DNA of 64,000 bases from the NCBI GenBank assembly GCA_963969395.1, contig OZ017796.1, positions 5,086,501 to 5,150,500 on the forward strand, given 5' to 3'. Below, piece after piece: positions 1 through 64,000 of the stretch. The translations under genes and the position numbers were made by a program. Position 1 is the stretch's first letter. Each line of letters begins with the position of its first letter. Below the pieces are notes generated by a model. The model did not search any database. It worked only from the letters and a program-made list of their open reading frames with translations, and was not told where the DNA came from. The stretch comes from Pseudoscleropodium purum (taxonomy: Eukaryota > Streptophyta > Bryopsida > Hypnales > Brachytheciaceae).

Positions 1-200
1 TAGAAAATGATGATTCCTTTGGAGACCAAACCATCTTTATAGGGTTAAGCAATTATTGGGTATATGAAGTGTGGATTTATTGAGTGCAAAATTTTTCTTT
101 GATGTAAAAATAGAGTTTGAAAGGATAATATTATTTTCCAAAAAGCTATATGCTCCAAAAATTTGAAGTTGTTTTGAATGGTAAAACATGTAGTAAAAAA
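1..200. repeat. Dispersed AT-rich repeat, partial copy (family D)
   Basis: The stretch resembles 14690-15060 and 57835-58185 in the same orientation. All three share a segment reading roughly GTGCAGATTT...TGATGTAAAAATAGAGTTT...GGATAAT. This copy is cut by the window start. It contains no credible coding sequence. The similarity was seen by eye and the true element ends are unknown. Confidence 0.5.
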
Positions 201-610
201 TTGCAATGTGCAAATATGTTAGCTCCAAAACCCCTACATTTTCAAATTTTCAAAATTTTTTATTTTTTTAATCTAAAAGTATTTAGAGAAATTGAACGGT
301 CATCACCTAGAAAGTAATATCTTCTAGAATAAATTTTTTTTTTCAAGCTCAAAATGTAAAATCTCACCTATTTCTAAAGTAGATTGAATTTTTAGAACTA
401 GTCCAAAGTAGGGCAGGCTAAAATCATGGTTATAGTAATAACAATCACGGGCTTTGTGAATGACCTATCCTAGTTACTATTTAAGCTTTGACTTCTAGTA
501 CAAAAATGGGCAAGGCGGAATGGCTTCAAAACTTGTTTGCTTGTTTGATGGGGTCAGGGCTACTAAAAGACAGGAAATTGTAGTCGCAAGTTCACCTAAC
601 CTTCATTGGA

Positions 611-740
611 TCTAGCCTCTCTCTCCTTCTCTTAGCCTCTCTCTTCTTCCCCTAGCCTCTCTCCCTTTTCCCTAGTGTGTCTTTCCTTTTTCTAGCTTCT
701 CCCCCCGATCCAACTATTCTTTCCTCCTAGCCTCTAGCCC
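611..740. repeat. CT-rich degenerate tandem repeat
   Basis: Four to five degenerate units of about 22 bases, each starting near TAGCCTCTCT followed by a C/T tract. The strand is almost purely pyrimidine. No gene is associated with it. Confidence 0.6.
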
Positions 741-741
741 T

Positions 742-1470
742 TTCATCAAACTTTCTTTCCTTGAATCGAGTTTATTTCCTCCCGTCTAATACCGGTATTG
801 TATAGAGAGCGTTCACTTTGGGAAATCACAAAGATTCTGGTTGTGATTAGAAATGGCTTGAGAATGAAGGAAGTTGTAAGATTGTAAAAATAAGTGAATT
901 CGTTACTCATTGATTTATCCTTCTAAGAACCAACAAAGTAATAAAGAAGATGAATATTAGTGAGCTCGTCACAACAAATTCACTTACTAAATTAATATGG
1001 TTCAAAATTGAAAGTCATAACCATGTCGACCCTTCAATCTTAAATGTCGAATCTTTTAAACTACCATCGAATTGTTACCCGTTGACCTATCATATATTGG
1101 CTAGCTCTAAATGGAAATAAGAGTTAAGGTGTGTGATAAGATCTTACAGCTTCGAATAAGTAAAACGGAACAGCTAAACCACGAGTTGACTGTCCAAAAA
1201 TAGGTTCCTAAACTTCAAATCCATAATGACCAGCACTCGTGCCTTATCAATGGGAATAACATAAAAGTTTGATTATGTGAGTGATCAATCCCACTTCGTT
1301 ACCACAAACACAAAACGAGACTAATCCTGAATTTTCCGCATAGTCTGCAACAAGTTTACAATGCAAAAACAAAAAATAACAAGCCTCCAAATCAAGCTAG
1401 GAATAACAAGTTACAAGCCACAATACAAGATTCTCCAATCTTCTTGTCTTCAAAGTCTTCTGCAACTCTT
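742..1470. other. Intergenic, nothing recognised
   Basis: AT-rich sequence without a long reading frame, known transposon end or RNA gene that I can recognise. Confidence 0.5.
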
Positions 1471-1652
1471 CAAACTAACTCTAGAGTTCCAACTCCAGAG
1501 TCCAACTCCAAAGTCCAATTCCAGAATTCCAATTTTAGAGTTCCAATTCCAAAGTTCCAATTCCAAAATTCAACTTTAATTACCAAATTCTAACTTCAAT
1601 CTCCTAACTTCAACTCCAAACACCTAACTTCAACTCCAAATACCTAACTTCA
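1471..1652. repeat. Short-period tandem repeat (TCCAACTCCA / CCTAACTTCAACTCCAAA)
   Basis: The first part holds degenerate 10-20 base units built on CCAACTCCAGAGT and CCAATTCCA. The second part holds about three ~20 base units reading CCTAACTTCAACTCCAAA. The small reading frame crossing it (1361-1579) is a product of the repeat and is not called as a gene. Confidence 0.75.
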
Positions 1653-1659
1653 ACTCTTA

Positions 1660-3360
1660 CTTCATTGTTAAACTATAAATTGATATTCCCATTTTGTCCA
1701 AAGTCCAAATGAAGTGTATGCTAACTTTTTAGAAAGATAGTACAATTTTCTACTTTTTCTCCAAATTTCAACTCATTCTAAAACTTTGTTCAACTTCTAT
1801 GGCCATTCAAAGTTTCGGCCTCAGAAAAAAAAAAAGCAATAGACCCTTCTTTGCTTCATCACTCACAACTTACTCATAAAAATTCTAAATACTATGAGTG
1901 ATAGTTTTATAAAAAGCCAATACAATTTCCTACATCTTCTCCAAAATTCATTGCAAATAAAAAACTTGTCCGTTTTTTATGGTTGGTCGAAATCTCTGCT
2001 CTTTTACATTGAAAACAATAGACTTCCTTCCACTCAAACTAGCACAACTTTTAATTCACAATTTCAAATTAAGCAAGTGACATCAATTTGAAAACTTCAC
2101 ACCAAAATATACAACTCCTCTAAATTTTATTTTCAAAAAACTCCAAATACAACACACTATGGCTTCTCAAATTTTCAAGCTTTATCAACAACAACAAGAG
2201 AGACGATTTCAAAAGTGCCCTCTTTTCCCTCCATCTTATCTTCTACCTAAATCATACAAATTAAATGAAAGTTCAACCCACACCTTAACCATGTGACTCC
2301 CTTAACATCTATTGGTCTTAAAAATTGACCATAAAATTAATTTCATATTTCTATAGAGAAGATAATTCATCCCAATGTCACTAGAAGGCAAACTACTTGA
2401 ATATTTTTCTTGTACTACACAAACACAAAAAATACTCTAAATATAGAATGAATAACTAAAAACTAATATATGACTAATTAGAAGTAAAAAAATAAATTTC
2501 AATTATAATATCACTTAATCACAGTCCGATTGAGATTCTTCATCTTGAAACTCGGAAAAAAACTTTTAGTTCAACATAGTATATAAATATTAAAATCCAT
2601 CTAAATAATATAAATATACATATTTTTACATAATGTCTGCATTTGCAACAAGACACTAGGTTGCCTCCGACCCACCTTATCAATGGATCTCCCCTTGATC
2701 AGCCTTCATCGTCGCTTGTCTAGCCGCTCTTTAGCCTCATCAATCCAAGGTCTTTCCAATTGGGCTCTTCTACTTGCTTGTCCACCAGCACACCCTATTT
2801 TGGGCTCTCCAACACTTCCTTTTCCCATATCTAGTCCAGCATTCTTGTTGGCTTTCTTCATTTGATTACTCTAGAAGGCCAAGTAAACATAGTCTTTGGA
2901 GCCAATGCCCCACAACCTCAAATAGTCTTAAAACATTTGCAAAATAAAAATTTATCTTATGCCATTACCTAGGATGGAAATAGTCTTTATCCTTGTGGAG
3001 TTTCTAAATATAACATGAGGCAATTTTTTAAAAGCAAAAATACTAATGTAGGTAGAAAAAAAATTTAAAGAAATAACCAAAGAAATTGGGATGAAAAATA
3101 TCTTTTTTTTAAAGGAACCCAAAAAATTGGTAAGAAAGGAAAAAATGTAAAAAAGAAAACCCCAAAAAATTGGTAAAAAAGGTAAAAAAAACAAAACAAT
3201 AAAAGTTAATCAAAGGCAAACAAAAAATGTAAAGAAAGAACCAAATGAAATGTAAATGAAGCCTATAAAAAAATGAAAACAGTGTCTACAAATTTTAGAA
3301 ATAAAGGCCAAAACAATAATAAAGAAGACCAACAAAAATACAATAAGTGAATAGACATTA
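1660..3360. other. Intergenic AT-rich filler, nothing recognised
   Basis: No gene, RNA or complete transposon is supported. 2950-3360 is strongly purine-rich on the plus strand, with many AAAAAATTGG-like runs, so the short minus-strand frames there have highly biased composition and are not believed. Confidence 0.5.
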
Positions 3361-3367
3361 CAAACCT

Positions 3368-6210
3368 TCAAATGGAATGTTGACATTGACGACATTGGCC
3401 TCCATGGTTTGGGGGACCATAGTGAAATTCTTCAAAGCAACCATGATTTAGGCAAAGGTGCATCTGGTTGTATGCACAGCAATAAAATCTACAAGATGGG
3501 TCACCACAAAGTACGCATGGATGATGTTGGGAACTCCATGTAGGCAAATGTCTCCTTGGATCCTCCATCTCAACATCCGTTGCATGCCCCTCCCAATTTT
3601 GTATAGAGCTTCACACAACTTTACCTTAAATTGGAGGTGGGTCATAGGATTCCTTTCACTACCACTTTGTCCCCAAATGCCTTTGTAGTTTGTATAGGAT
3701 GTACATATTCACCACAATTGTATCCAAAAGAAAGGAAAAAACATGGTGCCACCATTTATGTGATCTAGTTCGACATGAATAAGATGCCCACAATTAATCC
3801 ACAACATCTCCCCCCCTCACATGGGTGATATATTCCAAGTGCTCTAGAGAAGTAAGGATAGGATTTTGCACTACTCCATTTCTACGAGGTACTATAGGAA
3901 CCAGTACACATGGACAATTGACTGGCAATGCATGTGTGGAAATTAGAAAGACCGGACAATGGTCCTTCCAAAGCACATAAGAAATTCCTCTACTTTCATG
4001 CAGTTTCCATTGCAAGGTCCCTTGTAGAGAGTTGTTCCAAGTCTTTAATGTCTTCAACTCCAAAGGTAAACCCACACGATTACACCATATTGTTCCCATA
4101 GCCTAAATGTAGATTGCAACCAATTCAATGAATAAACCAATGTTGGAAAAAACATTGTCGGTGACAAGAACATGACCCTTGCCTTGCAGGCCTTGTACTA
4201 AATCCATTACCACATTGTAGGCTAATCGAGACTCTCAACAAACTACCATTGGCATCTCATCCAATCCGACATTAATGTTGGCTCCACAATAAATGTCAAA
4301 GTTATATACATACTTCGACATTGAGTCTACTAGGCACCTGTAGAAGGTTTTTAGAGTTCGAACTCTAGGAGGTAAATTATTTTTAACCAAAATTCCTATA
4401 AAACCCAAGGAAACCCAATTGCATGATTTAAAGTTTGATTAACCCTTATTTTTATCATATCAATAGTTCCCAGTTTTAAGAACCACTTATCAACTTCCAA
4501 TCGTTGGCGGCTGAAGTCTTCACTCCGGGAAGCTTGGTTTATTCTCCAATAAGTCTTTCTCCTTCACCGATTGCTCCTTTTCTTCTTCACTATGCTTCGA
4601 TTGCCGCCCTGATTGTTCTGCACCAACTTGGCTTGGGTATTTGATCTCACTCCAATCGGTCTTATGACAGTATCTACACTTGTCTCTCAATGTATTGGAT
4701 TTACTTTGATTCATGTTTCTTATTGATTTCCAATTGTTATTCATTATTATTTAGTTCACTTTATGTTTATCCCAATTGGGCTATTCCTCTCAATTCACTC
4801 GCAGTTTTTATATTCTCTCTGATCAATTGGTATTAATCTCTCTGTTAGTCTCACTCAAGCACTGAACACAATTGTATTTTATCACTCGTTCCAAATACTC
4901 TAGTCTCACATAGAACCCCTCTCGGTAATTTCCCACACACACACAACACACAATAACTCTCCCAATTACTCACAGATTTCAATTGGAAAATAATTCCACA
5001 GTTCCCATTTGATCTCCTCAAACACATATCCAATTGTCAAGCGCACACACAACATAAACATACATAGTTACACACACAATCGATAATATTTCCATCACAT
5101 TAATCAAAAACAAAATACAAAAACAACATTTGTTTTACTTCTACAATCGGAAGGAGTGCCTGCTACGCTCGAGGTCAACTGAACTCCGATTGATTCTCAC
5201 CCGCCTAAATACCTAGCCAACCACCGTAACTACCCAATAGGCCTAACCTTTAAGATCTCAATTCACTTGACTTCACTCCCGATTGGTAACTAACACAAGT
5301 TAACAACCCAACAACCAATCGGCAAAAAGAGAAACACAAAATCAGACTACAGCACCACACCTTGATGTCCCATTTTGGAGGCTTCTTTGGCATGTATTGC
5401 CAAGTAGGACAATAGGTTCCTTTGTACCTAATCATCATCTCATCTATTGTGAGGTATTTCTCTAATGTCCAATTCTATTTGAAATTGTCCCTAATGTCAT
5501 TCTCTAGTCAATAAACTTGCCCTGTTTTGTCATAGCTCGACTCTTGTCTCTCTCTCACATACGTAGAAGGGTTTGTAATATGAAGACATCTTCTAATTGC
5601 TTGGAACCTAGCAAAATTTGAGATATTTGAGGGCAGTGGAAAAAAGAACCTTTTTTTTGTCCAATATGTCTTCATGTTTGGTTGTCTTTTCAATCCAATA
5701 AGCATAGATGTTGCTAAATATACCTTCAACGCCGCCATGGTCAAAGACACCTACGTTGGTCCACCGGGTACAACTCCATTCTCATTTGGCACCGTTGCAT
5801 ACCTATTTGTTTCAATCACAATCTTCTGTAGAAGACTATAGGGGCATAGGGCCAAAACAAATAGAACAATGCCATGAATGAGGGCATTTGACAAAAATTT
5901 CCTCTTAGGCATGACATGCCTAGAAATTCATGAACTCTTGGAGAGTAGGTAAAATTTGATTGTGACCATGTTAAATCTTTGTAAACATGTTTCATTCCAG
6001 TGGGATTTCCAGAATCTCCATTGTCAACAATATTATCATCGTCATTTGAAAATTCATGTTTTGCCTACAAAAACTCTGGTTCACTCAATACTATGTCATA
6101 CTCTAAATTGTAGCCTTCATTTGTCATATCAAAATCTAGAAATACATCATTTTCAAACTGGATTGGTACAATCCTAGCCAGACTTGCTTCCAAGGCTTTC
6201 TCACCTACAT
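3368..6210 (-). pseudogene. piggyBac-type transposase pseudogene (PGBD-like), interrupted
   Basis: A relic of a cut-and-paste DNA transposase. Reading the minus strand downward: an acidic N-terminal stretch (about 6180-6010); the block KIVIETNRYATVP (near 5800), which is frame-shifted relative to what precedes it; the blocks LKVYLATSMLIGLKRQPN (near 5700) and FQAIRRCLHITNPS (near 5590); then KGTYCPTWQYMPKKPPKW (near 5400). After a foreign insertion at 4339-5351 the frame resumes with SMSKYVYNFDIYCG (near 4315), LQGKGHVLVTDN (near 4190), NRVGLPLELK (near 4080) and HESRGISYVLWKD (near 3980). It ends in a cysteine/histidine-rich tail with CVLCGDPSC and CRQCQ (3370-3520), as in the C-terminal zinc finger of this family. 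Several stops and at least one frameshift make it non-functional. The family assignment is confident; the exact ends and terminal repeats are not. Confidence 0.85.
4339..5351. mobile_element. Solo-LTR-like insertion inside the piggyBac transposase
   Basis: A 1,013 bp insert begins TGTAGAAGG and ends GACTACA, so it has TG...CA ends with the short inverted TGTAG/CTACA. It is flanked on both sides by GCACC (4334-4338 and 5352-5356), a 5 bp target-site duplication. The transposase frame reads directly from one side to the other once the insert is skipped. These are the hallmarks of an LTR retrotransposon reduced to one LTR by recombination. No coding region is seen inside. The element family is not recognised. 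Confidence 0.75.
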
Positions 6211-6229
6211 TGGACCCACTTCATTCACT

Positions 6230-8857
6230 ACAGGGCCCCCTCCCATACTGTGTCACTCCCCTCCCATATCAGATTGCTTTCCTTCCATATCAAGTCGCTA
6301 TAAAGCTGGATCCAACATCGGACAGGCTGGTTCTTCCTAAGATTGCACATGTCGACCACCAGAGCCGCATTGGATCCCTTGCCACTATGCGCCATCGTCA
6401 ACCAACTCCCCTGCCCTAATAGCACTTTGCTAGTTGCATTCAAGTTGAACTTCCTCGTCCCTTGTATGATTGCAATGATCAAGTGACTTGCCTTCACATC
6501 TGCTACACCTAAATTGAAAATGTCTATTCCGCTTCCAATGATGGAGAAATGAGTATTGTTGTTTGAGAGAGAGGGTAGAGTGTTGTAGCTCTGGAAGCCA
6601 ATTGCAGTTGTTGGAAACATAGGAAAGTTCGTCGTCACTCTTGTAATCAGAGTTAGTGAATTCCCCTTAGCTAGACTCGCAGCCATGAGCAAGTAAGTCT
6701 TCTTGTGAAACATTGAAGTTTTCTTCACCATCACCTATTTGCATTTCAATAATGTCATTGTTATAGTCGTTAGTATTTTCATTATGCATGAAGCAATCCG
6801 TATTGATCGAGTGATTTATATTTATAGGGAAACTGAAGCCATCCACTAGTTGCGTTGACTAGACTGGTTGCCCATTGATGGGGTTCGATGCTTGCATAGC
6901 GTGTTTGCCTGGATCCATCAATTTGTGCAAACTGTTTGCACAACTAGGTTGCTCGTCTTCAGCATCCTCCCCGACTTTGTCCTCGTTGTCCATGTATAAC
7001 ACTCTTGCACTCGGGCTGAGATCGTCGTGGCACCCCATTTGAGCAACAATTTGCTATTTTGGATCTAGAGTGCATTGCTTGGTTGTGCTAATGTACACAC
7101 TTCTTCTGTTGGGCAAGTCATCCTTTGCGAGCTACAATAGATTGCAAGACATGAAGTAAGTACACCTTGATATACAAAATTTTTTACTTATCTAAATCAG
7201 TAGCTTCAATTTCTCATTTCTAAAGCTTGAGTCAAGTTGCTTCTAGTAGTAGGTGCCAATCCAGTGTCTAGTTGTGTAGTCAACCCTACTTCATGCATGC
7301 AATGACTATCTTTTGCAACAGTTGGAAAATAATGAACCGTATTCTACATGTTTGCTCAATCATGGCTACCAGACAAACAAATTTGTTTGTTTCAGTGCTT
7401 CCACACACAATGCTTCAACTAAGCTTATAGCAGCCTTATCTAGGTGTAGTTGAAGGACTCACAAATTGTACTAATGTAATGGTACTATAGCCAAACTAGA
7501 GGTAAGAAATTTACTTACCCACTTTTTCTTCATGAAACGTGGCAATCTCCCCATGTCGCTTGTCTTCTACTTTGCTGAAATTTGTTTGCAAATCGGGCCA
7601 CACCTCCTCCTTGATGAAGTAGTGAATGTCAAGATGAAATGTGTTTCTCTCTTGCCAACCCAGCACATGAGCTGCTTGTCGATAAAAGTGATGCTAGTAG
7701 TTTGCTGCTTGTGGATTTTGTAGCCACTTGGCAATCCTTTTATGAAGTGGAAAGGCCTTCAAATGATTCACATCAAGAAGTGCCATAACTTGTAACACTT
7801 GAAGGAAACTAGCTCCTTCACATTCGATAAATAACTATTGTAGTTTTCATTGTAGGAGTTCGAGACTTGCAATGATGGAGGCCAACGGTGTTGTTTCACC
7901 TTCTACAATTGTTGCTTCCTTCATAGACTATTGAATGCAAGATTGCTCAAGAGAATTGCTAGCTAGATACTACTTAATGGAAGTGGAGAGAAGTCTATCA
8001 AATTCAGGATAACTGACAGATTTTCCTGACTTAGCATCACTACACTCTACATGTGAAAACACATCCATACTTGTGTTGGGAGAGTGTGTTGCCTAAACCC
8101 AAATTTCAACCTTATTGTTCAATAGTATGTGTGTAGAAAGTGTAAGGCTTGTAGTTATGGATTTGTGTCTTCACATCCTTGTTTATTGCATTTGGAAGCT
8201 ACATTGATTTCCTGTGGTTTTGTGTTTCATTTGGTTGCTAAGACTATGATGAATGTCTTCTTCAATTTCTAGGGAAGATGGTGGTTTTTGATGTCAGGAT
8301 TCAATAGAGAGATATTAGGAAGTGTTGGAAATATTGAAAAGTAGTGGAAGGGAATTAGGATCAGATTTTCATGTCATTGCTCATGCCATGATTATAGTTG
8401 CCTTCAATATAATGGCAACATGGTGGTTATGGGTGTCAGCAACTGAATTTTTGAAGATTTTTAGAGTGGTTCAAGAAATTTGTAAGTAATAGAAGTAGAT
8501 TCAGATTTCCTATAGTCATCTAGAAATGTTGGCCTAAAGCACTTCCACAACAAAATAATTGCTCTATATTCAATAAATGTAAAATTTTTGTCATGAATTT
8601 AGTATTTCATTTGCCCTCTCATGCCTTCAAATATTGCATGTGTAGGCTATTTGATTGCCTTTCAAATATGAAAAGAAGATGTGGCAGTTACATTGTCTAT
8701 ATCAGTTGTTTGTGAACTTTAGATGTTGTAATTGCCTAAACCACGGTCCTTGGTTATGCCTAGGAATGCATTCATTTTGGCCAAAGTATATCAAAGAAAT
8801 CCTAAACTGTACCCAGGCATGACATGTTGGAACACCCTTCCCTCTTCACTGCCCTCA
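6230..8857. other. Intergenic, old repeats, no gene supported
   Basis: The longest open frame (6228-6734 minus, 168 codons) matches no family I recognise and has no splice or promoter context, so it is not called. The rest has only short frames. The region may hold decayed parts of the piggyBac element upstream of its transposase, but I found no terminal repeat. Confidence 0.4.
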
Positions 8858-10044
8858 CTCCTTGTCGCAGCACAGGGCAGGTAAATTCCCCATTATACTC
8901 ACAAAAATCGCTCTAGAGTATAACTAAGTGACTCTAAAGATCGAACCCACGAGATCCTGTGAAGTATCTAGCTCTATTAAGTAGTTAAACTCAGTGAGTA
9001 TCCCAATCTTATTTTCCGGTCCTAGATCTAGAACCAGAAATACCACCACACCGGATAACTTATAGACCGGATTACTCCTTCCGGTCCTACTAACTATCCG
9101 GTCTGTACAAATATCCAAATCCCAGGATCTTACAACTTCCGGTCCTGGAAATCCGTCCTGACCAATCCGGTCCGGATGGTCATCATGTATCCGTAATCCT
9201 ATCCGGTTTGGTTTTGCCTCTGTTTCACCATCAGAGGGGTCGCCGCTTACATTTGAGAGTGGTAGGCCCACCACTCCTTCCGTGACTTATAGTGGCTGAA
9301 GACCCACTGTCCTACTTCCTAAACTCCTAAGCTAATCCGGATCCGGTTTGGTCCTTCACAACAACCCAGATAGCAATCCGGGTTGTAGGTCACACAAAGA
9401 CCCCACACTCGACCCTCTCATACTACAACGACCTTGATGCTACTTCTGATCCGTGCGAAGATAGGTGGTTACAAGTGTACCCGTCCATTCCAACATCGAC
9501 TAAAGCTCTTCCGTTTGCCAACTAAGGCGGTAAGACCTCACATGAGATCGGACACTCGACCGGATTTTCCACCCGGGAGTTCTAGCGTAGCTAAGGAATC
9601 CCTCCCTACTTGCCTAGCCTAACAACGGCTTTCTCACTCGGAATCTCAAACTCTAGACGTGCTGAGGAATTAAGTTCACTCCCAACTCTTCGATACCTAC
9701 TCACATGCACCTAGGATCGGAAATGAAACACCAAGGGGAGAAATCACTCGCAAATCGGCTCATACTATCCTAACTCCACATCATACAATCCTATCGCGCT
9801 GGAGAGAGACACACAATGAGGAGAAAGGAGAGGCACAAGAAATTTGCAAAATGAAAAACTCCCAGTTCCCATCGCAGGAACCGATTTATATACAAAGGGT
9901 AAAAAACCCTAAAAGCACAAAAAGGAGCGGAAAACCCGTGGGGGTCCGCCGCCACCCTAATCTAACTTCCGGTCTGACCTAATACTGTTGAGCCGGATCC
10001 GGATCCGGATCCACTCCTACTCCTAACTGAAATCAAAATCCTAT

Positions 10045-11385
10045 CTACTCTACAACCCTAGATCCTATTGTCGGGCTTCCGCTCTCCGGAACCAGCTGTT
10101 CGAAGACTTCACTCAAGTTCCGGTTCCGTTCCCCCTCCGCAGGGTTAGATCCGGGTGAAGACTCCAGGTCGATTGTAATATCCGGTCTCGTGCTCGGAGT
10201 CTCAGTCCATATAGACTTCTTGGACTCGGGAGTCCAATCCTTCCCACCCTTCGGAATGGTCGCATCCGGAAAGATATCCGGTAGTAAGAGGTCCAAGAGA
10301 TGTATCCCCTTGGAGCACGTCGCTCCAGTCAGCTTCCGGCTGCTTTCCTCAATCCGGTCCGCAGCCTTCCGCCCCTCCACCATCGCCGTCTCCACCTGCT
10401 CAGCAAAGTCAGTGAGAATCCGGACCATTCGGGAACTGGATAGTTTCTTCTCCTCGTGGATCTTCTCGTCGAAGAGCTTCGCTTTGGTGGCGGCCGTTCC
10501 GGTCGCTCCCAGGGTGGCCTTGATTTGCTCGGCTATCTTCCGAGTCTCCTTCGCCATCTCCCGGGTGGCCGTCACGTCTTCCCGATAGGCAAAGAGAGTT
10601 GCCTTCAGGGTGTCCACTTCCTCCTGCAGCCGGCGGATCTCCGCTTCCTGTTTCCGGGTCTCTTCCGGATTGGTGATGCACTCCGCCACCTGTTCCGCCA
10701 ACTTACTGTCCGGTGGCGCATCTACCAACTTTCCGATCGCCAAAAGCGTTCTGTGCTTGACCTCCCAATCCGCCTTGATGTTGCAGAGGAGGTTGATGAG
10801 GCCATTGAACGGATCTTGCACTTCCGGGTCTTCCCCGGAAACGGTCTTCTCGACTTCCGCTCTTTCTTCCGGGTCCGGTTTGTCGTGACCGGGAGGTGTC
10901 CCGCGCTTGTGGGGAGGCGTCATCTTCTGTTGCTTGATGGGCGGCATCGGCTCCTCTTCCTCGCTTGACTCCCGGTCTGACCCGGAATCGGACTCGGCCT
11001 CGTCATCCGTTTCCGACTCCCCATACTTCAGGAGGACTTCTTGAGTTCTCCACACCTTCTCCTCCGCGTCGGTGAGGACTTGGTGTTCCCGATAGAGGTG
11101 GAAGAGGTAAAGGCACACTGGACTGGCCCTCTTCTTCCCAACTCTACTAATGAGTTGGGCCACGAGATCGGAAATGATCCGTGCCCAGTCCACTTTCCGG
11201 GTACCACTTAGGGCACCGAAAATGGTGTTGCCAAGGGTGATCGTCACCCTGGTCGGCTTTTCCGAGTGAAGGACCGGAACCAAGAACTGCAGAAGCTGAC
11301 GGTGTCGGTCATCCACGCAATCCTCGACCGCGTACCCGTCCTTCGGATTGATGGCCCCCCTGGAATTTGCCCCGGACGAACTCAT
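10045..11385 (-). CDS. Unknown acidic coiled-coil protein of the copy 1 element (main frame)
   Basis: A 446-codon open frame with strong codon structure. From the N-terminus: a conserved block around DDRHRQLLQFLVPVLHSEKPT (residues about 26-46), a globular region to about residue 120, a very acidic linker (about 125-155, Asp/Glu/Ser-rich), a Pro/Lys-rich stretch, a long heptad-like coiled coil (about 240-350), and a charged C-terminus. I recognise no domain. The decayed copy 2 shows that the true protein started further upstream: this frame joins the preceding one (11309-11701) at a run of six C near 11355-11360, where a one-base length change separates the two frames. The ATG at 11385 is therefore probably not the original start. 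A gag-like or accessory protein of the element is possible but unproven. Confidence 0.6.
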   Translation of the reverse strand: MSSSGANSRGAINPKDGYAVEDCVDDRHRQLLQFLVPVLHSEKPTRVTITLGNTIFGALSGTRKVDWARIISDLVAQLISRVGKKRASPVCLYLFHLYREHQVLTDAEEKVWRTQEVLLKYGESETDDEAESDSGSDRESSEEEEPMPPIKQQKMTPPHKRGTPPGHDKPDPEERAEVEKTVSGEDPEVQDPFNGLINLLCNIKADWEVKHRTLLAIGKLVDAPPDSKLAEQVAECITNPEETRKQEAEIRRLQEEVDTLKATLFAYREDVTATREMAKETRKIAEQIKATLGATGTAATKAKLFDEKIHEEKKLSSSRMVRILTDFAEQVETAMVEGRKAADRIEESSRKLTGATCSKGIHLLDLLLPDIFPDATIPKGGKDWTPESKKSIWTETPSTRPDITIDLESSPGSNPAEGERNRNLSEVFEQLVPESGSPTIGSRVVE

Positions 11386-11701
11386 CCTTCCGGTTTGCCA
11401 TTCCTAACCCTCCTGCCCGGAAACCGTAAACACCTCTCCACATTTCCTCGTTCCAACGGCTAGGGGATCCTCTCACGGTGTTATCAAATTGGTTGGACAG
11501 TTTGCCAAGGAATTCCTTGACCATTCTCTCCTCCCTAAAATCCCAGGGTTTCTCGGCAAACCCTAGGCAACCCATAGAGGTGAGGTCCTCCATGAGTTGA
11601 GACTTTTCCGGCTCTGTGGAGGGAATAACCGGAATGACTTTCCGGAGCTTCACCTTGCCTCCAAAGGGACTCGTTGGTCTCGACCTACGTAGCGGCGGCA
11701 T
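11309..11701 (-). CDS. N-terminal part of the copy 1 element protein (other frame)
   Basis: Begins at ATG 11701 with MPPLRRSRPTSP and includes MGCLGFAEKPWDF and FLGKLSNQF. In copy 2 the matching segment (from 19148 downward, with IGCIGLLDRPWNM) runs on in the same frame into the block that, here, is read in the next frame. This supports one ancestral protein of about 560 residues, now split by a one-base slip. Function unknown. A minus-strand TATA box lies about 170 bases upstream. Confidence 0.55.
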   Translation of the reverse strand: MPPLRRSRPTSPFGGKVKLRKVIPVIPSTEPEKSQLMEDLTSMGCLGFAEKPWDFREERMVKEFLGKLSNQFDNTVRGSPSRWNEEMWRGVYGFRAGGLGMANRKDEFVRGKFQGGHQSEGRVRGRGLRG

Positions 11702-11866
11702 TCCCACTCCAATCTATCTCACTCTCTCCTAGCCGCACGTCCCTTTCCTCACGTTCTCTCTCCGATCTCAACCGGAATCGAAGCAAGCAGCACACAAACG
11801 CAAAAACTCAACCACGCACGCTCAAGGTCGAGTTTCTAAAATGGGGTGCAACAGTGACGGCTCCTC

Positions 11867-11876
11867 CTTATATAGT
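11867..11876 (-). promoter_or_regulatory. TATA box of the copy 1 element
   Basis: The minus strand reads CTATATAAGG, about 170 bases upstream of ATG 11701 and about 250 bases inside the upper end of the element. The position fits an LTR-type promoter. A second minus-strand TATATAAA occurs near 9880, downstream of the reading frame. Confidence 0.55.
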
Positions 11877-12133
11877 CTCTGGACCATTTCCGGTTTGGTT
11901 GTCTTGAATCCGGTTCACCCATAATCCGGTCCTAGACCTAATCCGTGTTGCATTCCGTTTCCGTCGATAGTTACTCCTGACCGGATTAGATCCAAGAGGC
12001 CCACTATTTCATGTTCTGTGCTAATTTTGAGTTTTCCTTCTCCACCTAATTGGATCCGGTTCCCTAATGGCTAGTTTCCGTTCCTATTTTGGTGCATACT
12101 AAGAAAATCAAAATTTTAAGTTGCGACACTCCT

Positions 12134-12392
12134 AAGGGCACTTTCCAAAATTTTTGAGCATAGTGTAAATGTCCCTGTTCTTGTTGCTTTAGTTGAGAAA
12201 CAAACCACATTTTGCCTTATAACTTTTTCATTCATACATTTTTTCCCCATGAAATTTAGGGGACATGGAAGATATTCCTCATCCCCATTCATCCTAAAAA
12301 ATAAGGCCTCAAAGGTTCAAATGTCTACTCACATGCACCTGCCCAAAATCGATCCATTGCCCAAAACAACAAGCTAGTCCTTTAGGGGTTAA
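12134..12392. other. Flank of copy 1 ending in a piggyBac-type MITE terminus
   Basis: The stretch ends in GTCCTTTAGGGG followed by TTAA (12389-12392), the same terminus as the MITEs at 49072-49989 and 54447-55366. The matching left end should lie below 8858 if copy 1 inserted into this MITE. I could not identify it with confidence. Confidence 0.4.
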
Positions 12393-12671
12393 ATAATATT
12401 ATTTGACATGGCTAAACTTTGACCACATCAAATTGTTGATGGAGCACTATTGTGGTATAGTTTCCGCATTCCCAATAGTCCAGGAACTCACAACCCTTTA
12501 ACCTTATAATGATGCCATCAATATTTTGTGGCATTTGGATGACTGTTCTACATTATGGATGACAAAATAAATGGATTTTTCATCCTTTTTGTGAGCAACT
12601 AGGTAGTAGCCATATGGATATTAGGAACTTGATTCTGCAATTATATAGCAATTTGTCACAAACTTATTTGA

Positions 12672-14572
12672 TTTATAGTAGATGGCTCTAATTCAAACCC
12701 TCTTCTTCAAACCATCTATAAGTGGCTTCAAAAGCAATAGTCACTAGATGTGAGTTGAAATGTTTATAATGTCAAAGCATTAATGAGATTTGTTCATACT
12801 TCTTTAATGGATGGAATAAGAGCCAAGAAGGGTCCATTTCAAAACCAAGGTGTGTTCATCTAATTTTTCTAAATTGAAAGTGATTGCCTAACTACCTTCT
12901 TACACATGTTCAAAGAATGTAGGGTTCATTTAAGTTTAATCGGGGTCACATTTAGTAACTTTGTGTGTTACTTTTTGAATGCCTCACTGCATGTTTTTGA
13001 TCTAGCCATATTTTTTTCAGACTACGCGTGTATGAGTTTTGCAAGGCCTAAGATCACAAATAGGTATTTATTGCAGAATTCTTTGGAAATTCATAAGTAA
13101 TTCATAAATGCTCCAAAAAAATATAAAACCACTTGCTTTAAATTTCACATCAAATTTTCTTTGAATGAAAAATAAGGAAAAATAATTTTGGACATCTAAC
13201 ACCTATTTTAAAGGCTGACCAACCTTTAAAGTGACGATTTATTAGTACACTACCTTATGCAATAAAAATGGTATGGCAAGGTTGGAAGTATTGGGCAGAT
13301 GATCTTATCGAATAGACTATGTTGGTGGACTACAAAAAATGGTAAAAATGGTAGAAGCAACGCAATAGTTAAATGTTTGTAGGAATTTTTGAAAACTAAA
13401 TGTCGGGCATGCTACTAAGTCATGTGGTGGTGGAAAGGTAGTTGTTGGGTGAAGGCCATTTGACATTGTTCCTATAGAAGCAACAAATGCATTGCATCAA
13501 AAATGCAAAGCCAAAATTCATTAGCTGGACAATGAACAAGGATTTAGCAATTGCAAACCTAAGTAAGGGTGGGTACATTGTAGGATGTAGGCAGTTGAAG
13601 CTACAACTAACAAAAAATAGAAGGGAAGGAAAATAGTTGGAGATGTTGACAATTTCCTTGCCCATCAACACTTTGCCGTTGCCCCTCCATTGTAGCAACC
13701 ATGAAGCACGCACTTGTAGATCAACTTGCACGGCAATAACTTATGGCAACAAAATTGTGTCCATCTTTCCATCTCAAGACTTGTTCGACTGGCTTTTTTT
13801 GTGCTCCAAATCAATATAACATGTGCCACATTACATCGAGCTACGGCTCTATGATTTTCTAAATCAAGTAGAATCAAAGGCAAAAAATAAGATTCTAATG
13901 CACTATGATAAATACTTATTATTGAGTTTTTTGTAATAAATATTCACTAATGGAATGCAAGCTATATGCTCTCAAGATTCCTGTGGAACTAAAGTAGTGT
14001 GCTCATAAATTGTCCTTTTAAAGGTTGGTCAACCTTAAAGATGGATGTTAGATGCTCAAAATTATTTTTCCTTATTTTTCACTCAAAGAAAAATTGATGT
14101 GGAATCTAATACAAGTGGTTTCATATTTTTTTGGAGCATTTATAAATTATTTATAAGTTTTCAAAGAATTTTGCAATAAACACCTATTTGTAATCTTAGG
14201 CCTTACAAAACCCACATATGCGTAGTTTGAAAAAAGGTATGGCTAAATCAAAAACAAGAAATAAGGCATTCAAAAAGTAATACACATGGTTCCTAAATGT
14301 AACCTTTACTAAACTTAAATGAACCCTACATTATTTTAACATGTATAAGAAGGTAGTTGGGCAAAATGTTCTCATTTTAGAAAATTAGGTGAATACATCT
14401 TGGTTTTGAAATGGACCCTCTTTTACTCTCATTCTATCCGTTAGAAAAGTATGAACAAATCTCATTAATGCTTTGACATTATGAGCATTCCAATTCACAT
14501 CCAATGACTATTACTTTTGAAACCACCTATGGGATGGTTTGAAGAAGGTCAGAATTAGAGCAAAATACTATA
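12672..14572. mobile_element. Element with ~580 bp inverted arms (foldback or MULE-like)
   Basis: The left arm (about 12672-13262) and right arm (about 13994-14572) are inverted copies of each other with many point differences. They share CTCTAATTC, TTCTTCAAACCATC, AGATTTGTTCATACTT and CCTTCTTACACATG, and both end inward near the GGTTGGTCAACCTTTAAAG region. About 730 bp of unrelated sequence separates them. A third copy of the left arm stands alone at 56941-57533, and a rearranged partial copy lies at about 50822-51105. The centre has only weak minus-strand frames (13420-13731) that match nothing I know. Long terminal inverted repeats suggest a Mutator-like or foldback DNA transposon. Confidence 0.65.
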
Positions 14573-14689
14573 GTCCATTGCTTTGTTCTTCAAACTTTAT
14601 AAATCAATCTTCTAAAATTCTATGCAAATCCTTATGCAATTTTTTTTGCCTAATCTAATGCAACTACCCTTTTTTTAAGGGAGACGGCC

Positions 14690-15060
14690 TATTTTGAAGC
14701 ATGTAAGGAATCGTAGGGTATATAGAGTGCAGATTTCTTGAATGCAAAGATTTTTCCTAATGTAAAAATAGAGTTTAGAGGGATAATATGATTTTACAAT
14801 TCTTTTTTATTCAAAATATAATTATCATAAGTTTTTAGCTGAATTATACTATATGACCTATTCTAGTCATATAAACTTTTCTATTTCCAACCATGGATTG
14901 GTTGCTGAATCAACCAAGGGTTGGTTGCAATATTGAGAGCCTAACAATCAATGATAATGCACCACAACTATTTTGGGAATTGCATCACAATTGCACAAAA
15001 AGAGATCAATTTATAGGTTGGAAATGGGGGGGTGATCTGAAATGGGTCAACTTCTACAAA
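14690..15060. repeat. Dispersed repeat, family D copy
   Basis: Aligns by eye over about 360 bp with 57835-58185 in the same orientation. Both contain AGAGTGCAGATTT, CTTTTCTATTTCCAACCAT, GTTGCAATATTGAGAG and AAAGATCAAT. A partial copy is at the start of the window. In two cases it lies just downstream of a long inverted arm (12672-14572; 56941-57533), so it may be part of that larger element. Confidence 0.6.
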
Positions 15061-16048
15061 ATGACACTTTTTCTTCAATGGCACCACTAATTCATAAGTC
15101 TCTGCAAACCTTTGATTGCATGTATGTTATAGTCTTTATTTTTTCAAATACCATGGTGCCAAACTCTAATGTCGTGGCATAATCACAATGGTTTAAATTT
15201 GGAGGGACCATCCTCCAGTTCCTGCATGGTATATTGCTACAATGCAAAAAAGAAAACACTAGTGTGTTATTGTTGCAAACTTCAATCTAGGATTTTGATT
15301 GTCCATTACACTACAATTATAGGTCTGCTTGCCACTTTCCTCTATGGTGACTAGTCTGGCACTTTAGGGATTAAAGAAACTCAATCTCACCAAATAGAAG
15401 ATTGAATTCAAAAATGAATTTGATAAGTTATTTTCCCAAAGAAATGGTTTGATTGTCTCCAAAATATAATTTTTCATAAAATTCTTATCATTAGTCCAAA
15501 TAGGATAAAGTTGTTTTGGACTTAGATTGGCATAATTTTTACTTTCAAGCACCAATTGAAATAAAAATTATATTTATAGAAAGCTAATGTGATTTTCTAT
15601 CTTTCATGAAAGTTTCAACAAGACTTGTGGGCCCTAAGGAATCACCTACAAAATCAAAAAATTATATATTAAAGAAAATTGAATCTATTATACATATTAG
15701 TTTTATTTATTTATAGTCTTTATATCTAAAACATTATGAATAACTATATAGGTGCAACAATGTAGTCAAACTTCTTTAATCCCTAAATGACTAAGTTGTG
15801 TTTTGGACAATATTAATAGCAATTTTTAATAGCTCACTATGATTGGAATTTTTATTTTGAAATTTTGAAATTTTCACATAATATGGATAAAGGTTTTTCT
15901 TTAAGGCCCAATAATTTTCATAACTTTTGACTATAGGGTTAAAAAATTATTGTATGATATGAAGTTTGTTTTTCAACTCGGGGAGCTTGGACAAATTAGA
16001 AAAAATCACTTTTTTCAAAAACAAAAATTTGAAATTGTTTTTTTAGAT

Positions 16049-19000
16049 TGTTGTATGCGCATTCTAGGCATAAGTATCTTTACACACGAAAGCGTGGTAA
16101 GATGATACAGATTATCGTCCTAGAGAATTCCAGATATTCTCCCAAACTTCAATATCTAGTTGATCGTTTTTTCTTCTTCTTCCAACTACTCTCTTCCGTT
16201 CTTTTTCCAGAACCAACTACTATCCGGATTTCAATTCGGATCCAGCTTTACCCAATTTTCGGTTACTTTTCTCAATACATTGGTTTTCAATTCCTCTATT
16301 TTACCATTAGAGAGTACACTATTGATCTTTTGGAGGGTAGGGACTTCACTACTCTAGTCTACTTACTACATAGGCAAAAACAAACAAACACTCAAATAAT
16401 CAAAGTGTTGCAACATGGAAAGATGATCCGGATCCTTACAACGTTTCGGACAGCCGATCCGGAATGTACGTCACTCAGGATTGCGTTCACTTTTCCTTAC
16501 TACAACGATAGATCTCAGGCATTCGGAGCTGATAAGGGGGTAATCTTTCTTAGATGTAAGACGGATCCTAAGGTTGGTAAACCTTCCGATGAGTGGGAGT
16601 TTCCGCTAATGGTTGCTAATCTCCACACAGATTTGTTTCCAATTCCAAATCTGCACTCACACCACTCTTCACTATAACCGGATTACCATTTCGGTGGTTC
16701 AAAGGCACCACGCATAGCTCCTTCGTTACAAATCTAACATCATTACAATAGTACTTCCTCAATCCGATCTAGTTATCCGAAATTTGGAATCCTCCTCACT
16801 CGTCTTTCTCACATCTCAACACTCCAAGCAACAAACCAATACAATCTGGATACAAAGGTGGAGCCAGAATGTCCTCTAGATGGCTCAAATTAAAGAAGGG
16901 AATGAAATACAACAGAATAATTGCTAGGATGGAATGAGAGGCAACAAACTTTGCCCACTTTTAAAAACCAAAACTAAAACCAAAGTCAACACCTAAAAGT
17001 CCAAAAGGCACCATGGAAATCAGGGTAACCAACTAGTGAACACCTCAAGATATCCGGAACATTTACAATCCAACTGTCCTTACAAATCCGAAACCCCTAA
17101 AAATTCGAAACTTGGGCCTATGCTTGGAAATTCCGTTCCGAAATAAAAATCCTACCCAACTACCTACCAGCTATCTATCTATTCCGTTGTGCCTTCTTCA
17201 TGCTACTCCCGCTTTGGTTGCTCGAAGTCTTTACCGAAGCCTTCACTAGTGTATTCTTCGTTAACGACCAAGTTTGAGGCTTACGTAGAACTATCGGAGG
17301 TGAGTCTTCCGATTTTGTTTCATCCTCGGATCTAGACTTCAACTCCTCCTCTTCCAATTCCTTGATCTCCTCAATTTCCGGATCTTTGGCTTGGGGCTAC
17401 TCACTCAGTTCAATCTCAACATAATCCTGCTTTGGTGTCGACTCTTGCATATGCGAGAAATCTTGCGGATGAGATCGGGCTGGATCCATCATCGCTCCAA
17501 TCTGTGCGTTGAAGTTGCCACAAATAGCAAATCCGAGTACCATGAACTTTCCAGCCGTGATTTTCCTAGGTGGTAGAAGAATTGGGATAGAAACTCCTTA
17601 TTCTACTGGATCAAACTTTTCACTTGTCTCTTTCTCTAGCTCAGGTATCGCTAGTTCTGTTAGAGTCCGTGTTTGACTACCTGATGGACCCATAGCTAGA
17701 GTGAGGATAGACTTCAACCCTTCCAATTGTGGTTGAATCGGACCACTAGAAGCATGCCAAATCGAAGTCTATCGAACTAGAATATCCCGAAATATGCTCC
17801 TGGGGACTTCTGAAAACCCTTCTAAGTCAATGGCCCGTTCCAGATCCAAGTATCCCAACAACTTGCGCATGTCCTTCAAAACAATTCCCATTCGTGCTTT
17901 GAAGTCAATTAGGATCTTTACCATCCTTAATTTGGTTATGTGCCTTTCCTTCTCCAACCAAATAATGTACAGGTTAGCTCGGATCACCGTATATTTTAGA
18001 ACCATGATGAGCTCCTTGAGGTCGTGGACAAGTCGAAGAGCCTCTGTTTCTTTCCATCTCACCCTGTTTAGCGCTTCTTTTGTCCACTTCAGTTGGGACT
18101 TGAGGCTATCCCTTTCCTCCTCCAACTTCCAAATCTATTCCTCCTTCTGTCGAAACTCTTCCGAATGTGGGTATTTCTAGATTTCCTCCAAAATCTGGTC
18201 CGACTCTATCTTGAGTTTGCCCACGATAAGGAGTATGTGATCCTTCAGGTCACCATACATCTGTTTGGCCTACTACATCCACTGGATTTTGGCTTCAAAA
18301 AAGTCCAAGTTTGTAAGATGTTCTCGATCCAGAATTAGCTCTTGTCTATCTAGTGTTGGCGCCTTCCCTCATGCAACCAGATCCGTAGACTTCCTTTGTT
18401 TTTGGTCCACCGTTTCTTCTTCTTTCAATTGCTTTTCTTCTCCGGATTCTTTCTCCTCTTTCTCCAACTCATCCGTCAAGCCGTACTTCAGGATCTCGAC
18501 TCTGGTGTTGTATTGAATCATTTCCTCGACACTCAAGATCTACTTTTGGTGATAGAGGTGGAATAGCTATGGGGTGATAGGGCTGTATTTTGCTCGGCCC
18601 ATGTGATATGCCAATTTGCCCACTATTCCCTAAATCATTCTCCCCCAATGGACAATCCGGTCCACTAAAGCCCTGAAAATGGTATTAGCCACCATGACTA
18701 TAACCTAGGTAGGCTTTTTTGGATATAAGATTGGGATAAGGAAGTCTAGTACCCATCTATGCCTTTCATTTTTGCAGTCACTAATAGCAAAACCCTCCTT
18801 TGAGTGGGCTTGGTTCCAGAACTTTCCAGCTACGTATTAATCCGCTCTTCTAGCTAGTTTGCGTCCATTCTTTTTAAATGAATAGACATCTACCCAGATG
18901 TCTTATGTCCAAACTATGGGTCGATTTCTCATTGTCAATTTGTATTGGTTCAGAATTCTTTAAATGAGTTTTTGGATCATCTCCTCGTTCTTCATATTCC

Positions 19001-19616
19001 ACGGTCTATCTAACAATCCTATACACCCGATACACATGAAGTCCTCCTCTAACTGTGCTTGGTGGGCCAAATTAGAAAGAATAACCAGATAAATCATTCA
19101 GGCTACAACCCCAGACTTTCACACAGCTAGATTGCCAGTCGCCGCCATGAATCACTGATATCCGACAACCTAATCCGATGCACTTGGCATCAACCTTTTC
19201 GTCCTCTCCCTACCCCAATCGCTAACTCACCACTCTTTTTTTCAACTATACGATTCACAAGGTTCATCCAATAGAAAGGAAGAAAGAGAAAAGTGGCGGT
19301 GGGTTTAAGTACTTGGTGTGCGGCCGACAGTTCCCAGTGGAGAATGGATAGAAGACCGTTCCTCTAACGGTACCCTAGTTTCCTAAACTGGAAGCCTAGA
19401 ATATAGGTTTTAGAAATCCAGAAGTTTCTCGAATCCCGTATCAGATCCGTTTCCGTAACGCTAGTAACGATTCTAGCAATCCGGAAACTGACTATTTCTA
19501 CCATAGTCTTGGTGTAGTGAAAATCTCAATGAATTACCAAAAAAAATAAAAATTGTAAGTCTACCTAACGTTATTCTAGACTAATTCCATCCGGTTTGAG
19601 TTTCCGTGCTCCCACA
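16049..19616 (-). mobile_element. CpG-rich element, copy 2 (decayed), nested in a MITE
   Basis: A 3,568 bp relative of the element at 8863-12128. It begins TGTTGTATG, ends GCTCCCACA and is flanked by TAGAT on both sides (16044-16048 and 19617-19621). It interrupts a MITE whose two halves read continuously across the gap, so the boundaries are well supported. As in copy 1, no pair of terminal long repeats is visible. It carries a decayed form of the same minus-strand reading frame. The plus-strand open frame 16048-16677 is probably chance. Confidence 0.75.
17178..19148 (-). pseudogene. Decayed homologue of the copy 1 element protein
   Basis: From ATG 19148 one frame runs through RPWNMKNEEM, DCKNERHRWVLDFLIPILYPKKPT (near 18790-18710), VMVANTIFRAL and LFHLYHQK, matching copy 1 block by block. 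An acidic stretch and coiled coil follow (17769-18125), and the C-terminal region is at 17178-17357. Many in-frame stops are present, most of them TGA, TAG or TAA that one C-to-T or G-to-A change would create. It is useful mainly because it shows that the two overlapping frames of copy 1 were once one protein. Confidence 0.7.
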
Positions 19617-20285
19617 TAGATTTATATATACATAGAAAGATTTGAATCATTCCACTTTGATTAATGAGATGAAAACTAGGAGGAGTTTTAGATTGAAGGT
19701 AGCTATAGAAGCTCTACTTTAAAATAAACTTTGAAGTCCTTTATTTCACTCAATTTTCAATATTTTAGGGAAAAAAAATCATAGGATGTAGATTGTCTAT
19801 TAATAAAACATTACAACCACTGGAATTGGCACTTTTCAATTCAAGAACTAAATTCTTAACAATTTAGTATTTTGAATCTTTCTCTATTTTTTTTAATTAC
19901 TATTTTTTTCCTATGTGTTGTACAATTCCAAATGTTTTGAAAATTTTTCAAGCATATAGCTAACTTGACTTGAAGAATGAATCCAAAGAAGCACCATAAT
20001 TTTGGACACTTTTTTTATACAAATGTGACCTTGTGAAGTGCAGTTGCTAGATTTTTCAAAGGGCACAAAAAAATAATGTTGTAAATTCAAATGCTAGTAT
20101 CTTGCAATCTACATGGTGGAAATTTCTGAAATTTTTTACACATCTTTTCAAACCAATTTCCTACAAGATCCTACAGTTACATGAGTCCAAAAATGTATTT
20201 TTCCTAAAATTTGAAACTTGTACAAGAAATGACAGTTTTGAAGTGTATTTGGTGAAAATTTAGTCAAGGAACTTTTAGGGGTTAA

Positions 20286-21235
20286 GACTATTTGTAATGA
20301 GTGCTTAATATTTAAATCTTTTGGGGAGAGGTGGAATATTTGCATTGTATTCTTGTAGATAGCTATCTAAAGGTTGAAGTATTGGTCATCTCTAGTATAG
20401 GTTCAATTGTAGTATCTTTCATTTCTTGAATTAAAATTTATGAGTGTTTGAAGGATGGGTCTTTCTAGTCACTACTGTGTAAGTTGAATATTACTTTGAA
20501 TTGTTAAGCTTCAATTGATGATATCAATTGTCAATAGTTCAATCTTACAAAAAAATTACATATTATTTAACATAAAATTATTTATTAGTCATAGGAAGGT
20601 CTTCTATATTCCAAGAATTACTATAAAAAAACAAGGCCTAAATCAAGATGTCCAAATTGAACCAATACAATTCTATCCAAAGTTGTTGAATCAAGATGTT
20701 TGAACCAACTTAAAATTGTTGATTCGGGTTGTATTTTTTTGTAGTCAATATAAAAATATTCAACACAATTACAGAAGCTAGATTACCCACATAAAAACCT
20801 ACATAATTGGTTTTATGGACTACCTAATACTAGTAGAATTACTAGTATAGGTTTGTATGAAGTCTTATTGCTTGTTGCTCCAAAATCTCAATTTCTTTTA
20901 GTGCAAGTATCTTTGAATTTATTTTTTCATATTCCAATATTCTCTTAGGACCCATATCTATTATAATTACTCCATACCATTATTCAACAATTAGCCATTA
21001 GTGTCTTAAGAAGTCATTAAAGCATAGAGTTGCTAGCGTGCGTCCATGAGCCTATGAGTGGAAAAAAATTTTAACAAAAAAAAGATGAAGGACCTATGAC
21101 TGTGGATGTTTGTAAATTTTATTTAATAGAAATGTTAATTCATTTAAGAAAAAATTAGATCACTTAGGAGACCTTTTAATCAATTTTTCATTTCAATAAG
21201 CAATTGAATTTCATTTTAATCCTGAAGTCCCATTG
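20286..21235. other. Intergenic, nothing recognised
   Basis: AT-rich sequence with short frames only (for example 20515-20703 plus). No family, RNA gene or element end identified. Confidence 0.5.
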
Positions 21236-21239
21236 TCCC

Positions 21240-21445
21240 TTCAAAGGACAAAAAGGATAGGGCGGCTGGTTGGAACAAATTTCCTGCCTAATGATTATTC
21301 ACTAGTAGTACCAAACCATGTATATCATGCTATTGCTCAAATAGATCTAATGGGAATCAAACCCAGACCAAATAAATATGATACATAGTTCTTATCCAAC
21401 TAGTCTATGAACTCATGACTTGGTGACCTACCACCACTACACATT
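21240..21445 (-). mobile_element. tRNA-derived SINE-like element
   Basis: On the minus strand, TAGACTAGTTGGATAAG (A box-like, near 21410) is followed about 35 bases later by GGTTTGATTCCC (B box, near 21350). This spacing fits an internal RNA polymerase III promoter. The tail runs toward 21240. There is no tRNA cloverleaf with a complete acceptor stem, so this reads as a SINE head rather than a tRNA gene. Confidence 0.5.
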
Positions 21446-22283
21446 GCATTTAAGACTCATTTATCCAACCCTCTTAAATCTCATTTGGTTTAGGGTTGTT
21501 ACTAATAACTAAAGTATTCATTCTTGAAAGGGAGGAGTGGTTCTACATCAAAGCCCTTGATGTAGTGGACATCAGCTCATTGTCATGACAAATAGGCACT
21601 TTACATTACAAAAAATTTCAACCCTCAGGAGGTCTGCAAGTTTAGAACCCCCAAAGTGCAATTAGAGAAGAAATAATGTTTTGTTTTTTGTTTTTTTTAT
21701 AATTTTTTTAATGAAAGATGCTGATGTGGCACTACTTGTACCACGTTAGCGCCATGTCAAGCTATCATACTTTTTAAATTTTTTTAATATTAAAAAAAAA
21801 ATTATTTTTTTATTTTTCTTTACTTGCATAGTTGCATTGTGGGGTGCCAAAAAATGAATCTTTAACAACCCTCTATAGGGTTCAGATTTTTTCTAAAGTT
21901 CACTCCGGCCCCCTTTAAGGATTGAAATACTTTTAATTATATATATATTTTTAAATTTTTTTATCATTTAGAGTTTAGAGAAATTCTGAATATATTGTAG
22001 ACATGAATTATATTTAAATTGTTCGAATTCATTTCAAGAGTTATAAATTGTTCAAACTCATTTCATTTATTGAATAATATAATAGTTTGGAACTGGATAT
22101 GATGTATAAAAAGGCTTGTAGCTAAGTAACTAAATGTATTTTACTTTTGTAATGAGATTGGACTACAATAGTATAAAAGGAAATAAATCGCATCCAATAT
22201 ATAGCTATAAAACACACAAATCCAATCATAATATAAATCAGTACATGATAGTTTGCCTCATAAGATATATCAGTCTCATCAAT
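21446..22283. other. Intergenic, AT-rich, nothing recognised
   Basis: Contains long T and A runs (21680-21830) and no coding signal. It lies downstream of the ParB-methyltransferase pseudogene's last exon. Confidence 0.5.
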
Positions 22284-22623
22284 CTATGTCATAGTGGACA
22301 CGGGCACGGAATCCGCAGTGCTAGAAGATTCAAAAGTTTCTCTACCCTCTAAAGCTAAACCATCTATAAAATCTAAAATATTCAAAGCATATGTAGGTTT
22401 TTTGCATTTTGGGCACCCAAACTTTGCAAATGTCGATGCTATCTGCTTGGCATATATAGGAAGATCAAAGGACTTCTCTGGACTTAAGAGAAGATTCATT
22501 TTTTTAATGATTCACATCTACTCATCAGTTCTTCCCTGTTGCAAAGACAAATCAATTAATGTTAGTTTCATCAAACATTATAAACATTATGCTCTATACA
22601 AATTCAAAATGGTGGAAACTTAC

Positions 22624-23660
22624 ATACTAAATCTATCCTTTCAAAAAAAAATTTGAGGCATGACATTTATGGTGTCCGGATCTTGTGAAGCTACCACTAG
22701 TAGAGGCTCTTGAATGACTTTAGCTATCACCAAGACCTCAGTAGGCTTCTTCATGGGAAACAAGACGGCGTTGAAGATCTCCTTGTCCACCTCCAACACC
22801 ACTATGTGGTAGCTAGTGCCACGACATGCACTAATAGATGCTCCTATTATAAATAATTCCTACTAATTAGTTAAATGAATTAGTTCATAAATTAAAACTT
22901 TAAAGTGAAATAAAAAATTAAAGAAAACTTACTTGTAGATGCAATACAGTCTAGTACCGAATTCCCTTCTTCCATTGTTCCTTCAATAAAGAACTGAAGA
23001 AACCTTGCATCTTTCTTTTGAGCCCCCCTCCACGGTTTTGATGTTGCTTCATTTACCAACATAGTGTCCTCTGTGGTGTAATTTAGGTACTTTTTGTCAC
23101 GACAAAGGTCAACTTTTGCCTTCTTGTGAGCTTCTATAAACTTGTAACAGAACTTTGATTTTCCGTTAACACCAAGATCCTTCACCAAGACCGTTATTCC
23201 AAACTTCAAAGTCTACAAGGATCCAAAGAAATGTGTATTAGAATCAAATAACACAAAACAAATAGCCAATTATTCATAAAATCATACAAAATATAAGAAA
23301 ATATACCGTGGCGGAGTTGTCCAAAGCCGACATCAAGTGCATATGATTGTATCCCACCCATTCGGACTTCTACACTAATTTAGGGTACGCATTACATAGT
23401 CCTACAATGACACCTTTCAAAGCAATACACTAAGAATGGAATACAATCATGCATCCATTGTCCTACAAATGAGTTTTTGCAAAAAGAAATGTATTATTAA
23501 GAATCTTGTACTTTAGGTCAGAATTCCACTTTAGCACGGATCGCGTCGAAGAAGAAACTTTTGGAACTGGCAAATTCTCTTAGCAATCAAATAGTATGAG
23601 GTCCACTCTTGGATGACTCTTCACAACACCATTGTACGTGAGAGCCTTCCCTCACGCCAA
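22624..23660 (-). other. Methyltransferase-like C-terminal region of the fusion pseudogene
   Basis: In order: HPRVDLILFDC then a TAA and ENLP (near 23590, at the place of the DPPY-type catalytic motif); DNGCMIVFHS (exon 23307-23462), like the Gly-x-hydrophobic strand after that motif; SKPWRGAQKKDARFL and GNSVLDCIAST (exon 22933-23212), matching the K-P...VLDxxAxxG SAM-binding pattern; then ISACRGTSYHIVVLEVDKEIF (22640-22843), matching the following R...IxxE/D element. The order, catalytic motif before SAM-binding motif, fits permuted (beta-type) N4/N6 amino-methyltransferases. The catalytic motif is not a clean DPPY, so activity even in the ancestor is uncertain. Confidence 0.6.
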
Positions 23661-24669
23661 CTTCAAAATACAAAAATTATTAATATTTAATCAATAATTA
23701 CAACATATAGGTTCCATACATATGAAAAAATCTTTAATTTAAAATTTTCAAATTATGGAATTTACCTTCTTAAAAAATTCCATAACCTCGGTGTAGCAAT
23801 TTGGAAATGCTTCTTCTATGTCATCTTGAACATCTATGATAGACACATTTAAGATCAAATCTTATTAAGTCACGTCAACATTATCACCAAGAATAATGAT
23901 TTACGTTCCTTATATGACCATCTCCTCCGTTAGCTCTAGTAATACTTCCTTCCGCTTCATTCTGTAAGATCCACCCTACATCGATCCACTGTTGAAGACA
24001 CAAGAGCTTGGCCAACTCCTTCAACCTCTTCTTTCCTTTGCCTTTTTTCTTCCCATCTTTCTATAACTCCTCCTTCTCCACAAGCTTCAGTAAGCGCTCT
24101 ACTTCTTTTTTCTCCTTGCTTGCTTGAATCTCTTGTATTTTGTCGTCCTTTTTCTTGTCTACAGCAATCCTCTTTGCAAAGGCCTTTTTCTTTTGCGCTT
24201 CACTAAGATCAGCCACTCTGGAACATCCAAGTCAATAGCACCAAGACCAACAAAGGACTTTCAAAACAAAGACTTTAAAGGGGGTATATACGTCATTGGA
24301 CAATCTATATACCATCCCCCACTAGAAAGGTTTGTGGTTATGAATGTCCAAAGTTCAGTTGTTGTATACATGCACTTAGATTGAATTCCAATCCAACCAT
24401 GTTGTGAGAAATGGAAGAAGATCCTCCCTAGCAATAGCATTTTTAGGTAGAAGCTCATATTTAAAATACCTGCACCCCCAGAAATTAATTTTTGACAATT
24501 AATACAAATGAATCCCATAAAACATTGATAAATACTTAGTTACAAGTAATAGAATTAACAATTACTACAAGTACCTCAAAATAATTGAAAACCATAATAC
24601 AGAAAAGAAAAAAAACATTTATTTCTACATACTCCTATTAAAAACTCTCATTAAATTAATGCGGAAACT

Positions 24670-24756
24670 AGAATTTGGAGTATTGTGAGATACCTCCAAA
24701 ACTACCATTGGGTCCGTCGGTAGTTCCTGAAGTACCTCACAATACCCCAACTTCTG
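24670..24756. mobile_element. Hairpin MITE, copy a
   Basis: A near-perfect inverted repeat: left arm TTGGAGTATTGTGAGATACC..., right arm ...GGTAGTTCCTGAAGTACCTC, meeting at a short GGTCCGTCGG-like centre. It lies in the intron between exons 24817-25127 and 23905-24469 of the fusion pseudogene. The same element recurs at 28056-28154 and 30135-30232, with a collapsed copy at 30333-30377. Confidence 0.7.
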
Positions 24757-26168
24757 GACTAAGCGTAAATTTAAAAAAATATTCTCCTAAAAATAATTTT
24801 CATTCCCATTGCTTACAAATTGTTTACAAAAAGAAAAATAATGATTGAGGCCTTGCAATAATATCAAGAAATGACTCGTTTCACAATCAAGTCAGATCCA
24901 TCAAAGTCGAAAAAGTTCTCTGATTTTTTAAAAGAATTCTAGCCCTTCAACATATGCTCAAATGTGTCAATCCAAATCTTCTGCCTTCAACCTTCAATGT
25001 ATTCTGGAAGAGTCTTTGGACGAAGAGGTGTTTTCATATTGATGCGGATGTTGTCTTTGTAAATCACATCCTCAAAAAACTCTATAGTAGCTTCTTTGAT
25101 CTATATGAGAAATACATTCAACTTGTACTTAGTGACATGAAGGCTACTCAACATTTTATAAATTCAAATGGAAGGCAACTTAGAAAATTCAAACTAGACA
25201 TATAAACCTCAAAATTTGAACTCAAAATCCATTGAATGAATTTACCCCCGCCCCCTTAACAAATTTGTTAAAAAATGGCCTAAATTTATCTTCCAAAATA
25301 GGCTTAATTGGGAAGTGCCTAGCTTTTCGTGAAGCATCTAAGTTATTCCACCACTTCAATAATTTAATCTTTTGGACGGTAGATACAATGTATGTTGCAA
25401 TGTTTTGCAATTTTTCAAGGGTTATTTCTGGAACCTCATTTTTGATCCAATGCTATTCCACCTAGAACAAATAATGTATAAATGCGAACTCCGAAATGCC
25501 ACATTCAATGCCTACAAAGAAAATTCTTCTTAGGTCTAAAAATTTACCTCCTCAAGAAAGCTTGGACCATGTATGGGACTTGCCACTACCAAGTACTTCC
25601 CCATTTTTGTTATCAACTTCTAGACCTTCTCATTAGCTCCACTTTGCATAGCATCCGCAATCCCTTGATCTGTCTTGTCCTCCAACGTTGTCATTTCATG
25701 GTACTTTTGTACCATGAGGTCTATTGTTTAGGCAATTTCTTACTACGACAAACCCAAAATATTAAAATTATTAAACGTTTCAAAGAAACATAACAAACAA
25801 TTATACTTTTTGAATTCAAAAAAATAAAAATTTTAATATTTCTTCAAAAACATGACTTGCTCAAAAAGTAATAGCTATAAAAACCTCAACTAGCATGGTA
25901 TACCAATGTTTCCTTTGATGGACACTACACCATCTCTTCTCCAATGGCCTAAGCATCTCTTCAAATTGTTCATAGGGAAGAAGCCCATATTTCTAAATTC
26001 AGTATAATTCATGCACCAAATTTGTTTTGACATGTGAGTCCTCTGTAGCTCTACAAGTCAATCAATTACACAATCAAATAAAAAAAATTTGGATTTTAAT
26101 ATCACTAACAATGTTAACTCATTATAAGCAAAGTCAGTGGACAAATTGAAAGAAACAAAGTAACTTAC

Positions 26169-26803
26169 TTGTTGATATCATGCATTGTTTGCATGATAAG
26201 TTCAATTTTCCCCTTTGTGTCCAACACTATGCAATCGATATTGTAGTGCCATCTTGGGTCAACTATATACTTCCGGTTAATGAGGTTCATCCAAGCAATG
26301 CATCAATGATTGCCGTCGCAAATAAAGAACTTCATGTTCTTTAGAAAACTCAGCTCTAACACTGACTGAAGATAGTCATTGAACTCATCATTTACTTTCT
26401 TCCACAATGAGTCCTACTTATTAATTTCATTTGTAGAAAAGTTGAAACTTTGGCTAGCCTCATTTATTGTTGAGACATAAAAAACTACTACCCCCTCTTG
26501 GTACCTGTGAGCAAACTCGTTCTCCAGTTTCTTAATGTCAAAAACAAGGGTAGGCCTTACCATCGGCATTGACACTAAGTGGCACAAAGGAATGCGCAAT
26601 CTTGAGTGCCTTTCAGGCCTCATCTTCAAATTCGCAATTGTTGCTATAGAGTCAAACTTTTGAAGTCAGTGCAATTCATCTTCCATCAACTCCTTCTCCT
26701 GATCCTTGTCATCTTTCCTAAGCATTGTAGGATCTCCAACCTCACCTTCAATCTCAGGTTGTTCACTCTCATCCATCCCCGATGTCTCTAGTGCATAAGC
26801 TGT
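26169..26803 (-). other. ParB/sulfiredoxin-like domain exon of the fusion pseudogene
   Basis: After an acceptor ending TTTCACACAG, the exon encodes an acidic lead (TSGMDESEQPEIEGE), then RPTLVFDIKKLENEF, LWKKVNDEFNDYL, and MKFFICDGNH followed by a TGA and CIAWMNLINRKY. The TGA would be CGA (Arg) before one C-to-T change at a CpG. That would give DGNHR, close to the D-G-x-H-R signature of ParB-like nuclease/CTPase and sulfiredoxin folds. It ends DPRWHYNIDCIVLDT...MHDINK before a consensus GTAAGT donor. Three stops in this exon: TGA, TAG, TGA. The fold call is motif-based. Confidence 0.6.
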
Positions 26804-28055
26804 CTGTGTGAAAGCAAGTGGTAACTCATCGGTTTGCACAAAAGAAATTCACTTCATAAGATATATCACCCACATACAATTACAGCATAAACGTTTTTCA
26901 AACAAGGTTTTCAATAAAAGAAAATTAAAAAAACATCCAATAAAAAAAATATAATGCATATGATTTCATAATTGAGGTCCATAATTGATTAGATACTTGT
27001 CCAAGAAAAATTGCAAAAGACAATTTGAAAACAAAAAAGCACCCACAATGTGGTAGTTTGATTCAATTTCAATCAATATCTATGCTACAATTTGAGTTTG
27101 AATTCAAGTGGATCAAAACAACTTCTTGCCTCCCAACAATCCCACTACATGCACAATCTAACAATTGAAACTAAAGACTAGAGATTAAAATAGAAGATTG
27201 CATCGAGGAAGTATACTTTGTACTAGAACTCTTAGGTGAGAACATAGGTTGCCTGCCTTTCCTCTATAGAAACAAAGGCAATTTATCTTTTCTCTATAAA
27301 AACAATGGTTACTTGACCTTTCTCTTCCTCTCATTACTAATGTGACTTTCATGTGGGACTTCAACATAGTCACACGCCCGGTCATATGCATCCAAAACAT
27401 TGCCAAAGCTTACCAAGTCTGTAGTGTCTTGGAGATCCGAGTCAATGATAAAATCCTCAACCACATTTCCCGGACTCAAATGACCTTCTATAAGAGCCAT
27501 TTACATAATGAAGAACAAAGTATTAGTCTTACAATTTGAAATTGAGGGCCTTTAAGTAAAAATTATGACATACTGCTTGGAATACCATTGCTACAAAATT
27601 AACCATAGAGTGCATATATTTGTAATCAATAGGATGAACAAACATGATCTAATTTTTACCTCATCTATATTTGTGGAAATGAAGTTTGGTGAGGTTTCTT
27701 CTATGTTAATACAATAGAAACTCTAAGTGCTTGAAGAAGCTTACAAGTCCTTGTATATAAGGTGTTTAGAAGGTTTGATTTCATCCAATACATATTAATC
27801 ATAACAAATTCAATATAAGTTTAAGTCTCTTTACACTACTTTGAATTAATAATTATACAATATAAAAATAAAAGTTCATTTGAAAATGATAAAAAAAACT
27901 TCTGATTACTTTACTAAACTCTGAACTAAACAAATTTATTTAAAAAAATACATATTCAATATGAAGTCTTCATTACTTAAAGAGAAATTCAAATTACAAT
28001 AGAGACATAAAATGTTTTTTGTACCTACTCTATACAAATGTAAGTATCTATATCA

Positions 28056-28154
28056 AAGACGGATTTTGGGAGTACTAGGAGGTACTCCTAAAACTACTAG
28101 CAAATCCGATGGTAGTTTGGGTGGTATCTTCCAGTACCCCCAAAATCGGTCTTC
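28056..28154. mobile_element. Hairpin MITE, copy b
   Basis: Ends AAGACGGATTTTGGGAGTACT and AGTACCCCCAAAATCGGTCTT are inverted repeats. The centre is CTAGCAAATCCGATGG. It is the same family as the copies at 24670 and 30135. It lies just upstream of the fusion pseudogene's first clear exon, or in its first intron if the exon at 30496-30648 belongs to it. Confidence 0.7.
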
Positions 28155-28360
28155 TTAACACAAAAGAGGTCAAATTTTTCCTTTCTTTTATTTGAAGTAT
28201 TAAACTCTTTAATTGGCAATTTTCAAGAGACTTACAATATTTTCGAGATATGAATAATGATTTGGATTAAAGATATTATTATTGTCACGTTCATGACTAT
28301 CCTACAAGGCATCATCTTCTATCCTTGTAGACTCAGTAATTGTAGCAGGAAGCTAAGGGG

Positions 28361-28699
28361 CACTTCACACATGGGCCGACCAAGTCGAGAGGCCGTGGGA
28401 GTTCATGGCCAAACTTTGGGCCAGAGTCCAAAGAAATGGGCAATAAATGGGCAATTTGATAGACTCTCGACCAAAGTTTGGATCGCCACTTTGTGGTGAC
28501 TCAAACTTTGGTTGAGAGTCCGTCGTGAGGCCATTGCTACGTAGGAGCTTGGACTTCCATGTAGGCACTTTAGAGGGAAATGGACTTTGGATTGTGCCAC
28601 CTTGTGTGAAGGGTTGAGAGGCCAAAGTCGGGGTTTTCTTAAATTTGATTGGTGGAGGCTGACGAATTCTCAACCTTGGACCCATGTGTGAAGCAACCG
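28361..28699. mobile_element. Foldback element with TTCACACATGGG ends
   Basis: The left end CTTCACACATGGGCC and the right end ACCCATGTGTGAAG are inverted. Inside, GACTCTCGACCAAAGTTTG (28462-28480) pairs with CAAACTTTGGTTGAGAGTC (28502-28520). Both strands show open frames of up to 125 codons because the sequence is self-complementary, so these are not genes. No convincing target duplication was found. Confidence 0.6.
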
Positions 28700-28742
28700 T
28701 AAGACCACTTGGGAACTTGACCCCAATACTTCTAGAGCACAC

Positions 28743-29860
28743 CTAACTTCTGCTCTAGCCATCCATAAGACACTACTTAACCGCACAAGTAAATGGAAAA
28801 GGTCTCATAAATCATCAAGTAGACAAAGCGTAGATTTCTTGAAATCAAACACTCTTGATTCAGTGTCTGGAACAATGTCTGGGAAGAACCGGCAGTTAGT
28901 TCATTGTTAGCCAGTGCTTTGGGGAAAATAACCGGTTGGAGTGTGAAAATGGAGGATGGAAAACTAGACAAAACATTAGTAGGATTGGCAACCTACTAGT
29001 GTGCAAAAATAAATGGGGGCTATTTAGCCACCATTTTCATGAAATTGTCGGATCTTAGTTGTTTGCAATTTAGAATTCAAAGCTAATACTTGGGTTACTA
29101 GAGGTGGGTATCTTCTTGGACAAGGTGGACACTACTTCTTCGTAAACTAACTTTCAAGTTGTATACAAAGATTGAGGCTTTATCTAGTATTTGAATCTTT
29201 CTTATTGTAGAGGTGGCTTAGTAGTAGAGCAAGAGTATTACATAGTTTTTGGAGTAATCATGAAGAAGTTGTCAAGTTTTTTGTAGGAGCTAAATTTTTT
29301 GAAAATGAAGAATTTCATTGATTCTTTGTGATATTACAAATTGATATATTTATTTATGCCTATCACTTAGAATTGCCATAGTTATCTAGTTGTATTTAGG
29401 GTTGTTTGGCACCATTACTAGTTGCTTGCTTACCACACTACAATCAGTGATGATGTTTGAGGGTTAATATCAAAGTTGGGTTTTGGCATCATCACAAATA
29501 ACATCAATGATATGCAAGTTTGACAAGTAATCTGTGCAAAACTTGCATATCAATATTCAAGCTATATTGAATCAAGTTATTGCATCAACCAAGAAATCTT
29601 GCTCATTGACATCAAGTTGCAAATACTTTGATCAATGAAGAATTGATAAATTTGAGACGTGAGAACAATACATACTTAAATGACAATCACAATAGTTTTG
29701 AACCTAATTGCCATGAAAAATAGAATATTTCCAACTTATATGGAGGATGTATTGCAACCTTTATAAATTTGAAGTTGAAGGAAATTGGCTTGAAGGAAAT
29801 TGGCCGGTGAGAATTTGATACTAGAGGAAATAAACCGGAAGATTTTGATAAGGAGAGGAT
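28743..29860. other. Intergenic, nothing recognised
   Basis: AT-rich with short frames only. No element ends or RNA genes identified. Confidence 0.45.
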
Positions 29861-29869
29861 TAATTGAGG

Positions 29870-30120
29870 TTATAGGGTTTGCTGCGTGCCGTTTGGGGAC
29901 TCGAGCTCGCGCAGAGGTGGTTGACTATGCGGCTGCAGCAAATGGCGTAGGATTCCTAAATCGTAGAGGTGGCTGCGCGTGGTGGCAGGCATACTTCTGG
30001 CAGGAGTGCGGGCGTATGGAAGAAGACAGCGACAACACTTGCAAAGGGAGCGTGAGGCGGCAAACCAGATGCAGCTCTGTGCGCGGTGGATTGGGCATGG
30101 CGATTGTCAATTTCCAAGTA
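29870..30120. other. CpG-rich patch of unknown function
   Basis: Unlike its flanks, this stretch keeps many CpG sites (CGTGCCGTTTGG, CTCGAGCTCGCGC). A 199-codon plus frame (29800-30399) spans it but also runs through two hairpin MITEs, so it is unlikely to be real. It could be an unmethylated promoter or transcribed region. No product is recognised on either strand. Confidence 0.3.
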
Positions 30121-30134
30121 AGGTTTCAAATTAG

Positions 30135-30232
30135 AGTTCGATTTTTTGGGATACTGCAAGATACCCCCAAAACTATCGTCGGGTCCGCCGGTAGTTTTGG
30201 GGATACCTCGCAGTACCCGAAAAATCGAACCC
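30135..30232. mobile_element. Hairpin MITE, copy c (best preserved)
   Basis: The left arm begins AGAGTTCGATTTTTTGGGATACTGC; the right arm ends GCAGTACCCGAAAAATCGAACC. The two pair with few mismatches around the centre TCGTCGGGTCCGCCGG. CpG sites are intact, so this copy is probably the youngest of the four. Confidence 0.75.
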
Positions 30233-30332
30233 TGTTCATGAACATTTCGTTTTTCAGCACCTTCAGACAAATGTGTAAACCGCGAATCGAGCAAGCTTCA
30301 TACCAGAGAAGATTTGGTTTAGGCTGGCAGAT

Positions 30333-30377
30333 CGTTTTCTGGGATACTGCAAGGTACCCCCAAAATCGACCTGGCTT
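30333..30377. mobile_element. Hairpin MITE, collapsed copy d
   Basis: Keeps only the outer ends of both arms (GTTTTCTGGGATACTGCAAG joined to GTACCCCCAAAATCGACC), with the middle of the hairpin lost. This is a typical internal deletion of a foldback. Confidence 0.6.
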
Positions 30378-30495
30378 TTCCAAGCGAGTTGTATTTTAAC
30401 TTTTATATTTGACTTATCCAAAGTTCACATAATCTCTTCTTGTAGAGTAAACTTATATTCGTTGAAATTGAACATACAAAGAATAGAAATCTTAC

Positions 30496-30648
30496 CTCTT
30501 CATTTTCGTCGTGGTGGTCATCTTCTACGAGTTGCTGTAGATCTTCCTTGACGCACTGTGAGTCGTCCTCGTCATTTAGAGATTCTTCCTCTGTGCACTC
30601 AACTAGCCGATCATTCCTCTTTCTCCTGCGCAGGTTTCGCGAAGGCAT
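30496..30648 (-). CDS. Candidate 5' exon, acidic protein with RRRKR motif
   Basis: From ATG 30648, 51 codons encode MPSRNLRRRKRNDR, then a stretch rich in Asp and Glu ending DDHHDENEE, directly followed by a consensus GTAAGA donor in phase 0. The basic cluster could be a nuclear localisation signal. It lies upstream of, and on the same strand as, the fusion pseudogene, and a phase-0 acceptor exists just before 27533. It may therefore be that gene's first exon behind a ~3 kb intron. Unlike the other exons, it has no stop codons. It could equally belong to an unrelated gene. Confidence 0.35.
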
Positions 30649-30749
30649 GTCCACCTACTGCGGCTGCGACTGTTGGAACTTCATGGTAAGCTTTAAATTT
30701 CAAGGTCTCGGAATCCAGTATGGCTGTTTTGATATCAAATTATAAAACT

Positions 30750-32390
30750 TAATTTAAACAAGTAATGGTTGATGTAATTTCTCTCTCCTTGGCTCTTGAT
30801 GGCATTCTCGATGTACTGTCTCACTCCTTTGCAATTTCTGAACTGTGTTTCCTTCTATCTATCGCCCGCTTTACGTAACGAGCTGTGTGTCTACAATTAT
30901 CAGATACAGGGTGAAGATGCGGAGAGAAAGAACTAAACGAGGAATTTTAAAACTCTGAATCACTGACTAACTCGTGAAATTAACTAGGCCTGGTCTGCGA
31001 AGTTCGGCTCACAAGAATTGCAATTTCAAGCTGCAGCTTGTATTCACGAATGTTACGGTGTTTATCTGAGGTACTAGAAACTCGGTTACATTAGTTTTTT
31101 AAAAATCCTCATGACTTCTGCTGACCTACTTTGCTTGTCGTCCTACTGTCGTGACTTGAAGTTAGCCAACCATGTCACTGAAAATGAGGAATTTACAATC
31201 TAGCTAAAGCCAGATGGATATCAAACAATGTATGAAACCAAAAGCTTTTATGTTTTAAACAGACTCAGAATGAGAGGAGAGAAGTCAATGCTTCAGTTAC
31301 TAAGCAACAACATATAAACCTCAAACTTGCTTCTTACAACAATCATCGCATTCAAAACAAAGGAACAGGGTACGGGATTTACTGACCTCCATGACGTGCG
31401 TTGGCAAGTGCGGCGCTGTGTTGTCCTTGCCCGCGGGACCGCCTGTGATCTTCTCCATCGAGCTCGTTTAAGTGAGTGAGATGATGCTCAGGAACAAAAC
31501 GAGTGAGATACAATTTAGTAGCTTCTGCCTTCCTTAGTCCTACAAGTCCAGCAAACGAGTTGCAAGATTTGTGGTTATAGGCAGTCCCACCGAAAGGGAA
31601 TGTTGGAGATAAGGGGTATGTGATCAGCAAAGAATTTTCTAAAGTTAGTAACCTCCCTTTCAAAATTAAAGTGGATATTTTGTGATTTGACATCATGCTT
31701 CTACATGCTATATAGATCATTCCTATCCGTCCATACTGCCATCTGAATATAGAGAACTTTAAGGATCACCATAACATGGGAAAGATTATGACAGAAGGTA
31801 GTAGTTGCTAAATTTGACTTTATACTTTCCATTCTTCAGGAGATTTGTTTAACCTGGTTGGTTGCTCCCTCTTGTTGGATGTATTATTTCTCCTTAGGTA
31901 ATTGGGGAGAGACTTCGGTTATTCATATTATCAAATACGATATGATACAGAGTAATTTGTTGGCTTAAATGATCTATATAGCATGGATGTAAAAGAACTT
32001 CATAGATTCATTGGTTGTTGGCTACCCTTTCATTGAAGAGCTCAAATGAACCCCAAAAGAACATTCATAATGTAACATCTTGCCTAAATGATATTGTGAG
32101 ATAAAAACAACACCATTAAACGGGAAAGTGTGTAAATAAATTTGCGGCAATTCTAAAAGTTCTATTGAAGAAGATAGAACATTGACCATGTTATATAAAA
32201 AAAAGTATAATATTGTACAAGTAGACAGGCCTTTCAAATGCAGTTGGGACCTTGGATATGGGATCCCTCCTTTTCATGGAGAGGGGAGGAATTATTGAAT
32301 GCAGCTAACTCTTACTTTAGATTTGGATAAGTACATGAATGTCAAATGCACTTGGTTATTTTTTGTAAAGGTTTTCTTTGTAGAATTTTG
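30750..32390. other. Intergenic, nothing firmly recognised
   Basis: Moderately CpG-retaining around 30750-31500. The 113-codon minus frame (31379-31720) has no recognised domain and no clear gene context. Confidence 0.4.
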
Positions 32391-32394
32391 CTTA

Positions 32395-32795
32395 TCTTGG
32401 ATCCAAGTGTAAAAGATTTATTTTGGGGGGATAATTGCTACAAGGGATTTTTTTTAAATGAACCTATAATGTGTATTTTTTTGGATTTATGTTTAGGGGA
32501 TTTGGTTCTTTGGATAGTTGTTACAAGGGATTCTTTTTTAAATGAACCAACAAGTTATATTTTTCTAGATTTGTGTGAAGGGATCCACATTGTAGATAAT
32601 TGCTACAAGAATTTATTTATTTTTTGTAAAATTAAAAGTTAAATTCTTTTGGAATCATGTGAAGGGATTCATTGTTGTGGATAATTGCTATAAGGGTTTT
32701 ATTTTAATGAACCTACATTCCTACAAGTTATATTTTTGGGGGTTCTTGTGAAGGGATTAATTGAAGACATTTGTAGATAATTAATAGAAGGTATT
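32395..32795. repeat. Degenerate tandem repeat, period ~80-95 bp
   Basis: The motif GATAATTGCTACAAGG recurs at 32430, 32513, 32595, 32680 and 32776 with variations. Blocks such as TTTTTAAATGAACC and GTGAAGGGATT lie between. About four to five diverged units. Non-coding. Confidence 0.65.
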
Positions 32796-32799
32796 CTTT

Positions 32800-33590
32800 T
32801 GGAATTTAAAAATTGGGTCCAACATTGAACTAAAAAATTAATCATTAATAGCTGAAAGATCAGATTGAAATACAATAATCCCAATAGTGAGATTGTTTGA
32901 TAGTAAAAATTTAACCTTTTAAATAAAAATGGAAAATAATTGAAAATTGCATTCCAAAAGTTTCAGAAATAAGTCTTATGAGTTATATTTTACCCTAAAC
33001 CAAGAACTCAAAATGCCCTAGAAAGTGAAAACAAGATTGTCCATAATTTTTTCATAAATAATCCAAATGGATTAAATCAAAGTTTCACATGTACTAAATA
33101 TTGTTGTTATCATACATAATATTTTGTTTATTTTACTTTTTGAAGTTTAGAATGTGGTACTTACATAGAAGGTAAGTCATCCTTAGAGAGGAACATATGT
33201 ACTTGGCAATTGCCAAGCACCTCATATATAAAACCATGGATGTTTACCATAGTCAAAACCCTATAATATACAATTTGTTTGTTTTTTCCTCATGGCAATT
33301 TTATGACTTCTACAAATTAATGAATGTGTAGTAAGCAAACAACTTTGAATGGAAAAGTATATAGGCAATTTTTATTTCTATGCCTATGTCTATGTCCCAC
33401 CAAGATTTTGTCCATGCCCTGCCTATGCCACATAGCAACTGCGTGACCTATTTTTTCCTTATAAAAAAGTCAACTATGTGTTGACTCTATCGGACAGGCG
33501 AGACCTCTACCAGATGGGCAAACCGGACATCCACCCACTATGACAACCCTGCCCATGGCAGGTTGATTCCTGTGTATTTGGTGGAGAATA
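32800..33590. other. Intergenic / decayed LINE 3' flank
   Basis: No gene. The lower end of the LINE may reach into 33470-33590, but I see no clear poly(A) tail or target duplication. Confidence 0.4.
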
Positions 33591-33594
33591 GACT

Positions 33595-36000
33595 GCACAT
33601 ATTCCCAGATCTCCTAAGCTTGTGAAAACTAGTAGAATCAATGCAGAAGAGTTTCCTCTATGTTCATGTTGCAGCAATTGCATTTTACATCAATATTTGG
33701 GTTGATACGGGCTCTTCATACATGCACCGCTACCGCATTGTGCCATACCGACCACGTGAAAGCTGATTCTTTCTGTGAGTGAGTCTTATGCCATAAGTCT
33801 TTCCAGTTAGGTGAGAAATCCATTGGAAGATGACCTGACTACTTCGAAGGGATGGACCTTTTGAGTTGGCGGTTCCCTGTAAGAATCTGCCTTCCCAACG
33901 CAGTTGTATACGACATATATTGATTACCATCAGGCCAGCTCCATCTTGAAGGATCAAAGGTCAGCGACTGAATGGCTCCAGCAAAATACAGGGTTGGGGT
34001 TGAACCTGAACCTTTAGCGATCTGGAGAATTCGAACTCTTCTAACGTAACCCTGTTAACTCTCCCTTAAATCTGACTGCCAGATGATTGAAAGCTGTCTG
34101 GAATAAGTTCCAATCATAGCTGTGTCGTTCGTTGGGGGCAGAAGGAAATTCTGGACTTGTGTCGAAGGAATTCTAAATTGCGGACTTTTGCTTTTCCATG
34201 TGATGGTGGGCAGTTCGTCTTGCATGTCTCCGAAGATGCCTAGCCATTGGCCATCTTGCACAATGTCATATTGTCTGGTGAGATAGACCAGCCATTCATG
34301 GGGTATATGCGAGATCAAATATCTCCACTTCCCCTGTTCATTGTCTGAGAGGTTGAAACTTCCTGCAACATCATCCCAAGTCCGAAAATCTTGCAAGTCT
34401 TGTCCCACAGGTCAACTATGGGTCTGAGACCTATTCGAGCTAACTCCCGGGCCCTGGTTACAGTAAATTGGAAGTTGGATCCGATGAATCTAGATGTCCA
34501 CCAAAGGTTAGTGGTAAGTACCTCGTCTGCGTTCGTCGGTGGTAACGGTTCGATGTGTTGAACGAGTTTTTTCCATGCAATTGTCACGCTGTTTCAAACG
34601 CGAGAACCTCGAGACACAGATGCCTTGTTTACCATGAGCAAAATCGGTGATGAGTATCAAAACCCGCCTTTAGGATCTGGCTTCATTCGAAGTATCCTGT
34701 ATCTGAGCAAAGTTTTCAGGTTCGAGATCCCCGGCTCGATTGCGAACAGTATCCATTTGGCTAGGAGGGTCGTGAGTGAGACTTCCGGGTCAAGTAACTT
34801 GAGACCTCCTAGATCCTTTGTGAGGCAGCAATTGTCCCAGTTTACTCTTGGTGTTGCCGTATGTTCTGATCCACTCCATTGGTAGTTTCTGAGACTTGCC
34901 CGAATTGAGCGTAATGCTTGAAGGGAAACACTCCAAATCACGATGAAGTAGTACAAGGTTGAGAGTAGTATGGCGTTGATTATCGTCACTCTGCCGGCTA
35001 GGGATAGATGCTGTGTAGTCCAGTATTGAAGCTTCTTCTTAATTTTCTGTTACAGAAAATCGTCTACATCGACAGTCTCCAACGTGATCCCAAAAGGTGC
35101 TCCGAGCAGCGTGGTAATGGAACCTGTAGGTGCCCAAATTAGGTGGAACTGCTCTGTCCATGCCGGTCTCTCAAGCTTGGAGAACCAATAACCTGTACTT
35201 TTGACCCAATTGATGGTTAGATCGGACGCCAGGCCAAATTTTTTAAGTAATAATATTGAGTTTCGAAGGAAAAGCTCTGTTCCTGTAAAAGATATCCCAG
35301 TATCGTCAGCATACTGTGAGACTAATTGGTATGAATCACTATCGGGTAGCTGAATACCCTGTATTCGACCCATCTTCTATTCTACAGCGGCAGCCATATT
35401 GAGAGCCTCCCCTACTAATAAGAAAAGGTAAGGCGTATGGCAAAAGATTTAGTACCTGAACCATTCAGAAAGATATTTGCTGATGCATCTTGAAGAAGCA
35501 ACTTTACCAGATGTGAGAAGGAATGGGGTATACCTATATGGTACAAGACCTGGAACAGGAAATCCCACGATACAACATCAAACGCTTTTGTGAAATCTAA
35601 CTTCAAGAAGATGAGATCCTGGTTGGATTCCTTAACCCACTCTACCGTTTCATGTTGCAAGAGAATATTAGCCAGGATGTGTCTAGAGGGCAGGAACGCT
35701 GATTGTTCCGGGTTGATGACGTCTTTCAGGATGTACTGAAGTCGTATCTGTAAAGCTTTCGCGAGTATCTTGTAAGAGACGTTTAATAGCGTTATTGGCC
35801 TCCAGTTCGATAGATTGGAAGGCTCCCCAGACTTGAAAAGTAAAACAGTAGTACCGGAGTTCATACCAGTGGGTAGCCGACCTTGCCTTACTGCTTCCTG
35901 TAGCATTACGGTGAACTCCTCTCCTAGCATATCCCAGAATCGGCAGAAAAATTCAGTTGTGATTCCATCTGGGCCTGGGCTCCTTCCTTTCGCCATCTGT
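33595..36000 (-). mobile_element. L1-type LINE, 5'-truncated, decayed
   Basis: A non-LTR retrotransposon relic read on the minus strand. It starts abruptly at about 36000 with AKGRSPGPDGITTEFF and continues through NWRPITLLNVSYKILAKAL and QSAFLPSRHI, LDFTKAFDVVSWDFL (first catalytic Asp), QYADDTG (YADD catalytic pair, near 35310) and GGLKLLDP (near 34800). A C-terminal zf-RVT-like region has CNCCNM (near 33680). The reverse transcriptase fingers and palm are present; the endonuclease and first ORF are missing, as expected from 5' truncation during target-primed insertion. Several frameshifts and stops inactivate it. CpG content is still fairly high, so it is younger than the region's other relics. 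Confidence 0.85.
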
Positions 36001-37720
36001 TCACTTTTTTCACTCTTACTTTCGCCAATAATTCGCTTTTTTCACTCTTACTCGGTTTTCGCATTAATTGCTTTCGAGAATATTGATGCTCATGTTCATC
36101 TGTAACTGCGTCAGCATCAGCTGCGCTGTTACTTATTTGGCCTCAAAAGTCTTGCATTGGCAAAGAGACCGGTAGTACTAGGACTAAATCTACGACTGAA
36201 ATGAGAGAAATTTTAGTTACGAAACTAGTTCCGATCGAGAGCCTGGTAAGATCCTCTCGTTTTCTCTTTATGCACCACTCCTTTCTGCATGCTAGCAGCC
36301 AAAGGAATCTAATGGCCCCATATTCATTTTCTAATGCTAATTTTCCAGCATCTCCTGCGCAAGTGCGCTAGAACCTGTACGTAAGCCATAGTCAGGGTCA
36401 GAAAGGAGAGACGTCATTATGCAATCCCCATCGAGCAATTCACGTGGCCCTGGCCCCGCCTCATCCCGGCTTTGTTGCTGCCTGGACAAAGGCTTTCTTC
36501 CTCACCTGTACGCTTCGTTGTTGGTCTAAGTTATCATGGTCTTCAGATTTCTCCTCGGCAGAGACCGAGAGACATGGGGAGAGTTAAGAGTGTGATGACA
36601 AGTTCAATTCGAAGAAAGAACGAAGGAAGGGTAGGAAGGAAACTGGGGGCCTTGCATTGCAGATGCAAGTATTGGGGTGTTTTCAGTCTGCTCGTTTCTG
36701 GGAGCAGGATTCCAGGATTTGCCACATGACTGCATCCTGATTATCGGCTAATTAAAGAGCAGATTGCGTGTCCTAGCCTCCCGCCAGGATTCTTACTTGT
36801 CCCAACTTCATTCCGAGAAGAAATTCTTTTTTCATGAACTTAACGTCTCTCAAATCCATGTAATTAAAAATTGCTTGATGACTCATGAACAATGCTTGAA
36901 TGATGACCTCTTCATGATAGAGTTTCCTATTGGAAGCTCTATGAGAAAACTTGCCGAATCCACAATCTTGTAGGTGTAGTTGCCCCCAAGTACAAGCTGA
37001 AATAACAACACACAATATATTCAAGGCCAGGAAACGAATCAACCATCGCACTGGAATCAATCAGCAATCGGTTGTGTGAGAAGCAATCATGGCTTCCGGG
37101 GACGAAGACGTGCAATTTGTTAGATAGATGAGAATGAGCTTGTCACCAAAACCCAAGCTAGGTCCCAGACAGGTTTCAAAATGACTTCAGTACATACTAG
37201 CAAATGAACCTTTGTTACCGTTTGCTTTTCTGTTCTCTCTTGAAAAGATTTCAGCAATGCCCTCGGGACTTTTTGATGTAGCTAGACAACAGGTTGAAGA
37301 GCTCCTACTGGGCTTCTTAACGAGCTCAAATTCAATTCGGTCTTCTTCATCTTCTCCCCGTGAGGTACTTTGGTGGTTTTTAAAAAATGAATGAAGGATG
37401 ACTAGCTTGGGGATTAAGATGAAGTAGAATAGCTAGACCACGCAAACCCTGCGAAGTACGTGCAAGCGCTAGCTCTTGTACGTCCATATGAAGAAGAGAA
37501 GTTCGAAGAGGCGTGTGAGGAGGAGCATGCTCGTGCAACAAACAGGGGAGAGGGAAAAGAGATTCCTGTGCCTTCGTTGACAACGGAGAAGATGATAAAC
37601 TCTGGGTGGGTTCGAGCCCTCTGGGCAGATGGAGCTGGGTAAGAGTGGAGTACTGTGAAGGGCAGCTTGTCCAGGCAGCGACAAAGCCGGAATGAGGCGG
37701 GCCCTAGACCACTTGAATTG
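36001..37720. other. Upstream region of the P450, no gene supported
   Basis: Between the LINE and the P450 promoter. It has no recognised coding exon or element. A short direct repeat (TTCACTCTTACT, twice within 36005-36055) lies next to the LINE break. GC content is higher than the AT-rich filler elsewhere. Confidence 0.45.
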
Positions 37721-37723
37721 CTC

Positions 37724-37846
37724 GATGGGGGCCGTGTGCGAAACGTCTCGCGTCAGAGGCTGAAGATGGGGGCCGTGTGCGAAACGTCTCGCGTCAGAGG
37801 CTGAAGATGGGGACCGTGTGCGAAACGTCTCGCGTCAGAGGCTGAA
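37724..37846. repeat. Three perfect-phase 41 bp tandem units upstream of the P450
   Basis: Units at 37724-37764, 37765-37805 and 37806-37846 differ by about one base. Each holds GAAACGTCTCGCGTCAGAGG, so each carries an ACGT core and, on the other strand, TGACG eight bases away (TGACGCGAGACGT). These are cores recognised by plant bZIP/TGA factors. The array ends about 147 bases upstream of the TATA box. Near identity and intact CpGs mean recent expansion. A role in P450 expression is inference. Confidence 0.85.
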
Positions 37847-37992
37847 GAGGAAAGGGACTCTAGATTGACACGTTTGAAAAGCGTGCATACGACCTTTACT
37901 TACAAATCTCACCGCATCTTACCTCATACATACGATCACAACAAACTTTCTGTACGCCACCCACACCGAGAAGAAGTAACAAGCAGCGAGCT

Positions 37993-38002
37993 AGTATATA
38001 TG
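37993..38002 (+). promoter_or_regulatory. TATA box of the P450 gene
   Basis: AGTATATATG stands about 70 bases before ATG 38069. This implies a transcription start near 38025-38035 and a short leader. It also rules out the further-upstream ATG at 37865, which would lie before the promoter. Confidence 0.65.
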
Positions 38003-38068
38003 TTCCCCAAGCATGCTCTGGAGTTTGTGAGATTCTCGTGCTCGCTGGAAGGTGACGCAACAGAATCT

Positions 38069-39995
38069 ATGGCGATGGAGTCTCTTCGAGAATCGTGGGG
38101 CAATGCCTCGGAGTCATGGTGGGCTGTGGCGATGATGGTGACGACACTTGCGACTCTTTTGTGGTTTGTGATGAACCTCCGAAGTGAAAGAGCGAAATTG
38201 CCGCCAGGGCCGAGGCCGCTGCCATTGATTGGAAATTTGCACCAGTACGGCGAACTTCCTCATCAAACTCTCTGGCATATGTCGGAGAAATTCGGGCCCA
38301 TCATGTACCTGCGCATGGGCGCAAACCCTATGGTGATCGCTTCCACGGCCGATGCGGCCCAGGAGTTTTTGAAGGTGCAGGATAAGTCATGGGCGAGTCG
38401 CCCGCAAACGAGCGCGGCGGGGAAAGTATTCTCCAACAACTTCCGGAACGTGGGGCTCGCGCCCTATGGCCCGCATTGGCGTCACATGCGGAAGATCTGC
38501 ATGCAGGAGCTTTTCACGCAGAAGCGGATGGACTCATTTCGGACGCCCCGCGGCGAGGAGTTTGGTCTGATGGTGAAGTCGATTTACGAAGACTCCTTGG
38601 AAGGAAAGAATGTTCCGCTGACGATGCAGGTGTCTCTCCTTGCTAACAACAACCTCACACGCATGCTGCTCGGCAAAAGGTGAGCTAGCGTTTGGGAATC
38701 ATCTTCTCAAACGGGCATTCTCGGGAGAAATTCAATTCTTTTCACAGCATGTCTTTGGGAATCATTCTCTCAAGAATTCTCTGCATTCATTCAATTTCTT
38801 CTTACATATATTTCTTTAGGAATCTTTCTCTCGGGAATTCACGGCACCCATTCAACTCGTTTTAATTACAGACATACATGTTATTGAGAATCATCCTATT
38901 GGGCATCCTCCACATTCATTCAATTCTGTTTACATCCATGCCTTTCGGTGCAATCCATTCCTTGTGCACCAACTGGTAGAAACTTTCTTTGCTGTGAATT
39001 GAAAAGTAATTTGTGCTGTGACTTGATGTTTATGGGACAGATTGTTTGGGACGAACCAAGCTGGTCAGGTGGAGGCTCACCGGCTGAAGCAGCTCAACTT
39101 CGAGATTTTTACCCTCTTCAGCACCATGAACGTGGGCGACTGCTTCCCCTGGTTGAAATGGACCACCCACCTTACCGGCTACGTCCGCCACTTGCACAAA
39201 GTGCAAAAAGATATGGACGCCTTCTTTCAGGAGTTTCTGGACGTGAAGAAGAATGGCACTCCCACGGACGCCTCCCGTGGGGAAGATCTAGTGGATGTCC
39301 TCCTCACGCAGCCTTCCGAGAGTGGCGATGGCCGTCTGGATGATGATGCCATCAAGGGCGTCATCACGGACATGCTCTTGGCCGGCTCCGATACCTCCTC
39401 CAACACAGTGGAATGGGCGATTGCGGCTCTCGTGCGACATCCCCACGTCCTTTGCAAGCTCCAAGCCGAGCTCGACGCCGTGGTCGGTAGCACGCGAATC
39501 GTCACGGAAACCGACCTCTTGAGCTTGCCGTACCTCCAGGCCGTAGTGAAGGAGACGTTCCGACTCTTCCCGCCTGCGCCGCTCAGCATGCCCCACACAT
39601 CAACGGAGTCGACCTCCGTTTGGGGATACGAGCTTCCCACAAAGACTACCCTTTTAGTGAACATTTATGCAATTCATCGTGATCCCGGCATGTGGGAGCG
39701 ACCTCTGGAGTTTGATCCGGAGAGGTTTGTATTGCACCCGGAGATTGATATGAGAGGGAACCACTTCGGGCTCATTCCATTTGGAGCAGGACGCAGGCAG
39801 TGCCCTGGGATGTCGTTGGGCCTTCTGTTTGTGCAAATGGGGGTCGCACGACTAGTGCAAGCATTTGATTTTGGGTTGCCGGATGGGATGGTGGCTGAGG
39901 AGCTGGATATGTCGGAGTTGTTTAATCTTGGTATGCCGCGGAAGGTGCCACTGGTGGTGGTAGCGAAGCCGCGGTTGCCAAAGCATTTGTATTGA
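38069..39995 (+). CDS. Cytochrome P450, A-type (CYP71 clan)
   Basis: Two exons, 38069-38679 and 39041-39995, joined across a 361 bp GT...AG intron (AAAAG/GTGAGC; TGGGACAG/ATTG), give 521 residues, normal for the family. In order: N-terminal membrane anchor (about 17-37), proline hinge PPGPRP (45-50), I-helix AGSDTS (318-323), K-helix ETFR (375-378), FDPERF (428-433), haem loop PFGAGRRQCPG (450-460) with Cys458 as the iron ligand. It should be an ER-anchored, NADPH-reductase-dependent monooxygenase of specialised metabolism. The I-helix and haem loop resemble flavonoid hydroxylase-type and related families, but I cannot name family or substrate. ATGGCGATGG at 38069 is a good start context; Met3 is an alternative. 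No stops or frameshifts; GC far above its flanks. Confidence 0.93.
38692..38945 (+). repeat. Four degenerate ~63 bp tandem units inside the P450 intron
   Basis: Units begin near 38692, 38755, 38816 and 38884. Each reads roughly TTGGGAATCATTCTCTC, then a GCATTC segment, ATTCAATTC and a T-rich end with ACATnnATG. They make up most of the 361 bp intron. Confidence 0.7.
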
Positions 39996-40280
39996 AGTGG
40001 AGCCTCCATAGCTTAGCCATGTGAGGGTGCATTCTGCACAAGAGCAAGCGCTTGGGCTAGCCCAGAATGGTGCGTTATGAAGCATGACCCCTTAAAGGAG
40101 GTTGTCACTATTCATGTGGCAAAAGTATAGAGAGGACCTAAAAGTACAAGTAGCTTTCGTTAGAGCATAGTGTGTCTTTTTTTGTAGCCTTGTAAGAATG
40201 ATAGGAGAGTATGTTATCAAATTTGCATAATTTTTAAGTAATTGACAAATTATAAAAGATTTTCTTGTACTCAATTTTGC

Positions 40281-40286
40281 AATAAA
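40281..40286 (+). terminator. Candidate polyadenylation signal of the P450
   Basis: AATAAA in an A/T-rich context about 285 bases after the stop codon. It is a reasonable 3'-UTR length for a plant gene, though plant signals are loose and other sites are possible. Confidence 0.4.
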
Positions 40287-40309
40287 AGAATTAAAAAACA
40301 ATAGACCTA

Positions 40310-42905
40310 ATTGTGGTTCCTACCTCTATTAGGAGTTAAGAATAGTTCCTTGATGTTCCATATTAGGGATTAAGAATAGTTCCCTAATGTTCCTACAACA
40401 GAATTGCCTCTCCTTGCAGAATTGTCCCTCCTTGCTTATTTTGCACTCTAAATTACCCTTGGAAAGGCTTGAATTGGCAATGACCCCTCTTAATGGAATC
40501 AATGTTGTTTCTCCAATTGCAAGCCTAGATTTTATTCTAGAAATGTTTATATTATGGACTTAATGGGTTGCAAACAAAATGAAAAAGTTATTCTAAGATC
40601 AATGTTCTAAAGGGTTTGAATCAATGCTAGAGGAAACTTAAGAATCTCCTTAACTATGTTTACCAAGCATTAGCAAATTTTTCATAGTTTTAGATTTATC
40701 CCCTAAGTTGTCCCAATATTCCATGCACACTTTCTAAACCTTGGAAATTGCCTAACACCTCATTCCCTTTTGATTGATTGGGAGATATCTCCAACTTTAA
40801 AGGTGTGAGCATTGTTGTCATTGAATCATGTCTAAAACTATTACAAAATATTGTTCCCATTACTATTCTAAGATTCTATGGGCATTTGATAGGAGATATC
40901 TATCCTTGTCTAATAATGACCCCTTTATTCTCGTTATTGATAGTAGGCATATTGCAAAGGTGTCATGATGTGGAATAAATATGCACTTGTCATATTAATG
41001 AGGCAATTGAAAATGAAGTTTAAAAATTCCATATCAATGTGTTTCAAAGTTTAAATAAAGAATGATCATATTCCAACACTAAATACATGTGATACAACAA
41101 TATTAGCATGTGACTATGTGAGTCTAGAGTGGTGAACTTATGAACTGCAAGCCTAGAGCTTGTGAGTCTAGAGCTTCTAAAACCTTTTCTAAAAATCTTC
41201 CTCCTCATTTATTTTCCAAAATATATATATATAAATTGAAAAAATAAATAAATTACTATGTATAATAAGTTTTTGGACTTGTGACTACTAACCCTATGAC
41301 CATGAATTTTTTTTAAATTTAGGCTTTGGTAATTGCTAATTCCAATAAGAAAGACTTTCAAACTTCAATGCATAGTTAAACACTTAGTTTAGCCACTACA
41401 CTTCTATTCACTACACAATTACAAATTTTAATAGAACACAATATAATTAGTTGAGCAAATAATACTTACAAAACAAAAGGTAGGTTTTACCTGGACTCCA
41501 CTACAGTTGCTTTAGATCAATTCTTAACAATAAATCCATTATAGTGACTATGCCCAAGGGCATAATTTGATGCCATGTGGAATTCAAACCCGAGCCATCA
41601 CACTATTGTCTCACACACTTCTCTCAAATATATTCCAACCTAAAGAAGTGACCTCTTCTAGTAAAAACAAAACTATAGCATTATAGGTTTTTTGAAGTCA
41701 CTCGAGGGTTGTAAGTTCCCAAGCTGTTTCCATCCAAAGGCCCTTATTGATTGTAATTATAGAAACGAGTCCTACATGGAGTGGAGACTACCACGTCAAG
41801 CGATTGGTGAGCCAAGGGAAATCATCCTCCATTCATCATATAGACTGGATCCTATATTCAAAGAACAGAAGTTGGTAAATAGAACAAAAAAGTTGTGTCT
41901 CAAGAATGTTATGGTTGTTTGTGGGTATGGCCATCGTTCTATAGGAAAAATTGGTGGAAATGACACAACGTGGCAAACTTGGTCTTTGGACCGCCAATCA
42001 TTTTCGAGTAGTCCTAAATTCACTCTAACTCTTGGGAACCGAGTACTCCAACTACTATTCAAAAGAGTGCCCCAGGCCACCAAGTTGAAACAGCCCTCCA
42101 CAACCTTCAATTCTCCTTTAATGAATACAAAAAATGTCCTTCCAAAAAATGGGGAAAAAATGAAAAAAAAGAATGAAATAAAGAATGGAAAGTAAAATAA
42201 AAGAAAGGGATAAATTGGGAATAAATAAAAGATGACATTAGAAAAATGAAAAAAATGGGAAAAAGTGGAAAAAAGAAGGGAAAAAAATTAGAAAGGAAAT
42301 TAAAAAAGAAATTTCAATTTTATATTTAGATATATGTTAGTAGATTAGGGTTCACATTGTAGTTCTTTGTAATTCATACCTTCTTACTTCAAAACATTTC
42401 ATTGATGAGACATAATCCCATATTTCTTAAATGCATAAACAATTTCTACTACAAAACTTGAAATCATTTCAATTGTAAGAATTGTAAATTAATGTAATAC
42501 AAATAAAAAAACATAAAAAATATACCTATATTTATTCAAAAATACTAATGATCCTTACTTGCACTAGAAGATGCTTCAATTCATTCAAGTTATATTTTAG
42601 TGTATGAATAAATTTGTCATCATGAATGTTGATTTTGCAAAAGTACATGTACAAATAATAAAAGTGTTTGCAATTCATGTATTGGTGACAACCTTCTATA
42701 AACATCCTATCCTCAAAATCTTAGAGATAAAATAAATAATCTCTAAAAATTATAAACAAAACAAGTTAATGGAAAATTTCACCTAAAAAGATTCTTTGAT
42801 GTTTAAATTGTTAGAAAATAGTGAAAACATTCAAAGAAACTAAGGCAAAAATAGATCATTTCTAAAAACTTTAAAGAGATGAAATCCAATTAACATTAAC
42901 AAATA
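40310..42905. other. Intergenic; no gene supported
   Basis: Includes a 167-codon plus frame (41692-42195) ending in a Lys-rich, A-rich low-complexity tail. It has no recognised domain and is not called. On the minus strand near 41580, GGTTTGAATTCC resembles a polymerase III B box (possible SINE remnant), without a clear A box. Confidence 0.45.
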
Positions 42906-42910
42906 GTAAT

Positions 42911-43602
42911 TACCGAACAACAAGAAGGACTAGCGAGATAGCCGACAAATTGCTAGAGAGCATGGACTTCTTCGGCATGCCAAAAAGCATGGATGACGTC
43001 GACTTAGAGATTAATGAAGATAGGACTACGTTGACCCTTTCTATGCAAGTTGGCCAAGGTACTGCCTGAGTTAGCAGCCTCCTCGATCTTCTAACTATCG
43101 ATGACAACAAATCACCAAGTCCACCACTAAAAGCAAGCATTCGTCTTGGAGTTACATAACATGTCTTAAGCTCATCAAAAACTATGGAAACTTCATCTCA
43201 ACAGCATCCTTGGAACATGGAAGTAAAGGAGAAAAGCTTGTCTAGGCATTCTTTAATTGCTAAAGCCACTTGAGCGACTAGGGATGCTCTGGCAGAGCAT
43301 TTATATGACATAGCAAATGTTGGCCAACACCTAGAAGAAGCAAAAATTAACATTCATAAGAAACAATTCAAGGAACAGATGAAGTGCAAATGTGACAAAA
43401 ACAAGCACTTCAAGGAAAACGCTTGTATTATGAATGAAAATGCAAAATTATCGATTGAAAAACAAGGAAAAGTGGTGAAATGTCTCTATTGCATGTCTGA
43501 TGTTATGGCTGATGCTCTGATTTTGCGATGTCCGCCCTCCCCCATGAAGAAGTCTATACAAGGAACATCTTTGCAATGTAGTGACGACATTGAAGAATAG
43601 GA
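42911..43602 (+). pseudogene. Decayed reading frame, unknown protein
   Basis: One frame holds for about 230 codons with three internal stops (TGA, TAA, TGA). It includes SEIADKLLESMDFFGMPK, then LAEHLYDIANVGQHLEEAK (helical, coiled-coil-like), a Lys/Cys-rich stretch (CKCDKNKHFKENACIM) and ADALILRCPPSP. No domain recognised. It is convergent with the Harbinger transposase about 0.7 kb away. PIF/Harbinger elements carry a second, Myb-like ORF, so this could be the end of such a protein, but no Myb motif is visible. Confidence 0.4.
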
Positions 43603-44289
43603 GAATTCCCTAGCAATGGAAGTTCCGTGAATACAACAACTCCGTTGACTGCTTTTGTTCCTAGAGGAGGCACAATTCTATACATATGAAAAATGCGACC
43701 TTAAATAACCTGCTACACAGACTGGTCACTTTTACTTCAATGTTGTTTGCTACATAGTTACAACATGCTTTTGGGGTTGCTATTTACTAAGCTTAAGATG
43801 TAGTTCTCCACAAGAATTTCCATAGTTAGGTGTAGCCCAATTGCTAGACATCATCAACTATTCAGTCATTTTGATGCATCTGTTGCGTTTGAATAGCGAG
43901 CACCTTTTCTATTTGAAAAATTACAAAAAAAATGAAAAACAATTTTGAAAGCCGCTTCTTTTTTGTTTAGTACATTGTTCTTGAATCAAAGTAGTCCTTT
44001 CTTTATCCTCGCCAAAGACAGCTTGTCTTCTAGGCAAACTGCTATGGCATTGCACATTGAAACTAAACAGAGAGGGAGAACTCACATTCAATACTAAACC
44101 AACACTCCTTGCTGCAAGGAGAAGAAGACTTCCATTTCTCTTCTTTTCAATTGACCCTATGCTGCTTCCACTAGTTCAACGTGGCCTGCTTCTAATTTGG
44201 CAACAATAGCATCACTTTGAGGCACATTCCTCTATGCAACCTCCACTTGCAGGATGTGCAGTAGAGGTTGCACATCTTCATACATCTAC

Positions 44290-45448
44290 TGCAATAAGAT
44301 GTTGTAAAAGTATTCCACAGCACATACCTACATCTGGCTAGAATGTCACGTGCATCTCTAATCTCATCAATAATTTCCAAAAAGGTTGTTCCAATAGAGC
44401 AAATGCATTCTCAACAATGGCTTTTCCTCTACTTAATTGTTTGTTGAAGAATGACTCACTAAGCAACAAATTTATATTTTGCCAATGTCGCACTATGAGC
44501 CAAGGAAGTAGTGGAAAGCCTATGTCACCAAAAAAGTAAGGAGCAAAACCATGGAAGGACAAGGAATTGTCCCAAAGTGTATGTTGTTGAACCTTGTGGT
44601 ACAACGCCAATCGTTGCAATATACGTGCATCATTTGTAGCTCCCAGTATACCGACCTTGATGTTAAGAAATCATTTCACGTTGTCTACAATTGCAACACA
44701 GGCTATGGTGTACCCTCCAGATTCAAAGTAATAATAATTTGCAGCATCAAAACGAGGTTTTGAAATAGAAAAGTGTGTTCCATCAATGGCACCCACTACA
44801 CCAAGAAGTCTACAAAGTTGTTGGAAAGCAAATTCAATGGAAGTGCACTTTTTTTACGTCGGACACGTTAACTTATTCTTCAGTATATCATTAATTGCAT
44901 GGATGACCTCCCGAAGCATTATAGAGACCATGCTCCATCCCATAGCAAAGAGTTTGCTACAAATAAGCAAACTAGTGCCATCGCATAGTTTGAAAAGGGT
45001 GCAAGCAAGATGTACAATTATTGGTATGGCCTGACGGTAATTGGTATCTCAATGGCAACTGGTAGGTGGTGTAAGCTGCATTAGGGACATGACAAAGCAC
45101 TTGGTCATGTAGAACATTTGGATCCATCGATTGTCGTCATACTCCTCCAATAAAAAATCTCATGAATCATGTCATACTACAAGGTTTCACCTAGAAGCCA
45201 AGGTCTTCATCAAAAAGTTGCAAAGAATTCCATAGGTGAAAGTATTACACCACCACCTAAGTTGTTGCTTCAGCGTCAAAAATGTCTTCTTCCAACAAAT
45301 TTGGAGTTATAGGAAGATCCCAATTAGCAGTTCCACTAGCATTGTCGATGTCCATGGTGTCTACAAGCATTTGATTGCGATTTAGGAGCAATAGTAAGAA
45401 GAGGTTCACAGCTAGGAGAACCTTGACGTTAGCATCTACAACATCCAT
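44290..45448 (-). pseudogene. PIF/Harbinger DDE transposase pseudogene
   Basis: Starts at ATG 45448 (MDVVDANVKV). After a frameshift near 45110 it reads RQAIPIIVHLACTLFKLCDG (helix-turn-helix region), LGVVGAIDGTHFSI (first catalytic Asp, near 44790), GATNDARILQRL (second Asp, near 44630), FGDIGFPLLPWL (near 44525), GKAIVENAFALLEQPFWKL (catalytic Glu, near 44400) and PDVGMCCGILLQHL (near 44310). This is the DDE order of the Harbinger nuclease. Three stops (TAA, TGA, TAG) and the frameshift inactivate it. Terminal inverted repeats and TTA/TAA-type duplications were not located. Confidence 0.85.
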
Positions 45449-45477
45449 CGCAGAAAATTGCTTATTTTTCCTAAATC

Positions 45478-45535
45478 ACAAAACCTTTTGCTCTGATGAC
45501 TCAACGCTCTGCCTTACGTGCTAACCACTCTATTT
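45478..45535 (-). mobile_element. tRNA-like A-box fragment (SINE head?)
   Basis: The minus strand reads GTGGTTAGCACGTAAGGCAG, resembling a tRNA D-arm/A box, followed by GAGCGTTGAGTCATCAGAGC. The expected B box is degenerate (GGTTTTGTGATTT). It is not a functional tRNA and lies just upstream of the Harbinger start codon. Confidence 0.3.
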
Positions 45536-46267
45536 TACATAATAACATTGTCCAGTTAAGAAGAAGAACATGTCGTGCCCATGGAAGCACAACAAGAAAT
45601 GGGACAAGGCAGGACCTATGAAACAAAATCCAAACAACTCTCACACAAAGCAGCAATATCAATAAGCTTGGCCGCTAATTGGGAATCAATGCAAGCTTAA
45701 AGTAACGCTCAGTGTGGCCTTCACTCACAACATGTGAACATTGACAACAAATTAAGTGACAAATTTCTAGCAAACAGAGAATTACCTAACATTGGGCAAA
45801 CACTTTTTTTAACCCCGCAATAATGAAGGTGCAACCTTAGCTTCTTCAAGTGCATGTCTTCTTCAACAGCAACTTGTTGTCTCCTCCAGCAACCCAACTC
45901 TACAACGAAGCTACTTCATGCGTCTGAACATCATCTTCAGCCAACATCAACAACTACCACAAAAAATGATGGACTCCTCAAGTAATGTAGGAAATTGAAA
46001 AGCAATGTTGTCCAATTTGTTGACACTTACTTTATAGGGAAATTCAATTGACAAAAACTAACGACCACAACTATCTCTCATGCATCCATTGCTACAAATT
46101 TCCAACATCCAACAAAGTACATCATTGTCGTTCTAAATAGCCCTTCCTGGTGCGAACAACACACGAAATTTGGTACCTAATCCTCTTCTCGGTAAGTTCA
46201 GGCTTTGTTTATATAAACAAAAAATGCTTGGAAGACGTATACATTTTGTAATCCTCAACGTCACATG

Positions 46268-46500
46268 ACACTATAGATGGCTATGTGTGGCACAATTCAA
46301 AATGCTCAACTTCTTTCACTATTGATATTATATAGCATATGACTTCATTAGTACAAAAGTCTCACTGTGAATGTCATGAACAACACTATAGATGGCTATA
46401 TGTGGCACAATTCAAAATGCTCAACTTCTTTCACTATTGATATTATATAGCATATGACTTCATTAGTACAAAAGTCTCACTGTGAATGTCATGAACAACA
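46268..46500. repeat. Recent 115 bp tandem duplication
   Basis: 46268-46382 and 46383-46497 are almost identical (one clear difference, TGTGTGG versus TATGTGG). Non-coding. The low divergence marks it as recent in an otherwise old, decayed region. Confidence 0.9.
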
Positions 46501-46699
46501 CCAACATGTCTATTGGAACATTTTATATGGCTATATGAGAAGGAAATATGTGTCCTCTATAATGTTGCCAAGCAACTATAATGTTTCTAAAGGTGCTGAT
46601 ATAATAGAAACAAATGGATTCAATCAATATTTAATCTACTTCAAGATTACCATTTTCATATAATATATTTTCATATATGTCATATACAATGAGGATGAA

Positions 46700-48500
46700 C
46701 AAATTTAATGAGGATGTTAAAAAAATGTCAAAAAAAATGTCCTTTCCAACCCCTCTTTGAAAATTTGACCATAATTTTTGATGTTAGGCCTAAAATCTCA
46801 AACACATTTTCGGACTTTGAAGTTTGTTTGTTATCCCAATTTTTTCTAGTTTAAAGTCTTCTAAAAAAAATCAATCTTCTATACCTAAATGCAGTTTGAA
46901 ATTGAACATTATATTAATTCCTGCATTTTACAAATCCCATATTCTTTGTCATACCTCCTTCCACCGTGCTTGTATAAATATCTCATCTTCTCAACCCTCT
47001 AATATCTTATTGAATGGCATTTGATGCAATGTGATATAATTGTCAATAATAATGTATTTTGTGGTGTATTTGTATGGTGTATTATATATTTTGTATAGTG
47101 TAATATATATGGTAATTTTTGTATGATGTATTGTATGTAATATATTGTATATTATGTATGACATGTTGTATAGAACATTATGTTTGCATTGGACATCATG
47201 ACATGCACATTATGTAAGACATATGATTGTTTTTATAGACATCATGTTGGATAGTGTTTTGTTTTGCTGAACACATAGACATCAAAAGTGACATCATTTT
47301 GTACACATGTATTATATTGAATGTTCTAGGAAGTGTGTATAGTGCATCTTTTATGATGTTTCAAAACATATGAATGTTGAAGTTGATGTCTCAAAAAGCA
47401 TCTAGTGATCAAAGTTGATATCTTAGAAGATGTCTTTGAAAATGTTTGAACATCTATGTTGATGTCTCAATATACAATATGAAAATATCCATACAACAGA
47501 AAACTATGTTGACATGGCATGTCACATCAACCTCCTAGTTAGCCACATCACTTATTTTTTACTACCACATCATGGATGAAAAAAACCTATGTGGCTACTC
47601 GTGTATGCATGGCACTTAGGTGGTAGCCACATGGCAAATTTTTAGAGCCCCATTGACTAGTGTCTTTTTGGATGTCTGCATGAAAATATTTAAATGTCAA
47701 ATGTTTTTTGGGATGTTTTTGTCATGTCTCAGGCAACGCAAAATTTTGGACGTCCATATAGACATTGGAAGACATCATTTACAACACTACATGTCTAAAT
47801 TTCACAATCCTAAAAAACATTGTTTTCTTACAATGTACACACACCCTATGTGAATACGACACTCTTTTCTAACATTGTTCCTTTGCAAGTTTGACACTCA
47901 CCCCAATATTGTTCATTGACAACTCCACCGTATTTGTTGTTGCCGTACTTTGATTACTTTTACTCTGTAAGCATTATGCTAGCTAATATTTAGTGTGAAC
48001 GTACGCTTAGGGTATTTTGTACTTGGTAATTAAAAAAAGCGTTCTTAAAGTATGTCCACACATGGGCTTAGCTAGCATTCTTTGCAACAATTTTAACTTA
48101 TACTACTTTTCTTTGACTTGTTCAAACCATCATTCATTTGTATCCACTGGACCTATGTGGCTATAGAGTTGGCAAGGTTTACAAGTGTTTTTAAGTGGAG
48201 AGAACTTTTGAATTATTCAATGCTCTTTGACATTGTAGGTGGTTGTTCAAAAAATTACAATCTTCCAAATTTCTTGATTCATGTGCACTAACAATGCTCT
48301 TTCTTAATGCAAGGCAATATGGACAATTACATAACACTCTCACAAAGAATTGTATGAACTGCCTCTCTGACTTTGAAAGCCATTCATTGTTTATACTTGA
48401 ATTAGAAAAGACAATCTTTTTATGGGGTGGTAGGAAGTAGAAGAAACAATGTGGCGTATGTGAACTCAAATTGTAGGAGCTCAACCACTTATAGTTAAGT
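46700..48500. other. Intergenic; low-complexity TGTAT-rich stretch at 47040-47240
   Basis: 47040-47240 repeats TGTATNNTGTATT/ATATTGTAT-like words without a fixed period. No gene or complete element is seen in the rest. Confidence 0.5.
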
Positions 48501-48513
48501 TAAAAGCAAGAAT

Positions 48514-48879
48514 TGAGTTTGAAGTAGAATTTCAAATGTCATTTAGGCATAATAAAATGACTTTTATTAAAAAACTTTGAACTAAGAAAAGTTGTTCAAT
48601 TAAATTTAAATTCATCTTAAAATTTTTTTTTGATATTTCAAGTCTTCAAACAAATGTTATGGACAAATTTCAAAGAGGTGTTGTAAGGGAGATTTTCTTT
48701 GAGATTTTCAAACATTCTCTCCAACTTTTGTTCATAACTTTTGATTGAAGACTTGAAATATAAAACAGATTTTTGGAAATGAATTTTCACTTAATTTAAC
48801 AACTTTTCTATATTCAAAGTTTTTTGATAAATGATTTTCTACTATGCCAAAATGAGGTCTGAAATTCTACTTCAAGCAT
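48514..48879. mobile_element. Foldback MITE, arms ~145 bp
   Basis: The left arm starts TTTGAAGTAGAATTTCA and the right arm ends TGAAATTCTACTTCAAG. Inner blocks ACTTTGAAC / ATTCAAAGT and CAAGTCTTCAAAC / GAAGACTTGAAAT also pair, with about 70 bp between the arms. Non-coding. It lies about 190 bp from the MITE at 49072. Confidence 0.65.
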
Positions 48880-49071
48880 AGTCCCTAGGTTTTGACAATG
48901 AGTGGTCAAGTTCTCATCTTCAAATTATCCCATAGCCTTTGAGGATTCGTAATGGATGAATTTCATTATAAAAATGATGTCTCCGTCTTGCATTCCATAC
49001 ACCATTAAAGTTTTTCTTCAATTTGTTATGAAAATATTTTGTTAATGGGAGACGGTCAAATGACATTGGTG

Positions 49072-49989
49072 TTAGCCCCTAAAGGACCATTGTCCCTTCA
49101 AGGGACAAACCAGATTTTGGGCAGATACCTATAGGCTGAATTTTTTATTTTATTTCTTAAAACTTGTTTTTAAAAAAGAAAAATTGATTAGCTTCATGGG
49201 AATATGTTTGTTTTTTTCAATTGGTGCCTAGGAACAAAAATTATGCTCAAATAAGCTTAGAACAAAGGATGGGAGAGTGGCATCAAAAATTTCAAAAATT
49301 TGAGTTTTTAGTTTTAAAATTGTTTTCATAGATTATTTTTTTCTATATATGGAAATCTTTGATTCATTCCATTTGGATTTTTCATGAAAAAGTAATCAAC
49401 AATCTTGTTTTGGGGGCAATTAGACCATCTTTTTGAAAAAATAACTTGTGGAATTCATTTCAAAATGCAATTTTTATTGATATTTCTAAAAAAATTCCAC
49501 ATAGTTTATCTTACTTGCTAGAACAATCTCACCATTGAAATTAGTGCACTTTAATTCCATTTTAGAGATATTAATAATTAAGATTTTCCTCCTATTTCAT
49601 ACCTACTTCTACTTAATAATTTTTTAAAGAATAAAAATTAAGTTTTCTTGATTTTTTTTCTAAGCTCTCAACTTAATTCTATACTATAAATATTTAAAGC
49701 TCAAAACTTTGTAGTGCAAAAAATTAAAGTTAAATAAGTACAAAGTCAAAAAATCTAATTCCACAATGTGCAAAAAAATTTATTTTTTCTACTTTAAACG
49801 TAGATATCTTACAACTTATAAGGTCAAAAATTTTGAAATTTTTTTTCAAAATTTTTTATACTAGTTAGGTATAAGATCCTACAATTAGATGTAAGAAAAC
49901 AATTTTAAATTTTTTTTACCTTTTGCTATAGAAATGGCAATTTTTACTATCTTTTGGCAAGGAAAAGGCCTTGGTCCTTTAGGGGTTAA
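49072..49989. mobile_element. piggyBac-type MITE (family B)
   Basis: The left end TTAG + CCCCTAAAGGACC and the right end GGTCCTTTAGGGG + TTAA form a 13 bp perfect inverted repeat with TTAA-type flanks (left one decayed to TTAG). 918 bp, non-coding, AT-rich. The element at 54447-55366 is its inverted relative. Confidence 0.8.
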
Positions 49990-50821
49990 AATTCATGATT
50001 TGTGGATGAGCATATTACCTTCAAAAGGAAAAGACAATTTAATATTATGCCCAAGGTCAAAACAATTGATAATTTCATGACTATAATTATACTGAACCAA
50101 TGCCAAACCGCCTCTAACCAAATGCTTACACCTTACCGCTTTTGTTAGAGTTGTTACAATTTTAAGTCATTGTTACCAAACTCCAGGTATGGATATAAGA
50201 TAGAAGTACCCATTTCGGACAAGCCCCTTATAATTGCTTTGTAGGGTAACCTATTATGGACAACAATTAGATGCAATGGTCATTGAAAAAGATTCTTGGT
50301 TTGTACCTTCTCATCCACTCACGTCTCTTTGTTCTTGACCTAGGGAGAAGTGCCAAAGCTAACCACAATAGGTGAGTCTACAAAACTAGAATGAGCCTAG
50401 GTGCAAAATTCACTTTTACATTCAATAAAATACTCATTTTTGGAGAAAAAATTTCATTTGGGGGGACATTCTTCTACAACCTTATTTTTGCACACAGTGA
50501 GCTTAGTTCCCCATAACTTTCCCTCATTGTCCATTCTAAAATGCTTAAGTTATCCAAAACAGGTACTTCTACCTTACCTTTAGGAAGGTAAAGTAATGTG
50601 GTCATGACTGGCAACTCATGATAAATCAGTCATGGTGGCTATAGTGGCCCAACTTTGTTGTAAAGTTTAGAGGCTTGATTTGACATAGGTGTTCACATAT
50701 GGCAGCTTCTGCAGCACATTAGAACTGCTAACTTAGCAGTAATCAAATAGCATTGTGTTGTCGCACTTGAGGAGTGGTGTTACATTCCTCATGGATGCTG
50801 CTGCTGGTAAGGTAGATGGCT

Positions 50822-51105
50822 GTAAAAGCGACCCTTTAAGGGCTGATCCACCTTTTTCATAGGTTTACATGAACAGAAATGTTTTTAGCTCATTTTTCAG
50901 AGAAAGAAAAATGGATGCTGAACGTAACACAAGTGAATTCATATTTTTTGAAGCATTTTTGAATTGGTTATGAATTTTCAAAGATTTCTGTAGTAGGTAC
51001 GTACTTGTGACCATAGGTCTCCCGAAATCTATCCTCTTGCAACTTCTAAAGCGATTTCTGAACCATGGAAGAAATGATTGGCTCTTGAAATTAAATAAAT
51101 AAATT
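50822..51105. repeat. Partial inverted-arm repeat
   Basis: Resembles the right arm of the element at 12672-14572: a TTTAAGGGCTGATCCACC-like start, then CATATTTTTTGAAGCATTT and TGTGACCATAGGTC. It is rearranged and truncated. Confidence 0.5.
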
Positions 51106-51576
51106 TTTCTTGATTCATTCAATAACAACAGTGGTTCATTTAAAAATCAGCTCCCATCCATTTTACAACCAGCTATGGGGCAGTTGCAAGGAGAGGGTTG
51201 TTTTTACAGCCGTCTACCTTAAGACCATGCCTGACTCAGTCATGAGATGTAGAAGTCTGCGTCAAACTGAGGGCAGTGAAATTAAGAGTGTCAATAGCTG
51301 GAATCACCTAATCTATTGACAGGGCTGGCAGTTGCTGGCATGATGCTTGTCCAATGTTGAAGACAATTGTCCATCATGTGCAGTCTGCACCACCAAAAAA
51401 CAAACAATTGATGAGATCCCCAAAATAGTTATGGAGGCCTCATGAAAATTATTAAAGTGACATCAAAGGTATGCTACTTCATGTGCAAGGAGTGCACCTC
51501 ATCTGACTGTGACTAGATACTACCAAGCTTCACTATTGTGTCTGATATAGTAGAAGGCTTGAAAACAGTTTGGGCA

Positions 51577-52535
51577 TTGACCCCTAAACGTTTTCGACTA
51601 TGTTTTCACCAAAAACATTCTAAAACTGCCATTTCTAGTGTAAGTATCAAATTTTAAAAAATATATATATTTTTGGACACAAGTAATCATAGGATCTTGT
51701 AGTAAACTATTTTGAAAAAATGTGGTAAAAATTTCAGAAATTTTCATGATGTCGATTGCAAGATATTAGCATTTGAACTTACAAAAATTGTTTTTTTTCC
51801 CTGCAAAAATTCGAGGAACTCCACTTCACTAGGTCACATTTACATTAAAAAATGTCCAAAATGGTGGTTACTCTTTAAATTCATTCTTCAAAGAAAGCTG
51901 GCTACATGTTTGAAAATTCTTAGATCATTTGGAATTGTACAACATATAGGAAAAAAATAGTAAGTAGAATGCAATAGAGAATGATTCAAAGTACTAAGTT
52001 GTTAATAGTTTCTTTATGGAATTGAAAAATCCCAATCCCAATGGTTGAAATGTGATAATAAACAATGTACACCTAATTTTTATTTATTTTTCCATAAATA
52101 TTTAAAATTGAGTAAAATATAGGGCTTCAAAGTTTATTTAAGAGTAGAGATTCCATAACTATCCACAAACTACCCCAGACTAAAACTCCTTATAACTTTT
52201 GATTCATCCATCCAAATGGAATGTTTCAAAGCTTTCCATGTAGATATAAATCTAAAGAATTAATTTCAAATTTTAATTTTTGAAAAAAACTATTTTTGAA
52301 GAAGTGTTTTTTTATTGCCCAAGCTACTTGTTGAACGTTGGAAATCACATTTCATATAATAACTTTTTAGCCATGTAATCAAAAGTTATAAAAATTGTTG
52401 GGCCTTAAGAGATACTCCTCGAGAAAATGTTGTGTGAAAATTTCAAAGGAAAAAAATTTTAAAAATCCATCCATAGTGAGCTATCCAAAATTGCTATGTT
52501 GCCAAAAAAATGGGGTTTAGGGCTTTAGGGGTTAA
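51577..52535. mobile_element. piggyBac-type MITE (family A), inverted copy
   Basis: The left end TTGA + CCCCTAAACG (TTAA decayed) and the right end GGCTTTAGGGG + TTAA. It is the inverted relative of 15776-20285 (without its insert) and 61819-62735. Internal blocks include AACTGCCATTT and AAGTTATAAAAATTGTTGGGCC. The small frame 51712-51960 is a product of the repeat. Confidence 0.8.
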
Positions 52536-52799
52536 GAACCGCCCCTATAGAAGTCTCTAAAACAGTGCAAAGGAGATGCAAAAATGAAAATGATTTTATG
52601 TAGTGACAAATTGCCATCCCATGTGTGTGATTTTAGGCTATCAATCAAGTGACATAGTTCACCATCATGTGTAGTTTTACTCATAATAAAGGCCTGAATT
52701 TGATGAGGTCTACAAAATGACTTTGAAATGTCAAAAAATAGCAAAGAAAAATTGAAATGAGGCTGAACTTCTTTCTACTAAAATTCTTCTCAATCACTC

Positions 52800-53280
52800 A
52801 TACTCTCTTGGATTGATGTGAAATTTTAACCATACAAATTAGACTAGTATGCAAAACTTTTAAAAAAAATTAATTAGAAATTGACATTATGTGAAGAAGA
52901 AACAAGTCGTCAAAGTTTATTGTGATCCAAAAATGTGGAGATTTTTTAACTTTAAATTCCTCCCAAACATTCAAAACAACTTGGATTGACATGAAATTTT
53001 AACCACAATAACTAGACTTCAAGGGGAACATAATCCAATAATTTTTTTAAGAATGAACATAGAATGAAGGAGATACAAGCCCCCAAAGTTGCAATATTCA
53101 AATACAGTTAAGTGGGCTCAATTTGAACCTCTGAACTTCGATTGGCTTACAAATAATCTGAAAATTTTACCACACAAACTAGAAGAAAGAGAAAACATTT
53201 TCTAACAAATTTTATTGAATTTTGACATTGGATGCAAAAGTTACAGCATTTTGAATTCAACTTCAAACAAAGTAATGACT
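52800..53280. repeat. Satellite-like degenerate tandem repeat, period ~170 bp
   Basis: The anchor GGATTGATGTGAAATTTTAACC recurs at about 52811, 52983 (GGATTGACATGAAATTTTAACC) and, more diverged, near 53150 (CTGAAAATTTTACCACACAAACTAG). Each is followed by AAACATT/GAATTTGACATT-like and CAAAGTT segments. About three units, strongly diverged. Confidence 0.55.
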
Positions 53281-53446
53281 AGTATCTATTGACAGTGGAC
53301 ATATGACACATCCCGCTATGTCATGATTTGGACATCAAGTGAATAATTTCACCATTGACATGAATGTTGATAGCATTTTATTTCTCGTTTTTTGTACTCG
53401 CATAACATTCAATAGCAGTTAGTGACTCTGCCCTCCCTCCAATTGA

Positions 53447-53512
53447 ATGGTGTGTAATATTCCACACCATTTCATCCACCAGATGTAATGGTGTGAAATA
53501 TTACACACCCAT
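53447..53512. repeat. Near-perfect 66 bp hairpin
   Basis: The arms ATGGTGTGTAATATTCCACA and TGTGAAATATTACACACCCA (reverse complements with two mismatches) enclose the loop TTCATCCACCAGATGT. Each arm is itself partly palindromic around AATATT. Non-coding; origin unknown. Confidence 0.8.
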
Positions 53513-54323
53513 CAATAGTTACAAATCTTGGTGTCAATATTTGTTAGAAGGAAGCATGAGTCCAACAAAGACTACGGAAGTCACTACATTGAATATTAGT
53601 AGTTTCAATTAGTAAAGAAAGCTTGAATTCAAGAAGTAACTTGAAGAAGTTCTGTCAGTGGTTTAGTGGGTCCTCGAATTTTGGGAGGGCCATTTAAATG
53701 CCGTCAATACAACCTAGCTAGCTCAACTGATTGGCTCATGCATATCATAGGTGATCTTGACTGGCATGCTGGGTTTTTTTGTTTATTTTATTTTACATAC
53801 TATAACATGGATGACTTTTTTTCCCCGAACATCCCTCAAGGCAAAGGCAGCCTTCACATTGGCTACTGAATGTTATGCATTTGCTCTATTCAAAGACCCA
53901 TCTCATTTCATTACTGTTATAGCCTAGAAACATGTATAGAGCCCTAGGCACCTACCACTTCTAAAATTTGTATTAAATTCATCTTGACTCCGATAATTAC
54001 AAAGAAATTCTGAATTGAATTGTTCCTCACTTGTCTTCTTACGAAAATATTGTGAATTCTTTTTAAATCACCAGATTTTTCCACAAATGCATTCTTCCCC
54101 TTAGATGAACTGTTTTTGAGCCTTCTCCCTTACTCCACTATTGCAGATTGCAGAGAAGGTTGCATTTTTTACTGCAACTTGCAATCGAGCTTGTGATCAA
54201 AGTTGCTGTCCATGCAATTAATTCTTTTAAATGAAGCATCAGCCAGAGTGTGTTGCATGGCATGGATGTCCCCTCCAGAGATTGATGACAGTGACTAAAT
54301 TATTGCTAAACCATTGTCTGAAC
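53513..54323. other. Intergenic, nothing recognised
   Basis: Short frames only, with no element ends. Confidence 0.45.
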
Positions 54324-54446
54324 TTAACCTGTAAAGGACCAAACTGTGTTTTTTTTGGACAACATAGCTATTTTGATACAACATGTGCCTCGGGAGTAAC
54401 TTTAAGGCCCAACAATTTTCATAACTTTTGACTTTTAATAATTTTC

Positions 54447-55366
54447 ATAACCTCTGAAAGACAAAGGTCTTTTGCTGTCAAAAAATATTCAAAACTGCCA
54501 TTTTTATAGCAAAAAGTAAAAGAAATTTTAAATTATTTTTTTTCCCACATCTAACCACATGATTTTATACTTAACTATTGTGAGAATGTATGGAAAAAAA
54601 TTCAAAATTTTTTACCACACAGATTGCAAGATATCTACATTTAAAGTGAATAAAACAAGTTTTTCAACACATTGCAAAACTAGATTTTGACTTTGAACAA
54701 TTTTAACATAAAATTGTTGCACTACAGAGTTTTGAGCTTTAAATCTTCACAATGGAAAATTGAGTTGAGAGTCTAGGAAAAAAAGAATATTAAAAAAAAC
54801 TTAATTTTTATCCTTAAAAAAATTACTATGTAGAATTAGGTACGAGATTGAAGGAAAATCTTAATTATTAATATCTTTAAAATGGAATTAAAATGCATTA
54901 ATCCCAATGGTGAGATTGCTCTAAAAAAAACTACACCGTGTGAATTTTTTTTGGGAAAAATTATAAAAATCGCATTAAAAAATGAATCCTATAAGTTATT
55001 TTTCCAAGAAGATGCTCTAATTGCCCCCCAAAAAAGATTATCCATAACTTTCTCATAACAAATCCAAATGGAATAAATAAAAGTTTTTTGTGTAAACAAA
55101 AATATAATCTATGAGAAAAAAAATGAAAATAAAAATGAAATTTTTTGAAATTTTTTTTGCTACCCCCATCCCGTGTTTTGAGCTTATTTGGGCATAATTT
55201 TTGTTCCTGGGCACTACTTCAGAAAAAAAATTATATTCCTACTCAGGTAATTAATTTTTCTATCTTCATAAAAAGTTTCAAATAATCAAGAAAAAATTTC
55301 AGCCTGTAGGTACTTGCCCAAAATCTCATTTGTCCTCCAAAGGGACAATGGTCCTTTAGGGGTTAA
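54447..55366. mobile_element. piggyBac-type MITE (family B), nested inverted copy
   Basis: Left end ATAA + CCTCTGAAAGACAAAGG (decayed CCCCTAAAGG...); right end GGTCCTTTAGGGG + TTAA. Reading inward it is the reverse complement of 49072-49989 (for example ACTGCCATTTTTATAGCAAAAAG against CTTTTGCTATAGAAATGGCA). It inserted into the family A element 54324-56076. Confidence 0.75.
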
Positions 55367-55948
55367 AAAATCACATTTTTCAAAAATAAAATTTTGAAAT
55401 TGGTTCTCTAGACTTATATGTGTGGAAAGTTTGGAATTATTCCATTTTGATCGATGAGATGAAAGTTATGAGGTGTTCTACTTTGCAAGCAATTATGGAT
55501 TCTTTACTTTAAAATAAACTCTAGAGTCTTTTATTTAACTCAACTTTTAATTTTTTTGAGATAAATAAAAACATATCATGTAGATTGTTTATTACTAGAT
55601 TACAAATGTTGGGATTAGCATTTTTCATTTCTATAATTACATTCTTAACAATTTATGTTTTGAATCATTCTCTACTTCTTTCTACTTATTGTTTTTTTCC
55701 TATATGTTGTACAATTCCAAACGGTCTAAAATTTTTCAAGCATGTAGCCAACTTGTCTTGAAGAATGAATCCAAAGAAGCACCACCATTTGGAACATCTT
55801 TTCATGCAAATGTGACCTTGTGAAGTGCAATTGCCCTTTTCTTGCAAGGCCTAAAATAGGAATTTTGTCACTTCAAACACAAATATCTTGCAATCTACAT
55901 GGTGAAAATTTTGGGAAAAGTTTCATGTCTTTTTAAATTGGATTACTA

Positions 55949-55963
55949 CCCCCCCCCCCCCCC
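55949..55963. repeat. Poly(C) run
   Basis: About 15 consecutive C in an otherwise AT-rich MITE. Exact length is uncertain in any assembly. Confidence 0.85.
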
Positions 55964-56153
55964 TATGGTTATATGTGTCTAAAAAAGTATTTTTTCTAAA
56001 ATTTGGTACTTGCACTATAAATGGCAGTTTTGGAGCATTTTTGGTAAAAACATAGTCCAAAACATTTAGGGGGTAATTGTGTGCTCTAGCCCCCTTTAAC
56101 TACCACCAGTGCTTATGGTTGCAAATCTATATTTGTGCCTAATGCGCTTCTAA

Positions 56154-56811
56154 TTAACCCCTAAATGCCTAAGGCACCAAAATCAGGTGTTTGCAAAACT
56201 TTGAAGTTAAACTAAACCTAACCAAGTTGTTATTTTTAGTAGTTTATATTTTTTGAAAGTTCTTCTTGAAGTCTTATTTTAGCATCAAAAATCCAATCTT
56301 GAAAATAAATGATAGTGATTTTTCTATTCAAGATTTTGTACAAGGATACCCATTGCAATCTTGACTTTGTGTAGTGTTGAAATTCCTTGGAAATGAGCCT
56401 CAAATACACTAGATCTTGGAAAAAAATCACATTCTAAATTCATTTAAAAAACTAATATCTAGAGTAGATTTTAAGAAGCCATAAATTGATTGGAGTTATA
56501 CATGTTAGATCCTTTAACCTCATATTTTTTTGGTCGCCGACTTTTTAGATTTGACTTATGAAAAGAGGATTGAAAGACTTTACATCACTTTTGTAGTTTT
56601 AACACCCTTATGATCAATCATTACAATCTTTCACTCCATAAGTGATATTGTTGTGTTTTCTTTTCCTACGTGATCTCTAACATGTTTAGTTTGAATTTGT
56701 ATGGTTAAAATTTAAAAAAAATTCATATAACTTATCAAAATATTGGCATTTTGTTCAATTTAGAGCAAATTTCAAGAAGCTTAAACCAGGCCTTGGGCTT
56801 TTAGGGATTAA
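56154..56811. mobile_element. piggyBac-type MITE, shorter variant
   Basis: The left end TTAA + CCCCTAAATGCCTAAGGC pairs with the right end GCCTTGGGCTTTTAGGGA + TTAA (18 of 22 by eye). 658 bp, non-coding. Its interior differs from families A and B, so it is a third non-autonomous type. Confidence 0.7.
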
Positions 56812-56940
56812 ATACCATCAATAAAAAATTTATGGACGTCATTGTAGCCATTGCAACACTACTTTTTGTCCCTACCACATAGACATGCATGTAGGCTCGA
56901 CAATCAAAATTGTACACATGTATGGATGACCTCTCCCTAT

Positions 56941-57533
56941 AGTAGATGGCTCTAATTCAGACCTTCTTCTTCAAATCATCCCAAAGGTGAGTTCAAAAGC
57001 AATAGTCACTAGATGTGAGTTGGAATGCTCATAATGTCAAAGCATTGATGAGATTTGTTCATACTTCTTTAATAGATGGAATAAGAGCCCAGGAGGGTTC
57101 ATTTCAAAGCCAAGGTGTGTCCACTTAATTTTTCTAAATGAAAATTAATTGCCCAATAGCCTTCTTACACATATTAAAAGAATGTAAGGTTCATTTCAAT
57201 TTAATAAAGGTCACATTTAAGAACCTTTTATATTACTTTTTGAATGCCTCATTGCTTGTTTCTCGTCTAGATCATCTAGCCATATCTTTTTTAGGCTACA
57301 TGTGTGGGTTTTGCAAGGCCTAGGATCACAAATAGGTGTCTATTGCATAATTCTTTGGAAATTCATAAGTAATTCATAAATTTTCTGAAAAATGTGAAAC
57401 CACGTAGTCAGATTTCACATCAATTCTTCTTTGAGTAAAAAAAATAAAAAATTGGGGGCATCTGAAATCCATCTTGAAAGCCGACCAACCCTCAAAGTGA
57501 CAGTTTATGAACACACTACCTTATCTTTAGTAA
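56941..57533. repeat. Solitary long inverted arm (copy of 12672-13262)
   Basis: Same orientation as the left arm of the element at 12672-14572, from TAGTAGATGGCTCTAATTC to CCAACCCTCAAAGTGACAG...ACACTACCTTAT. No matching opposite arm is seen within 2 kb, so this copy is partial. The frame 57138-57323 belongs to the repeat. Confidence 0.7.
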
Positions 57534-57834
57534 TGTTCAGCCAACTGTAACACCACCCTTAGGGCCAGGTAAGGAAGTACCTTTAGTCTCACATCATGAT
57601 AAGTGTATTTTGGTCCTTACTAACTACTTGGACCCCATATACCATCTGGCCCTTTTAATTTGCACAGTGATTCTTTCACAAGGGTTCTAATTTACACTAC
57701 AGTAGAAGTTGAGGAGACTTCTACATTGGCTAAATATTGTACCTTAAAAGTTCAAACACATATTGATTAGATTTCTTTTCTCTCTTCTTAGCTAAAGCTT
57801 AAGGGAGCAGACCCATTTCCAACCACATAAGCAA

Positions 57835-58185
57835 TTATGAGCATGTAGAGTGCAGATTTCCTGAGTGTAGAAAATTTCCCTGATGTAGAAATAGAGTTTG
57901 GAAGGACCATGTAATTTTCCAGAATTTTTTAACTCAAAATATAATTATCATAAATATTTTAGTTGAAATGTATTGTACAACCTATATTGGTCATATAGAC
58001 TTTTCTATTTCCAACCATAGGCTAGTTGCAGAATCAATCAAGGGCTAGTTGCAATATTGAGAGTCTTACAACCAATGATAATGTGCCACAACTACTTCAA
58101 AAATCGTACCACAACTTCACAGAAAAAGATCAATCTTTAGGTTAGAAATGGGAGGTTGATCAAAAATGGATTGACTATTGTATAC
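57835..58185. repeat. Dispersed repeat, family D copy
   Basis: Matches 14690-15060 in the same orientation and stands in the same position relative to a long arm, about 300 bp downstream of it. Confidence 0.6.
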
Positions 58186-58409
58186 AAATTACACATACTC
58201 TATTCTAAAAACAACTATATAAAAGTTGGGCTATCATTTTCATGGGCTTCTATGGATTGAAAGATTTCTAGCTCATTTTTCAGACAAAGAGAAATAGATG
58301 CATCATGTAACACAAGTGGTTTCCTATTTTTCCAAGTATTAATGAATTACTTATAAAATTTTCAAAATTTTTTGTCCTAGAAACCTATTCCTAACAATAG
58401 ACCAAGCAA

Positions 58410-61400
58410 AATGTATATACATGCAACCTATAAAGAGAGATGGAAAAACCAAGAAGAAGCATGGGGACTTGCAATAAATAACAAGTAAGGGTCCTAAATG
58501 CAATCACACTTGTGTCAAATCAATTTCATAGATTTTGTATTCATAACAAAGTAATCGGCTTGCTAACTTCCAATTTAAATATATAAATATTTGCTTGTCA
58601 CTACATTTGAAATTGAATCCAACTACATGTTTAACCATCCATACTTAAACCTCAAAGCAATATCACACAATTTTAATGTGCTCCCACTTTATCCTCAATT
58701 CATTAATTGTTAAACATATATCAATTTAAAAACCACCTCATATTCATTTTTGACCTAATTATAAGGTTAATTTGAAGGAGATGGACACTTTAAGAGTAGT
58801 CTACTATAGCTAGATAAATCCACAAGCATCTCTATTCTTCAACAACTTGTCCAAGGACAAATTGTTCCTTTTCAAAGATGGCTCCCACCTTGTCTACCTC
58901 AAACTTTCAAGGTTTGCTTTGGTTTCTATTCCTTTTTGGTATTTGATTTGGACTTTGTAGGGTTATTTTATGCTAGAATGTTTTGTGTGAAAAACAATAA
59001 CAAATTAAATAAGGGCTTAAGACACCTTACATACATTCCATAACACACTAATGGTTTGTTGTAGTGCATACATAGGTGTACACAAGGCCTTTGTTATCAT
59101 GGAGCTTAATACTAGTATATACAAATAGGGATGTTTTCCTATATTCCTACTAAGTCCTTGTTAGAAAAAAGACTATATAGATTGATGTTCATATTTGTCT
59201 CAAAATTCCAATTGTTTTCTTGAGAAACTACATTATATCAGATGAGTTAGCCTTGGATATATAAATCTCCTATGATTCATGTACTTTTGGAGATTTACAT
59301 ATTGCTTTAAATATTTTCTTTTCTATCACTAGTGATAATATTTGCATCTTTATACAAGCTGTCTATTATCTTATAAAGCCATTGGATACATTTTATTATA
59401 TATTTGTAAGAAGTGTTGATGTTTGCTTTGACTATAGAAAAAAATAAGAAGTAAGAAACAATTTTGCTTAGAATAGGATTGAATTAAATTAATGCTCTTC
59501 TACAAAAAAACGGATGTTTTAGGAAGGGATTTTTTGAACACATGGATAATTTCCATTGCAAGGGAAATAGTACAGAGAACCAAAGGACACCATCCTTAGT
59601 GGGCATTTAAAAAAAAATTCAAACTACAAATTCAAATTTATAGGTTATTAGAACTTGAACTTGAACCTATCATTTACCAAGGAAATGAGCCAAACAAATC
59701 TTCCAAAGACTTCCATCTTGGAAAGGGACATGTTCCATTAAATTTCTAAGTGTGACCAAACACCACGGAAGTTGGTTTGCAACCATGTGATGTCCAACTA
59801 TTGCATGAAGATTTTGACCTTATGAGGATCCAATTTATAGAGGTTAGAAGTCTTCAAACCATGAGATCCAAACATTATCATTGAATGGCTCCCAAAGGCG
59901 TTGTTCTAGCTAGCAATCGGACCATAGGGAATTGGTAAAGCACATGGTATTATGGTCCAACCATGATAACTATATGATTGATCGAATAACTGATCCCCTA
60001 AAGAATGACCACATTGAGGTTCCATTCCTTATATGTCTTAGTTGCTTATCCAGCCTAATATACATTATTACTATGTGAATGTAGACTACTAGTTAGCCAT
60101 GGTAGAAATTAAAAAAATTATTCTTCATTTGTATAGAGTAGAAATGAAAAAGCTAGTCATAGCCACAAAAGCAAATACTAGTAAGTGAAGACATTAGTTG
60201 CAAGCTTAGCTCCAAATGTATGCAACCTACATGTCAAAAATAATTAGGTGCAAAAATTTGACAACAAATTTGCAATTGACACTTGGAACTTTAAATCTTT
60301 TAGCTCCTTTGACTAAACAATCTGTGGGGGCTAACCCACTAATTTCGACAACGGCTAGACCAATTTGAAAAGTTTCCCATGATCCATATGCCAACACGTG
60401 ACACTTGTACAAGGAATCTTGAAAATGTAAGAGATGCTCATAGTACCTATGCCACAATGAAAAGTGCACTCTTTGTGCAACGGACTTAGTATTTTAATAA
60501 CTTAGATTGTAGTAGTTATAAACTTGACCATCTTCGCCTAAATGTATAGTGACTTAATTAACCTTGGCATTTGTGGGGGATAATTTGTATCCAAAATTTA
60601 GCCACATATATACCTATAACATTGTATTTGTATCTATATATATATATATATATATATATTTGTATATACCATGTATTGTATGAATGTGGTAAATGGGACA
60701 TGGACACCACTTGGAGGTATAGTAACTTAACCTTAAAACTCTAGGACTTTCTCCTCATTAATGAATCCGTGCACATATTAAGGGTTAAGGTACACATGTG
60801 CACATGTACGTTTAGCTGTCAAGCACTTCAACATCCAATTTTTGGACAATGGATAAATTGAAAGTCATTTTTTTCCCTCATTAGTGCTTCAATGATAGTC
60901 ATCCTAATTTGAGGAGATCCCTTCTCAAGTTGTTGTTGTATCTAATGGTTGGATTTAATGTTATTAGAATATAATTTTTTCTAAAATTACAAATGTGCAA
61001 ATATGTCAAGTGGTTGATCTAGCCAAAATTGCGTTGACTCTAGTTCAAAACTAGATTTGTAAAAATGAATTATAGATTTAAAGAACACAAAAGTTTCAAA
61101 AAATCACCATTTGAAAAGAACCTCAATTCAAATCTATTCCCAAAAAATTACTTTAAAATGATAATATTTTGCTTGCAATCAAATTTTTAAGGAATTTCAA
61201 AAAAATTCTTTCAAAATCTATAAAAAATTATACATGATAGCCTTGGTGAATCTAATTGTACGAATGGAATCTAAAACTCAAAATCTCCAACTTTTATTTG
61301 TATAACAGTTCCAAAACATTCTTCCAAATAGTACTTATGATGATTTTTCCTAAATTGTCAATTCTAAAAAAGACTCTCACTGATTCATTAGAAAAATTTG

Positions 61401-61818
61401 AACTCTCTAAGAAATCCTCAAGAATTAGCATGCAAAGCTATTTATTAAAGGCTAGAGATGACAAAGTTTAAGTACAAAAATATGTACTTAATTGTGTTGC
61501 TACCTTGTATGAAGTTCATTATATATTTATGAACTTATTCATTATATATCTATCAAAATAAAAAACTTCACTTATTAGTACCAAGAATTTGAATGACAAA
61601 AAGTACCCAATATTTTATTCCAATAAGAAGCATTTATTGTGCAAACATTATGAGCATCAAATATTCATGATCTTTTAAAATTAAAAAAGTTCATTCATAG
61701 TACTAAAGATTCAAATGACAAAAAGTACTACATGTCTCATTATCCAATAAGAAGCATTTCATTGTAGAAACATTATGAGCCATTCGTAATTAGTTGCACT
61801 AAATTTGTCCATTTTCAT
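58410..61818. other. Intergenic, nothing recognised
   Basis: AT-rich, with short frames only. The one notable feature is a (TA)n microsatellite of about 25 bases at 60635-60659. Confidence 0.5.
60635..60659. repeat. (TA)n microsatellite
   Basis: About 12 TA units, followed by TTTGTATATACC. Confidence 0.85.
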
Positions 61819-62735
61819 TTAACCTTTAAAAGACTAGACTACATTTTTTGGCTGTATAGAATTTTTAGGCAGGTCATTGTGACCAGAAATTTCCATATTT
61901 TAGGCTGAAATTTGAATAGAAAGTGTGGACAAGGATTATCTTTCATATGAAACAAATTTCATGACATTTGGAAATAGGAATCAAAAGTTATGGCCCAATA
62001 TGTCATTTGTTTTTCAACTCAGGCAGTCCGGGCAGATCTGAAAAATAAAAATTTGAAATTGATTTTCTATATTTATATATGTGTGGAAAGCTTTGAGTCA
62101 TTCCATTTCAATCAATGAATCCAAAATTATGAGGAATTTTAGTTTGCAGGCAGTTATGGATTTTGTACTCTAAAATAAACTTGGAAGTTGTTTATTTCAC
62201 TCAATTTTCAATATTTTTGAAAAAAAGAATATCATAGGATGTACATTGTTTATAAGAACATTACAACCATTGAGGTTGACATTTTTCAATTCCATAATTA
62301 AATTCTTGACAATTTAGTATTTTGAATCATTCTCTATCTCTTTCTTCTTACTATTTTTTTTCTATATGTTGTACAATTTCAAATGACTTGAAAATTTTCA
62401 AGCATGTAAATAACTTGTTTAGAAAAACGAATCCGAAGAAGCACCACCATTTTGAACATTTTTTCATAGAAAAGTGAGCTTGTAAAGTGCGGCTGCCTAG
62501 TGTTTATTAGGGTTAAAAAAAGGATTTTTGTCAATTCAAATGCTAAAATCTTGCAATCCACACGGTGGAAAGTTCTGAAATTTTTTCTACATCTTTTCAA
62601 ATCAGTATTCTACAAGATCCAACGGTTATATGTGTCAAAAAAAGTTTTTTTTTCCAAAAATTTGGTACTTGTACTGAAAATGGCAGTTTTTGAGTGGTTT
62701 TAGGGAAAACATAGTCATGGAACTTTAGGGGTTAA
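61819..62735. mobile_element. piggyBac-type MITE (family A), uninterrupted copy
   Basis: Left end TTAA + CCTTTAAAAGACTAG; right end GGAACTTTAGGGG + TTAA. 917 bp. The closest complete relative of the split copy at 15776-20285 in the same orientation. Shared: TTTTTCAACTCAGGCAG, GTTGTACAATTTCAAATG and TTGCAATCCACACGGTGGAA. Non-coding. Confidence 0.8.
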
Positions 62736-64000
62736 AGTACTCCCTCAATGTACTTAGGATTTGAATGACAAGAAGTACCTAATGCCCCATTGTCCAATTA
62801 AAGGCATGCAATTTTGTAAACATCATGATGTAAAAAATGGGTGGAAATAAGGTAGAAACATCTAAAACCATCCATGCCCCCGTTCTTGTACTCTAGACTA
62901 TGACTAAAACTATCCATGACCATCTATCAAGGTGTCATGCAAATGTTTGGTTTTGATTCATTGACGCGGGTGTAAGACACATATTTACTTTTCATTTGTT
63001 GACACATAATATTGGGAGATTTTCGCAAAGTTCAATTTATGGTGTAGCTATATGACTATTTCAATGGTCTAGTAAGCCCGTACTTCGAAAATTTATAGAA
63101 ATTACATATTATATTTGAAAAATGTATTTTTTTTCATATTCATGATTTTCATTCACTAATACTATAAAGATATAGTTTTTAAGAAAATATTCCTCCAACT
63201 ATGCTAAATTCTTTAAATTGATGGTTTTGGGTGTTTTCACTATAGGAAAAAAATATCATTCCTTCCTTGACAAGTACGCATTTAAGATCCCCAGTTGGGG
63301 CCATTCTAGGGGTACTTACTATTTTTGCATTAATTGTTTTTGCCAACTAATAAAATACTACCTTGGCATAATCTATGCAAGACATTAAATCATGCCTACA
63401 AAGTGGGCCCAACAAAGTAGTTTGGGGTTCACCATGATAAAAGTAAAAAAAAATCCTATTTTGAGCCATGTCTAAGATATATTCTAGACCTCCTTTAGCT
63501 AATTTGGGGTCTCTACTTGCAAATTTGAATTCAAGAATTTGCAAAAAAAATTTATGTGAAAAAAAAATTCCTGCGTTTTCCCCAGGGGTAAATCTAGCCT
63601 CTTGGGCCCTTTTCTGGGCATGATTTAATGTCCCTGTAATTCACACCTGCAATGTAGTTTTTGATCCCCTCACTGCAGGTGAAAGCTGTCTTGCCATCAC
63701 ACAACTCAAATGGTCATGTCAATTTCCTTCCTCCTCAACACACGTGCATTATTGAGCATGATTGTGACTGGACCAAGGCTTTTTCTTTTGGCTTTCTAGT
63801 GCCAGATTGCAGCAGAAGAAAATAATTTGCCTAAAAATTGGCAACAAAATGTGAAGTTCTTTTTTGCCACAAAACTTAGATTTAAGAAGAAAAATCTTGA
63901 ATGAAATCATCAAATTATGGATGAAAATAGAATTATGGACATGTGATATGTACTAGTTTGATGTTCTCTATCCAATATATAGATGAATTTTGAAAATAAT
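62736..64000. other. Intergenic to window end, nothing recognised
   Basis: Short frames only. No element end, RNA gene or promoter identified. Confidence 0.5.

What the first reader, a model, noticed from the sequence alone, without database searches (positions are those of the whole stretch)
22284..27500. A spliced plant gene joining a ParB/sulfiredoxin-like domain to an N4/N6-type DNA methyltransferase-like domain
Seen: thirteen minus-strand exon blocks that mostly keep phase across GT/AG junctions and read as one protein of about 1,100 residues. It carries DGNH (one base from DGNHR) near the N-terminal third, and DLILFDC, GCMIVFHS, SKPWRGAQ, VLDCIAST and IVVLEVDKEIF in the C-terminal half. 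Known: ParB-like plus amino-methyltransferase fusions occur in phage and bacterial DNA modification enzymes. Inference: this is the relic of a eukaryotic, intron-bearing version, either a host gene family or cargo of a transposon. I know of no described plant system with this layout.
Basis: partly seen in the sequence, partly recalled or inferred. Interest (0 to 1): 0.9.

Follow-up and report, generated by a model that had tools for sequence, protein, structure and literature searches.

The report
Plant jumping element with ParB-like protein
A chromosome that is likely from a plant carries a decayed, intron-bearing gene from a recently multiplied family of repeated elements; its protein joins a predicted bacterial-type ParB/sulfiredoxin fold to a DNA-methyltransferase-related domain that lacks the usual catalytic motif, so it likely works as the element's own DNA-binding helper rather than as a methylating enzyme.

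The parts
27318..27500 (-). exon 1 (provisional ends), acidic N-terminus
   Evidence: resembles exon 1 of L133, donor uncertain
26169..26803 (-). exon 2: ParB/sulfiredoxin-like domain with DGNH-stop (DGNHR in most other copies)
25885..26050 (-). exon 3, continues the ParB-like region (ATEDSHVKTNLVH)
25548..25742 (-). exon 4
25246..25461 (-). exon 5
24876..25100 (-). exon 6; its donor site appears lost in this copy
   Evidence: compared by eye
23766..24468 (-). exon 7 (one exon in relatives; frameshifted here, so it appeared as two blocks), lysine/glutamate-rich
23307..23660 (-). exon 8: start of the N6/N4-methyltransferase-like domain, motif IV region VDLILFDC-stop-EN (no DPPY)
22933..23212 (-). 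exon 9: methyltransferase-like domain (SKPWRGAQKKD...VLDCIAST)
22624..22843 (-). exon 10: end of the methyltransferase-like domain (ACRG...LEVDKEIF)
22281..22535 (-). exon 11 with a frameshift in an A run; C-terminal tail
24671..24760 (.). fold-back repeat inside intron 6, the same intron as two palindromes of the young copies
   Evidence: positions compared by eye
28063..28150 (.). fold-back repeat about 0.6 kb upstream of exon 1; young copies have one about 0.75 kb upstream
30142..30224 (.). palindrome, 40-nt arms 83% complementary, with TCGGGTCCGC at its centre; about 2.6 kb upstream
21025..21037 (.). probable right terminus: TAGAGTTGCTAGC, 2 mismatches from the young CAGGGTTGCTAGC; it lies where homology to L149 stops (21038)
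   Evidence: such a match is expected about once per 64 kb by chance (my estimate), so its place is the argument
21038..28188 (-). stretch of this copy aligned to its nearest fetched relative L149 (80-89% in four pieces); the left end was not found

Best explanation
This is a decayed copy of a gene carried by a multi-copy, apparently mobile element in what is likely a plant genome; its protein has a predicted ParB/sulfiredoxin fold joined to an N6/N4-methyltransferase-like domain without the DPPY catalytic motif, and it likely acts as the element's own DNA-binding factor. Shown by calls: many copies with recent spread, a copy open through exons 2-11, protein conservation between subfamilies, the missing DPPY motif, and a palindrome found almost only at fixed places in the copies. 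Predicted: the ParB/sulfiredoxin fold. Inferred: the ParB-like domain would recognise the element's palindromes (core near TCGGATCCGA) in its upstream region, tandem repeats and intron 6. It may do so with nucleotide bound at the DGNHR block, as ParB and sulfiredoxin bind nucleotide (recalled). The methyltransferase-like half would serve as a SAM-pocket or partner-binding module, not as a base methylase. Loaded on its own copies, the protein would keep them open for expression and transposition, an anti-silencing or transposition-accessory role that works like VANC.
Confidence: 0.5

Rival explanations
1. The protein is an active DNA amino-methyltransferase that methylates its own element, with the ParB-like domain as the targeting part.
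For: N6_N4_Mtase homology. Retrotransposons of dinoflagellates and charophytes carry cytosine methyltransferases that can methylate CG de novo (PMC5890265, abstract); bdelloid N4CMT and a Marchantia enzyme show that amino-methyltransferases work in eukaryotes (PMC8885841, passages).
Against: DPPY is absent in 18 of 18 copies; in rotifer N4CMT, changing SPPY to APPA abolishes activity (PMC8885841, passage). The SAM-binding motif also looks altered (GATG; by eye).
Confidence: 0.12
2. The protein is itself the mobilising enzyme (a new kind of transposase or its main subunit).
For: In the part of one young copy read here no other open frame exceeds 138 aa, and the protein is conserved between lineages.
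Against: Several kb further upstream are unread (palindromes at about -8.4 to -9 kb from exon 2) and could hold a transposase; no nuclease family was recognised.
Confidence: 0.15
3. A host gene family, or passenger cargo without function, copied by duplication or by an unrelated transposon.
For: Passenger capture is common in plant transposons (general knowledge); no transposase was identified; most fetched young copies carry stops (10 of 12).
Against: dN/dS 0.13-0.32 against 8 older copies; 451 database relatives, 83 of them aligned with a nearly invariant DGNHR; a sharp right end with different flanks.
Confidence: 0.12
4. The palindromes are hairpins or MITE-like fold-back inserts that have nothing to do with the protein.
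For: Palindromes and tandem repeats are common in transposons; young copies inherit them together.
Against: 30 of 34 genome sites sit at three fixed offsets in young copies and the other 4 lie upstream of copies, control 0; old lineages have fold-backs in the same intron or upstream with other arms and a similar core.
Confidence: 0.35

Closest known systems
VANC anti-silencing proteins of Arabidopsis VANDAL elements (PMC5735166)
   Same: Element-encoded protein; short sites in the element's own non-coding parts, often in tandem repeats, including introns and upstream regions; proteins and targets differ between related elements (passages read).
   Different: The VANC21 motif YAGTATTAY is not a palindrome; no ParB or methyltransferase domain was mentioned in the passages I read; binding and anti-silencing are untested here.
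ParB/Noc/KorB proteins and sulfiredoxin
   Same: Predicted fold, a DGNHR-type block, and palindromic sites (parS palindromes recalled).
   Different: Gene with introns in a nuclear repeat family; no sequence-level profile match; partner domain is methyltransferase-like; no helix-turn-helix part tested.
Phage ParB-type and DNA methylase proteins
   Same: Both kinds of domain occur in phages; some phage ParB matches are annotated 'DNA modification methylase'.
   Different: In the one such locus read (L101) the so-named gene is 196 aa and only its ParB-like match was seen; the plant-type exon 2 has no phage match.
DNMT-bearing retrotransposons (PMC5890265)
   Same: Mobile element of eukaryotes carrying a methyltransferase-family domain.
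   Different: Those are C5-cytosine enzymes in retrotransposons, shown to methylate (abstract); here an N6/N4-type domain without DPPY in an intron-bearing gene.
Marchantia 4mC methyltransferase and bdelloid N4CMT (PMC8885841)
   Same: Amino-methyltransferase family in eukaryotes.
   Different: The Marchantia enzyme is described there as without additional N- or C-terminal domains; N4CMT has a chromodomain and SPPY (passages).

Membership tests
ParB/sulfiredoxin fold superfamily | ParB/Srx fold | tested here: met
ParB/sulfiredoxin fold superfamily | conserved nucleotide-contact block (ParB GERR, Srx GGCHR; recalled) at a strand-helix turn | tested here: met
   CDGNHR conserved in 84 rows, between strand 174-176 and helix 179-193 of the model.
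ParB family by sequence (PF02195, phage ParB) | match to a ParB sequence profile | tested here: not met
   PF02195: 0 in the whole genome and not among families matched by 84 members; DUF1015 in 10 of 84 (best 0.002), DndB and DUF6551 in 1 each; hhalign to 48 phage ParB-type sequences negative.
chromosome-partitioning ParB | helix-turn-helix binding parS, CTP hydrolysis | not tested
   Exons 3-6 were not folded; no biochemistry.
N6_N4_Mtase (PF01555) | profile match over the curated cut-off | tested here: inconclusive
   E 2.7e-5 but 24.7 bits, below 26.7, for the L141 region; 19.2 bits for the whole protein. PHROG and PDB methyltransferases agree.
active DNA amino-methyltransferase | motif IV (D/N/S)PP(Y/F/W) (recalled) | tested here: not met
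   0 of 18 distinct copies.
mobile element | many near-identical copies with a sharp end and unrelated flanks | tested here: met
   right end only.
hAT or other DNA transposon class | paired terminal inverted repeats, target-site duplication, transposase | not tested
   The right end read inward begins CAGGGTTG, which recalls hAT ends; left end not reached, and the pattern search for it did not complete.
VANC (VANDAL) | binding of own non-coding motif and demethylation | not testable with these tools
   Only the layout of sites was compared.

The most novel reading that the evidence does not exclude
A eukaryotic nuclear transposon that runs on a ParB-parS-like system: its protein, a ParB/sulfiredoxin-fold clamp joined to a dead methyltransferase, loads on palindromes that exist nowhere else in the genome, marks its own copies and lets them escape silencing or assemble for transposition, with protein and palindrome arms changing together between lineages.
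Probability: 0.3. Interest if true: 0.93.

Novelty: new variant of a known kind. Interest (0 to 1): 0.8.

Why it matters
ParB-type proteins are known to me from bacteria, plasmids and phages. An intron-bearing ParB/sulfiredoxin-fold gene spread by an element of a likely plant genome, with palindromes private to that element, would extend parS-like self-recognition to eukaryotic transposons. It would be a second route, beside VANC, by which a plant element recognises its own DNA, and it is testable with one protein and one 22-bp site. The absence of DPPY in every copy checked also suggests a methyltransferase fold kept without its usual chemistry.

Tried and rejected
Direct searches with the decayed window protein found no relative. 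Single-sequence folding of window exon 2 gave pLDDT 41.6 and no ParB among its listed Foldseek matches. hhalign of the exon-2 family to 48 phage ParB-type sequences gave no signal; that set is narrow. The window profile test for the methyltransferase used a family chosen because it had hit weakly, so it is partly circular. In an unspliced six-frame scan of the window with that profile the gene does not stand out: its best chunk is second of 712 at 2.5 bits, behind 3.4 bits elsewhere. The Pfam, PHROG and PDB matches of a relative are the better evidence. The 16 phage matches are redundant (7 Cellulophaga, 3 Brochothrix records). I first read one copy (B) as cut off on the left; the coordinates suggest an insertion instead. 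I considered retrotransposition (5' tandem repeats of varying number) and set it aside because the copies keep their introns. Of 11 window stops in the compared exons, 7 are one C>T or G>A step from a sense codon seen in another copy: consistent with decay, not proof.

Full report
OBSERVATION. The minus strand from 27500 to 22281 holds coding-like blocks separated by AT-rich gaps, mostly GT...AG. Joined, they give 1,115 residues with 23 stops as X. Stops by frame over 3,092 bases are 22 (coding), 65 and 93; 500 shuffles average 75, minimum 53; exon GC 0.396, intron GC 0.272. This is more than chance. The decayed sequence finds no relative in the protein collection, Pfam, NCBIfam or PDB. Against phages its C-terminal part gives 16 weak matches (E 0.01-10): 13 fall on genes annotated as DNA methylases or methyltransferases, 1 on a hypothetical protein and 2 in unannotated records; many are near-identical phages. 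One PHROG methyltransferase scores E 0.016. A profile of 99 viral methyltransferases scores the spliced region 15.3 bits, its reverse 0.6; of 5,000 shuffles 4,018 were reported, best 9.5. In an unspliced six-frame scan the gene does not stand out (second of 712 chunks, 2.5 bits).

A MULTI-COPY FAMILY. The joined protein matches 88 exon places there, a lower bound. I fetched 20 stretches, 13 of them of one young lineage. Against L133, 11 young copies align over 6.9-7.4 kb and one (L139) over 4.4 kb, at 97.5-98.3%. Twelve copies show the right end GCTAGCAACCCT, each followed by a different flank; the next base is G in 11 of 12. The shared part reaches upstream: L153:600-3300 is found in full or nearly so at 12 places, with further partial ones. 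A tandem array with units of up to about 217 bp and varying number lies 1.8-2.3 kb before the gene. The window copy belongs to an older lineage; L149 is nearest (80-89% in four pieces; 1,198 differences in 6,608 aligned bases). Its probable right end is at 21025 with 2 mismatches, where homology to L149 stops; 4 of the 7 older copies checked (L146, L148, L149, L150) have a comparable end with 2 mismatches, and 3 do not.

THE GENE. Exon boundaries read from L133 were laid on 12 young copies: exons 2-11 give 1,107-1,112 codons. L145 has 0 internal stops, one in-frame 3-base difference and no junction flagged, but its motif is DGNHQ. L141 has 0 stops and DGNHR but one donor changed. The other 10 have 1-35 stops. 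Exon 1 ends are provisional. For L141 against older copies dN/dS is 0.13-0.32 in the 8 of 14 comparisons where dS was computable, with dS near saturation in 6 of them; it is 0.51 among young copies and 0.46 for window against L149. I read this as selection on the protein along the lineages and decay of single copies.

PALINDROMES. Intron 6 of young copies holds CCCCTGTCGGATCCGACAGGGG. With up to 2 mismatches it occurs at 34 sites in the genome, the backward control at 0. Thirty lie at three offsets from exon 2: 13 at about +2.1 kb (intron 6), 8 at about -1.6 kb (about 0.75 kb before exon 1) and 9 at -8.35 to -8.96 kb. The other 4 are further upstream of copies, at -10.2, -12.1, -18.6 and -27.6 kb; I explain them by insertions and by a partial copy seen, which is inference. 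Within the young lineage shared descent explains equal places. What counts is that the site was not found away from copies, recurs within one element, and has counterparts in older copies: the window has fold-backs in intron 6 (24671), about 0.6 kb upstream (28063) and at 30142-30224, the last with TCGGGTCCGC at its centre; L146, L149 and L150 have similar ones. This last comparison is by eye.

MECHANISM. The most likely reading is that the protein recognises its own element's palindromes through the ParB-like domain and acts on expression, silencing or transposition of its copies. VANC proteins do this in Arabidopsis: VANC21 binds a short motif in non-coding parts of VANDAL21, targets often form tandem repeats, and methylation is lost (PMC5735166, passages). 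The resemblance is in layout only; no binding was tested. Rivals are an active methylase (against: no DPPY), the mobilising enzyme itself (open), a passenger gene (against: selection) and palindromes unrelated to the protein (open).

KNOWN OR NEW. Paper searches for ParB with plant, moss, transposon and methyltransferase words listed no such system (listings only; one search found no paper at all), nor did searches on 4mC in Marchantia. Known neighbours are named under Closest known systems. The library lacks most subscription papers, and repeat databases were not available.

Noticed in passing
window 37805-38680 and 39027-39992, + strand: Cytochrome P450 in two open pieces (PF00067, E 4.8e-21 and 1.1e-69); looks like an ordinary gene with an intron.
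   Followed up: partly
window 35418-36041, - strand: Reverse transcriptase fragment (PF00078, E 1.2e-18), LINE-like by eye together with 34660-35049 (no Pfam match); whether it belongs to the upstream part of the element was not tested.
   Followed up: partly
window 10048-11713, - strand: Open frames of 452 and 134 aa in a GC-rich stretch (0.55) without a Pfam match.
   Followed up: partly
window 12718-15052 against 56966-58370, and 19617-20284 against 51665-62735: Several families of diverged repeats, some inverted, in two or more places.
   Followed up: no
window 46268-46501 and 37724-37848: Tandem repeats with little divergence: two 115-bp units 99% alike and three 41-bp units 98% alike.
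   Followed up: no
L153, about 1337-1905: A piece of the element's upstream region recurs at 70-73% in about 20 other genome places, perhaps another repeat inside the element.
   Followed up: no
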